Shown: positions 1 to 64,000 of the stretch, piece after piece
Layout: each line of letters starts with the position of its first letter
How positions within the stretch are numbered: position 1 is the first letter of the stretch
From: Ehretia macrophylla
Taxonomy: Eukaryota > Streptophyta > Magnoliopsida > Boraginales > Ehretiaceae
Length of the DNA: 64,000 nt
Assembly (NCBI GenBank): GCA_037974665.1
Contig: CM075769.1
Location: 23,834,139 to 23,898,138, forward strand
Direction: 5' to 3'
Position numbers and translations under genes: made by a program
Notes under the pieces: model-generated
Database searches by the model: none
The model's input: the letters and a program-made list of their open reading frames with translations, nothing else
What the model was told of the DNA's origin: nothing

Positions 1-620
1 GCACAACAATTTAGATTGATAATATGAAATGACGCAAAATTTGGGGGGTTATGTTGGCTGATTGTTCCAGCGTTGGACAGTGGGCTATCCAACGTTGGAC
101 AACCATATTTGGGTGGCCTTTGGGCTACACTCGCAGTGTCCTAATTGTGTGCTATGTTGGTTTTTGGTTAGGTGATGTTCGGGGGTAAATGTGATTGTGT
201 TTTTGCATTGAATATGGCTAGTTTTGAGCTAGAATGTTGCTAGGAATTGAGTAGCATGTTGAATTAGTTTCTTTAGTTGTTAAACGTGTTATCGAGTGTT
301 GCTTTGATGTAGATGTGATTAGCGTAAATGAAGAAGTCGTGATCATGCTAAATTTGGCTTAGATGCTTGCTTACTTGGTTGATGCCTTATGAAATGATTA
401 TGAAATGCGTAAATGTTTGGGGAAACAACTTACTTTGTTGTTTTCTCTTGTTTGTCGTGATGCGTGAATGTGTTATTTGTGAATGCGTGATGCGAGCGTA
501 AGGTTGCAACCTTTAAACAGACACGGTAGCGTTCAGGTTGCATTAGACGACATAGGGCTTGTCAGGCGATCACATGACTACCGATGATCTAATCCCTGTC
601 TCGAATGAACAGAGTGTTTC
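1..620 (+). repeat. Ty3/gypsy LTR (element B), left part
   Basis: No coding capacity is seen. This stretch and 13998-14763 are the two sides of one LTR: they are separated by element A, whose 5-bp target duplication ATTAG lies at 621-625 and 13993-13997. The right part ends in a block homologous to the end of the element E LTR (GGGGTCGAGTTAGGGCGTGA), so B belongs to a related chromovirus LTR family. The start lies outside the window. The segment holds the structured module at 524-583. Confidence 0.7.
524..583 (+). other. Structured module H1 in LTR B
   Basis: CGGTAG (524-529) is the exact reverse complement of CTACCG (578-583). They enclose ACGACATAGGGCTTG, which resembles the GGCGGCATCGGGCTTGCC core seen at the equivalent place in other LTR families here. 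A short GGTTGC/GCAACC pair lies just upstream and inside. This is read as a candidate RNA stem-loop; function unknown. Confidence 0.5.
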
Positions 621-2302
621 ATTAGTGTAACAACCCGGACCCAGCATATACACTATCATACTTAATTCCATATAAATTTGTGTCGGTTTATGTGTTATAT
701 GTGTTTATCTACATATTTTTAGCATTTAGGTTTATATGTAGAAGTTTTAATTTTCTTCTACTTTACTTATTTTCTTTAAAGGGACACTACTATTTATTAA
801 ATTCAAATAAAAATGTTTTAACTATTATTTTGTCATTTTTATTTTACGAGATTGTTGTTAGCACTTAATAAACTTATTTTTATCATTTTTTAAATGAGCC
901 CTGAGCCCGGGGTAAAAATTAAAGTATTTTCTTTAGCAAATCTCATATTTTTCCCTTATTATATAAGTGATTTTGGGCATACGTTCATCATATTTATTGG
1001 CATAACACGTCAGGAGAGTGCATTTTGAAAACATTTTTCGAACTGTGTGAATAGTAAAAACAATGTTTAAGTGAGTTAGTTGGTTTAATTAGACTATTAG
1101 TTTTGCACTTAAAAGAGCCCAAATAACTTACATATACATATTATATATACATAATACATTACATACATATATATAGCTTACAAAACAATTGCAAAATTTC
1201 CCATCTTGTCCCCCCCTTGGCCGACGACAAAAACAAAGAAAAAAAGAGAATTTCATCTTCAAACCTTGCTCTCTTGTGCTCTTTCAAGCTATCTAAGGGT
1301 GATTCAAGCTAGCTTAGGCCTTTTACTTGCATCTATAGGCTTTATTGGTGAGGAATTTAGCATAAATTTGCACATGTAATGTTTATGTCTTGACTTTAAA
1401 ATTTCTAGATTTGTTAATATTAGCTTATGTAATGCTTGAATATAGTATTATATGATGTCTACATGCTATGGAGACTTACTTTATGTAGTTTATTGGCTCA
1501 GTTATCGAATTCTTGCAGTGGATCAATTTTAGATGATGATGAAAAGTTGATTTATAGGGCTTTTGTTAAATTTTTATTGTGAGCATGATTTTATGATATC
1601 TAAGGATGCCATATGAGCTATTGAACCTAGGATTGTGATTAGAATGGATAAAATTCGAATAAACTTGAATGAACTTGTGAAATTGGATTGAATTCAAAAG
1701 CGCTTAGTGTGAATTGGTTGTTCGGGTATGTTTGAGTGCCATAGGTAGTGTTTATTATGTTAGGTAATGCTTAAAATGTAATTATGGCGTTGAATTGAGA
1801 ATCGGTTTGGGTAGTTGTAATTCAAACGGATAAAAGGGCAATTCGGGGTTTTGGGGTAGACGTAGTTAAAAGCGGGTTTTCTTTGGTTATAAAGAGATCA
1901 TAAAGTGTCCTATGAAAGTTAGAATTGTTGGATTTTGGTTTGCATGACTTTCGATTAGTATGAGCTTATAATTAGATTAAAGGGGTTGGTTTATAGAAAG
2001 ATTAATTTGTTGTTTATAATTGGCTTCAATTAATTGGCTAAGGGTTTTAAAGGCCTTGGTATAACATGTGTAGTTGTTTAGAGAAGTTTCATGAAATGGA
2101 TAGCACAGTTACCTTATTCGAATATACTTGTATTTTGCCTATATTGTTATTTTGTTTATATTGCTTGTAAAATTGTCTCGTATATGTTATCTTGTATGGT
2201 TATCGAATCGGTTTCCTTTGGAAATTATAGATATCAATGAGTGAAAACTCACACCTATCATTATCGTGGTTACGCAACCATTCGCACAGATGTGGTGGCC
2301 AC

Positions 2303-2331
2303 CCACTGGGCGGCATTGGGCTTGCCAGTGG
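2303..2331 (+). other. Structured module H1 in element A LTR
   Basis: CCACTGG (2303-2309) pairs perfectly with CCAGTGG (2325-2331) around the core GCGGCATTGGGCTTG. The second LTR keeps both arms (9286-9292 and 9308-9314) although the loop has changed. Other LTR families here have different arms around the same core. Confidence 0.6.
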
Positions 2332-2544
2332 TTGTCCATTCTTTGTAGTTATTCCCACTCTCGCTAGGGATGTCGCTCTGGGAGAGCTGCGTTGTAGGAT
2401 TAACGGGGTGTTATATCCGAAGACCCCGTTTGGTTTACAAGGTTATGCCGACTTATCGATATCGAAATTATTATTGTCTGTTTGAGTTCATGGTTCGTGG
2501 TTTGTGGTTCGTACTCGTGGTCATCCTCGTATCCTTTTTAATTA

Positions 2545-2582
2545 GTAACTCTCGCGTGGGCCCTAAGTCCTTAGAGAGTTAC
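2545..2582 (+). other. Hairpin H2 in element A LTR
   Basis: GTAACTCTC (2545-2553) is the exact reverse complement of GAGAGTTAC (2574-2582), with loop GCGTGGGCCCTAAGTCCTTA. A diverged copy lies near 9549-9585 in the second LTR. The same hairpin in the same sense is present three times in tandem in the LTR at 22304-26620. Confidence 0.65.
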
Positions 2583-3503
2583 CATTGCTTCTGTTCTTAT
2601 ATTTGTGTTAATTAGCTTGTATATTTGAATTGTGTGTTATATTATTATTGTTTCCTCTAGGTTGCTTATTATAATTGTTCTATCGTGGTTGATTTTCCTA
2701 GTTTCATTTTGTTAATTTGCTTTATAGTTGGCTATTGCATAGCACGAAACCAAATTTTAAACTCCCCGTATATCTGTTTCCTCTCCCTCACAGAGCAATT
2801 GTGTTCCTCACTCCCTCTAACCATTTCAGGTTCGGTACCTTCAGAGTTTGAGGTGAAGAAAGCTCGAGAATCTCCTTGATTGGATGTTCTACCTTTAGTT
2901 GATTGTTTCTATGTAAATTTGTGTTAGTTATGTTTTCTTTTGAGGCTTGCATTCTTTGTATATGTTGGTTGTCATAAGGAATGTAATATGAAGTTAAAGA
3001 CTCATATGATTTATTAGATGGTAGTGGGTTTTTAATAACTTAAAGCATTACTATATTACTAGGTTTAGCATGAATGTTTGTGTGAGTTTAAATGGGGGAT
3101 GGTTGAAAGACTTAATATTTAAGAAAGTTTAATAGAGAATATTATAGTGGTATGATAATCGGAATTAAAATCATAGGATTTCCAATAGCTAACGGAAACA
3201 CATGCTTGAATGTTTTAATTTGTCAAAATATAAAGACACGGATGACCTTAGAAACTTGGGGGAAGTTATGATTAATGAAGTTGTGGTTGTATATGAGTGT
3301 CGTGTATTGTTGTTGTGGTTATTTTTTCTTAGTGTAGGTATATAGATAGGCCTAGAAATAAGGAAAATGAACGTATTTCTTCTGAGTACAGGTATGTAGA
3401 TAGGCCTAGAAACAGGGAAAAATCCAACCATTTTCTCTCGTTTTTCGTGACCTTGGGTTTTGGATCGAGGCTCCGGTCTCATGAGGGATCGGGGTATTAT
3501 AGA

Positions 3504-3515
3504 TGGTATCATAAC
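3504..3515 (+). other. Element A primer-binding site
   Basis: TGGTATCATAAC lies two bases after the LTR end. The first eight bases match the plant initiator tRNA-Met primer site TGGTATCAGAGC, which is found complete in element D at 30628. Confidence 0.7.
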
Positions 3516-3838
3516 ATAGTTAGCTCGCAACTGGGATAGGGTTCTTGGTCTATTAGGTAGCGAACCCCGAGTGCGTGTATGTGAAATGTTCTTTGAGTAG
3601 TGGTATGCTTGTATGTGCGACTCGTGTTACTTGAATGAAAATGTGATTCTATGTGATTTGCTTATGTGTATATGAAGAATGTGTTATATGTATAACTATG
3701 TGATCAAATGTGCACTTATGTGATTATATGTACCTCTGTGTGGTATATTTGTTAATATATGTACCTTATATGCTTTCCACTGCATGCATACATATATTAC
3801 CCTTTGAATTGATAAGTAATCTCTTCCCTTATAGAAAG

Positions 3839-4340
3839 ATGGCCAGTGGCGGATCTTCCTGAGATAAGAACCAGCAAGAAGATGGGGCAGTTAATCAGAC
3901 AACAGTAGAGGAACATATAATGTTAAGGCAGATGCTTTGACTAGATTGACACAAGCATTTGAATAGCAAGTTCAACGTGAGACTTTGGTAAAGGCATCTA
4001 GGGTTGAGAAGAGGAAAGCTGAGATTGAGGCGGGTCCGAGTTAACGAAACAAGAGACCCTGTCAACCTCAACGATGTACTTACTACAACCATAAGGGTCA
4101 TGATGTCATCAACTGTGGGAGAAGGATTGGTAGATGTACGGGGTGCGGTAGTGCCAAGCATAAGGTCAAGGAGTACCTCAGGTTCAAGAGTGCTCGGAGA
4201 CGGGCTTCTAGTCAGAGAAGTCAACCTAGAGTTATAGAAGATGTGCCAACACAGCCGACTGGTCAGCAGGGAGAACTTCACGGAACAAGTAAGGATAAGA
4301 ATGAATTCTTTTACGTCACTACAACTGATATTCTTATGTG
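3839..4340 (+). pseudogene. Element A gag remnant with zinc-knuckle region
   Basis: A short gag-like stretch begins at ATG 3839, encoding a Met-Ala-Ser-Gly-Gly start. It continues into a basic segment and a degenerate pair of CCHC-like knuckles (CTGCGSAKH is recognisable) near 4055-4190. The capsid-type gag core visible in elements C and E is not recognisable here. Gag normally forms the particle and its knuckles bind the RNA. It is a broken fossil with several interruptions and probably makes no protein. The leader between 3516 and 3838 has no gene but carries loose TTATGTGAT-like repeats. Confidence 0.6.
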
Positions 4341-4379
4341 ATTATATTTATATTTCTGAGATTAATACATCTAGAATCA

Positions 4380-4380
<1 letters not shown>

Positions 4381-4447
<67 letters not shown>
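4381..4447. repeat. (TA)n microsatellite
   Basis: An uninterrupted run of about 33 TA dinucleotides inside the interior of element A. It is likely polymorphic in length. No function is inferred. Confidence 0.97.
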
Positions 4448-4451
<4 letters not shown>

Positions 4452-4872
4452 TTATGACCTACGGGAAGATGTTAAATATGGTTAAGCTTCTTGAAGGATA
4501 TTCATTTTGGCATTCTTGTCGGAAGTTATTGACGACTGTTGGTCCTTAGTAGAATTTCCATCAGTAATATCATTTGGGAATCTCAGATGGATCTTTTATT
4601 TGGCATCATAGATGGAATTCTTGTATACTACTCGTAATGGGAAGAGTTTATATTTATAGATGTTCTGTCGGTATTCTTAATATGGCTTATCATTTGGTTT
4701 TCTTATTCGGGACTTCACTTATAGTATTTCTCTGGTATTTCTATTTGGCATTCTCGGTGACCTTCGTATGTTAGGATTATTATCGGGCCCTACTTAGCTT
4801 CGATTCAGGTATTCATATATAGATTTCCTAATGGTATTCCTCAGCACTACTAGATGAGATTCTCATATGGTA
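4448..4872 (+). other. Element A interior: repetitive non-coding stretch (left part)
   Basis: No frame resembles pol. The sequence repeats loose variants of TTGGTATTCTT and TTTGGCAT every 20-40 bases, and the same texture resumes at 7319-7540 after the nested solo LTR. A similar texture fills the interior of element D (31150-31600). It appears to occupy the place where pol would lie in an autonomous relative. Confidence 0.6.
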
Positions 4873-7318
4873 TGTCACGCCCCAACTCGACCCCTCCTAT
4901 AATCAGTCAGGACGCAACGGAATTTCGGCAGTATAACGACAGTAAATAGGACACCGAGGCTCTAAACCAACCTCAATAGAACATCATACATCAACTTCAC
5001 AAACCATACAACAAACAACTCCTCAATAAAATAACAACATACATCATAACCATATTATACAATAAACAGTCCTTGTTATATGCCTCCGTTCCAACATAAT
5101 ACATTAACCCTTAATATACAATACAAAAACATATTGAGCCAATCTAGCAACCTAATCATAAACAAAAGAAAAGCTACTAAGACAACATCAACTAATTCAT
5201 TAACTTATCAACATCTTATACATTATAAACTACAAAGAAGATAAAAGTCTACTAAGTTAATTTACAAGATAATAAAACATGTACGACATCACGGATAAGA
5301 CTCTGGAACATAGGACTCATCCACGTAAGGCACGTTTTCCACATTCTCCTCTTCAGGAGGCACGTACTCGTAATCTTGCAAAAGTACACCTGTATGCATG
5401 CAATAATAGAGAGTGAGCTTATATAAAATAAGCCCAGTGAGGATCCGATAGATCTCGAGCAAGGTCTACTAAAATCCTTGGAATAATCCTTTGAGTCAGA
5501 AAACACACAATAACATAAATAATACTATCATCATATAACTATATAACCATTCAATAAAGGATACTCTATTTGGATTAGCTCCAAACGCCATCACGATCTC
5601 AACCGTTCTTCTTATAACTCCCCATTACTCACGCACCCGAGGTACCTCACTAGCCCCTCCCTCCATGACACCTCCGTCATGCGAGCTGGGGGTAGCCTCT
5701 GGCAGTCATGCCGTTATCAACCCGATAGCCCAACGCTGCCCGAGAGGTGGCACACACATACCAAGACTCCATAATCATCATCAATCATCAATCAATCATC
5801 AATCAATTATCAATCAATCATCAATCAATAATCTGGGAGATCAGCAACAAAAGTGCCCGATTCCCGTACTCAATAATCAATCAATATAACATCAATATTT
5901 AATTAAACAACAAACAACTAAGTTAGATGACAAAGTAGGCCATCTAACCGAACATGCATTAAACACACAATCAAACCCTAGTTTACCCATTATCAACTCA
6001 CAATTCAATCACTCAAACCACACCCAATCAACTAAGGCTCAATTCAACAATTTAAAGAAAGATAACCTAAACTTCAATAAGTCATATCTTACATTCTACT
6101 AATCCAAACAACTCCAAATCAGTTTCAAACACTCACCCATTCAATCAACTACATTAGCCCCCTCGGAAACCAACCAAAACACATCCAAATCATGCCCAAT
6201 AACCCTAAAACCCTAAGATGTCATGGCTGAAATTTCCGAATTTTGGCACGAACATCACAATCAAAAATTCGGCATTACAACGGCGCTACCACGTAATTAA
6301 CAAACTTTTAGAAATCGACGGCAATCGATTCCGATCAACACAACTCAATTTAATCAACTTTGAACAAATTAATCAAATTTAAATACCCGAAAAATAAAAA
6401 TTATGCTGCAACCGATAAAAACTCGTAGTATTACAGCTAAATGATCCCTAGCATGCAAGGAGCAATAATCTAACATCAGATTAACATTCTAACGGTTCAA
6501 TAATCATTTATACGCATAAACACAAAATATGAGTTTTGAGATCTAGAATTTTTCTCTCACCTTTGATGTGTTTTGATGCAAGAAATGTGTAGAATGGATG
6601 CCAAACAATCAATTTCAAGTTTTGAATCACTCAATTCGGCTTTGAAACGCAAAATCTGTGAGAAAAATGCTTTGAAAATGCCTTTATCTTTCTCCTCCAA
6701 GGAGCCACGGTTTTGTGTGTATTTTTGGTGGTGTTTTGCTTTGTTTTCAATGTGTGTTGATCATATATTAAGCTAAGGTCAAATAAATAAAAGAAAGTTA
6801 AAGTGGAAACTAATTATTTTTAGTGTTTTCTTGACTTTAAATGCATTTTCTTGATCACCAAAGTTCAAAACAATTATTCAACACCCAAGCTAGCTCAAGT
6901 AGGTTATTTTTAGGTGACAAGAAGTTTTACAATCAAACAATTCTACCCGAGTCGGCTTAAAACTCGATTTTCGCAAAAGTCGGTGTAAAAACCCTAATAA
7001 ATTCCTAAGCCGATTTTAAAATTGTTTTAATCAAACACAGGTCTATTAAAGTCCGTGGACTAGGTCTAGAGGGGTTAAAAAGACTAGTTTCAAAATTTTA
7101 GCGGACGTGTTTCGAAAACACTATTCACTGAAAATCGACGATAAAATTTATGACTCCGTTTTTGATAAAAATTTCATGAATGCACATTTAGCACGTATTA
7201 GGAGTATTGACATCAAAATTATAACATTCTAGGTCATATAGCACATAAACAGGTCAAATGCACACAAAACGAGATAAAATACGTAAATCGAGTTAAAGCA
7301 GAAAAGTGGGGTTTCACA
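4873..7318 (-). mobile_element. Solo LTR, element E family
   Basis: Minus-strand LTR of 2446 bp. Its plus-strand ends are TGTCACGCCCC and GGGGTTTCACA, identical in type to the element E LTRs. It is flanked by the direct repeat TGGTA at 4868-4872 and 7319-7323, so it is a complete solo LTR, presumably left by recombination between the two LTRs of a full element. It is clearly diverged from the E LTRs, so older. It interrupts the interior of element A. Confidence 0.93.
5289..5389 (-). other. Conserved short reading frame in LTR (candidate 3' exon)
   Basis: On the minus strand, after a possible acceptor (ACAG at 5390-5393), a frame reads through DYEYVPPEEENV and VPYVDESYVPESYP to a stop. The same peptide ending appears in the element E LTRs and in the solo LTR at 23658. 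There is no obvious start codon in a preceding candidate exon, so translation is not established. Confidence 0.4.
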
Positions 7319-7540
7319 TGGTATTAATATTCAGACTTCAAATTGGTATTTTCATAGGAGCCTTTATTTGGCTACCTTACTCAGATTCTTTTGCAGGGTT
7401 CGGATCTTCTGGTATTCTTATTGGATTTCCTAGTAGTATAATCGAAGGTATTCTTGTCGGTATTCTCAGGCAGTGAACTACTTTGGCCACAGTTCCGACT
7501 AGAGCTACTACAGTGGTTGTGGGATTCTTTTGAAAACAAG
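7319..7540 (+). other. Element A interior: repetitive non-coding stretch (right part)
   Basis: Continues the TTGGTATTCTT-like texture from before the solo LTR. No coding signal. Confidence 0.6.
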
Positions 7541-7575
7541 GAATTGCGAGGACACAATTTTCATAAGGGGGAGAG
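7541..7575 (+). other. Element A pol-end remnant and polypurine tract
   Basis: One frame reads NCEDTIFIRGRE, close to NFKDEISIRRGE at the very end of element E pol. The purine-rich ATAAGGGGGAGAGAG lies directly before the 3' LTR and would prime plus-strand DNA synthesis. Confidence 0.65.
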
Positions 7576-10452
7576 AGCAACAACCCAGACCCAGCATATA
7601 GTCTATCATACTTAATTGCATAGACATTTGTGCCGGTTTAAGTGTTATATGTGTTTATGTGCCTATTTTTAGCATTTAGGTTTATATATAGAAGTTTTAT
7701 TTTTCTTCTGCTTTACTTATTTTCTTTAAATGGACACTACTATTTATTAAATTCAAATAAAAATATTTTAACTATTATTTTGTCATTTTTATTTTACGAG
7801 ATTGTTCTTAGCACTTAATTAGCACTTAATTAACTTATTTTCATCATTTTTGAAACGAGCCATGAACCCGGGGTAAAAATTAAAGTATTTTCTTTAGCAA
7901 ATCTCATATTTTTTCCTTATCATATAAGTGATTTTGGGCATACGTTCATAATTTTTATTGGCATAACACGTCGGAAAAGTACATTACAAAAATATTTTTT
8001 GAACTGTATGAATAGTAAAACAATGTTTAAGTGAGTTAGTTGGTTTAATTAGACTTTTGGGCCTTGAATCGATAGGTTTGCACTTTAAAGATCCTAAATA
8101 ACTTACATATACATATTATATATACATAATACATTACATACATATACATAGCTTACAAAACAATTACAAAATTTCTCATCTTGTCCCCCCCCCTTGGCCG
8201 ACAGCAAAAACAAAGGAAAAGAGAGAATTTCATCTTCAAACCTTGCTCTCTTATGCTCTTTCAAGCTATCTAAGGGTGATTCAAGCTAGCTTAGGCCTTC
8301 TACTTGCATTTATAGCCTTTATTGGTAAGGGATTTAGCATAAATTTGCACATATATTGTTTATGTCTTGACTTCAAAATTTATAGATTTGTTAATATTAG
8401 CTTATGTAATGCTTGAATATAGTATTATATGATGTCTACATGCTATGGAGACTTACTTTATGTAGCTTATTGGCTTAGTTATCGAATTCTTGCAGTGGAT
8501 CAATTTTAGACGATGATAAAAAGTAGATTTCTAGGGCTTTTGTTAAATTTTGATTGTGAGCATGATTTTATGATATATAAGGATTCCATAGGAGCTATTG
8601 AACCTAGGATTGTGATTAGAATGGATAAAATTCGAATAAACTTGAATGAACTTGTGAAATTAGCTTGAATTCAAAAGCGCTTTGTGTGAATTGGTTGTTC
8701 GGGTGTGTTTGAGTGCCATAGGTAGTGTTTATTATGTTAGGTAATGCTTAAAATATAATTATGGCATTGAATTGAGAATCGGTTTGCATAGTTGTAGTTC
8801 AAATGGTCAAAGGGGCAATTCGGGGTTTTGGGGTAGACGTAGTTAAAAACGGGGTTTCTTGGCTTATAAAGAGGTCATAAAGTGTCCTATGAAAGTTAGA
8901 ATTGTTGGATTTTGGTTTGCATGACTTTCGATTAGTGTGAGTTTGTAATTAGATTAAAGGGGTTGGTTTATAGAAAGATTAATTTGTTTTTTATAATTGG
9001 CTTCAATTAATTGGCTAAGGGTTATAAGGGCTTTGGTATAGCATGTGTAGTTGTTTGGAGAAGTTTCATGAAATGCATAGCATAGTTACCTTATTAGAAA
9101 ATACTTGTATTTTGCCTATATTATTATTTTGTCTATATTCCTTGTAAAATTACCCAGTATATGTTATCTTGTATGGTTATCGAATCGATTTTCCTTGGAA
9201 ATTATAGATATCATCGAGTGAAAACTCACACCTATTGTTATCATTACTGTGGTTACGCAACCATTCGCATGGATGTAGTGGCCACCCACTGGCTGACATT
9301 AGGTTTGCCAGTGGTTGTCTATCCTCCATAGCTATTCCCACTCTCGCTAGGGATGTCACCCTGGGAGAGCTAGGTCATTGGATTAATGGGGTATTATATC
9401 TGGATCCCACGTTTGGTGTATAGGGTTATGCCGACTTATCGATATCGAAATTATTATTGTCTATTTGAGTTCATGGCTCGTGTTTCGTGGTACATGGCTC
9501 GTGGGTCGTGGTTCATGCTCGTGGTCATCCTCATATCCTTTTTAATTAGTAACTCTCACTTGGGCCCTAAGTCCTTGAAGAGTTACCATTGCTTGTGTTC
9601 TTATATTTGTGTTAATTAGCTTGTATATTTAAATTGTGTGTTATATTGTTATTGTTTCCTCTAGGTTGCTTATTATAATTGTTCTATCGTGGTTGATTTT
9701 CCTAGTTTCATTTTGTTAATTTGCTTTATTTTTAGCTATTGCAATGTGCGAAACATTTTCCAAACGCCCCGGATATCTGTTTCCTCTCCTTCACTGAGCA
9801 ACTGTGTTGCTCACTCCCCCTTTCAAACTATTTCAAGTTCGGTGCCTCCAGAGTCTGAGGTGAAGAAAGCTCAAGAATCTCCTTGATTGGATGTTCTAGC
9901 TTTAGTTGATTGTTTCTATGTAAATTTGTGTTAGTTATGTTTTCTTTTGAGGCATGTTTGCCTTGTATATGTTGGTTGTCATAGGAATGCAATATGAAGT
10001 TAAAGACTCGTATGATTTATTAGATAGTAGTGGGTTTGTAATAACTTAAAGCATTACTATATTGCCTAGTTTAGCTTGCATGTTTGTGTGAGTTTAAATG
10101 GAGGATGGTTGAAATACTTAATATTTAAGAAAGTTTAATAGAGAATATTAGAGTGGTATGATAATCAGAATTAAAATCGTAGGATTTCCAATAGCTAACG
10201 GAAACACATGCTTGAATGTTTTATTTTGTCAAAATAGAAAGACTCGGATAGCCTTAGAGACTTGGGAAAAGTTATGATTAATGAAGTTGTGGTTGTATAT
10301 GAGTGCCGTGTATTGTTGTTGTGGTTATTTCTTCTGAGTGCAGGTATGTGGATAGACCTATATACAAGGAAAACTCCGTCTGTTTTCTCTCGTTTTTCGT
10401 GACCTTAGGTTTTGGATCGAGGCTCTGGTCTCGTGAGGGATCGGGGTATTAC
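7576..10452 (+). repeat. Element A 3' LTR
   Basis: Homologous along its length to 626-3501. The last base of the LTR is 13992, because the solo LTR at 10453-13986 and its target duplication separate it from the body. The internal landmarks match the 5' copy: H1 at 9286-9314, a diverged H2 near 9549, and a frame ending SVPPESEVKKAQESP-stop near 9886. Confidence 0.88.
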
Positions 10453-13400
10453 TGTGATGCCCAAGAATTTCACCGTACACCTATTAACTGTTGCATCTAC
10501 TATTTGCGCATTTTCACTATGCATTACTTGTTGCTTATGTGGTTACTATTCATCGCGCTTTTCAACTACTTAATTAATTCGAATTATCATTTTTCTTAAA
10601 TTATATTAATTGTTTTAGGAATGAGAAAAATGTGCATTTGAGCTAAAAGCGATAGGAGCATCCGTTTAAAAAATGATTTGTTGAAACTAATGAATAGTAT
10701 TACGTAACAAAACTATGTGTTTTGATTAGCTATCATTTAAATTGCACTTAGGACTCACTTTAAGCTAGCTTAATTCATATTTTGACCAATATACTCACAC
10801 AAAAATAAAATATATAGACTTATATATGTTCAATACCTCACACTAAGTTCATAAGTTAGCAAAACACAAAAAAAAAGAGGAAAAACTAAAAATACTGTAG
10901 CAAATCCGAAAATAGCATAGGAGGAGAAATAGAGATTTTTGCTCAACAAATTCTCATTTCAAGCCAAGCCAAGCTAGGTGCAAGTGATTTAGGGTGTTTA
11001 CTAACCTCCTAGGAGCTCCTACGCGCAATAGGTGAAGGATTTGATACCTATTTTTGCATTTCAAAAATGTGACAACTTTCTTGAATTTCTTGTTTTGCTC
11101 TTAAATGCTAATACAATGCTCAAATATGCTTATGTATGTTATATATAAGTAGTAGAGACCTAATTTATGCTATTTTTTCGTAGTTTAATCGGTTAAAATT
11201 GATCGTTGAATATTTGGCATGAATAGTGACGGGAATGTTAGGATTTTGTGAAATTGGACTTTATAACTTGAATCAATGATCCTAATAGGTGTTTTAGATG
11301 TTAATGAAAGTAGTGTAAAGACCCAATAACATTTAATTGCTTATAACATAGCAAAAGAATGAAATAGCTGACTTTTAGAAAGGGGTTTTGGGGTTATCGT
11401 GAATCTGGGTTGAATTGGCCTCCATATTTAGTAATCCTAGGCTATTTAGGACCTAACTAAGCTTTGCTAGTTCCTATTTGAGTCCTAGTTGAGATACGTG
11501 TAGTACAAAGTCAAAAGAGAGAATTTGGGGATTTCGGGCTAAATGCAGGTAATCGCGCGAATTTGAGGTCCTAAGTGGTGTCATTAAGTGTCATTAGGAA
11601 GGTAGTATAGCTTGGTTGCCTACCTTGAACTTCGTATTACGTTTGGAAGCTAATTAGCCTTGAATTGCAAATGGGATGTTTTGACTGAGTGTAGAATTTG
11701 CTCAGTTTGAGTGTTGGCATTGTCTTGGGAGGTCATGGAAGCACTTTTGGTATGGTTATGGCATTAGTTGGGTGATTGGTTAACTTAGTTGTAGTATAAA
11801 TCAACTAAGGGGACAAATGGAGTTTTGTGATTGTTATAGTTTAAACGGGTTTTCTTTGCATTTAAATGGATCATAATATGGATAGGTTTGCGTGGTGAAA
11901 ATAGATTTCTATTATCATAGCTCGTTGGGATGTGATAGCTTGAGAAAATTAGAGAAAATAATAGTATTCTATTGAGTTTTTGTGACTTTTTCTCAATTGA
12001 TGGTTTTAGTGTTTCTATTAGGTGCCATTAATGCTAGATGGCTCAAATGTTTTCTTAAACCCATTAAAAGATGGCTAGAAGTTGGTTAGAATGACTAGAA
12101 CATAAAGAGGGACATTTAGGGCAATTGGTTTGTTCTAGTGTTTTAGGTGTTTATTGAACTTCCTTGTGGTTGGTTAGTGACCGTTGAATGCTTGGAATAC
12201 TCGTAGTATCCTCATGTTGCTTAGAAGATAGATTTTTAGTTAGGTTTACGAAAGGGGCTTTCGGAATAGAGTTGGGTTATTTGCTAAGTTTTGATTGGAC
12301 TTGATAGGTTAGGTGGTTATGGGTGATTATCTAAGATATGGCGTTATCCAGAGAATGTTTCATGAACTGAATTGCATAATTGTTTTTCTTGAATTGAAGA
12401 TTCTAAGTGAATTCTTGTTATAGTAATTATATTGCCATAGTTCTAAGTGTTTTCCTTGAGTTTTATATTGAGTTAATTGTAAAGAGAATAAGTATGGATT
12501 AATGGTTTTATAAATTGATAGTACTATTATAGAATTAAATATGGTTATCTATGCTTAAAATGCTCTTTAAAATGATTGTAGAACATGCTTATATCACGAT
12601 TTTATTGTTGTTAGTTATATTGTTTGTATATTAGATTACTTGAATGATTACTTGGTTGTATGTTAATTAAGTAAACTATGAGTTAGCTAACCTAGTTGGA
12701 TAATTAATGAATGTTGTAGTTACAGAGTAATTGAAACAATGTTTAACTTTATGTTCAAGGTGATTGAGAGTGATTTGAAGCCAATCTTGCATTGTGGAGC
12801 TTGATAGAGGTGAGGGAGACTTCCTCCTTATGTGCATAATAGTTTATTTACTTGTACTTAGATTATGTACACTTATTATCTATATATTGTGTGTGAGGGC
12901 TACCTACTTTATTGTCCCTCAATCATGTGTTTATTGATGTATTCTATTGTTATCATTTTGAGTTCATTGCATCGTGGTTGCGTAACTATTTGGGCATGGT
13001 AGTGTCGTGAAAACTAGGCGGCATCGGGCTTGCCGGTATACCTCGGCTACCATGATTACCCTGTCCCTCTCTCGCTTGGGATGCCGCCCAGGGAGAGTTG
13101 GGTCATAGGATTTCGGGGTACATCTGGAGTACACCCATTTTGGAGTTATAAGGGGATGCCGACTTATCGATAACAGTGTCATTATTACATCGGGATTTCA
13201 GTTCGTGGCTCGTGGTTCGTGATTGAAGAACAAGTGAATCATATCATTTTTAATGTGTGGTAACTTGTTGTTTCAATTGTTCTTTGTTTGTAAAATGCTT
13301 TAGTTGTACTAACTGATGTATTGCACGTCCCCGGTATACCTTATCCCTCACTGGGCAATTGTGATTGCTCATACCTCGCTAAACATGTTTCAGGTGGTGC

Positions 13401-13986
13401 AGTTGGAGGAGTTGACCTGATTGTTGTGTGCTATTACTTGAGATTTGAGTGATTGCCTGCTAAACTGTGGAAGACCTTACTTGTTCTACTTTCTATTCTA
13501 TTTTGGAGCCTAAGGGCTTATGTATATATATTTGAGTAGTTGCAAGTTTGAAAGCTAAGTGGATGTAGTGAGTGTTATGGAATTGTGGCATGTAATAACT
13601 TTTGCTTCTGCTTCTAGCTACGTTGCATGCTTGGGTGTGAATGAACGGGTGTATGGTTGGCTTTAATTTCTAAGAATGTTCAATGCTATCATGGAGTGGC
13701 ATGATAAGCGGTTTTGTAAAGCAGTTAAGTTATGAATGCATGCTTGTGTGTATCTAAACTGTTTGTATGTCTTAAAGCTCAGATGGCCTTAAAACTAAGA
13801 TCTTTAGTTATAAATGAATGTCTTGTTATGTTGTGGCATTATTGAGTGGTTACAGGTTTTCAGAATGTCCACGGTACAGGGGAGACTCTGTCCGTTTTTT
13901 CTAAATTTTGTGACCGGTTTTGGTATTGGGTTGAGAATAGCATGGTTATTAGAGCCTCCGGTCTTGTGAGGGATCAGGGCATTATA
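10453..13986 (+). mobile_element. Solo LTR, element D family (3.5 kb)
   Basis: It starts TGTGATGCCC and ends AGGGCATTATA, flanked by ATTAC (10448-10452) and GTTAC (13987-13991), a target duplication with one mismatch. The last 150 bases closely match the ends of the element D LTRs and of the LTR at 54726. It carries a candidate donor (GGTGAAGG, GT at 11032), module H1 (12996-13053) and a candidate acceptor (TTTCAG, ending 13393). No gene is seen. It sits one base before the end of the element A 3' LTR. Confidence 0.85.
12996..13053 (+). other. Structured module H1 in the 10453 LTR
   Basis: ATGGTAG (12996-13002) pairs perfectly with CTACCAT (13047-13053) around AGGCGGCATCGGGCTTGCC. The core matches other LTR families, while the arms do not match them in sequence. 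Confidence 0.6.
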
Positions 13987-13997
13987 GTTACAATTAG

Positions 13998-14763
13998 TGT
14001 CTGGGTCGTAGGTTGGTGTACATCTGGAGTACATCTGGTGCCTGGGTAGGGTTTGTGATTGGTGCCCGGGGAAATGGCAACAACATAACGAGCTTATCTT
14101 TACTACGTGGTCAATTACATTCCCGCACATTTATACTTGTTATCTATTGATGTGCATGGTATGATTTCAAATGAAGCTTTCAAGGTTAAAATATTTTCCA
14201 AAACCTCCTGTGTATTGTGCCCTCTCATTGAGTTCATGTAAACTTACCCCGTTTGTTAACATTTTAGGTGAGCATGACGTGGATATGTAGAGTACGTGCC
14301 TGATGAACCTATTGTGGACAAGCCTAAGGCTTGATTTGTTTGTTTAATTGGTGTTTATGACCTTGGAATATTGTGATGTGTTGTAAATTATTATGGAGTC
14401 TTATTGGGTGTATGTAACATATGTTAAAGTTACAATGTTTACTTTTATTTTAATAGACTTGTTATGAATTTCATAAGTCTCTTTTGTATTGTATAGGTGG
14501 ATAGGCGTATGAATATCATTATGAGGCTTGTATCCTTATGATTTTGTTGATGTGGTTGTGACGGACAGCTTATCCTTGGATGTATGATTGGAGGCTCGTA
14601 GTTGTGGATTTGGTTTATTTGTGGTTGGATGTTGGTTGTTGTTTCTATATGAATTGTTTGTGCAGGTTAAATTTGTGTTTTAGGCCATATTATAGTCGTT
14701 ACCATGCCGAAATTCCGTCGTATCCTAACTTGGTTTAGGGAGGGGTCGAGTTAGGGCGTGATA
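13998..14763 (+). repeat. LTR of element B, right part
   Basis: Resumes LTR B after element A. It contains a candidate acceptor with a short frame ending EYVPDEPIVDKPKA-stop near 14290-14333. It ends in a block homologous to the E-family LTR end (CCGAAATTCCGTCG, then GGGGTCGAGTTAGGGCGTGA). It abuts copia coding relics at 14764, so B probably inserted into that copia element. Whether B was solo or full length cannot be told here. Confidence 0.7.
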
Positions 14764-15751
14764 AGATATATATGTGGGCTTGTTATTCTATTATGAGAAC
14801 CATTTCGATATTTTATGGTATTAATAGATGTTTCAATGCGATGGTCACATGTGTGCTTATTATCACTCAAAATGTGGAATTTGCAAGACTTCTTACACAA
14901 ATAATTCGATTATGGACACAATTTTCAGATAACACAATCAAGAGAATTTGTCTTAATAATAAAGGAGAATTTACATCCCAATCATTTAATGATTAATATA
15001 AGTCAATTGGGATTAATGTTCAGCATCATGTGAATCTCACCTATGCACAAAATGGTCTAGCAGAATCATTCATTAAACGATTGTAGCTAATTGCTAGACA
15101 AATATTATTGAGTCCTATTTAAGGACGTTCTATATTATATGCTGCAACATTTAATCAAACAAAGCCAACCGTTTAAATTATATACTCCTCATTATTTAGA
15201 TCCCATCTAAGGATATTTTGCGCAGTTTATCTTTCAATTGTTCCTCTACAAGCGCATAAAGATGGATCTATAAAGAAAACTGAGAATTTATTATGTGAAA
15301 CTCTGTCAAATATTATATATATGTTGGATCACTGACGGAATATGTTTCTACAACATGTTTTTATAATTAATGAAATGATGTTCTCAGTATTAGGGGGAGA
15401 AAATCAAATCTATAAAAATGAGAATTTTCATGGTAGATATAATCATACTAATCCTTGTATAAATTAATGTGAACTAAAAGTTCAACAAATTATCCGTTTG
15501 CAAGAGGTTGGAAATCGATCATCAAAGGCATTCTCGAATGCGAAAATAGTGACTTAGTCACATATACCAGCATTGAATGCTCCCAATACATTTGATGTTT
15601 CAATTGAGAAACACAAAGAGAATAAGAGTCTACTATACGCTGGAAGCGTGGTAGACATATCAGATCCAAAGACAAAGAAGTAGAGTAAAGGAGTTAGTAT
15701 TTTTAAATTGTTTGATATCCTAAAGATGTCAAGACAAGGAGTCAATGATAT

Positions 15752-18620
15752 TGTAACACCCCAACCCCTCACGACATCGGGACCTCAATCCAAAACCCCA
15801 AGGCACGAAGAACGAGGAAAAATAGATAGAGTCTCCCCTGTACTTAGGCCAAACCAAAAACTTGCAGACAAAAACATTTTCCACAACAACAATAATTTCA
15901 TCAATGCCACATTCATACCAAGTTCTAATCCAAGTTCAAGCGATAGTTCTAGCCTGCCTTACTTAGACAATATATACAAATACATGCATTCTAGACATCT
16001 ACCAAACTAAAACCATTATACAACTTCATGCATGCCACTCTAATAACTAACTTTGACTTTAATTACAAACTCTTGGCAAGGGAAATACATACAAGACTAT
16101 TAAGATCTCAAGATAGGATACAAGTCATCAACACAAGTAAATAACTTTACATTACATTACGTTACATCCCCACCAACATTACACAAATGGCATCCACTTT
16201 AGCAAGCAAGAAGATAACTCAACTTATATCTCTTAGAAACTAGCTCAGCTGCACCTGAAAAATGTTAGAAAAGAGTGGTGAACATACACTATGCTCAGTG
16301 AGGGAGGGAATAACTGGGGAGTTTTGAAAACGTTTTCGTGCGATGCATATAGGACATTCACTAACTAACATTTTATAATAATTTGAATTAGAACACTTAA
16401 GAACGCAAGAATATGACATTAAATATATTAAACTTGGAAAATAATATAACATTAACGCTATATAACACTTAAAAAAAAAACTCGAAGGTATAACAAGTAC
16501 ATGATAAGCTTGAAATGAGAAATATGGCATTATGCAAGATAAACTTGAAAGCATGATAACTTTAAATGCTATAAGAACACATATAAAAAGGTATGCTCGC
16601 GAACCCCTATGGACACCAATCTTTTCCATGTGGCTACTGCTTTTAAAATGAGTTATGAAACAGTATACGATAGTAATCATTTTAATCCCAAGTAATAATA
16701 GTAATAAGTACATTTAACTCGAGAAACATCAAACTTGACACTGCTTATATTATCACATACAAGCTTGTGGTAGTCATGTCATTATACTAACGAACTCGGC
16801 CGTCCGAAGTGACACGACGCTACCAACCACTTCTAAAACTAAGGTAGTTATGCCAATACACCGACGAACTTGGCCGCCCGAAGTGTCATGACGCTACCTA
16901 ACCATGGTAGTCATGCCAATACACCGACGATATCGGCCGTCTAGAGTGTCATGACGCTACCATGACCCGCTTAATATAATTATGCAACATCAATCATTTA
17001 TTAGTTAATTCCCATGTCGCCAAGATAGCAACAAGCTTTACATTAAAGCTAAAGGTCATGTTTTGAAGATATTCTTAACATCAAGACTTGCAGATAAACT
17101 TGACTCAATGTTCATTAGCATACTATAACTTAAAGTACTTATAACTACCACAATCCTTAGCTAATTAACTAATTAGCTAACTTTATACTTTGTTCCACTA
17201 TGGCATAACATTTACTGCAACATATAAGATTTGATCTAATTCAATGAATTAACTCAATTAACCACGGAGATGCCCACTTAAGCCAATTCAAACAAGGTTC
17301 TCGTGAGGCTAGTACTATAGGCTCGTGACAATTAAATCTCACATATACCAATCAATTCCACTTAATTAACACACACAAGCTTCCATAAGTCTAAAGGGGT
17401 AACTTTATGACCAAGTACCTAGAACCTACAACATGTAATACTAGCATCAAACGCACATATTTTAAGCACTCTGGGCATTTCATAATCACTAACCAACACA
17501 ATTTAACACTTACCAACACTCACACACACACACGACCATTCACACACACTCGGCCCTTTTTATGCACAAACACATTTATAAAATTTTAACCCTATTCTAG
17601 CTAGTTCAAGCATTAATCTAGCTATATGAACACTTTTGGCACAAGCCTCAAGCATGAAAATAAGCCTATAACCTAAAAATCATCAAACTTTAAGAAAACT
17701 CTATTAATTCATCTTCTTCATATGACCATATGCAATATTTAGCTAACAAAGCATAATAAGGTTAGAATACATGTACATACACTTAGAAAATATCAAAGAA
17801 CACATCATCCAAGCATTATAACACCATATATCACTAAAACATTAAGTTACATAAACTTGCCAAAAGCTAAAATGCAAATATAAATTCATCCCTCACCTTG
17901 AAATAGCTTGGATATGCAAGGATCTAAGCTTAAACCACCTCAAGATCTCTTGAATTGCACAATATGACCAAACCCTAGAGTTGTCTTCTTTCCTCTTTTC
18001 CTCTATGCTTGGCCGACCCTAACTTCTTTTTCTTGCTTTTGTTTTTGTATTTTTATGTGTATTATATGATATATATGTGTATATAATGGCTAAGGCTTTG
18101 GGTTATGGTTTGGGTTGGGCTCAAATATTGGGTAGATAACTTAAAACAAGCCCAAACAATTGCTTAGTCTTCTATTAGCCCAATATGCTAGCTAGAAATC
18201 ACTATTCATAAGATACACGAATCATTTTATATCTCTCGCTCTCGATGTGCTATGCACGTAATTCCAAGGTTTGAATGCTTAAAATATGATAGGTATCAAG
18301 GGAAAAATATGAAATTAGAAATATAAAATAGTTGAAAATTCACTCCGGGCTTAGAGCTACTTATTTAAATAATTAAAAATAGTGAAATCTAACAACTAAA
18401 TGCAAAAAAATAATTTAAAATAAATTTGCTACTAAAATAATTAACTCAAATAAATTTAATTAGACGTTGTTCACACGTTTTTCCAAAAATATGAAATTTA
18501 ATACTATTAAATAAATGTAAAAGTTAAAGTAAACACATAAATTCACACAATCACTTAAAATAAACACATAGATATATGCAAATAAATAAAATAAGCATGA
18601 TCTCAGGCTCGGGCGTCATA
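15752..18620 (-). mobile_element. Solo LTR, Ty3/gypsy, minus strand
   Basis: 2869 bp, plus-strand ends TGTAACACCCC and CTCGGGCGTCATA, flanked by GATAT at 15747-15751 and 18621-18625. In its own sense it starts TATGACGCCCGAGCC, like the element C LTR, and ends GGGGTGTTACA. It contains a three-fold tandem array of structured units (16765-16965) and a candidate acceptor (TTTCAG at about 16254-16259). No gene is seen. A 157-codon frame at 16240-16713 is hydrophobic, T-rich and unsupported. Confidence 0.88.
16765..16965 (-). repeat. Three tandem copies of a structured H1-like unit
   Basis: Three units of roughly 60-75 bases each begin GGTAGT and end CGCTACC, so every unit has its own closing stem. 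The arms are 16769-16773/16820-16824, 16843-16847/16894-16898 and 16906-16910/16957-16961. Inside each is an imperfect inner stem and a GGCCGNCCGAAGTG-type core. This sits where other LTRs have a single H1 module. Confidence 0.7.
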
Positions 18621-18973
18621 GATATATCTGAGAAGTATTGCTTCAATAGAGTATTAGGTACCTAAAAATCATGTGAATATTGAAAATTTTGAGAATAAAG
18701 AGATTTCACTCAATTAAATTGCTAGAACAGAATGGAAACGAAAAGAAAAATTGATCATGATCAAATGTTTTCAAATATAGCAGCTACTAATTTTATGAAT
18801 GAAATTGAAGATATTGAATTGAAGTCCACTAAAGAATGTCGACAAATAAATGATTGGCTAAAATAATAGAGGAGGCGCAATTCAGGTAGAAAATAAATGC
18901 ACATGAAACAATTTGATAGGATTGAGGGGGCATTGTATGATGAAGTCAATCTCACATCACTATGAAAAATTAT

Positions 18974-19516
18974 GAAAAATGTCACATTTAGTCTCTATTA
19001 TTTTCTAAAATTTTCAATTTCATCCATATTATTTTTCTCAATTTCATCCTTATTGTTTCTCCAAATTCAATTTCGTCTCTATTATTTCTAAGAAGTTTTA
19101 ATTTCGTCCGTATTATTTTTTTTAAAGTTTCAAATTCGTCTCTATTGTTCAAAATTGATCAATTAAGTCCCTAATATTTTCTAAAATGAATCAAATTCGT
19201 ACCTATTGTTTTGCAAAAAAAATCAATTTAGTCCTTGAAAAATAGGGAAGAATTTGAAACTTGAGGAAAACAATAAGGACAAAATTGAAACTTTCAAGAA
19301 AATAATAAGGATGAAATTGAAACTTTTTAAAAATAAATATGGATGAAATTGAAACTTTTTTAGATATAGTATGGAAGAAATTGAAAAATTTTAAACAATA
19401 AGGATGAAATTGAAACTTTTGGGAAAACAAGAAGGACAAAATCGAGAAATTATAAATAATAGGGGTGAAATTAATTTTTTTTTCTAAACAATAGAGGCTA
19501 AATATGATATTTTCCC
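18974..19516. repeat. Fold-back repeat made of degenerate tandem units
   Basis: The left part repeats units of about 25-35 bases of the type TTTCAATTTCATCC-TATTATTT. The right part repeats the reverse complement (AATAAGGATGAAATTGAAAC). The outer ends are inverted repeats (CACATTTAGTCTCTATT near 18983 and AATAGAGGCTAAATATG near 19490). The whole could fold into one long imperfect hairpin. It lies within copia relic I, and exact ends and target duplication are unclear. It resembles fold-back or MITE-like plant repeats of non-autonomous DNA transposon origin (inference). Confidence 0.65.
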
Positions 19517-21132
19517 AAAACATTACAAGGAAGTAATCATAGTAGATTTGTTTCCCTTGAATTGTTTAAAGGCAAACAAAGAATAGATTAGTGCGCTGTG
19601 TGATTACACCTTGATCTATATTAGCCTAGTAATTTTGAAAAGGACTCCATATGCATCTTATAAATATAATAATATTTTATTTATATAAATTATACGATAA
19701 TATTATTGAAGTCTTTGAAAGACTATATATGCTTGAAGCCTATAAATAAAAATCTTGAGAAATGTATTTGATTACAAAGATCTTTGTATCAATGAAAACA
19801 TTCTAGAAGAATGTAGTAAAATCTTAATATATATTGATATATATTTATACCTCAATAAATGATGTGAGATTTAATGATCATGCAAAGAAAGAATTTTCTT
19901 AACCTCAATATCGAGTATTCACTATTGAAAATATATGTCTATCTTACAAAGTACTGAAAGTGATATTTTTGGTATCAAGCAATATGATTTCTCGATATTG
20001 AAAATGATAATTTCCACCATTGGAAATATAATGAATGAATTATTGATTCAAAAGTATCATATACCATATTTAAGTACAGCAAGTGAACTAATGTATGTAG
20101 ATAACACCACGAGGCTAAATGTTGTTTATTTGTTAGCCAGATATAGTACATCACCTACTTGCCGTCATTGGAATGGATTTAAGAACATATTGGTAACCTT
20201 TGTGAAGTATTAGATATTGGATCACTTTATTCAAAAAGATCAAAATCAATATTAATTTATTATATAAATACTGGTTATCTATCTGATCATTTGAAGAAAA
20301 AATCACAAGCAGAATATGTGCTCAATCATGACAAGAAAATATATGTTTGAGGTTGATCATGCAATCTATTTGAGAATCATGTGCGTAACTCTTAAACATA
20401 GACAGTCCAATGACATTATGCAAAATTTTGCAACAAATCAAATGCGGCTATCTTTAAGACGACATAATTAAGTATATTTTTCTAAAATCCTTGGATAGAT
20501 ATGACTTCAAACAAATGGTGTCGCTGATATTCAACAATTATGCTCAAGAAAAATATCCAGGATATTTGTTCAATAAAAATCTATCTACAATCACTTTGAA
20601 ATTACATGGCTAGAAATGTGGAATATAACGCTTGAAGGATTTATTGTCGTGATTAAGGTCCTAATAAGGGGAGAAAATTATTTCAGTGTTCTATGTTTTT
20701 TCCTTCACTAAAGTGTTTTCCCATTAGGTTTTTTCTAGTAATGTTTTAACGAGGTAGACTAAATACAAGTATGTCACACTTAAATTCTATTTGAGCTTGA
20801 ACTCAAAAGAGACAAAATTCAGTCAAGCAAAAATGTTACAGGATCGTCCACAGAAGCATTGCCAACGATGAGCTAGCTATCATGATTGGCATGTGTCGAC
20901 TTTGTGATCATTATTGATGTGTTCAGATAAATGGAAGCCTTATACACACCTATACTGTGCAAATAGTGACACACAAATAATAACTGTATAGTAACTATAT
21001 TTTTCATATAAATAGAGTTTTATTATAATTCAGAATATATAGTGAAATCAATAGAATTATCTCTAGTTTTTCTTAGTCCTCTCTTATATTATTGTCTTTC
21101 TGGTAAATATTTTGTAATAGACACAATATTGT

Positions 21133-21317
21133 TACTTCAAAGTGGGTAATTATAAAAAAGGTAATTTACCGAAATGATCCTAAATCTTTGTCTTTTTTGA
21201 CATTTAAGTCATCTATCTTTTATTTTAGACAAAATGGTCATTCATCTTTCATTTTGGTGACAATAGTTAGTCCTTTGAGCAAAATCCGTCAAAAACATAT
21301 CATTAGTGAGCACGTGC
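21133..21317. other. Unclassified AT-rich stretch, possible MITE fragment
   Basis: Contains GGTAATTTACCGAAATGATCC and AAATGGTCATTCATCTTTC phrases typical in tone of plant miniature DNA-transposon ends, but only one side is present before element C starts. No gene is seen. Confidence 0.3.
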
Positions 21318-22303
21318 TATGACAACCAAGCCTGAGTGCATGCATAATTCATTTATTTGCACATATTTATGTGTTTAATTAAGTGTTGATATGTGATTAC
21401 TTGTTTATTTAGTAAATTGCACTCATTTGTTAGTTTACTTTACATATTTTTGAAAAATAAGTAAACTATGTTTAATTAACTTGTATAAAATAATTAACCT
21501 ACTATTTTAGTATTTGAATTATATGGAATTGTTTTCCTACATTCAATAGATTAATTTTCATTATTTAAAAATGAGCCCTGAGCCCGGGGTAAAAATTAAA
21601 GTATTTTATTTTTTGAATTTTATTTTTTCCTTTAATATACACTTGATTTTGGGTACACGTTTACAAATTTTATGTACATAGCATATCGGGAGTGTGAGTT
21701 ATAAAAATATTTTAGGTACCGTATGAATAGTAAAAAACTAGTATGCATTTTTGGGCTTTTGTATTGTAGCTATGTTTTGGACCATTTTTATTCATCTTAA
21801 CATATTTTCCTAAACCAACCCAAGCCCAAACCCTTAACCGAACCCATATATATCTATTATACACATACATAGCAAATCAAAAACCAGAAAAAAGAACAAA
21901 ATGGCCATCGGCCAAAAGAAAAGGAAAGAAAAAAAGAGAGCTAACCTAGGGTTTTGATCTTGTGTCTTCCAAGCTTGTTTGAGTAGGTTTGATCCATCAC
22001 AAAGTTTCAACCTAACTCGTTCAACTTGATTTTGGTGAGGGTTTTCACAAAAATTGCATATTTATGTATGTATTGATTATGTATAATTATTGGTTATGGT
22101 TTAAATGTTGGTTATTTAGCTTTATCTTGCAATATTTATTGTTCTCCTAGCTACTAGAGTAAACTTTTATGGTTATTGCATGTGTTTAGCTAGAGTTTGC
22201 AAAAGGTGTAATTGGAGAAGACAATTAATAGTATTTTTATGCAAGTTGGTGTTTGATGGTTATATGTTTGTCTCTATGCTAAAATTGTGTGCCATAGGTG
22301 TTG
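21318..22303 (+). repeat. Element C 5' LTR, first part
   Basis: Aligns base for base with 34783-35760. It contains a TATA-like stretch (CATATATATCTATTATAC near 21845) and a candidate splice donor (GGTGAGGG, GT at 22035). It is interrupted at 22304 by a reverse-strand LTR. Confidence 0.8.
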
Positions 22304-23061
22304 TGTAACACCCTGATCCTTCACAGGATTAAGACCCCTATTCATTCTGCTAATAACAACCCGACCCTAACCCTGGGCACGAAAAATGAGAAAAAATGGA
22401 TGAAGTCTCTCCTATTTCTAGGCCAATCTACAAACCTGCACTTAGAAGAAATGAACCACAAACAGCAATACAACATTCATAAATCATCCACATCCTTCGT
22501 TTGACATATTTTTCCATGTTCTTAAGGCCATCCGAGCCTTTTACCTCAATAAAATAAACATTCATGCATCTGGACTATCTGGACTAAAGCCATACTAATC
22601 TATTACAAATACTAGCTTATCATACCACTCTAATACTTAAATTAACTTATTACAAATTCCTACTTACAACAAATATATACAAAGCAACAAACATAACATA
22701 TATTTTAATCACTAAATATACCTTACATACAAATATATTACTTTACATTTCATCTAATAATTCACACATGGTAACCAAAGAATACTCATGAACTTCTCTT
22801 CCTCTATGACTTGAAGGACCAACCCAGCTTTACCTGGAAAAATGTTAGATGAAAAGGGTGAGCATACATTTATGCTCAGTGAGGGAGGGAATAAACGGGA
22901 ACGTTTTGAAAACGGCTTTCGTGCAATGCATATAGGGTATTCATATAATGTCATTAAACATATAAAGATACGCGAGACTTTATCACTTTTAAAAGAAACT
23001 CATGAAATTTACATTTATAAGATAAACTTTAAAGTATTAAAACTTTAAACGCGAATAAAAA

Positions 23062-23230
23062 GGATATCGCGAGTAATTCTCTAAGAATATAGGGCCCAAG
23101 CGAGAGTTACACATAAGAAGATATCGCGAGTATCTCTCCAAGAACAAAAGGCCTAAGCGAGAGTTACACATAAAAAACAGATTTCGCGAGTAACTCTCCA
23201 AGGACATAGGGCCTAAGCGAGAGTTATACA
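23062..23230 (-). repeat. Three tandem copies of hairpin H2
   Basis: Units of about 57 bases, each with ATNTCGCGAGTA, a CTCTCCAAGNAC-type arm, GGCCTAAGC and GAGAGTTA. In the third unit TAACTCTC (23191-23198) pairs perfectly with GAGAGTTA (23219-23226). Read on the minus strand the unit matches the single H2 hairpin of element A at 2545-2582. Confidence 0.75.
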
Positions 23231-25286
23231 TGAAAACATGATGGTTGCAACCATGAAAACACTAGAATTCTTGTTAGTTTGTTAGTTCACTTGGGACAGT
23301 TTATAGAACATAACACGTTGCCACGTAGAAGTACTTTATCATTAGAATATAATAAATGCACGTAAGTGAGAAGTGACAAAAGAAGCCACTCTCATGCATA
23401 TGTATACATGAACATGCTCCAACATCAGTAATCATGCGTTACATTACTTGAGCTAAGTGCCATGCTTTGAAGACATTCATTACACATAATTCAACAAGCT
23501 AACATTTATAAAAAAACTTAAGTACTAAAACATTCTTACTTTTCAAAACTCAAAAACATTTCTTATATTATATAGCTTGAAAAGATTATTTACCTACAAC
23601 CATGACATATAACATATAGCAAAGTAAAGCACTTAAAAATGCACACAAGAATGATCATGTGAAACCCCAGTTTTTGTCTTTATCTCGATTTGCGTGTCTT
23701 TGCCTCGAATTACGTGTTTTAACCTATTCATATGTGTTATATGAATTAAAATGTGCTAATTAAGTGATTAATACTTCTAATACATGACATGTGACCATTC
23801 ATAAATTTTTCATCAAAATCGGCATTAGAAATTTTATCGTTGATTTTTGTGAATAGTATTTTGAACGCACATCCGCTAAAATTTTTACGGGGGTGTTTTA
23901 AACATCTTAAAACCTAGTCCTCGGATATTAATAGACCCGTGTTTGATTAAAACGGATTTTAAATCGATTTTGGAATTTTAAAGGTTTTTACACTTTCTTT
24001 TGCAGTTGCGTTTTTAACCGAGTCGGGTGAAAGTCTTTGCATGAGGAAATTCTTGTCACCTAAAAATAAAATACTTAAAATAGTCTAAGTGTCAAATTAA
24101 TGTTTTGAGCAAGAAATAGTCTAAAATGGAATTAAAAGACTAGGAAAAGACTAAAATACTAAATATACTAATTAGTTTCCACCTTTGACTTTGAGTATTT
24201 TTGTTGACCTTGGCATATAAGAATAATCACACACTAGAATCAACACAAAACATACTCTTACACACACACAAAGGGCCTAAACTCCATAGCCATCTTTGTG
24301 AGCTTTTTCAACATTTTTTCAAAGCAAAGTTTCAATAGAAAACTCATTTGAAGTCCAAACATCTTCATCCAAGGCTTGATTTCACTTGTTGGGCACCTAT
24401 TGCACACATTTCTTGCATAAAAAAAAAACATCAAAGGTGAGAGAAAAATTCTAGATCTTTTTATGTTAATTCATGTAATTGAATTTTTAGCTATTGAAAT
24501 GTTAAATTGATGTTATATTATTGCTCAGTAGATGCTAAGGATTGATTATATGTATTTATATCAGTTTTGAACCGTTGTAGTATGCATTTCTATTTTCGGG
24601 TATTAAAAATTAAGAATTTGGCTATTTGTTGAATACATGATGTTGTGGTTGTTGGAATTGCTTGTTGTTAGTTTCTAAAAGTTTGTTAAATACGTGGTAG
24701 TAATGTTGTAATTCTGAAATTTTGATTGTGATGTCGGTGTGAAAGTCCAGAAATTTCAGCCTTGATGCATTAGGATTTTAAGGTTGTTGGGCTTGATGTG
24801 GATGGGTTATGGTTAGTTTCCAAGGGGGCTAATGTTGTCGATTGAGTGGGTGAGTGTTAGAAACTGGTTTGGAGGTTATCGGATTAGTAGAATGTAAGTT
24901 ATGACTTTTAGAAGTTTGGGTTGTCTTTCTTTAAAATGTTGAATTATGCCTTTAAATGTTTGGGTGGTGTTTGAGTGATTGAATTGTGAGATGTTGATGG
25001 TTAGACTAAGGTTTGGTTGTTTGTTTAATGCATGTTAAATTGGGAGATAGGCAACCTACTTTGTCATCTAACTTAGTTATTTGTTGTTTATTTTATTAGT
25101 TGTTGTTATGTTGCTAAAATGATGATTATTGATTGATTATTGTTGAATAGGGAGATAGGCAACCTACTTTGTTGTCCTCCTGTGATAATTGATTATTGAT
25201 GAGCCGGCAGATAGTCAACGTGAAAGGTTGTCATCCTGAGATTTGAATGATTATTATTATTGTCATGAGTCTTGGTATATGTGTGT

Positions 25287-25367
25287 CACCTCTCGGGTAG
25301 CGTCGGGCTGTCGGGTTGAAAATGGCATGACTATCATAGGCTACCCCCAGCTCGCATGATGGAGGTG
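25287..25367 (+). other. Structured module H1 in the 23658 LTR
   Basis: Two nested perfect stems: CACCTC (25287-25292) with GAGGTG (25362-25367), and GGGTAGC (25295-25301) with GCTACCC (25340-25346), around a GTCGGGCTGTCGGG core. In element E the equivalent inner stem keeps six of seven pairs. Confidence 0.6.
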
Positions 25368-25649
25368 TCATGGAGGGAGGGGCTAGAGAGGTACCTCAGG
25401 TGCGTGAGTAATGAGGAGTTACAAGAAGAACGATTGAGATCGTGATGACGTTTGGAGTTACACCAACTAAAGTATCCTTTATTGATTAGTCATTATAATT
25501 AATGTGCTTATATTGTTATTGATGATTATTATGTGTTTACTGCTCAAAGGATGATTTTCAAGGAGTATAGTAAATACTGTTAGAGATCTATTGAATCCTC
25601 ACTGGGCTTGTTTTATATTAGCTCACTCTCAGTTATTGCATTCATACAG

Positions 25650-25741
25650 GTGTTACCGATCCAGATTACGGGTACGTGCCTGCAGAAGAGGATAATGTGC
25701 CATATGTGGACGAGTCCTATATGTCAGAGTCTTGTCCTTGA
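25650..25741 (+). other. Conserved short reading frame in LTR (candidate 3' exon)
   Basis: Directly after a TACAG acceptor-like site a frame encodes DYGYVPAEEDNVPYVDESY and ends after SESCP with a stop. It corresponds to the E LTR peptide despite considerable nucleotide divergence. Confidence 0.4.
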
Positions 25742-26620
25742 TATCTGAGATGTAGTTCTCTTTTGTTATCTTGTATATTAAAACTAGATGTTTTGTATTT
25801 ACTTAGATGTTTATGATGTATAAGATGTTTTAAAGATAGTGGACTAAATATTGCTAGCTTAGTAGTCTTGTTTTGGAATATGATTAGATTGCTAGGTTGG
25901 TTATAATCTATTTTGGAAATGTATGTTATATAGTAAATGTGTGATATTGGAACGGAGACGTGTAACCTATGGATGAAATGGTGAAAGCATGTTTAAGTAT
26001 ATTTTGGGTTGTGTTGTATGTTGCTATCTTGATTGTGGAGTTGTTGTTAATCTTTGGGTTTGGATGTATGAACTTAAAAAGAGGTTGGCTTAGAGCCTCG
26101 GTATCCAGATTACAGTCGTTATACTGCCGAAATTTCGTTGTGTCCTGACTGATCTTAAGGAGGGTCAAGTTGGAGCGTGACAGATCCCTCACCTCAAGAA
26201 GTCAAGAACTCCTTCAAACTTTCTCACATTGCACCAAAACTAGCAATTCACATAGGATTCATAATTAAGAGTAAATTAGATTGATTGCAATTAAACTAGC
26301 ATATCACACTTAACTACTTCAAAGGTTCAAAGCAATACAAGCTAAATATGCAACTCAACTCACGAACTTCACCAACTAGATATACATCCTATACAAACAC
26401 ATTTAAACACTTAACTAACCAATTAAAAGTTAATTACTAACAACTATTTCAATTTCTATAAACTAGCTCTTTAGTTCAATTACAAGCACATACTGACCAT
26501 AAGCCACGCAATCCACGAACCAACTATTCTATGCTTACAAGGACATTTTATGACACCTTTATTTGCTAGGAAAACTCATTTTAAAACACAACTATCACTT
26601 AATCCCAAAATCCCATTTGG

Positions 26621-27043
26621 TCATTTTACTGCATTTCCCTTTCGCTGAGCAATAGTTTTTGCTCACCCCTCTTTCTAACCTTCCAGGTGCACAAGACTTA
26701 GCTTATGTGGAATACGTGCCTACTATAGATCTGGACAAGCCCGAGGCTTGATAACTTGTTGTTTATGTTTATAAGCTATGTTATAATGGATGTAAATATA
26801 TTAGTAGTTATTTTATAGTTTAAAGGATTGTATTGTATAGCCTTCTTTTGTTATGTATATTAGTAATGGATTGTAAAGCTATTTTGAACCCTGGATTTTA
26901 CTATGATGTGAGGTGTAGTGAGATGGACGGCAGTGTACTTGGAATGCATGCGACTGGTCTAAATATTATGTGCTTGGGGATTATATGTTGTTGTGGAAAG
27001 TTTTTGCGTGCAGGTTTTATATTCAGGCTAGTGTCTAGTTATA
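26621..27043 (+). repeat. Element C 5' LTR, last part
   Basis: Starts near CCCTTTCGCTGAGC and contains an acceptor-like TTCCAG (ending 26686) followed by a short frame ending EYVPTIDLDKPEA-stop. It ends at a TTATA before a degenerate primer site (TAGTATCAGGAT, from 27046). The left boundary is approximate, set where the reverse-strand homology stops. Confidence 0.65.
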
Positions 27044-27405
27044 GATAGTATCAGGATAGGGTCTTCGAATTGTTGGGTAGAGTCTTAATGTGAATGTGTG
27101 AATGAATGTATGCATGCCTTATGTGATAAGAGGATAAATGTATGCAAGTGATTTATATAATGATATGCTTATGTGCTTAATGTATTTATGTGACTAATAT
27201 GAGTTGCATGATCGACGTGCTTTATGTGAATGACATGCTTTACGTGCCTATGTGCTCAATATGTTTTAGTTGCTTATATGCTCAGTTGTTGCTTATGTGA
27301 AATTACTTGTTTATAACCTGCTTATTTGATCACTGTTCTTTATGTGGAATATCTGTGAACTATTTGTCTACTTGTCATAAAATATCTGCATTCTAGTTAT
27401 TATCC

Positions 27406-28131
27406 ATGGGGCCCCATCGTTAGACTAGAGGTCAGAGTTTAGGTTCTGGGGCAGTAGAGCAAGATCAGTAGACAATTAATGAGCGGATGACAATTGCTAT
27501 AGATAGGATCACACAAGTTCTGCAGGAATAGAGGCAAGGGAGAAACAATTTGGTTGGCAATCCTAGAAATGGCCGTGATAGAGCTGAGGGTAGTAGCAAC
27601 AGTAACAATAATCATCTTGAGAAATTTCTGAAACATGGGCCGACTAGATTTCTTGGAGGGCTAGATGATGAGCAGGTGGAGCTGTGGTTGGGTCAGATTG
27701 AGAAGATTTTCACTGCCCTAGAGTATGTTGATGAGAGGAGAATTTTATTTGTTGTGTTTCTGCTTGACGGTGATGCCGAGCAATAGTGGAGGACAGTGAG
27801 ACTGAGATGGGTGGTGAGAATGTACAACATACATGGGCTGATTTCTTGAGAGAGTTTCGGAACAAATATATTTCGGAGGTGACGTGTGAATAGAGAGAAG
27901 AAGAATTCGTGACATTGAAGCAGGGGGATATGACTGTTGGTCAATATGAGTTCATATTTGACAGACTTTCTCATTATATGCTCGAGCTAGTACAACCAGA
28001 GAGACGGAGGATACATATGTTTATCCAGGGGTTAAGGCCAGATATACAACTTAACTTGTCTTCCCATCAGTTTGTTACTTATGCCTATGCCATCAATGCA
28101 ACGTCGTGGTTAGAGAAACGCAAGGCAAAGC
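27406..28131 (+). pseudogene. Element C gag, first part
   Basis: Begins at ATG 27406. The translation shows the retrotransposon gag core of chromoviruses: a segment FLKHGPTRFLGGLDDEQVE, then WLGQIEKIFTALEYVDERR, and a later part with YEFIFDRLSHYMLELVQPE and MFIQGLRPDIQ. These parallel the element E gag (WISKLEKIFDSLGYTDEKK, RLSQYAPEFVAVEERK, FMLGLRPEIQ). Gag would form the particle shell. It is a broken fossil with a few interruptions, and element D separates it from the knuckle part. The stretch 27058-27405 is leader with TTATGTGA-like short repeats and no gene. Confidence 0.8.
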
Positions 28132-30625
28132 TGTGATGCCCGAGATTGAGCCATGCATTCAATTACTGTTGCATCCCTTGTTTGCGCATCTCCTTCTGTG
28201 CCTTATTAATTGTCTCCTTAAGTTACTATTCACTTCGTTTTTAAACTGCATTCTATTAGTTAATTAGCATTTTTATTAAATCATATTAATTGTTAAAGTA
28301 GTGAGAAAAATGAGCAATTGAGCTAGAAGCGATAGGAGAGCTCGTTTAGAAAATGATTTTTGTAGTTGAATGAATAGTGTTACGTAACAGAACTTGGTAA
28401 ATTAATTAGCTAGCTCACATCCTTCACTTTAGGCTCGTTTTAAGCTTACTACGCGCATTATAATGAACCATTTAGGCACCCAATCAAGACCCCACCTTAG
28501 CCATTCATTAAATAGCCTTAGTTAGCTCATAACATAACAAAGAAAAAAAAAAAAAAAGCTGAAAACAGTAGCAGAGGCCAACAGCAGCTAGGGAGGAAAA
28601 TGAAAGATTTTTCTCATCCAACTCTTCAATCCAAGCCTCTCCAACCCTTGAGCAAGTAGATTAGGGTGTGTGCAAGCTTCCTAGGTGCTCCTACGCACAT
28701 TGGTGAGGGATTTCACGGCTTATTTTCGCATTTCTAAATAGTTGCTATTTTCTTGATTTGTTGAAAATGTGTTAATATGCTATTGTATTGATTATCTATG
28801 CTATTATACCATGTATATGAATGCTAGAGAACATATTTGATCCATCATTTCGCAATTTAATCGGTTGGAATCGTTAGTTTAATTCATGAGGTGAATAGTG
28901 ACATTTTTTTCTAGGGTTTCGTGTAATTGCTCGAATTAGCTTGATTCAACGCTCCTAATAGAAGCCTTAGGTGCTAATGAAGGTAGTCTAACAGCCCTGT
29001 GCACTTACATTGCTCTAGAATCGCATAAAACGTAAAATAGTCGACTTTAATAAAGGGCTTTCGGGGTTAATGCGAATCCGGGTGGATTCGGGCTTCACTT
29101 CTAGTATTCTTAGGCTACCTAGGTGCTATAGAAGCTTTGATAACCCTTGTTTGAAGCCCGGATAAGGTATGTGTAGTTTAAAGCCATAAGAGGGAATTTG
29201 GGGCTTTCGGGGTAATCGCGAGCGTTTGAATGAGTTAGAGGGTTGAGAGGGTAGCTTGAGGGTTAGTTAGAAGGTTGGGAGAGTTTCCCTTGAAAATGGA
29301 ATCATTAACCTTGGTTTGGAAGAGAAATAGTTTGAAAAATAAAGGGGTTTAGGTGCAATTTCGGTTGACTCACACTTCTAAACCCATGGCATGACTTCTT
29401 GAGTGTTTATATGTGGTTTCAAGTTGATTTGGAGCTTTTGGTATGATTCTATGCTTATTTTGTAAATGTCCCTTTGTAAAACTGCTTATTAGCTTATATA
29501 ATTGCTTCTATTCTAACTGCCTCGAGGTCAACCTACTTTGTTGATCCTCCTATGTGTTAATGCTTATATTATTGCTATTAACTTGCCATTGTTAAGTGCA
29601 TTGCATAGTGGTTGCGCAACCATAGTGTCAGGGGCGGATGCGTTGAATATCGGCTAGGCGGCAGAGGGCTTGCCGGTGGATATTCAATCTCCGTGCCCTA
29701 GTCCCTCATTCGCCTGGTCCGGAGATTGCCAGGGAATGTTGGGTCGTAGGATTATCGGGGTACATCCGGAGTACACCCACTGGAGTGTTTGGGGTTATGC
29801 CGGCTTATCGTGATCGTGATCGTGGTTCGTGGATCGTGAATGAAGACCAGTGAAGATTGGTGTATAGGGGTTATGAGAAATGTATCCTTTCAAATATGTG
29901 GTTATTTAAGCTATCATTTTTTTTTGATTTGCTCAATTGTTATTGTTGTTAACTGTATTACTTGTCGCATTGCACGCCCCGGGACTATATCCCTCACTGG
30001 GCAACAGTGGTTGCTCATACCTCGCTAACATGTTTCAGGTGGCACAGTTGGTGGAGTTGCCTTAGCTGCTGTGTGATATTTGTCTGAGGCGGATGTGCTT
30101 TCTGGTTGCTATGTGAAGAATTTGTTGTTCTATGTATAATCTATTTTGGGGCCTTAAAGCTCATGTATGTATTTGAGTAATATGTAAGCTGGAAGTCTAA
30201 TAATGTAGTAGCAGTGGTAATTCTATGGCTTGTAATAACTGATATTTCTATTTCTAGTTGCTTTGCATGCTTGGGAGTGAATGGCTTAGTGTAGAATGTT
30301 TTATCTCTAAGTATGTTTTAATGTTATCCTAGAATGGCATGGTTACTAGACTATATTATAAACAAGTTACTTGCATGCTTGTGTGGTTTTGGAACTGTTG
30401 TTTGCTTCAAGGCTCGGATGGCCTTGAATCTTTAAATATTTAGCCATGAAAAGTTTGTTTACCTTGTAGTTACCTTATTTGAGAATTTACAGGTTTTCAG
30501 AATGTCCATAGTACAGGGGAAACTCTGTCCGTTTTTCCCTAAAATTTTGTGACCGGGTTTGGTATTGGGTTGAGAATAGCATGGTTATTAGAGCCTCCGG
30601 TCTCGTGAGGGATCGGGGCGTTGCA
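28132..30625 (+). repeat. Element D 5' LTR
   Basis: 2494 bp, TGTGATGCCCGAG to GGGGCGTTGCA. Candidate donor TTGGTGAGGG (GT at 28703), module H1 (29643-29687) and acceptor TTTCAG (ending 30038), followed by a frame VAQLVELP-stop. CGTGATCGTGATCGTGG short repeats lie near 29811. Confidence 0.95.
29643..29687 (+). other. Structured module H1 in element D LTR
   Basis: TTGAATATC (29643-29651) pairs perfectly with GATATTCAA (29679-29687) around GGCGGCAGAGGGCTTGCC. A further outer pairing GGGCGGA with TCCGTGCCC is possible. The 3' LTR repeats it at 33176-33184 and 33212-33220. Confidence 0.65.
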
Positions 30626-30627
30626 GG

Positions 30628-30639
30628 TGGTATCAGAGC
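30628..30639 (+). other. Element D primer-binding site (tRNA-Met)
   Basis: TGGTATCAGAGC, an exact match to the usual plant initiator tRNA-Met primer site, two bases after the LTR. Confidence 0.9.
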
Positions 30640-31630
30640 TTAGTTAGCTCTAAGCCGGGACAGGGTCCTCGGCCTGTCGGGTAGTAACCCTTGCGTGTGT
30701 GCTTGTTAAGAGTGTGTCTTGAAAGTGTATGCCTGCATGTGTGATTGTGTGTCTTGTATTGAATGTGTGCACCTATGTGATATAATTATGTGTTACGTGC
30801 TAAATGTGTGCTAAGTGAAGTAAAGTGGCTGGTTATGCATCAAATTGACCTCGTGAATTGTTAATTGCTTGAACTGTTGCTTGTAATGTGTGCATTTGAA
30901 AGTCTTTGATTGAGTTGTGTTATGATGGACTTGATTGTCGTGCTTGAATGACTTTGATGATTACACTGTTTCATAAACTCTTATATAAACATGTTTGCAT
31001 AATAGTTTAAAACATATATGTGTAAATGTGATATCTTGGCATTCATACATGTCCCGTTGAAATGGTAAGAAAGACTTCTTCCTTCCCCTGAAGAGAAGTG
31101 ATTAGCAACAAGCCCTCCAAGTTGTGTGGATTAGCGGGAATGAGAATGTTGTAAGCGGAGCTCAGTTATTGGGATTTCTTCCAAGGCATTCTTCTACGCT
31201 CAATAGTCAGAAATGAATGGCTTCCTTTGGGATTTATATATGACCATTCTCTCGGTTTTCTTATTGAGTATCCTTCTAGTATTTTCTTGCTGGTATTACT
31301 CGGAAGACTTAGTTTGGGATTCTAATCAGCCTTATTATATGGAATTATCTTCTGTATTTGTACTCTAAATTCTTATTGGTATTTTCTCGCCACTGTTAGT
31401 TGGGATTCTATTCTTCTATGGTATTCGTGCCAGCGGAATTCTTATTTGGATTTCGAAGTAGCATCTCTATTGGAGCCTTTATTTGGCCTTATTACATGAG
31501 GTTCGCAGGCAATACTAATGGGATTTCTTAATGAGCTCCCACAAGAGTTCGTATATGGTATTCTTGCTTAGCAACTGATGACGAATAATCGAAGTTGGTT
31601 TTCAGTTGATACAAAGTTCTCTTGTGAAGA
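30640..31630 (+). other. Element D interior, non-coding
   Basis: No long frame and no gag or pol motif. The first 350 bases are leader-like with TGTGTGCAC and CTATGTGATATA phrases. The rest repeats loose TTGGGATTCT, TGGTATTCTTG and TTATTTGG motifs, the same texture as in element A (4448-4872, 7319-7540). Confidence 0.75.
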
Positions 31631-31668
31631 TGAATTGCGTGGACGCAATTTGTTTAAGGGGGAGAGGA
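31631..31668 (+). other. Element D pol-end remnant and polypurine tract
   Basis: One frame reads NCVDAICLRGRG, matching the end of pol in element E (NFKDEISIRRGE). The tract TTTAAGGGGGAGAGGA directly precedes TGTGACGCCC of the 3' LTR. Confidence 0.7.
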
Positions 31669-34158
31669 TGTGACGCCCGAGATTGAGCCATGCATTCAAT
31701 TACTGTTGCATCCCTTGTTTGCGCATCTCCTTCTGTGCCTTATTAATTGTCTCCTTAAGTTACTATTCACTTCGTTTTTAAACTGCATTCTATTAGTTAA
31801 TTAGCATTTTTATTAAATCATATTAATTGTTAAAGTAGTGAGAAAAATGAGCAATTGAGCTAGAAGCGATAGGAGAGCTCGTTTAGAAAATGATTTTTGT
31901 AGTTGAATGAATAGTGTTACGTAACAGAACTTGGTAAATTAATTAGCTAGCTCACATCCTTCACTTTAGGCTCGTTTTAAGCTTACTACGCGCATTATAA
32001 TGAACCATTTAAGCACCCAATCAAGACCACACCTTAGCCATTCATTAAATAGCCTTAGTTAGCTCATAACATAACAAAGAAAAAAAAAAAAGCTGAAAAC
32101 AGTAGCAGAGGCCGACAGCAGCTAGTGAGGAAAATGAAAGATTTTTCTCATCCAACTCTTCAATCCAAGCCTCTCCAACCCTTGAGCAAGTAGATTAGGG
32201 TGTGTGCAAGCTTCCTAGGTGCTCCTACGCACATTGGTGAGGGATTTCACGGCTTATTTTCGCATTTCTAAATAGTTGCTATTTTCTTGATTTGTTGAAA
32301 ATGTGTTCATATGCTATTGTATTGATTATCTATGCTATTATACCATGTATATGAATGCTAGAGAACATATTTGAGCCATCATTTCGCAATTTAATCGGTT
32401 GGAATCGTTAGTTTAATTCATGAGGTGAATAGTGACATTTTTTCTAGGGTTTTGTGTAATTGCTTGAATTAGCTTGATTCAATGCTCCTAATAGAAGCCT
32501 TAGGTGCTAATGAAGGTAGTCTAATAGCCCCGTGCACTTACATTGCTCTAGAATCGCATAAAACGTAAAATAGTCGACTTTAATAAAGGGCTTTCGGGGT
32601 TAATGCGAATCCGGGTGGATTCGGGCTTCACTTCTAGTATTCTTAGGCTACCTAGGTGCTATAGAAGCTTTGATAACCCTTGTTTGAAGCCCGGATAAGG
32701 TATGTGTAGTTTAAAGCCATAAGAGGGAATTTGGGGCTTTCGGGGTAATCGCGAGCGTTTGAATGAGTTAGAGGGTTGAGAGGGTACCTTGAGGGTTAGT
32801 TAGAAGGTTGGGAGAGTTTCCCTTGAAAATGGAATCATTAACCTTGGTTTGGAAGAGAAATAGTTTGAAAAATAAAGGGGTTTAGGTGCAATTTCGGTTG
32901 ACTCACACTTCTAAACCCATGGCATGACTTCTTAAGTGTTTATATGTGGTTTCAAGTTGATTTGGAGCTTTTGGTATGATTCTATGCTTATTTTGTAAAT
33001 GTCCCTTTGTAAAACTGCTTATTAGCTTATATAATTGCTTCTATTCTAACTGCCTCGAGGTCAACCTACTTTGTTGATCCTCCTATGTGTTAATGCTTAT
33101 ATTATTGCTATTAACTTGCCATTGTTAAGTGCATTGCATAGTGGTTGCGCAACCATAGTGTCAGGGGCGGATGCGTTGAATATCGGCTGGGCGGCAGAGG
33201 GCTTGCCGGTGGATATTCAATCTCCGTGCCCTAGTCCCTCATTCGCCTGGTCCGGAGATTGCCAAGGAATGTTGGGTCGTAGGATTATCGGGGTACATCT
33301 GGAGTACACCCACTGGAGTGTTTGGGGTTATGCCGGCTTATCGTGATCGTGATCGTGGTTCGTGGATCGTGAATGAAGACCAGTGAAGATTGATGTATAG
33401 GGGTTATGAGAAATGTATCCTTTCAAATATGTGGTTATTTAAGCTATCATTGTTTTTTGATTTGCTCAATTGTTATTGTTGTTAACTGTATTACTTGTCG
33501 CATTGCACGCCCCGGGACTATATCCATCACTGGGCAACAGTGGTTGCTCATACCTCGCTAACATGTTTCAGGTGGCACAGTTGGTGGAGTTGCCTTAGCT
33601 GCTGTGTGATATTTGTCTGAGGCGAATGTGCTTTCTGGTTGCTATGTGAAGAATTTGTTGTTCTATGTATAATCTATTTTGGGGCCTTAAAGCTCATGTA
33701 TGTATTTGAGTAATATGTAAGCTGGAAGTCTAATAATGTAGTAGCAGTGGTAATTTTATGGCTTGTAATAACTTATATTTCTATTTCTAGTTGCTTTGCA
33801 TGCTTGGGAGTGAATGGCTTAGTGTAGAATGTTTTATCTCTAAGTATGTTTTAATGTTATCCTAGAATGGCATGGTTATTAGACTATATTATAAACAAGT
33901 TACTTGCGTGCTTGTGTGGTTTTGGAACTGTTGTTTGCTTCAAGGCTCGGATGGCCTTGAATCTTTAAATATTTAGCCATGAAAAGTTTGTTTACCTTGT
34001 AGTTACCTTATTTGAGAATTTACAGGTTTTTAAAATGTCCATAGTACAGGGGAAACTCTGTCCGTTTTTCCCTAAAATTTTGTGACCGGGTTTGGTATTG
34101 GGTTGAGAATAGCATAGTTATTAGAGCCTCCGGTCTCGTGAGGGATCGGGGCGTTGCA
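31669..34158 (+). repeat. Element D 3' LTR
   Basis: 2490 bp, about 98.8% identical by eye to 28132-30625, including an A-tract length difference. A 91-codon frame at 33071-33346 covers module H1 and has no homologue that I recognise; it is treated as chance. Confidence 0.95.
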
Positions 34159-34163
34159 AAAGC

Positions 34164-34742
34164 TGTTAGCTGAGTCCAGCCATCCTAGCAAGAGGCCTAA
34201 TCTATCCCAGAGCCAGAGCCAGCCGAGGCAGCTTCAGACTCCGGATCAGGGTCAGTAGAGCCAGTATCAGCCTCAAAGTTATTCAGGTCCTATCCAGACA
34301 CAGGTACAGTCGAGACCGAGTCAGAGTTCGCATCAATCCATTCAGTCTCTATTACAATTAGAGCACCTACTTAGCCAACTGACAGGTCAACCGATTGTTA
34401 TAAGGACTCAGTCAGAACCGACCTAGATTCAGAGTCAAAGGAGACCAGTTGCTTCTACAGTTCAGAGCTCTCCGAGAGGCAATGCTGCTCATAATATTCC
34501 TCTTTGTACTTTTTGTAACAAGAGGGGCCATTTGGAGGCCAGTTGTTGTAAGAGAATTGGGAAATGTACTGGGTGCAGTAGTGACCAGCATAGGGCAAGG
34601 GATTGCCCAAGGTTCAAGACTGGTCAGGGGCAGTCAGCAGCTAGAGGCAACCAGGGTAGACTAGCAGATATTGTACCTCAACAGCCACTTGTTCAACCTA
34701 GAGTCTTCGTCATTGATCTTCAGGGGCAACTACATCAAGAAA
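34164..34742 (+). pseudogene. Element C gag, zinc-knuckle part
   Basis: Continues gag after element D. A Gln/Ser-rich linker leads to two CCHC knuckles: CTFCNKRGHLEASC and CTGCSSDQHRARDC, each spaced CX2CX4HX4C. These bind RNA in retroelement gag proteins. The sequence then reaches QPRVFVIDLQG, which in autonomous relatives leads into the protease. Here it is followed at once by the polypurine tract and LTR, so no protease or RT exists. Part of a broken element. Confidence 0.82.
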
Positions 34743-34745
34743 GTA

Positions 34746-34782
34746 AGAATTGCGATGGCACACTTTGTTTAAGGGGGGAGGA
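34746..34782 (+). other. Element C pol-end remnant and polypurine tract
   Basis: One frame reads NCDGTLCLRGED, similar to the pol ends in A, D and E. TTTAAGGGGGGAGGA directly precedes the 3' LTR. Confidence 0.65.
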
Positions 34783-36120
34783 TGTGACGCCCGAGCCCGA
34801 GTGCATACATAATTAATTTATTTGCACATATGTGATTAAGTGTTGATATGTGATTACTTGTTTATTTAGTAAATTGCATTCATTTATTAGTTTACTTTAC
34901 ATATTCTTGAAAATAAGTAAACTATGTTTAATTAACTTATATAAAATAATTAACCTACTATTTTAGTATTTAAATTAAGTGGAATTGTTTTCCTCTATTC
35001 AATAGATTAATTTTCATTATTTAAAAATGAGCCCTGAGCTCGGGGTAAAAATTAAAGTATTTTATTTTTCGAATTTCGTATTTTTTCCTTAATATACACT
35101 TATTTTTGGGCATACGTTCATAAATTTTATGTGCATAGCATATCGGGAGTGTGAGTTATAAAAATATTTTAGGTACCGTATGAATAGTAAAAAACTAGTA
35201 TGCATTTTTGGGCCTTTTGTATTATAGCTATGTTTTGGACCATTTTTATTCAACCTAACATATTTTCCTAAACCAACCCAAGCCCAAACCCTTAACCTAA
35301 CCCATATATTTCTATTATACATATATATAGCAAAATTAAAAACAAGAAAAAAAGAACAAAAAGACCATCGACCAAAAGAAAAAGAAAGAAAAAAGAAAGC
35401 TAATCTAGGGTTTTGATCTTGTGTCTTCCAAGCTTGTTTGAGTAGGTTTGATCCATCACAAAGCTTCAACCTAGCTTGCTCAACTTGATTTTAGTGAGGG
35501 TTTTCAAAAAAATTGCATATTTATGTACGCATTGATTATGTATAATTATTAGTTAATGCTTAAATGTTGGTTATTTAGCTTAATCTTGCAATATTTATTG
35601 TTCTCCTAGCTAGTAGAGTAAACTTTTATGGTTATCGCATGTGTTTAGCTGGAGTTTGTAAAAGGTGTAATTGGAGAAGACAATGAATAGTATTTTTAGG
35701 CAAAGTTGGTGTTTGATGGTTATATGTTTGTTTCTATGCTATAATTGTGTGCCATAGGTGTTCTAGTAGCTAGATTAATGCCTAAAATGAATAAAACTTG
35801 CTTAGAACTTGGTATATTGAGTTGAATATAAAGGGGTGATTGTAGGTTATGGGTTAAATGCCTTGTTTAATGCTTAATTTAGGCACCATAAGTGTTGTTA
35901 AGATTAGAATTGTGTGTAAAATGGCTAAGATATGATTTGAACTTGGTGTGTGTGTGTATGAACCAAAGGGCCGAAAAGTGTGTGTATGTTTATTGTGTGT
36001 GTGTGTGTATATTTTTTCTTTATATGATTGTGTGTGTAGACTTGTGTGAGAGTGTGTGTAGAAGGTTAAGTGGTATTATAAGTAGAAGTATGCCTAGTAT
36101 GCTCAAAATTGTTAAGTGGT
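34783..36120 (+). repeat. Element C 3' LTR, cut short
   Basis: Starts TGTGACGCCCGAGCCCGAG and aligns with 21318-22303, then extends further. Its last part is GT-rich (35945-36060). It stops near 36120 where an E-family LTR fragment begins, so its 3' end and target duplication are lost. The candidate donor (AGTGAGGG near 35495) is conserved in place. Confidence 0.75.
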
Positions 36121-36615
36121 GGTGTTTTCTTGACTTTAAATGGATTTTCTTGATCACCAAAGTTCAAAACAATTATTCAACACCCAAGCTAGCTCAAGTA
36201 AATTATTTTTAGGTGACAAGAAGTTTTACAATCAAACAATTTCACCCGAGTTGGCTTAAAACTCGATTTTCGCAAAAGTCGGTGTAAAAACCCTAATAAA
36301 TTCTTAAGCCGATTTTAAAACCGTTTTCATCAAACACGGGTCTATTAGAGTCCGTGGACTAGGTCTAGAAGGGTTAAAAATACCAGTTTCAAAATTTTAG
36401 CGGACGTGTTTCGAAAATACTATTCACTGAAAATCGACGATAAAATTTCTGACTCCGTTTTTTATGAAAATTTCATGAATGAACATTTAGCATGTTCTAG
36501 GAGTATTGATATCAAAATTACCACATTCTAAGTCACATAGCACATAGATAGATTAATTCATGCAAAACGAGATAAGCACGCAAAACGAGATAAGATAGAA
36601 AAGTGGGGTTTCACA
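36121..36615 (-). repeat. Fragment of an E-family LTR
   Basis: About 495 bp closely matching 6812-7318 and the corresponding part of the E LTRs, ending GGGGTTTCACA at 36615. Only the sense-5' end of a minus-strand LTR is present. The junction with LTR C is abrupt. Confidence 0.85.
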
Positions 36616-37560
36616 CTGCATTTTATTCATTTTAGCCCTAGCACATTCCACTAAAGAGCTATGACTGCACTCTAGAACGGATACCGAATCCTAGAAGCCA
36701 GTCAAATGATGTTTGACCTTTATCTTTGACCTACTAAGTGAGAAGACCGAAATGTCCTTCTATGTAGAACCCGTAATCAATACTACGTCTTAACCTTGTA
36801 CTATCAACCTTTATTGATTACCTCTATACTTTGTGCCTGTAATCCTTCGATAATCATCATCTAAATATTATTTTTTTGATCCAGGGAGTGACCCACAAGT
36901 TTAATATCTAAATATAGTCCCAATTGACTATATTACTAAGTACTTAGATTCAAATGATTAATAGGATGTCACAAAGGGGTTATAACCCACCAATTAAGAT
37001 GGTATAAAACATCTTGACACACATGAATATGCCAACTAGTCACATCCATGTATCCAAAACACCGAGCTGTTGACCCATATCCATATAAGATCTCATCCAC
37101 AATGAATCAAAACACATGTGCTTAAGTTCATTGGTCATCCATATATGCTCAAGAACTCGAGCATTGATCTCTTTGCCGCTTGAGATGTTTCTGATCTCAT
37201 ACGAGTGATAGTACTTTTACCGAGATCATATCTATTATGGTCTAGTTCAATGCATTAATAAGAAAAAAGTCCAGAAAGCCCTTCCAATGACCAAGGTAGG
37301 TCACCCTCCAAATATAAGACTCTCTCATTATAAATTCAAACTTTAGTATTCGGTTTATGAACCTATAGTTAAGATTCAAACACCACGCACCTATGCCATT
37401 CACTTAAATCAAGGAGTCTTAGCATGCATATATAAAAAGAGTTAAGAGATGCATATGTATGATACACTGATTATTAATTCTTATAATATCCCTTCACTGG
37501 GATGTTTTAGTGCTAATTATTTTTAGGCCATATAGTAACCAACATTTTCTCATATTTTCC
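36616..37560. other. Unclassified stretch, possibly copia 5' region
   Basis: No gene is seen. Phrases such as GATCTCTTTGCCGCTTGAG and GATCTCATACGAGTGATAG suggest an old LTR or leader of the following copia relic, but no second copy exists in the window to prove it. Confidence 0.35.
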
Positions 37561-37561
37561 T

Positions 37562-38992
37562 GTGCACACGCCTTTTAATATTCACATTGTAAATAATACA
37601 CCATTATCAGTCACATATATTGGGAAGATTACCACTAATGCTATCACCTCTAGTAATGTTTTACTTGTGCCTAAACTTACTATGAACCTTATTTCTATCA
37701 GTCAAAGTTTTCATATTGTGTTTATTAATGACACTTGTATTGTGAAGGATCCTCAAACAAGGAAATTGTATGGGACCGGGTATAGATTTGGCAAGCTCTG
37801 CTATGACTAATCATTTCATCTTATTTTCCACTATGTTGCTGCATCTAGTCTAGCTCTTTGGCATGAATGCTTGGGATATCCTTCTATTCCTAAAATAAAA
37901 ACATTACTTTCTGATGGATTTTTAGGCCACATCACCAACTCTAAGATTTTTCATTGTTAGCATTGTGTTTTGGGGAAACAACATGTATTGACCTTTTCTT
38001 CCAGTACTATGAGAATTAAGGCAATTTTTTATGTTGTTCATAGTGATGTGTAGACTTCTAATGCACCTTCTTTAATTTGAACCAAGTATTATGTATTTTT
38101 TATTGAAGATTTTTTTCAGTACACGTGGTTATTTATCATGCATAATAAGTCCGATTTATACCAAATCTACAGTAGTTTTGCCAATATGATCTTGACCAAA
38201 ATTTCTAAACATATTAAAATTTTGTGGTTAGACTCAGGAGGTGAATATTGTTCTCATAAATTCCTGTACTTATTGAAATCGCATGGTATGACCCTTCAAC
38301 TATCATATCCCGACACTTTGCAACAAAATAGTGTGTCTAAACAAAATATCGACATCTACTTGAATCCACTCGTACTCTTCTCATTTCTTCTAATCTTGCT
38401 CTCACTTATTGGGGAGAATCGTTGCTTACTCTTGTATATCTCATCAATCGCACGCCCACTCTATTGCTTCAAAATAAAACCTCATATGAACATATCCATA
38501 ATGCTCCTCCTACATGCTCTCACTTATGAAAATTTGGCTTTACATGTTTTGTTCTTCTTTCACCTTTTGAGCGCACTAAATTATTTGCTCTCACACAACT
38601 TTGTGTCTTTATTGGTTGTAGGGTAGAACGAAAAGGATACAAATGCTACAATCCTATTAGTCATCGTAGTCAAATTTCACGAAATGTGATTTTATGGGAA
38701 ACAATCCCTTTTATGGACCTTCCTTGAAATTCTCTTACTCATACTATCTTTGTTGATCCTTTTACCTATCCTTATTTACTTCCTAGTGATGACTCTTTAT
38801 CAGTTCCTGAATCTAGTCCTTCATCTTTGCCATTGTCAATGCGTCCATCCCAATGCAACTATTCCATGGGCATTATCACTATTGAAAAACTTCAATTCTA
38901 CCAAGAGTTTCCCGAGTTACTTTTTCTCTCTCTTGTTGTTTCTGCTAGAGCCGCAAACTATGATATCCATGGTTGAATTAACAATACAATAT
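37562..38992 (+). pseudogene. Ty1/copia relic II (protease-side and integrase regions)
   Basis: Translated pieces match copia polyproteins in order. The region after protease (ITSSNVLLVPKLTMNLISISQ) is followed by the GAG-pre-integrase part (LALWHECLGYPSIPKI, then a zinc-binding remnant ending LGKQHV) at 37850-37995. The integrase core (KILWLDSGGEYCSHKFLYLL) follows near 38100-38540, then the segment after integrase that describes a chromatin-side linker. RT is not recognisable. It is a fossil with several interruptions; the piece is unrelated to copia relic I at close range. Confidence 0.75.
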
Positions 38993-39731
38993 TGTCACCC
39001 CCTAACCATATACAGAGAAAAGGCACATCCAGAGATCCATTCTCTGGATTCTAAATGACTCGTAAACAAATAAATATCAAAAGACCAGGTTTTAGGTTCG
39101 ACTAATGTTTATTTATCATGCCCAAGGCAAAACGAATATCCAACTAAATTTAAACTTGACATACATGAGATTTTCAACTGCAAATGCCCACATAATTCTT
39201 TTCATTATTTCTATCTCCTCAGTTGTCCTCGACAATGACCTGAGACAAAATTACTCTACATCTCAAAAGGAATGCTCCTTTTCTTGGAGCCTTGTATGTC
39301 AAATATGACTTATATCTTCTCCAAAAGTGAACTATGAAACAAAACTATTGCATCCTCGCAAAAGCTCAATGTCCAAGATATAGTTCGTTTGTTTAAATAT
39401 CTTCAATTTTGGATCCAAGAAGACATCTAGACCCTAATAGTATCTCAACACTTGTAACCAAGTGTGCTCCTCAATAATCTTATTTGTTCTCTTCACATAC
39501 AGGGCTCACTAACATTTTGATCAAAACCTTAGATGAATTTGATCAAATCCAATCTTCCAGTACCCTGGATGTTAGGTTACGTCCAAATAAATGGATCCCT
39601 TAAGCTAACAGACAATATGTTCTTGAACCCAATAGTATACCTTACAAACCTGTCAAGACTTCTCCCGTAGAAAACTATCTTAACATCTACTTATCATATC
39701 TGGCAATCAAGATGACTGCCAATGTGAAAGA
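38993..39731. other. Unclassified stretch, possible LTR relic (left of element E)
   Basis: Starts with TGTCACCCCCTAACC, which looks like the end of a minus-strand gypsy LTR, but no partner end was found. No gene is seen. It continues after element E at 49588. Confidence 0.3.
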
Positions 39732-39736
39732 GTGTT

Positions 39737-42149
39737 TGTCACGCCCCAACTCGACCCCTCCTACGATCAGTCAGGACGCAACGGAATTTCGGCAGTATAA
39801 CGACAGTAAATAGGATACCGAGGTTCTAAACCAACCTCATTAAACATCATACATCCAGCAACTCCTCAATTCAAACAACAACATACAACACAACCATATT
39901 ATACAATAAACCATCCTCGTTATACGCCTCCGTTCCAACATAACATACAATACCTCAACCTTATCATACATTTCAAAAATAAGTTGAGACACAACTACAA
40001 CTTAACCATAGACAAAAGAAAGCCACTAAGTTAACATCGTTTGGATTATCATCTTTCAACATCTATTACAATAAGAACCATAAAGCATATAAAAGTCTAT
40101 TAAGCTAATATACATGACACTAAACAACATATAATCATGGATAAGACTCAGGAACATATGACTCGTCCACGTAAGGCACATTTTCCTCCTCAGGAGGCAC
40201 GTACCCGTAATCCGGCTCTGCAACACCTGTAAGCATGCAATAATAGAGAGTGAGCTTATATACATAAGCCCAGTGAGGATCCGATAGATCTCGACAGTAT
40301 TCACTACGCTCCTTAGATTTAGTCCTTTGAGCAAGTAAACACACAACAACATAAATAATGCTATCATCACATAACTATATAACCAATCGATAAAGGATAC
40401 TCTATTTGGTGTAGCTCCAAACGCCATCACGATCTCAACCGTTCTTCTTATAACTCCCCATTACTCACGCACCCGAGGTACCTCACTAGCCCCTCCCTCC
40501 ATGACACCTCCGTCTTGCGAGCTGGGGGTAGCCTATGGCAGTCATACCGTTATCAACCCGACAGCCCAACGCTGCCCGAGAGGTAGCACACACATACCAA
40601 GACTCCATAATCATCAATCATCAATCAATCATCAATCAATCAATTGGGAGATTAGCAACGAAAGTGCCCGATTCCCGAACTCAATAATAATCAATCAATA
40701 ACATCAATATAACATCAATATTTAATTAAACAACAAACAACGAAGTTAGATGACAAAGTAGGCCATCTAACCGAACATGCATAATAAACATAATTAAACT
40801 CTAAATTACTCATCAACAACTCACCATTCAACACTCGAACACTACCCAACCATCTAAAGGCATCGTTCAAGAAATTAAAGAATGACAACCTAAACTTCTA
40901 AAATTCATAACTTACAATCTACAAATCCAAACATTGCCAAATCAGTTTCTATCACTCACCCATTCAACCTACTATATTAGCCCTCTCAGAAATCCACCAT
41001 AACACCTCCAAATCATGCCCGATAACCCTAAAACCCTAGGATGTCATGGCTGGATTTTCCGGATTTTCACACGAACAATGTAATCGAAAATTCGGCATTA
41101 CAACAGCGCTAACACGTAATTATCAAGTATTTAAAAATTGACGGCAATCGATTTCGATCAACACAACTCATTTAATTCAACTTTGAACATTTTAATCAAA
41201 ATTAAATACCCGGAAAATAAAAATTATACTACATCCGACAGAAATTCGTAGTATTAGCATATAACGATCCCTAGCATGCAAGGAGAAATAATCTATCATC
41301 AGATTTCAATTCTAACGGTTAAATTTTCATTTATGAGCAAAAGTATAAAAATGATATTTTGAGATCTAGAATTTTTCTCTCACCTTTGATGCGATACAAG
41401 CCTAGGAATGCGTGCTATGCGTGCCCAACAAGCAGAATCCAAGTCGGTGCGAAGTTCTACGGACAAAAACCAAGTTTTTCTTTGAAAAATTTGATTGAAA
41501 AGCTTTGAAAATCTCTTTCTTTTTCTCTCTTCTTTCTATCGGCCTTGTGTGTGTTTGTGGTGGTGTTTTGTGTTGTGTTGAGTGTGTGTTGATGACATTA
41601 GCTTATAAGGTCAATAATTTAATAAAGTCAAAGTTAATTTAAATTGATATTTTTGTGTTTTCTTGACTTTAAACTGATTTTATTGCTCACCAAGGCTCAA
41701 AATAATTATGCAACCCCCAAGATATCTCAAGTGGATTATTTTTAGGTGACAAGAAGTTTTACAATCAAACAATTTCACCCGAGTCGGCTTAAACTCGATT
41801 TTCGCAAAAGTCGGTGTAAAAACCCTAATAAATTCTTAAGCCGATTTTAAAACCGTTTTCATCAAACACAGGTCTATTAAAGTCTGTTGACTAGGTCTAG
41901 AAGGGTTAAAAAGACCAGTTTCAAAATTTTAGCGGACGTGTTTCAAAAACACTATTCACTAAAAATCGACGATAAAATTTCTGACTCCGTTTTTGATGAA
42001 AATTTCATGAATGCACATTTAGCACGTATTAGGAGTATTGACATCAAAATTATAACTTTCTAGGTCCTATAGCATATAAACAGATCATATGCACGCAAAA
42101 CGAGGTATAGCACGTAAAACGAGATAAGCAGGAAAAGTGGGGTTTCACA
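39737..42149 (-). repeat. Element E 3' LTR
   Basis: 2413 bp, TGTGAAACCCC to GGGGCGTGACA in the element's sense. It contains, in sense order, a candidate donor (GGTGAG near 41380), a GATT/ATCA-rich short-repeat patch (40610-40645), module H1 (40505-40600), an acceptor (TACAG, 40227-40231) and the conserved short frame at 40135-40226. Confidence 0.95.
40135..40226 (-). other. Conserved short reading frame in element E 3' LTR
   Basis: After TTACAG, the frame encodes VAEPDYGYVPPEEENV and PYVDESYVPESYP before a stop. In unspliced sequence the same frame is open for 69 codons. It is acidic and proline/tyrosine-rich, with no known domain recognised. It lies in the LTR, outside gag and pol. Confidence 0.4.
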
Positions 42150-42166
42150 TTCTCCCCTCCTTATAG
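42150..42166 (-). other. Element E polypurine tract
   Basis: In the sense direction AAGGAGGGGAGAA directly precedes TGTGAAACCCC of the 3' LTR. The same bases encode the RRGE end of pol. Confidence 0.85.
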
Positions 42167-42200
42167 AAATTTCGTCCTTGAAATTCTTACTTGATGTACG

Positions 42201-42344
42201 GAATAGATCTGGGTATTGCTGCTGCATCTGATCTCGTCTCTCCCACGTAGCTTCCTCAATGCCGTGATGCTTCCACAACACCTTAACCATCGGAATCCTC
42301 TTCGACCTCAACTCTCGGTCCATCTGATCTAGAATACGAATCGG
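42201..42344 (-). other. Element E chromodomain
   Basis: RILDQMDRELRSKRIPMVK, then VLWKHHGIEEATWERRDQ and YPDLF form a chromodomain of the type carried at the integrase end of chromoviruses, thought to steer insertion to heterochromatin. Confidence 0.85.
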
Positions 42345-42689
42345 ACGCTCGACATAAGTCAAATTCTCTCGAAGCTGTAACGGCTCTGGCTCAAGAATAT
42401 GAGAAGGATCCGGATTATATTTCCGCAAATTAGACACGTGAAATACATCGTGGACATTAGAGAAGTTCTCCGGTAAAGCCAACTGATATGCCAACTTACC
42501 AACCCTACCAGTAATCTCAAACGGCCCAACAAATCTCGAACTCAGCTTTCCACCTTTACCATAACGAGCAAACCCCTTTCGAGGAGACAATCTCAAGAAA
42601 ACCCGATCTCCAACTGCAAACTCCAAGTCTCGACGACGCTTATCAGCATAACTCTTGAATCTACTCTGCGCCGTAAGCATTCTCTGCCT

Positions 42690-43460
42690 GATCAACTGAA
42701 CATTCTCAATCTTCTCAAGAAGTTCTGGCATAATAGTCGGATCAACAGTCTTCATCTCTCCTACCTCGTCCCAATATAAAGGTGAACGGCACTTACAACC
42801 GTAAAGAGCTGCGAAAGGTGCCATCCCAATAGTAGCTTGATAACTATTGTTATAGGCAAACTCGACAAGTGGTAGATGTTTCTCCCAGTTCTTCCCGAAG
42901 TCCAGAACACAAGCCCTAAGCATATCTTCCAGAATCTGAATAGTCCGCTCAGACTGACCGTCGGTCTGTGGATGATACGCGGTATTGAAGTTCAACTGAG
43001 TACCTAAGGTCTCTTGAAGTTTTTCCCACAAACGAGAAGTAAATCGAGGATCTCGATCAGAGACAATACTAGAGGGAATACCGTGAAGTCTAACAATCTG
43101 ATCCAGATAGAGGTCCGTCAACTTTGTAACCTCATCTCCCATCTTCATCGAGATAAAATGAGCTGTCTTCGTCAAACGATCCACGACAACCCAAACTGCA
43201 TCATTACCCCTCGGTGATCTAGGCAATCCAGTGACGAAGTCCATCGTAATATGCTCCCATTTCCACTCTGGTATAGCCAACGGTTGAAGCAAACCTGCAG
43301 GTCGTTGATGCTCGGCTTTCACTCTCTGACAAGTCAAACATCTAGACACAAACTGAGCAACCTCCCTCTTCATGTTGTTCCACCAGTAATGTTACTTCAA
43401 ACCCCGATACATCTTGGTTCCACCGGGATGAATAGTATATTTAGAATTATGAGCTTTCTC
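42690..43460 (-). other. Element E integrase
   Basis: An HHCC zinc region (HPGGTKM and CLTCQRVKAEHQ) is followed by the DDE core: ITMDFVTGLPRS, IVSDRDPRFTS and HPQTDGQSERTIQ. The C-terminal GPFEI-type module follows toward the chromodomain. Confidence 0.95.
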
Positions 43461-43804
43461 CAGAATACCTCGCCTCAAGCCCGGTTCATCGGGAACACAA
43501 ACCCTGTTCTGAAACCGAAGAATACCGTCCTCATGCAGTTTGAAGTCAGACTGATCACCCGTGATCTGATCCTTGATCTTCTGAAGTTTAACATCAAGCT
43601 GCTGAGCTTCCCTGATCTGAGACAATAATAAAGGCTGAATACGGAGATGTGAACACATCACCCCAACCTGAGTCAACTCTGGTCTCCAATAACTAAACTC
43701 CTCAAGAACCTCCCACTTCTTGACAGCCAAACAAGAAATACTAGCCTTCTGGCTGAGAGCATCTGCCACAACATTTGCCTTTCCAGGCAGATAATTGATA
43801 GAAC

Positions 43805-44140
43805 AATTATAATCTCCAAGAAGCTCCATCCACCTCCGCTGGCGCATATTTAACTCCTTCTGTGAGAACATGTACTTTAGACTCTTATGATCAGTGAAAA
43901 TTTCAAACTTACTTCCCCACAGATAATGACGCCACTTCTTGAGTGCAAAGAAAACTGCTGCCAACTCAAGATCATGAGTCGGATAATTTTCTTCATAAGG
44001 CTTCAACTTTCGAGAAGCATAGGCAATAACTCGGCCATCCTGCATAAGAACACATGCCAAGCCCTCCTTGGATGCATCACTGTAAATGACCATATTATCG
44101 GTCCCCTCTGGTAGAGCAAGTACTGGAGCGGTAGTTAACC
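43805..44140 (-). other. Element E RNase H domain
   Basis: [17 protein letters not shown], then [20 protein letters not shown] and [14 protein letters not shown] show the conserved acidic residues of gypsy RNase H. Confidence 0.93.
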
Positions 44141-44405
44141 TCTTTTTCAACTCCTGAAACCCACTTTCACACTTCTCATCCCAATTAAAGATAGTCCGTT
44201 TCTGAGTCAACTTAGATAGTGGCCCCGCAATCTTCGAGAAGTCCTTGACAAACCTACGGTAATCACCCGCCAAGCCAAGAATGCTACGGACATCAGTAAC
44301 ACTCTCTGGCCGCTTCCAAGACATCACCGATTCAATCTTAGTGGGATCTACGGAAATACCGCTCTGTGTAATAACATGGCCAAGAAAAGAAATCTGTTGC
44401 AGCCA

Positions 44406-44950
44406 AAATTCACATTTGCTGAACTTGGCAAACAACTGATGCTCCTGCAACTTCTCTAATACAAGCCGTAGATGTTGCTCGTGCTCCGATTCAGATTTAG
44501 AATAGACCAAGATATCATCAATAAAAATCACCACGAACTGGTCCAAGTACGGCTGAAAGACTCGATGCATCAAATCCATGAATGCTGCCGGTGCATTAGT
44601 CAAACCAAAGGGCATAACAACAAACTCATAATGCCCATACCGAGTCCTGAAGGCAGACTTCGGAACATCCTCCGTACGAATCCGAAGCTGATAATACCCC
44701 TGCCTCAAATCAAATTTAGAATAGACTTTGGCTCCCTGAAGTTGATCAAACAACTCATCAATCAGTGGCAAAGGATATTTATTCTTGATGGTTACCTGAT
44801 TCAAACCACGGTAATCAATACACAATCTCAAAGTACCATCCTTCTTCTTCACAAATAAGACTGGAGCTCCCCAAGGTGAAGAACTCTGCTGAATGAATCC
44901 TTTCTTCAATAACTCCTGTAACTGAGTCTTCAACTCCTTCAACTCAGCTG
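44406..44950 (-). other. Element E reverse transcriptase domain
   Basis: Conserved RT blocks in order: [59 protein letters not shown] and the catalytic [12 protein letters not shown] with Asp-Asp near 44514-44519. Confidence 0.97.
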
Positions 44951-45245
44951 GTGCCATCCGGTACGCCGATTTAGAAATAGGTTGAGTACCGGGAACAAGA
45001 TTAATCACAAACTCTATATCCCTTTCTGGCGGCAATCCTGGCAACTCCTCGGGAAATACATTAGGATATTCCCGGATAATAGGGACTTCCTCTAGCTGTA
45101 GCTTATCAGATGGCTTGTTGATCAAATAAGCTAGATAACCCGAACACCCCTTACTCACCAACTTAACGGCTTTAGTTGCTGAGATAACAAAACTCGTCTT
45201 AGCACCCCGGTTACCCGCTACCTCTACTACTGGCTGATCTGGCAA

Positions 45246-45580
45246 ACGAAACTGTACTACCTTGGTTCTACAGTTCAGCTGGGCATCATACTTAGAAAGC
45301 CAATCCATACCCAGAATAACATCATACCCCCGGATAGGAAATAAAATAAGGTCCGAAGGAAAATTATGCCCCTTAACATGTATTATACAATCCTTACATA
45401 CTAAGCCAGTAATATACTTATCAGTCAAAGAGGTACTAATCTCAACCACATAAGGTAATCTTTCAGGTTGCAATTTAACACGTTGCACACAAGCAGGAGT
45501 AATGAAAGAATGCGTAGCACCAGAATCAATCAACACTTTAACAAGTTGATCAAGTATAAGGAAGTTACCTTCCACAACTG
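45246..45580 (-). other. Element E aspartic protease domain
   Basis: The active-site motif [12 protein letters not shown] places the catalytic Asp near 45525. A second conserved block, [10 protein letters not shown], follows about 70 residues later, as is usual in gypsy proteases. Confidence 0.92.
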
Positions 45581-45706
45581 CAGTCTCCTCAGGCATCTCC
45601 TCCATATCAACTGCGTAAGCCCGAGCCTGAACCCGCTGCTGCTGTGGTACACTGCCTGTAGGCCTACCCTGGTAACGCTGAGTCGCTGCCCGACCCTCAG
45701 TCCTCG

Positions 45707-45818
45707 CATATCTAGGACAATCATTCGCCCTATGCTCGATGCTACCACAACCCAAACATGTCCCTGCCTTTACCCTGCAGTCGGACTCCACATGCCCTGG
45801 GCGCTTGCAGTAATTACA
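45707..45818 (-). other. Element E gag zinc knuckles
   Basis: Two CX2CX4HX4C knuckles: [14 protein letters not shown] and [14 protein letters not shown], typical RNA-binding knuckles of gag. Confidence 0.95.
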
Positions 45819-46127
45819 CTGCGATGATGTGGCACTAACACTGCCCCTAGAAGAACCAGAAGCTGATGAAGCAGCTGATACAGCCTGCTGCTGAGGTCTC
45901 ACCACACTAGGCCTGTACTGACCCTGAGATTGGGCTGGCCTATACTGAGTCTGAACCTGATATGGCCTCTGCTGAAACTGAGGCCGATAGTAACTCTGCT
46001 GACCCTGTGGCCTATAAGAACCCTGCTGGGCTGGTGGCCTGTATACAACCTGCTGTACTGGAGGCCTATATATAACCTGCTGGCCCTGTGGCTGATACGG
46101 CCTCTTACTAGGCTGACTGGAGACAAT

Positions 46128-46874
46128 CTAATCCCCTTTCCTCTTCTCTAACCTAGAAGCTGCATCAAAAGCCTCAGTGAAGATATCATAGCGATTCAGA
46201 GCCATTGCATCCTGAATCTCAGGCCTCAATCCCAACATAAATCTACGGGTCTTCCTCTCCTCCACAGCTACAAACTCCGGTGCATACTGGGACAACCTAG
46301 TGAATGTAGCCTCATACTGAGCCACAGTAGAATCCCCATGTACCAAAGACAAGAACTCAGCCTCTCTCATCTCTCGTGCAACCCTCGGGACATACTTATC
46401 CCTAAAAGCAGTCATAAAGGTATCCCAAATATACGGAACACCCCGGGTCTCCCAACTGGCTCTCACAGTGCGCCACCATTCCTCGGCCTCATCATCAAGC
46501 AAATAGAAAGCACAAGTCACCTTCTTCTCATCAGTGTACCCGAGAGAATCAAAAATTTTCTCTAACTTACTAATCCACGACTCGGCCTTCCTATCATCAG
46601 GCTCTCCCTGAAATCTAGGAGGATAGTACCCTAGAAACTCCTTCATAGTACCTCGACCGTGATTACTTCCCTGTACATTCTGTATCTGAGCCTGCAACGC
46701 CTGAGTCTGAACAGCCTGACCTGCTAACAACTGGGCCTGCCCGGCCATCAAATCTGCAATCCGATCCATTGCTGACCCTAACCTGACATCACCCCTATCA
46801 CTGCCCTGTGCCACATTACCAGGAACCTCATCTACAATCTCGGGTCTACCACGAGTCCTCGGTCTACCGGCCAT
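46128..46874 (-). other. Element E gag core
   Basis: Retrotransposon gag domain: RFQGEPDDRKAESWISKLEK, then AFYLLDDEAEEWWRTV, RDKYVPRVAREMREAEFL, YEATFTRLSQYAPEF and FMLGLRPEIQ. The same blocks are seen in element C gag. It forms the cytoplasmic particle shell. Confidence 0.92.
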
Positions 46875-47150
46875 CGTACTAATCAAAGAGTTAGCACAGG
46901 TTATAGCACACAAACAGATTATATACAACTTTTAACACATAAACAACAAACTCATATAAAGCACATAGATCACATAAGTTTCAATCACATAAGCAAATTG
47001 ATCACATAATCACATAAGCACTTAAATCACATAATCATTTAATCATTTAATCATACCAATACATATTTCACTTTTCTTTCTTTTCATACATATTTCATGC
47101 TAAGACCTTTACCCACATTCCGAGAATACCCCGGCTGACAACTAACATGC
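46875..47150 (-). other. Element E leader
   Basis: Non-coding leader between primer site and gag. It repeats TTATGTGATT-like words every 8-14 bases (46935-47060). Similar words occur in the leaders of A, C and, weakly, D. Confidence 0.6.
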
Positions 47151-47162
47151 GCACTGATACCA
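47151..47162 (-). other. Element E primer-binding site (tRNA-Met type)
   Basis: TGGTATCAGTGC in the sense direction, one mismatch from the tRNA-Met site TGGTATCAGAGC, six bases from the LTR. Confidence 0.88.
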
Positions 47163-47566
47163 CTTAAATGTCACGCCCCAACTCGACCCCTCCTACGATC
47201 AGTCAGGACGCAACGGAATTTCGACAGTATAACGACAGTAAATAGGATACCGAGGTTCTAAACCAACCTCATTAAACATCAAACATCCAACAACTCCTCA
47301 ATTCAAACAACAACATACAACACAACCATATTATACAATAAACCATCCTCGTTATACGCCTCCGTTCCAACATAACATACAATACCTCAACCTTATCATA
47401 CATTTCAAAAATAAGTTGAGACACAACTACAACTTAACCATAGACAAAAGAAAGCCACTAAGTTAACATCGTTTGGATCATCATCTTTCAACATCTATTA
47501 CAATAAGAACCATAAAGCATATAAAAGTCTATTAAGCTAATATACATGACACTAAACAACATATAA

Positions 47567-47658
47567 TCATGGATAAGACTCAGGAACATATGACTCGTCC
47601 ACGTAAGGCACATTTTTCTCCTCATGAGGCACGTACCCGTAATCCGGCTCTGCAACAC
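47567..47658 (-). other. Conserved short reading frame in element E 5' LTR
   Basis: Same frame as at 40135-40226, with small changes in the Glu-rich part (VPHEEKNV) but the same stop. Confidence 0.4.
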
Positions 47659-49033
47659 CTGTAAGCATGCAATAATAGAGAGTGAGCTTATATACATAAG
47701 CCCAGTGAGGATCCGATAGATCTCGACAGTATTCACTACGCTCCTTGGATTTAGTCCTTTGAGCAAGTAAACACACAACAACATAAATAATGCTATCATC
47801 ACATAACTATATAACCAATCGATAAATGATACTCTATTTGGTGTAGCTCCAAACGCCATCACGATCTCAACCGTTCTTCTTATAACTCCCCATTACTCAC
47901 GCACCCGAGGTACCTCACTAGCCCCTCCCTCCATGACACCTTCGTCATGCGAGCTGGGGGTAGCCTATGGCAGTCATGCCGTTATCAACCCGACAGCCCA
48001 ACGCTGCCCGAGAGGTAGCACACACATACCAAGACTCCATAATCATCAATCATCAATCAATCATCAATCAATCAATTGGGAGATTAGCAATGAAAGTGCC
48101 CGATTCCCGAACTCAATAATAATCAATCAATAACATCAATATAACATCAATATTTAATTAAACAACAAACAACGAAGTTAGATGACAAAGTAGGCCATCT
48201 AACCGAACATGCATAATAAACATAATTAAACTCTAAATTACTCATCAACAACTCACCATTCAACACTCGAACACTACCCAACCATCTAAAGGCATCGTTC
48301 AAGAAATTAAAGAATGACAACCTAAACTTCTAAAATTCATAACTTACAATCTACAAATCCAAACATTGCCAAATCAGTTTCTATCACTCACCCATTCAAC
48401 CTACTATATTAGCCCTCTCAGAAATCCACCATAACACCTCCAAATCATGCCCGATAACCCTAAAACCCTAGGATGTCATGGCTGGATTTTCTGGATTTTC
48501 ACACGAACAATGTAATCAAAAATTCGGCATTACAACAGCGCTAACACGTAATTATCAAGTATTTAGAAATCGACGGCAATCGATTTCGATCAACACAACT
48601 CATTTAATTCAACTTTGAACATTTTAATCAAAATTAAATACCCGGAAAATAAAAATTATACTACATCCGACAGAAATTCGTAGTATTAGCATATAACGAT
48701 CCCTAGCATGCAAGGAGCAATAATCTATCATCAGATTTCAATTCTAATGGTTAAATTTTCATTTATGAGCAAAAGTATAAAAATGACATTTTGAGATCTA
48801 GAATTTTTCTCTCACCTATGATGCGATACAAGCCCAGGAATGCGTGCTATGCATGCCCAACAAGCAGAATCCAAGTCGGTGCGAAGTTCTACGGATAAAA
48901 ACCAAGTTTTTCTTTGAAAAATTGGATTGAAAAGCTTTGAAAATCTCTTTCTTTTTCTCTCTTCTTTCTCTCGGCCTTGTGTGTGTTTGTGGTGGTGTTT
49001 TGTGTTGTGTTGAGTGTGTGTTGATGACATTAG

Positions 49034-49041
49034 CTTATAAG
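49034..49041 (-). promoter_or_regulatory. Candidate TATA box of element E
   Basis: CTTATAAG lies upstream of an ACACAC-rich stretch that precedes the candidate first exon. A related CATATAAG occurs at the same place in the solo LTR at 23658 (near 24214). No start site is shown by the sequence. Confidence 0.35.
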
Positions 49042-49587
49042 GTCAATAATTTAATAAAGTCAAAGTTAATTTAAATTGATATTTTTGTGTTTTCTTGACT
49101 TTAAACTGATTTTATTGCTCACCAAGGCTCAAAATAATTATGCAACCCCCAAGATATCTCAAGTGGATTATTTTTAGGTGACAAGAAGTTTTACAATCAA
49201 ACAATTTCACCCGAGTCGGCTTAAAACTCGATTTTCACAAAAGTCGGTGTAAAAACCCTAATAAATTCTTAAGCCGATTTTAAAACCGTTTTCATCAAAC
49301 ACAGGTCTATTAAAGTCCATTGACTAGGTCTAGAAGGGTTAAAAAGACCAGTTTCAAAATTTTAGCGGACGTGTTTCGAAAACACTATTCACTAAAAATC
49401 GACGATAAAATTTCTGACTCCGTTTTTGATGAAAATTTCATGAATGCACATTTAGCACGTATTAGGAGTATTGACATCAAAATTATAACTTTCTAGGTCC
49501 TATAGCACATAAACAGATCATATGCACGCAAAACGAGGTATAGCACGTAAAACGAGATAAGCAGAAAAAGTGGGGTTTCACAGTGTT

Positions 49588-50674
49588 GATATAGACTCAT
49601 GCCTAACAATTCGTAAAGACATTTTCATATAATTTTTCCCTTCCTTTTTAAGAAAAACTTTTCAACTTGCCCAGCTCCGAAGATTCTCATCTTCTTGACC
49701 ATCTACTCCATTCATTGTATACTATTCATACCCTATGGGATTTGTTTCTTCATGTATGATACAAATTTCAATATGTTTCCAAATGTCTATTTAAACATAG
49801 ATAACTACTTTGATATAATCTTTGGGATCCATCACTCGATTATCAGAGTCAGTTTCCTAGAAAACTCTCTGAAGTAGTTATCTAGGAATCTAGAATCCTA
49901 CCACTATAACATAGTTCTATCTATGTATAATAACTGTATTACTATTTATCTACAACTTTGATGCGTGGGTAATCTAAAACTCTTAGTTTTAGAACTACAT
50001 CTAAATTAGGTTATTAGAAGATTCATATAATGTACCTCCAAGTACTTAGCTTAGACACTACATCGTATTCTCTATTCCTTGGTATTGTAGAATATTCCTT
50101 ACATTGTACCCTTTGGATAACCTATGCAATAGTATGTATCAGATCTTGGTTTCCTATTTCTTAGCATAGATATTCAGTACATAGGCTGGACAACCCCTAA
50201 AATGCCCTTTGTACCAAAACTAGGTTTGGGCCTTCTCTATAGTACTAGGGTGCCCTAAGTCCTGATTTAAATAGAACCGAGATCAATATACATAATCTTT
50301 TATTTCACTTGCATATTCCAAAACAATATTAACAAAGATTCACGAGATACCCATAGATCTTACTATATTCGATAGAATAAAATTGCTCCTCTCGGACACA
50401 CCATTTTACTTTTGTAAACCCGGCGTTGTCACTTGAGTAACAATCAAGTAGTCCTTGAGCTTATCTTAGATATATACACTTTGATGATCAATTTCAAGTG
50501 CTATGATTCACATACTTAATTGTTGTTCCATTTAAGCCTAAAATACTCAGACTTGTGCCATAAATTCAAACCACTAATGATCATTGATGTGACTATATTT
50601 GCAGCACTAAAACCATTGTATTTGTACTATATTTGCATCATAACTTAGGAATAAATGCAACACTTATAGACTTT
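49588..50674. other. Unclassified stretch (right of element E)
   Basis: Continues the sequence interrupted by element E. AT-rich, no frame of note, no recognisable domain; possibly old LTR or copia debris. Confidence 0.3.
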
Positions 50675-52391
50675 TGATGCAATGTAGGATGATACCGAAA
50701 AGTGAAAAATAAGACCCAAAAGATCCAAATTGCAAGTCAAGAAGTTAAGAATGGGGAAACATGGGAACTGGTAGAAGAATGAAGTTCATAGAGAAGAAAT
50801 TTGGCTGAGACTAACACGAAATCGGATTCTGAACATTGACCTGGATGATTTCATATAGTGACCTATGTCCGTTTTTTACAAATCATACCACTTTTTTTGG
50901 GTAGAAATGACCTTCTGAGCAAAACGAAGGCTTTGCCTACGTGTGATGAGATTTTAGCCAAATTCCATTATTTGGAAGGTCAAAATAGTAAAAAATGCCC
51001 GAAAACGCCTCGGTCAATGCCCCGGTCAAAGTCAAAATTACGGGTCAATAAAATCAGCAAGGGAAGTTCGAGCGCTCTGCATAGTAGCTTCCACCATCTT
51101 CCAGAAACAACAAGTGTCGCGTTTTCGGTGAACCAGCAGAGGCGCGCTCGAGCGCACCCCATAGGGCGCTCGAACGCACTACCTTGATTTTTCCACAAGC
51201 TTTTAGAATGCCACGTGTCAAACAGCTAGCGAATGGAGCAGAGGCATGCTCGAGCGCCCCTCAGATTTCTTGGCCTATAAATACCCCCTTCCCCGGTCCA
51301 AATTAGATATAATTTAGTTTTTTAATTACTGTTTTAATTAATTATTTAGTTAATTTAATTAGTTTTAATTTTATTTTTAATTAATTAGTTAGATTAATTT
51401 AGTAGTAATTGTAGAATACATGGGAAGTTTTGCCCGAATAGCTTTTAATAGAAAAGCTCTTATTCAGGGAAGTTCTGCCCAAATAGCTCTTATTTAGGAA
51501 AATTTCTGCTCGAATAGCTATTTTGTGTCGGACCTCTGCTCAAATTCTTGGAATCAGAAATACGAAGTCGTTATATCAGGGGAGCCTTTCGTGACTCTCT
51601 TATTTGTACTACTTGTATTTATTATTATGTTTGAGTAGAGCTATTAACTAGGGGAAGATATTATAAAAGACAGTCTTTTAATATATGGTCTCGGATTCAA
51701 TTTATTTAATTCAATTGCAATACATGGTTTGCTTTAATTCAGTGTTGTCTTTCATACGTAATGTTTTTTAGTAGCAGTTATGATTGCTTTACTTTCATGC
51801 CATATATCCATGTTTTAATAGTGAATCTATAGGTTGTACCATAGATTCTATGAGACTATAGGTTGTACCATAGTTTCTATCTAAGTTGGAGTTGTTGATT
51901 ACTTAGTTAAAACAAACCTTTTACACTAGGTTACAAGGACATATCCATACTATGGCTCAACGCTCGTAGATGGAACGACACCTATAACAGACAGAGTAAT
52001 CGGGACTTTAATCAGACTAAGGTAATTGACTAGGTTAATGTTTGTAGCTTAACCCTTGCATAGAATTAGAATCCTGGATGCCGAGCCTATATTGACTGCC
52101 TCATTGCATGTCCATCCCCCTAGATTCCTAACCTTCGTATTCCACTTTTATTTAGTTAGTTTAGTTTAGTTGTAATTTAATTTACATTCTCACACGTTAC
52201 TCAAACGCCCTATCAAACTGTCACTTACCGTTTTAACACTTTCGCACACTATTTCACTAACTAACTAACGAGCTTACCTGTGGATACGATTCTGCACTAA
52301 TAGCACACTATACTACAAAATCCGTGCACTTGCGGGTTTTTAACTTGGTTATATTTTACATGCGTTTTAGACGCACCACCAAATCGCATCA
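50675..52391 (+). repeat. Element F 5' LTR
   Basis: 1717 bp, bounded by the inverted ends TGATGC and GCATCA and followed after six bases by the primer site. It holds repeated GCTCGAGCGC words (51069-51264) followed by a TATA-like CTATAAATACC near 51274. No second copy is in the window, so the boundaries rest on the ends and primer site. A 109-codon frame at 50858-51187 is treated as chance. Confidence 0.75.
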
Positions 52392-52397
52392 AGTTTT

Positions 52398-52415
52398 TGG
52401 CTCTATTGCCGAGGA
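52398..52415 (+). other. Element F primer-binding site (tRNA-Asp type)
   Basis: TGGCTCTATTGCCGAGGA resembles the Athila primer site TGGCGCCGTTGCCGGGGA with three mismatches. Confidence 0.75.
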
Positions 52416-52685
52416 AACACGGCCTAGTTTAGTTCTTGAAATATCTGTGAAATTGTTTAAAGTATTGTAATTATTTTCTATATTGTCTATATTCATTTTA
52501 GACTGTATAAATTATATTATTGTTTGTATAGTATATTAGTTGCATATATCTTGTAGTTTCATTTCATATTTAAGTTTATAAAACTTATATATTATTTGTA
52601 TTATATTTGCACATAAACTGTTTATATTATGTACTTGGCTTATTTTCTGTAGTTACTTACTGCACTTAGCTATATAATATTTTGT

Positions 52686-54725
52686 ATGCACAGGCATCGT
52701 TCCTTGAACCCGGAACTCGCCCCGTTAAGTCTTAAGTCCCAGAAAACTCCGCGAAGGAGAGTCCAAGTCCCGATGGCGGAGCAAGAAGGAAATGTACAAA
52801 ACCTTTCGTCTCTTCTTATAGCTCAACCCGTCAATCGACCCGTTGACCCACAAATGACTATTCGTCAACATTTTTCTCCGGGCGATTACAATTCTGAATT
52901 TTCCATAGCCCCACCGACTCTTGGCAATGTCAACTTTGAGCTTAAGACAGGGACCATTTCGATGCTTCATTCCTTTTACGAGAAAAACAACGAAAGCCCT
53001 CACGCTTACATCATACAATTCTTGGAGGCATGTTGTAACGCCCCGAAACCAACATTCCCACGCCTGCAGGATACTCCTTGGCCTTAACAGTCCAAGCGAG
53101 CACCGAGGCCATGAAGAGTAGGCCTGGTAACACACTATGCACGAATTATCCGCTTTGGAGCCTATACTCCTCACGATTTTGTCACCTCTCAGCCACTGCC
53201 AGGAAAATGCGCGTGCACGAATATACGAGTGAACTCTATATATTCAACGCCCCAGACTCGTAACCTTCCGATGTAGGATGGGGTCACTACATCCACCCCC
53301 CCTTAAGGAGGCCCAGCGCCCTCGAGGGGTACTGTCGCAAAGGAAGGCCCGCTCTGATACCATTTTGTAACGCCCCGAAACCAACACTCCTATGCCTGCA
53401 TGATACTCCCTGGCCTTAACGGTCCAAGTGAGCATCGAGGCCATGGCGAGTAGGCCCGAAAATGCACTATGCACGAATTGTCCGCTTTGGAGCCCATACT
53501 CCTCACGGTTTTATTGCCTCCCAGCCACTGCCAGGAAAATGCGCATGCACGAATATACAAGCGAACTCTATATATTCAGTGGCCCAGACTCGTAACCTTC
53601 CGATGTGGGATGGGGTCACCACACATGTTCTATGCTTCACATCCCTAACGTGAGCCGTGAGAGTATTCAACTGCGTCTTTTTCCATTTTCCTCAAAAGAC
53701 AAAGCCAAACAGTGGCTAAATCATTTGAACGCAAGGGTTATTACATCTTGGGGAGAACTTATTTGGAAATTCTTACATAGGTTCTTTCCAATGGCCAAGA
53801 CCACTACATTGCGAACAGACATCATGTCATTCGTTCTGTCGGACTTAGAACCCTTTCATGAATCATGGGAAAGATTTAATGATCTTAAGAATCAGTGTCA
53901 CCACCATGGGTTTGCACGTCACGAACTCTTGTATTACTTCTTTAAAGGTCTTACACCTCAGCAGAAAATGATGGTAAATGCAATGAGCAATGAAGGTTTT
54001 TATAACCTCACAGCGGACGAAGCTTGGAGTAGAATAGAGAATATAGCTGAAGATTCTCTTCAGAAAACAGCTATAGATAAAAAAAACTAAGAGTACCCAC
54101 AACCTCCAAAAGAGGGCATTGTTCGAGGTTAACTCCAATTCCCAATTGACTAATAAAGTAGATGCCCTAGCCCAGCAAGTATAAAAATTCATTTATCTAG
54201 GGTCTACTTCTTCACAAGCTCCTCAGATCACGAAAGTATATGTCGTATGTTCTACAATAGATCACTCTACTCTGGACTGTCCAATCGGTTCACAATTTCC
54301 TGAGTTCATGCAAGAATAAGTCTATGCCACTTAAGGATATACAAAGAATTATGATCCTTACTCTAACACGTATAATCCTAGCTGGCAAGACAATCCTGCA
54401 TTCTTATGGCGACAAAGGAATCAAGAGCTTCAATTTCCTCAACAATAATATCAGAAACAACAACGAAATTTTGAGCCTCGATTCCTACAACAGCCATATC
54501 AAAGGCCACAAAATTCCAACCCTCCTAGTTTTTACCAAGTCCAGAATGATTTGTTCAGAACACAACGGAATAATTTTTCCGCTCTTCCTCCTGTACATTT
54601 ATCATCTGATGACAAGTTTGATAAACTCTTACAAGTGGCCCAAGTTCAGCAACAGTCTATCGCTAAACTTGAAGGACAAATCGGGCAGTTGGCCCAAAAC
54701 ATAAGCAGGAGAGATGAGGGTAAAC
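52686..54725 (+). pseudogene. Element F gag (Athila type), split by a TRIM
   Basis: The first part (52686-53033) carries the Athila gag lead-in with NFELKTGTISMLHSF. After the TRIM the core continues: IQLRLFPFSSKDKAKQWLNH, WKFLHRFFPMAKTTTLRTDI and ESWERFNDLKNQCHHHGF, which match Athila/Tat gag proteins closely. From about 54090 to 54725 gag-like sequence (Gln/Asn-rich) continues in worn form. It would form the particle shell. Fossil with several interruptions. Confidence 0.85.
53034..53623 (-). mobile_element. TRIM (terminal-repeat retrotransposon in miniature)
   Basis: 590 bp with two 258-bp LTRs (53034-53291 and 53366-53623) and a 74-bp interior, flanked by target duplication CATGT (53029-53033 and 53624-53628). 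On the minus strand the interior has a tRNA-Met primer site (TGGTATCAGAGC near 53352-53363) and a purine tract (CCTTAAGGGGGGG near 53295-53307). The LTR starts with a CCCACATCGG-type promoter word known from plant TRIMs. No coding capacity. The LTRs differ by roughly a tenth by eye, so it is old. It lies within element F gag. Confidence 0.93.
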
Positions 54726-57700
54726 TGTAACGCCCCAATCTCTCACGAGACCGAAGGCTCTAAAAACCAAGCTATTCTCAACCCAATTCCAACCCGGTCT
54801 CAAAATTTTAAAGAAAACGGACAGAGTCTCCTCTGTGCCGTGGACATTCTGAAAACCTGTAAACATTCAAATAAGATATAGAACAACACTAAAGCCATTT
54901 CCAAAATAAAAATCCCAACTTTAAGGTCATCCGAGCCTTAAAACATGCAAACAGTTTAGATACACACAAGCATACATTCATAACTTAACTTCTTTACAAA
55001 ATCGCTTATTATGCCACTCCATGATAGCTTTTAAGCATTCTTAGAAATTGAAAATAACCCGTCATTCACTCCCAACATGCAAAGAAGCTAAAAGCAGAAA
55101 TATAAGTTATTACATGCGATAGTTCATATCTCCTATTACAATCAACTGGCATTCAACTTACAATTACTCAAACATATACATAAGCACTTAGGCTACAAAA
55201 TAGAACATAAGGTAGAGCAAACAAGATCTCCACATAATAGCAAGAACCATAAATCCACCTCACGCAAGTATCACACAGCAACTAAGGCAACTCCTCCTCC
55301 AATTGTTCATCCTGAAATATGTTAGCGAGGTATGAGCAACCACAATTGCCCAGTGAGAGATAAGGACTACCCGGGATGTGCAATGCAACAGTTATAACAA
55401 TTAAACAAGAAGACAAGTAAAGTACATTTGCAACAGTAGATAACCACACATTTCAAAGGATACAATACACTTAACCCCAACACTCCAGAATACTCTTGTC
55501 TTTGATCACGAACCACGATCCACGAACCACGATCAATATGTCGGCAAATCCCCAATCACTCTAGTGGGTATACTCCGGATATACCCCGATAATCCTACGA
55601 CTCAACACCCCCTGGCAATCTCCGGACTAGGCGAGTGAGGGACTAGGGCACGGAGATCGAATATCCACTGGCAAGCCCGCTGCCGCCCAGCCGATATTCA
55701 ATACAACCGCCCCTGACACTGTGGTTGTGCAACCACTATGCAATGCACTTAAATCCAATGACAGTATAACAAGAATATAGGGCAATAACACATAGGAGGG
55801 ACAACAAAGTAGGTTATCCTCGAAAACAATTAAGATATAAAAAGAATATATAACTCAAGCAATTATCTTAAGTCATACAATTTATTAAAGAGAAAATGAA
55901 CCAAAATGCACAAAAGGATGAAAATCCCTTACCTTTACCAAGCTCCAAGATGCAAGAATTGGCTTCACTCTCAAACATTTTGGATAGTCAACTGAAGCAT
56001 TCTTGTGGCTATAAAACATTTCATAACCTCCTAGATGGCATTAACTATATTAATATTTTACAAGTAACCTTTATAACAAGCTCAATCAAATACCCTTTTT
56101 TTTGTAACAACCATTAATAATCCAATAATTCACATATAAATAGCAATTAACTTGTAGGCAATTAAACTTACAATTTCAATCCATTAATTTCAAGAGTTAA
56201 GCAAGTGGAAATATTACATAGCATGATCCTGAAATAAGTAATCTAAGTTAGAAGCTTCTCACTAGCAAACTTAGGGTTAAAAGTAAAAGGATGACTTAAC
56301 AACTCAAGAAGGGAATGTTTCAACTAGAATATTAAAGTTATGTGCATTTAAGTTAAAACATAGTTAACCCAAGTTAACATAATACCATACATTGTTTATG
56401 ATTTTCTTCATTCTAGATTAGATAATAACTTACATGTGAAACTAGTTCAACTCCACCTAATAATAGACTAGCAATTAACTCAATTTAAGGAATCCTCTTA
56501 AGAGTTTATAGCTAAAATAAGACAAGTTCCATTAATTGTTCAATAATACATTCATTAACATCAACTTCCAAACATTTACTTCCTAAAAGACTTCTAAATC
56601 ATACATTCTCTTACTTTCCAATGATTATTAGTTAGTGCATAATATTTAACTCAACCAACATTCCAGCTCTTAGTTAGCTAACTATTAAAGAAATAAGCAT
56701 TTCACTTAAGACTTTATAACTGATAACAAACCATCCTAATCATATCATTATCTAGCTCAGCAAACTTTAATATAACTTATAACTCATTTTTTCATAAGTA
56801 AGACACGGGATACGGAGCCTATCTATCAATAACTTCAACATTAACTTGACAGCAATTTAAAATAAGAACAATTTCATCTCACTTTCATAGCAAACTTAAG
56901 TTAAAGATAACATTTAACAAGCCAATAAATAACTACTTCACAATTAACTTACATTCTAACTAAACCCCTACACAATTAAACTAACTATTCAATTTAAAAT
57001 TAAATCATAAGCTTAAAGAATAGATGCTACACCAAAACACTTGTCTTCATTTCCAATCAAATTAGCATTCAAGATAAACAATAGATCTGAATCACATTCA
57101 TTTATAACTAAACAATTATTTTCATGTAGGTAGTATGACATTCAAGCTATAGTTAACCTCTACATGACTTAATAAAAATGAGTTCACATTTTAGCAAGAT
57201 GGGTAAAAGGGCAAGGGAAAAGGCAGTTGCATTCCATACTAACTCATGATTTCTATTTACTCATTCAATCTCAATTATATCACAATTTACATAATTATAA
57301 GAGCTCCATTACGCTACTAATCATCCAAGAACACTACACAATAAAGTCTTGATCAAAGATAACCACTTAGAGTTGAAATATATCATCACTTTTAGCAAAA
57401 TAACAATGAAATTCAGATTCTCGCGCAATAGGACAATTCTGACACATCTCACCAAAATGATCATAACTTATTCTAGAAAATTCTAATTAATGCACCATAA
57501 AAAGCATTAGAAACTAGACTCGTAAGGCTTTCTAACGGTATATAATTCAACCCCTAATCCTTCTCCAATTAATACAGTTTTAAACTCGAAATTGCCTTAG
57601 TTTTGCTGAAAAAATATGGACAGCCATGGTTGAACACACACACATGTGCACACATGAATTTTGCTTGGTTCCCTTACATTCCTAGCTATTTTTAAACATT

Positions 57701-59198
57701 ATTCAAGCATATATAACTGTTGCACACTTCATTAAGCATTTTTATCAAACATCTAGTCTACACATGTCCAAAGATAGCAAATTAACAACTACAACAAATA
57801 TAACAATAACAATAGAAGCAATTTTATATAACAATTAAGCAAATTACAAAGGGCATATTCAAGATTCACATAGAACTATACCAAAAGCTCCAAAACATCT
57901 TGAAAACACATTTAAACACACAAGGATTCATGTCAAGGTCTTAGAAGCGTGAGACAATCGAATTTGTACTTAAACCCCTTTGTTGTTCAATTTGTTTTCC
58001 TTCCAAACTCATGTTATGGTTCTAGATTAGCAAGCGACCTATACCATGCTTCTAGTTAACCCCTTAGGCACCTTTAGGACCCTCGAAATCACGCGAACAC
58101 CCGCATTTAGCCCAAAAGCCCCAAATTTTCTCTTTTGACTTTGTACTACACGTACCTCAACTGGGACTCAAATAGGAGCTAGCGAAGCTTAGTTAGGTCC
58201 TAAATAGTCTAGGATTACTAAATGTGGAGGCCAATTCAACCTGGATTCGCGATAATCCCGAAATCCCTTTCTAAAAGTTGGCTATTTCCTTCTTTTACTA
58301 GGTTATGAGCAATTAAACCCTACGGGGCCTTTACATTACTTTCATTAACATCTAAAGCACCTATTAGAATCATTAATTCAAGTTATAATGTCCGATTTCA
58401 CAAAACCCTAACATTCCCATCACTATTCATGCCAAATATCCAACGAGCAATTTAAACCGATTAAATTACGAAACAATAGCATAAATTAGGTCTCTACTAC
58501 TTATATATAACATACATAAGCATATTTGACCATTGCAATAGCATTTAAGAGCAAAACAAGAAATTCAATAAAGTTGTCACATTTCAAAAATGCAAAAATA
58601 GCATGCAAATCTCTCACCTATTCCGCGTAGGAGCTCCTAGGAGGCTAGTAAACACCCTAAACCACTTGTACCTAGCTTGGCTTGGCTTGGATTGAAGATT
58701 TGTTGAGCAAAAATCTCTCATTCTCCTCCTATGCTATTTTTGGATTTGCTACAGTATTTTCAGCTTTTCTTATTATTTTTTTTTTGTGTTTTGCTAACTT
58801 ATGAGCTTAGTGAGGTGTTGAGCATATATAAGTCTATATGTTTTATTTTAGTATGAGTATGTTGGTCAAAATATGAATTAAGCTAGCTTAAAGTGAGTCC
58901 TAAGTGCAATTTAAATGATAGCTAATCAAAACACATAGTTTTGTTACGTAACACTATTCATTAGTTTCAACAAATCATTTTCTAAACGGATGCTCCTATC
59001 GCTTTTAGCTCCAATGCACATTTTTCTCATTCCTAAAATAATTAATATGATTTAAGAAAAATGTTAATTTGAATTAATTAAGTGGTTGAAAAGCGTGATG
59101 AATAGTAACCATATAAGCAACAAACAATGCTTAGTAAAAATGTGCAAATAGTAGATGCAACAGTAAATAAATATACGGTGAAGTTCTCGGGCGTCACA
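54726..59198 (-). mobile_element. Giant solo LTR, element D family (4.47 kb)
   Basis: 4473 bp, plus-strand ends TGTAACGCCCC and TCTCGGGCGTCACA, flanked by TAAAC at 54721-54725 and 59199-59203. Both ends are homologous to the LTR at 10453 and, at the 3' part, to element D. In its sense it has a candidate donor near 58618, module H1 (55659-55699), an acceptor (TTTCAG near 55310-55315) and a frame EQLEEELP-stop. The middle (56100-57900) is AT-rich with no gene. It interrupts element F between gag and protease. Confidence 0.92.
55659..55699 (-). other. Structured module H1 in the 54726 LTR
   Basis: GAATATC (55659-55665) pairs perfectly with GATATTC (55693-55699) around GGCAAGCCCGCTGCCGCC (plus strand), the reverse complement of the core in element D. 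Confidence 0.6.
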
Positions 59199-59203
59199 TA
59201 AAC

Positions 59204-60184
59204 TCCCGCCTCAGACCGTGGAAAATCCACGAGGACAATGTAATAATGTCCAAACTGAGACCGTCCAAGAACAGGCTAAGGCCGTGATTACCCTTAGGAG
59301 TAGGAAAGGAATAGACAAGGAAGTTAGAAAGAAGAATAGGGATGTTCCTGAGGAAGTAGAGGAACTTAAGATTGAGGATTTAAGCAACAATGTCAATGAC
59401 TCCCATAGGAATGAAAACCCAACGGTAGAGCCTATAGTTGAACCCTCATCCCAAGCACTTTTCCCAACAGCTCTATCTCGTCCGAAGCCGAATGTCGATC
59501 CTAAATAGCTCAAAGTCTTAGAGCATTTGAAAGATATTAAGATCAATCTTCCCTTAGTTGAGGTAATTCAACAAAGCCTAGCCTATGCAAAATTTTTAAA
59601 GGATCTGTGTGTCAAGAAGAGGCAGACCACCTACATACTGAAAAAGGTCCGACTCACTGAAAAGGTTAGCAATATATGCACTAGAGGGCTGCCTCAGAAG
59701 TGCAGTGACCTAAGAGCTTTCACAATACCATGTTTCATTAAGGACCAATGTGTAGAAAGAGCGTTGTCAAACTTAGGGTCAAGTGTTAACCTCATTCCCC
59801 ACACGGTCTATCAAAGACTAAGTATTAGGGTGTTGACACCAACTAATGTGACACTCCAACTAGCAGATAGATCTAAGAGAAGACCTCGAGACATTATAGA
59901 GAACGTTATCAATAATTAGAGTAGGAGAATTTTTGTTCCCAGTTGACTTCATAGTGTTAGACATAGATTTAGGTCCTGATAACAAGAATACCAATCCCAT
60001 TTTACTAGGCAAACCATTCTTAGCAACAGCAGATGCTGTTATTTACTGTAGGACAGGTATGATAGAACTAACATTTGGGAACATGAGAACTAAGTTGAGG
60101 GTTGTTGATGCAGCCAACAAGTTAAACCAAGATGAGGAAGAAAAATGTTTCCATTTAGATACCATTGACTCATGCATAGATTAG
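59204..60184 (+). pseudogene. Element F gag end and protease
   Basis: AKAVITLRSRKGIDKE is the end of Athila gag. Then come INLPLVEVIQQSLAYAKFLK and the aspartic-protease-like block ALSNLGSSVNLIPHTVYQRL, VTLQLADRSKRRPRDIIE and, further on, FPVDFIVLDIDLG and ILLGKPFLATADAVI, all typical of Athila pol. It would process the polyprotein. Fossil with a few interruptions. Confidence 0.85.
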
Positions 60185-60299
60185 TTTGCCCATTCAATCT
60201 TAAATCTTGATAAAGAAATAGCAGAGCTAGAACGACTCTTGTATGAATGTGACATTTCTCCTGAAATGGTCGTCTCCACTTCCATTGTTACGGATCCAG

Positions 60300-61557
60300 A
60301 TCAGATCGATCAAGTAATAACTCATTTCCCTGAAGTCCCTGATTGCCCTACAATTGAGTCTCCACCAGTGTTGGAACTCAAAACCTTGCCTGAACATCTT
60401 TAGTTTGCCTACTTCGGACCTGAAGAGACCCTACCAGTAATCATTACCTTGGATTTGACCACCGAGAATGAAGCCAAACTCTTGAAAGTCCTAAGTACTC
60501 ACAAAAGGCACTAGGTTGGACAATTTTAGACTTTAAAGGTATTAATCCTACGGTGTGTATGCACAAAATTCATCTCGAGGAAGGAGTTGCTCCTTTTCGA
60601 GAATTTTAGAGAAGACTAAACCCAAAGATTGGTGATGTCATCCACAAAGAGATCATCAAGTTACTTGATGCATGTATTATCTACCCAATTTTTGACAATC
60701 CATGGGTAAGTCCGGTACAAGTGGTCCCCAAAAAAATCTGGGATTACTATGGTCCCGAACGACAAAGGTAAGCTAATCTCTACACGAACCACTACTGGGT
60801 GACGTGTATGCATTGATTACAGAAACCTTAATTCTAAAACTAGGAAAGACTACTTCCTTTTACCCTTCCTCGACCAAGTCTTAGATAGAGTAGCCAGACA
60901 AGGCTACTACTATTTTTTTGATGGGTATTCAGGATACTACCAAATCCTAGTCTTTCTTGAAGATCAGGAAAAGATTACATTCACATGTCAACGCACTTGC
61001 GATGTTTCAAAGATGTGTGTTTCAAAGTGTGTGATGGCCCTTTTCTCAGATGTGATCGAAAAGTTCCTAGAAGTCTTCATGGATGACTTCTCAGTGTTTG
61101 AAGCTACCTTCAACGAATGTCTCACACACCTTTCACAAGTGCTAGACCAATGCATTGAAATGAACCTAGTTCTGAGTTGGGAAAAAAGACATTTCTTGTT
61201 TGACAAGGTATAGTTCTCGGCCATGTGGTTACACATGATGGAATCCATATGGACCCATCTAAGTCGAGCTAATAGAAAAGCTACCTGTACCCAATACGGT
61301 GTAGGATATTCGTCCCTTCCTTGGTCATGCTGGTTTCTATCAGCATTTCATCAAGAACTTTAGCCAAATAGCTCGACCTCTCTCGAGTCTTCTAGCACAT
61401 GATACTGAATTTCATTTTGATGACAAGTGCTCAGAAGCTTTTGAGAAGCTTAAATCCTTGCTATATTCTGCTCCTATCATCCAACCTCCTGATTACAATC
61501 TCCCTTTTGAAATAATATGCGATACATCTGATTATGCAGTGGGAGCTGTATTAGGAC
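60300..61557 (+). pseudogene. Element F reverse transcriptase and start of RNase H
   Basis: RT blocks: HKIHLEEGVAPFREF, DVIHKEIIKLLDACIIYPI and SPVQVVPKK, a worn CIDYRNLN region, DGYSGYYQI and the catalytic FMDDFSVFE near 61076-61102. Then FYQHFIKNFSQIARPLSSLL, AFEKLKSLLYSAPII and IICDTSDYAVGAVLG lead into RNase H, where the element is cut off. Fossil with many interruptions. Confidence 0.85.
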
Positions 61558-61737
61558 TGTAACATCCCGGCTAAGCGAATACCTGGCCACAAGGGTCCAA
61601 GGCAGAGACACACCAGCGATGCACACCAACAATATATTGTTCGCTTTGGGTTACACCACTGGGCCCCTCACGGTTTTGTTCCCCCCGTGTTACCACGGGA
61701 AAAGGCCTATTGTCGAATATAAGGCAGAACCCCGCTC
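61558..61737 (-). repeat. TRIM-like fragment, second family member
   Basis: Starts TGTAACATCCCGG and parallels the TRIM LTR at 53366 (compare TTCGCTTTGGG, CCCCTCACGGTTTTGTT), ending in CCCCGCTCTG, which resembles the TRIM interior next to its primer site. Only one LTR-like unit is present before the next LTR starts. Diverged from the TRIM at 53034. Confidence 0.6.
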
Positions 61738-64000
61738 TGTAACACCCCGATCCCTCTCGAGACCGGGAGTTCTATCAATCAATCTAATCGCAACCCAATT
61801 CCAAACCCGGGAAAAATTTTAGGGAAAGATGGACGGAGTCTCCCCTATTTCTAGGCAAAATGTAAAACCCGTAATAGCATACAAATGGACCAGCACCGTG
61901 TCCAACCACACAAAACTTCCTCAAGGCCATCCGAGCCTTGGTTCTCAACAATTAAGCACAAGTAAATATACAATTCCAAGTACCCAGACTATTCTAACTT
62001 TTCTTTAAGCAATACAAACATGAATTAAAGTTAAGCTATACTAACTAGATACACAAACTGACTTATCAAACACTTCAATAATCTAGTAAAACTTAAATTA
62101 CATTCCTTTTGGCATGAATTACATTCAATACATGAAACATACATCTTTGCATCTTAGACAACTCAAGCCACATAGCACGCAAGATAACTCTTCAAGCACA
62201 AACTTTCTAGCTAACATGGCATTTCCTAAAATGTGGTGGTGATGAGTGAGTACACTCAACACGTATACTCACTGAAGGCGAGATAGATATCAAATTGGAG
62301 AGAAAAAAAGTCGTGCAATGCAAATAAGATAGTTAAGCAATATAATTGATAAGTAAGCAATCAAGACAAACAATCAATATAATAAGCAATTACTGAAAGC
62401 ATTAACACAACCATTCAAAGCTATACCACACTCTGAAGGCTATGGTTCACTCATACGAGCAATGTACCATTTCACGAGCGATACATCAATCTCGAGCTTG
62501 ATGTTGACAACGATGACAATAAGCGCGCAACCACCTTATAACTTCAGTTTGGAATACCTCGGAAGTATCCACAATTCTACGATCCAAATCTCCCTGGGAG
62601 GCAACCCAAGCGAGAATGGGAATAGGACACGGAGCTAGAGCAAGCAACACTAGTAGCCCGAGACTACCCAGAGAGGCCCATCACTCACGCGTCTGATACT
62701 ATGCAATGCAAGAGACGATACAAAGCGACAAACGAGCGATAGCACAACAATATAGATTAGAGGCAATAAACGAGATATCAAGCATTTACAACCAATACTA
62801 GCATTCAATTAACTTTTCAAGCATAACTATCTTTAATAGCAACAATAACACTAACTAAACAAGCAACAGCAGTTCAAACACGAAAACGGCAAATATCACT
62901 ATTCAACCCCTAACTTCCAAAGGCAATTATGAGCAAACGAGCTACGGGATTAGGAAACCGATTTCACTACATTCACTCAGGCACTACAAGGCATGTTTCT
63001 ATGTTACTAAACTTCACTTTCTCACCCGAGGCCCGAAAGTCCACCTACTGCGTTTGAACTGCAGCTATGCTAACCGGTCATTCAATCAACACCACAACAG
63101 TGCCAAAAGTGCTTCCATGCCCTCAATTGCAAAACCCCCAACTCAATTCGAGCACGGTCAACTTTCGGTCAAACGGCCCCTTTACGTTTCTTTGTCTAAT
63201 TTTCAATTTTAACAAAGGCCGGTACGTTTTTATTGCACATTTTATCTTTCTATCATTAATGCCACCTATCCAAATCAAGAATTCGCAATTTGGATCAAAA
63301 ATCCAAAATTCTAGGGTTTTACTATTTATTTTTACTATTCACGTTCTTGCCTAAATTCAATTTACATTTCTAACCATAAAAATCGCTAAATAACTAACAA
63401 GTAATGCTCTACGAACCCTAAAAAGCATTTCCAATCAATTTCAAGCATTATAACGCATTATAAATATCAAATCTAAAAATTTGAATCAAAAATCAAATTT
63501 CATATAATATGCACAAAAGCGTAAAAACCCTCATAGAGATTGAAGACCAAGACCCGCAAGGACTCGAGCCACGACTCCTGAGCAATTCACGTGCAATTGT
63601 AGAAGAAAATGCAAGAAAAATCTTTTCTTTTCCTCCTTGAGACCATTCGGCCATGGCAAGGACAAAATGGTCATTATGCAATTTGTTTTTATTGATTTTT
63701 GCCTTGTTTTATTATTTAAAAGGTGACAAGGGCATTTTGGTCATTTGCAAAATCAAACTTTAGTTAAAAATGGTCAAATAATCTTATTTTGATGCCATTA
63801 AATCTAATTCAAGTTAAAACAATGCAATTAAATGAAAAATAACTAAAACTAGTTAAATTAAGCTAAAAACATTTTTCACTAAGTCCGAAGAATATTTCTC
63901 TAACTCTCATTTTCGAAATACTACGATCGAACGGTCAATAAATGTTTGCTAATAAAGTGATGAGCAATAATTTAAAACTTTAATTTTTCTATAAAGTAGA
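61738..64000 (-). repeat. Minus-strand Ty3/gypsy LTR running off the window
   Basis: Starts TGTAACACCCCGATCCCTCTCGAGACC and shows the landmarks of the other large LTRs in reverse: the GGACGGAGTCTCCCC block at 61829, a GGCCATCCGAGCC block at 61925, a GC-richer patch at 62440-62700 and a worn 5' side (GTCCGAAGAATATT near 63880). The other end and any interior lie outside. Unsupported short frames (63067-63354 and others) are treated as chance. Confidence 0.75.

Follow-up and report, generated by a model that had tools for sequence, protein, structure and literature searches.

A probable sense-strand RNA hairpin with kept pairing belongs to a hairpin array in long terminal repeats of Ehretia macrophylla

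Long terminal repeats (LTRs) that share little other sequence may still carry, at the equivalent place, a common core enclosed by inverted repeats whose arms differ from family to family, and the question is then whether the changed arms with kept pairing reflect a selected RNA fold, and what such a fold would be for. This question is raised by one locus of the window, by which we mean the whole 64-kb stretch of DNA analysed here. A structured module had been predicted at positions 12996-13053, and the hairpin, termed H1 in the following, is present there on the plus strand: the 5' arm ATGGTAG (12996-13002) and the 3' arm CTACCAT (13047-13053) form the outer stem, which encloses an inner stem and the core GGCGGCATCGGGCTTGCC (13017-13034). 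The model R1 scores it at 70.7 bits, with the copy itself (L001) included in the model. H1 is held by a single long LTR (10452-13990, plus strand; drawn from self-alignment, with approximate ends placed by eye), and the LTR-like stretch around it resembles other LTRs of the window in the same self-alignment.

In the window, eight places match the H1 model R1 with E < 1e-6. Its alignment contained four of these, namely the first LTR of family A, family B, the studied copy and the place at 55659, so that the matches there are obtained by construction; the matches outside the alignment are both copies of family C, the second LTR of family A (E 4.8e-8) and 16888-16975 on the minus strand (E 9.5e-7). 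On the plus strand, H1 spans 2290-2345 in the first LTR of family A (56.4 bits, in the model) and 9257-9345, with a decayed core, in the second (33.4 bits), 524-583 in family B (GACGACA..GTC core, 62.3 bits, in the model as L165), and 29643-29687 (arms TTGAATATC/GATATTCAA, 58.9 bits, folding z -2.54) and 33176-33220 (61.1 bits) in the two LTRs of family C, which the original prediction had called D; family F carries it at 55657-55701 on the minus strand (54 bits, in the model). Six LTR places had been listed in that prediction, and both arms and core are found at A (2303), B (524), C (29643), 55659 (minus strand) and the studied copy, where R1 matches with E <= 1.2e-14, four of these five places being in the alignment of the model. 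At the sixth, the LTR at 23658, the arms GGGTAGC/GCTACCC do stand at the equivalent place, but the core is absent and R1 reaches only 4.0 bits (E 4.9). Three sister copies of this family in the window show C x A at the central arm pair and keep a shifted inner stem, GGYAG/CTRYC, and the 23658 LTR is similar to family T by self-alignment. A place absent from the list belongs to family J, where three successive H1-like hairpins with changed arms and a different loop follow each other on the minus strand (16903-16964, 29.3 bits, z -2.80; 16842-16899, z -3.25; 16768-16825, z -3.10). The LTR-like stretch of family J runs from 18618 to 15752 on the minus strand, with ends placed by eye, and exact matches to its pattern GRCGGCCRAGTTCGTYNGT number only 7 genome-wide. 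Model R1 did not detect H1 in the coding T element.

The core pattern of H1 occurs in 23,284 exact copies in the 1.58-Gb genome (20 contigs), as opposed to none for the reversed pattern. Since copy number by itself could reflect recent amplification, pairing was tested separately. The same core pattern matches at least 120 stretches of the viral_contigs collection, with an LTR context in none of the 80 inspected (L039-L118), and longer H1 patterns gave no match in viral_contigs and genome_contigs, which are viral and prokaryotic collections and therefore uninformative on the breadth among plants.

Among copies, the outer stem of H1 takes forms such as CATGGTAG/CTACCATG, CACGATAG/CTATCGTG, TACGATAG/..TATCGTA and others, and the second stem the forms TCACG/CGTGA, TCGAG/CTCGA and TGTGTC/GACACG, the pairings being drawn partly by eye. 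Also partly by eye, the third stem shows a one-base bulge, after which GRC/GYC closes a 12-base loop, GGCAnnGGGCTT. GGCA/TGCC is an alternative to this inner closing pairing; the genome holds 1,409 copies of GGCGACA..GYC, 420 of GACGRC..GYC and 15 of GACGAC..GTC, counts that do not settle the choice because the ages of the copies confound them. Folded alone, the studied H1 has a z of -1.10, single copies being only modestly better than shuffles, and in a fold of its 240-nt context the 3' arm pairs with the region of H0 (see below) instead. Two further inverted repeats downstream, H2 and H3, first drawn by eye, lacked excess stability and were discarded. A kissing contact between the H1 loop and the sequence that follows the primer site found no support: among 19 distinct stretches 5 nt were shared in 6, 4 nt in 4 and only 3 nt in 9, and at least 5 nt are shared in 19% of shuffles.

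The sample for the analysis of pairing comes from one genome only and consists of 103 entries (101 distinct), i.e. 96 genomic loci and 7 places of the window, with the studied copy as L001 and family B as L165; some entries are the two LTRs of the same element. Fourteen of 115 candidates were left out, L181 and L196 being restored from the arm-swap test onward, and since most of the sample was collected by searching for core patterns, the invariance of the H1 core within it is partly by construction. Grouping at 80% arm identity gave 17 arm families. When the arms were swapped among these families, own arms had a mean energy of -19.1 kcal/mol compared with -14.4 kcal/mol between families, and none of 20,000 permutations was as good. 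A family's own arm was the top-ranking partner in just 5 of the 17 cases, and own arms rank poorly in L181 (where a T run interrupts the 3' arm), L197, L170 and L196. The result was repeated at six family thresholds giving 12 to 34 families, with no more than 1 of 10,000 permutations as good by energy and no more than 8 of 10,000 by the longest Watson-Crick run.

Covariation was counted in an alignment of 34 copies hand-picked for diversity. Both sides have changed in 15 of 21 pairs, which 8 of 500 shuffles equal, and there are 64 two-sided cells as opposed to 31.9 in shuffles (none of 500 as many) and 17-29 when the partner is slid, the latter comparison favouring the structure since it was drawn from one of the 34 rows; further pair types are not above shuffles (254 of 500 as high). 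Such simple counts are inflated by the relatedness of the copies. A tree-aware count used 77 distinct rows, and from it, as from the G.U/A.C count below, 22 of the 103 entries with stems in another register were left out. Using a tree of the flanks, 7 same-branch compensatory events were found against a null mean of 2.4 (6 of 400 simulations reach 7), and using a tree of H1 itself the number was 8 against 1.4 (none of 400 simulations). A generic R-scape-like scan of all column pairs in 78 rows found none significant (best E = 1.7); one likely reason is that the stem of family C lies two columns out of register, as judged by eye.

In the two outer stems (P1 and P1b) G.U cells outnumber A.C cells by 48 to 19, a preference that fits RNA of the sense strand better than DNA. 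When all four helices are counted, A.C (109) exceeds G.U (82), an excess to which the outermost pair, unformed in most copies, contributes 51 and P3 contributes 24, 23 of the latter in pattern-selected rows. The duplexes of H1 are also stronger in the sense (-19.1) than in the antisense orientation (-18.0). H1 shows the compensatory changes above shuffled and slid controls that mark a conserved structured RNA element. The claim that changed arms with kept pairing betray a selected RNA fold is supported by the covariation above shuffles, slid controls and the tree-aware null and by the preference for G.U over A.C in the outer stems, and H1 is very probably such a fold.

Beyond what the original prediction mentioned, H1 is part of a larger set of hairpins: it is very probably a sense-strand RNA hairpin of the LTR, and it is a member of an array formed by H-1, H0 and H1. 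The upstream hairpin H-1 was found in 97 of the 103 entries by a loose loop match, a few of these matches being weak pairings, and it lies 105-130 nt from H1 in the larger families. In the studied LTR it spans 12895-12920 on the plus strand (GAGGGC..CCTACTTT..TGTCCCTC; z -2.26). Its loop is CCTACTTT or a near variant, and its stems vary, as in GGAGGCAAC/GTTGTCCTCC, GAGGGCGGC/GTCGTCCCTC and GATTGGGTAAC/GTTATCTAATC. Stretches with H-1 are also present in family B (412-458, plus strand, z -4.34), family C (29520-29560, plus strand, z -3.18) and family F (55794-55832, minus strand, z -2.52), and the 23658 LTR has two such hairpins (25032-25190, plus strand, z -1.14 and -1.33). No H-1 was found in family A or in family J, the latter at the stretch of tandem hairpins. 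Swapping the arms of H-1 among 18 groups, which include the coding T element and a few chance loop matches, gave -8.9 for own and -6.2 for foreign arms (0 of 20,000 permutations), and here too the sense duplexes (-8.9) are stronger than the antisense ones (-6.7). The exact H-1 sequence CAACCTACTTTGTTG is present 39,107 times in the genome and once in the reversed controls. At some of 100 places listed it repeats 98 or 184 bp further on, and some copies hold two or three.

H0 is located between H-1 and H1, and the order H-1, H0, H1 is the same in most copies. The studied LTR carries GTGGTTGCGTAACTAT (12974-12989, plus strand, z -1.04), an imperfect form of the palindromic hairpin GGTTGCGCAACC, and family C carries GTGGTTGCGCAACCAT (29608-29623, plus strand). 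A perfect palindrome of at least 10 nt is present in 77 of the 103 entries, 74 of them of the GGTTGC type, compared with 6.1% of 1,752 background windows; the GGTTGC-type palindrome of at least 10 nt is found in 9 of 18 family representatives, and the studied copy is without it. Along 17 LTR copies the mean folding z is lowest at H1 (-1.47 when centred, -1.17 on a regular grid) and at H-1 (-1.14), the background of 867 windows having a mean of -0.10, and z at H1 is above -1 in 6 of the 17 copies. In the four LTRs of the window for which its position was measured, the array falls in the 3' half. The primer site TGGTATCAGAGC, which we take to be of the tRNA-iMet type, was detected in 29 of 103 entries, at a distance of 808-1,233 nt (median 1,099) downstream of the core. 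A second possible hairpin, AGCCGGG..CTCGG, seen by eye just after the primer site (e.g. 30640-30680), recurs in several families. No TATA box at a constant distance was found in 22 copies inspected.

The elements carrying the array presumably belong to the Tekay-type group. The gag and pol reading frames of the T element (42060-46931, minus strand) encode gag, zinc knuckle, protease, reverse transcriptase, RNase H and integrase domains in the order gag-PR-RT-RH-IN, with IN after RT and a chromodomain recognised only by eye. An LTR of this coding Tekay-like element contains H-1 at 48176-48204 on the minus strand (GGTTAGATGGC, CTACTTT loop, GTCATCTAAC; z -3.61); hairpin search and folding place a stretch with H-1 in its other LTR (40736-40780, minus strand), and self-alignment and folding place one in an apparently solo LTR of the T family (5913-5957, minus strand). 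The family C element has LTRs that are 98.7% identical and an internal region of 1.04 kb, which contains the primer site (30628-30639, plus strand) and no open reading frame of 100 amino acids. The array is thus retained without an encoded Gag, as seen in one family, C. The element as a whole (28132-34158) has 2.49-kb LTRs around only 1.04 kb, and the spacing of 3,533 bp between its cores recurs on contig 1 in a row of three that looks like chained LTR copies. Other pairs of cores in the genome are separated by about 7.5 kb and 8.4 kb. The segments 34247-34771 and 27595-28127, which flank LTRs of family C, are similar to residues 41-191 of the T-element pol and to its gag. The similarity of L172 to gag was disregarded, since by eye its LTR seems to be inserted into another element.

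A scan of the 64-kb window with 4,227 Rfam families gave no match at the gathering score, and a lax Rfam search of 12850-13300 gave a single match, outside H1, with an E of 4.5; a tRNA search found none. The array is unreported in the literature searched by words and by sequence letters, which is weak evidence with most subscription journals outside the coverage. Hammerhead ribozymes of plant retrozymes are likewise structured RNA within plant LTRs; the window differs in having no Rfam covariance-model match to a hammerhead core, hammerheads being, we assume, among the families scanned. Tekay/Del-type chromoviruses share with the present elements gag, protease, reverse transcriptase, RNase H, integrase and an iMet-type primer site, and a hairpin array of this kind was not found reported for their LTRs in the literature searched. 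There is a likeness in form with retroviral leaders (TAR, DIS, packaging signal) and with the stem-loops of long R regions, where a row of hairpins, one of them palindromic, stands in the LTR or leader and carries conserved loops on stems. Here, the hosts are plant Ty3/gypsy elements, some 1.1 kb separate the array from the primer site downstream, the loops are others, and any function is putative. BARE elements belong to Ty1/copia, a different superfamily from the hosts of the array. BARE2 of barley cannot make Gag and yet is packaged, keeping its dimerisation and packaging signals, and BARE1/BARE2 resemble the present case in that an element deficient in protein retains cis signals and draws on the proteins of its partner (PMC3735527).

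What the array does may be outlined as follows. Lying in the part of the LTR that is presumably transcribed, it would be carried in the leader of the RNA and perhaps a second time close to the 3' end. Its most likely role would be that of a cis-acting docking site, where recognition by Gag or some other factor would single out the genomic RNA for packaging, dimerisation or reverse transcription. The self-complementary H0 could mediate dimerisation, the stems would present the loops GGCAnnGGGCUU of H1 and CUACUUU of H-1 as the recognised parts, and protein-less elements would keep the array to exploit the proteins of another element. The retention of the array in family C, which has no open reading frame of 100 amino acids, points to packaging or reverse transcription more than to translation, and since elements like family C must be transcribed, packaged, reverse-transcribed and integrated with borrowed proteins, a cis-acting RNA signal is favoured. 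We hold the assignment as a packaging or replication signal tentatively, believing it a little less than we doubt it.

A structured 5' leader that controls the translation of gag through ribosome shunting, cap-independent entry or uORF control would fit the presumed location of the array in a leader that extends for about 1.1 kb up to the primer site, and H-1 is present in the coding T element too. Family C with its retained array speaks against this, as does the non-coding nature of the array region, where the longest stop-free run over 360 nt in 16 copies is 44-113 codons in differing frames and strands, and we consider control of translation unlikely. To about the same degree we doubt a putative role in RNA stability, nuclear export or 3'-end formation within the repeated R region, for which one can cite the position of the array in the 3' half of the LTRs measured and the residual conservation of long R regions, which has been linked to stem-loops (PMC3601003).

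Two further readings have less probability. Transcription-factor palindromes or cruciforms would agree with the palindromic H0, whose stem changes little; the arms of H1 and H-1 vary while their loops barely do, which is the opposite of a DNA site, and both the stronger sense duplexes and the G.U preference in P1 and P1b point away from DNA, so that a feature of this kind is very improbable. For maize, a connection between small RNAs and hairpins of genes and transposons has been reported (PMC10760457), and precursors of small RNAs, or else decay and common ancestry with no selection for pairing, could be thought of here as well, particularly as the relatedness of the copies swells the simple counts and no pair reached significance in the generic scan. 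Conservation is found in the loops and not in the stems, and the arm-swap and tree-aware tests favour kept pairing; this reading, too, has little probability.

Returning to the docking site, it is conceivable, though we rather doubt it, that the array amounts to a modular RNA recognition code, in which interchangeable and sometimes tandem hairpins with near-fixed loops (CUACUUU and GGCAnnGGGCUU) would label the RNAs of Ty3/gypsy elements, autonomous or not, for one and the same set of proteins, and families with little other LTR similarity would parasitise one another via the loops. Ty3/gypsy elements can fill plant genomes, and to our knowledge their cis-acting RNA signals in plants are hardly known. 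The array, being defined in sequence and present in tens of thousands of copies, offers specific loops and stems for probing, and a model of the R1 type can be used to seek the same signal in other plants. It could also explain how LTR elements without proteins of their own are mobilised.
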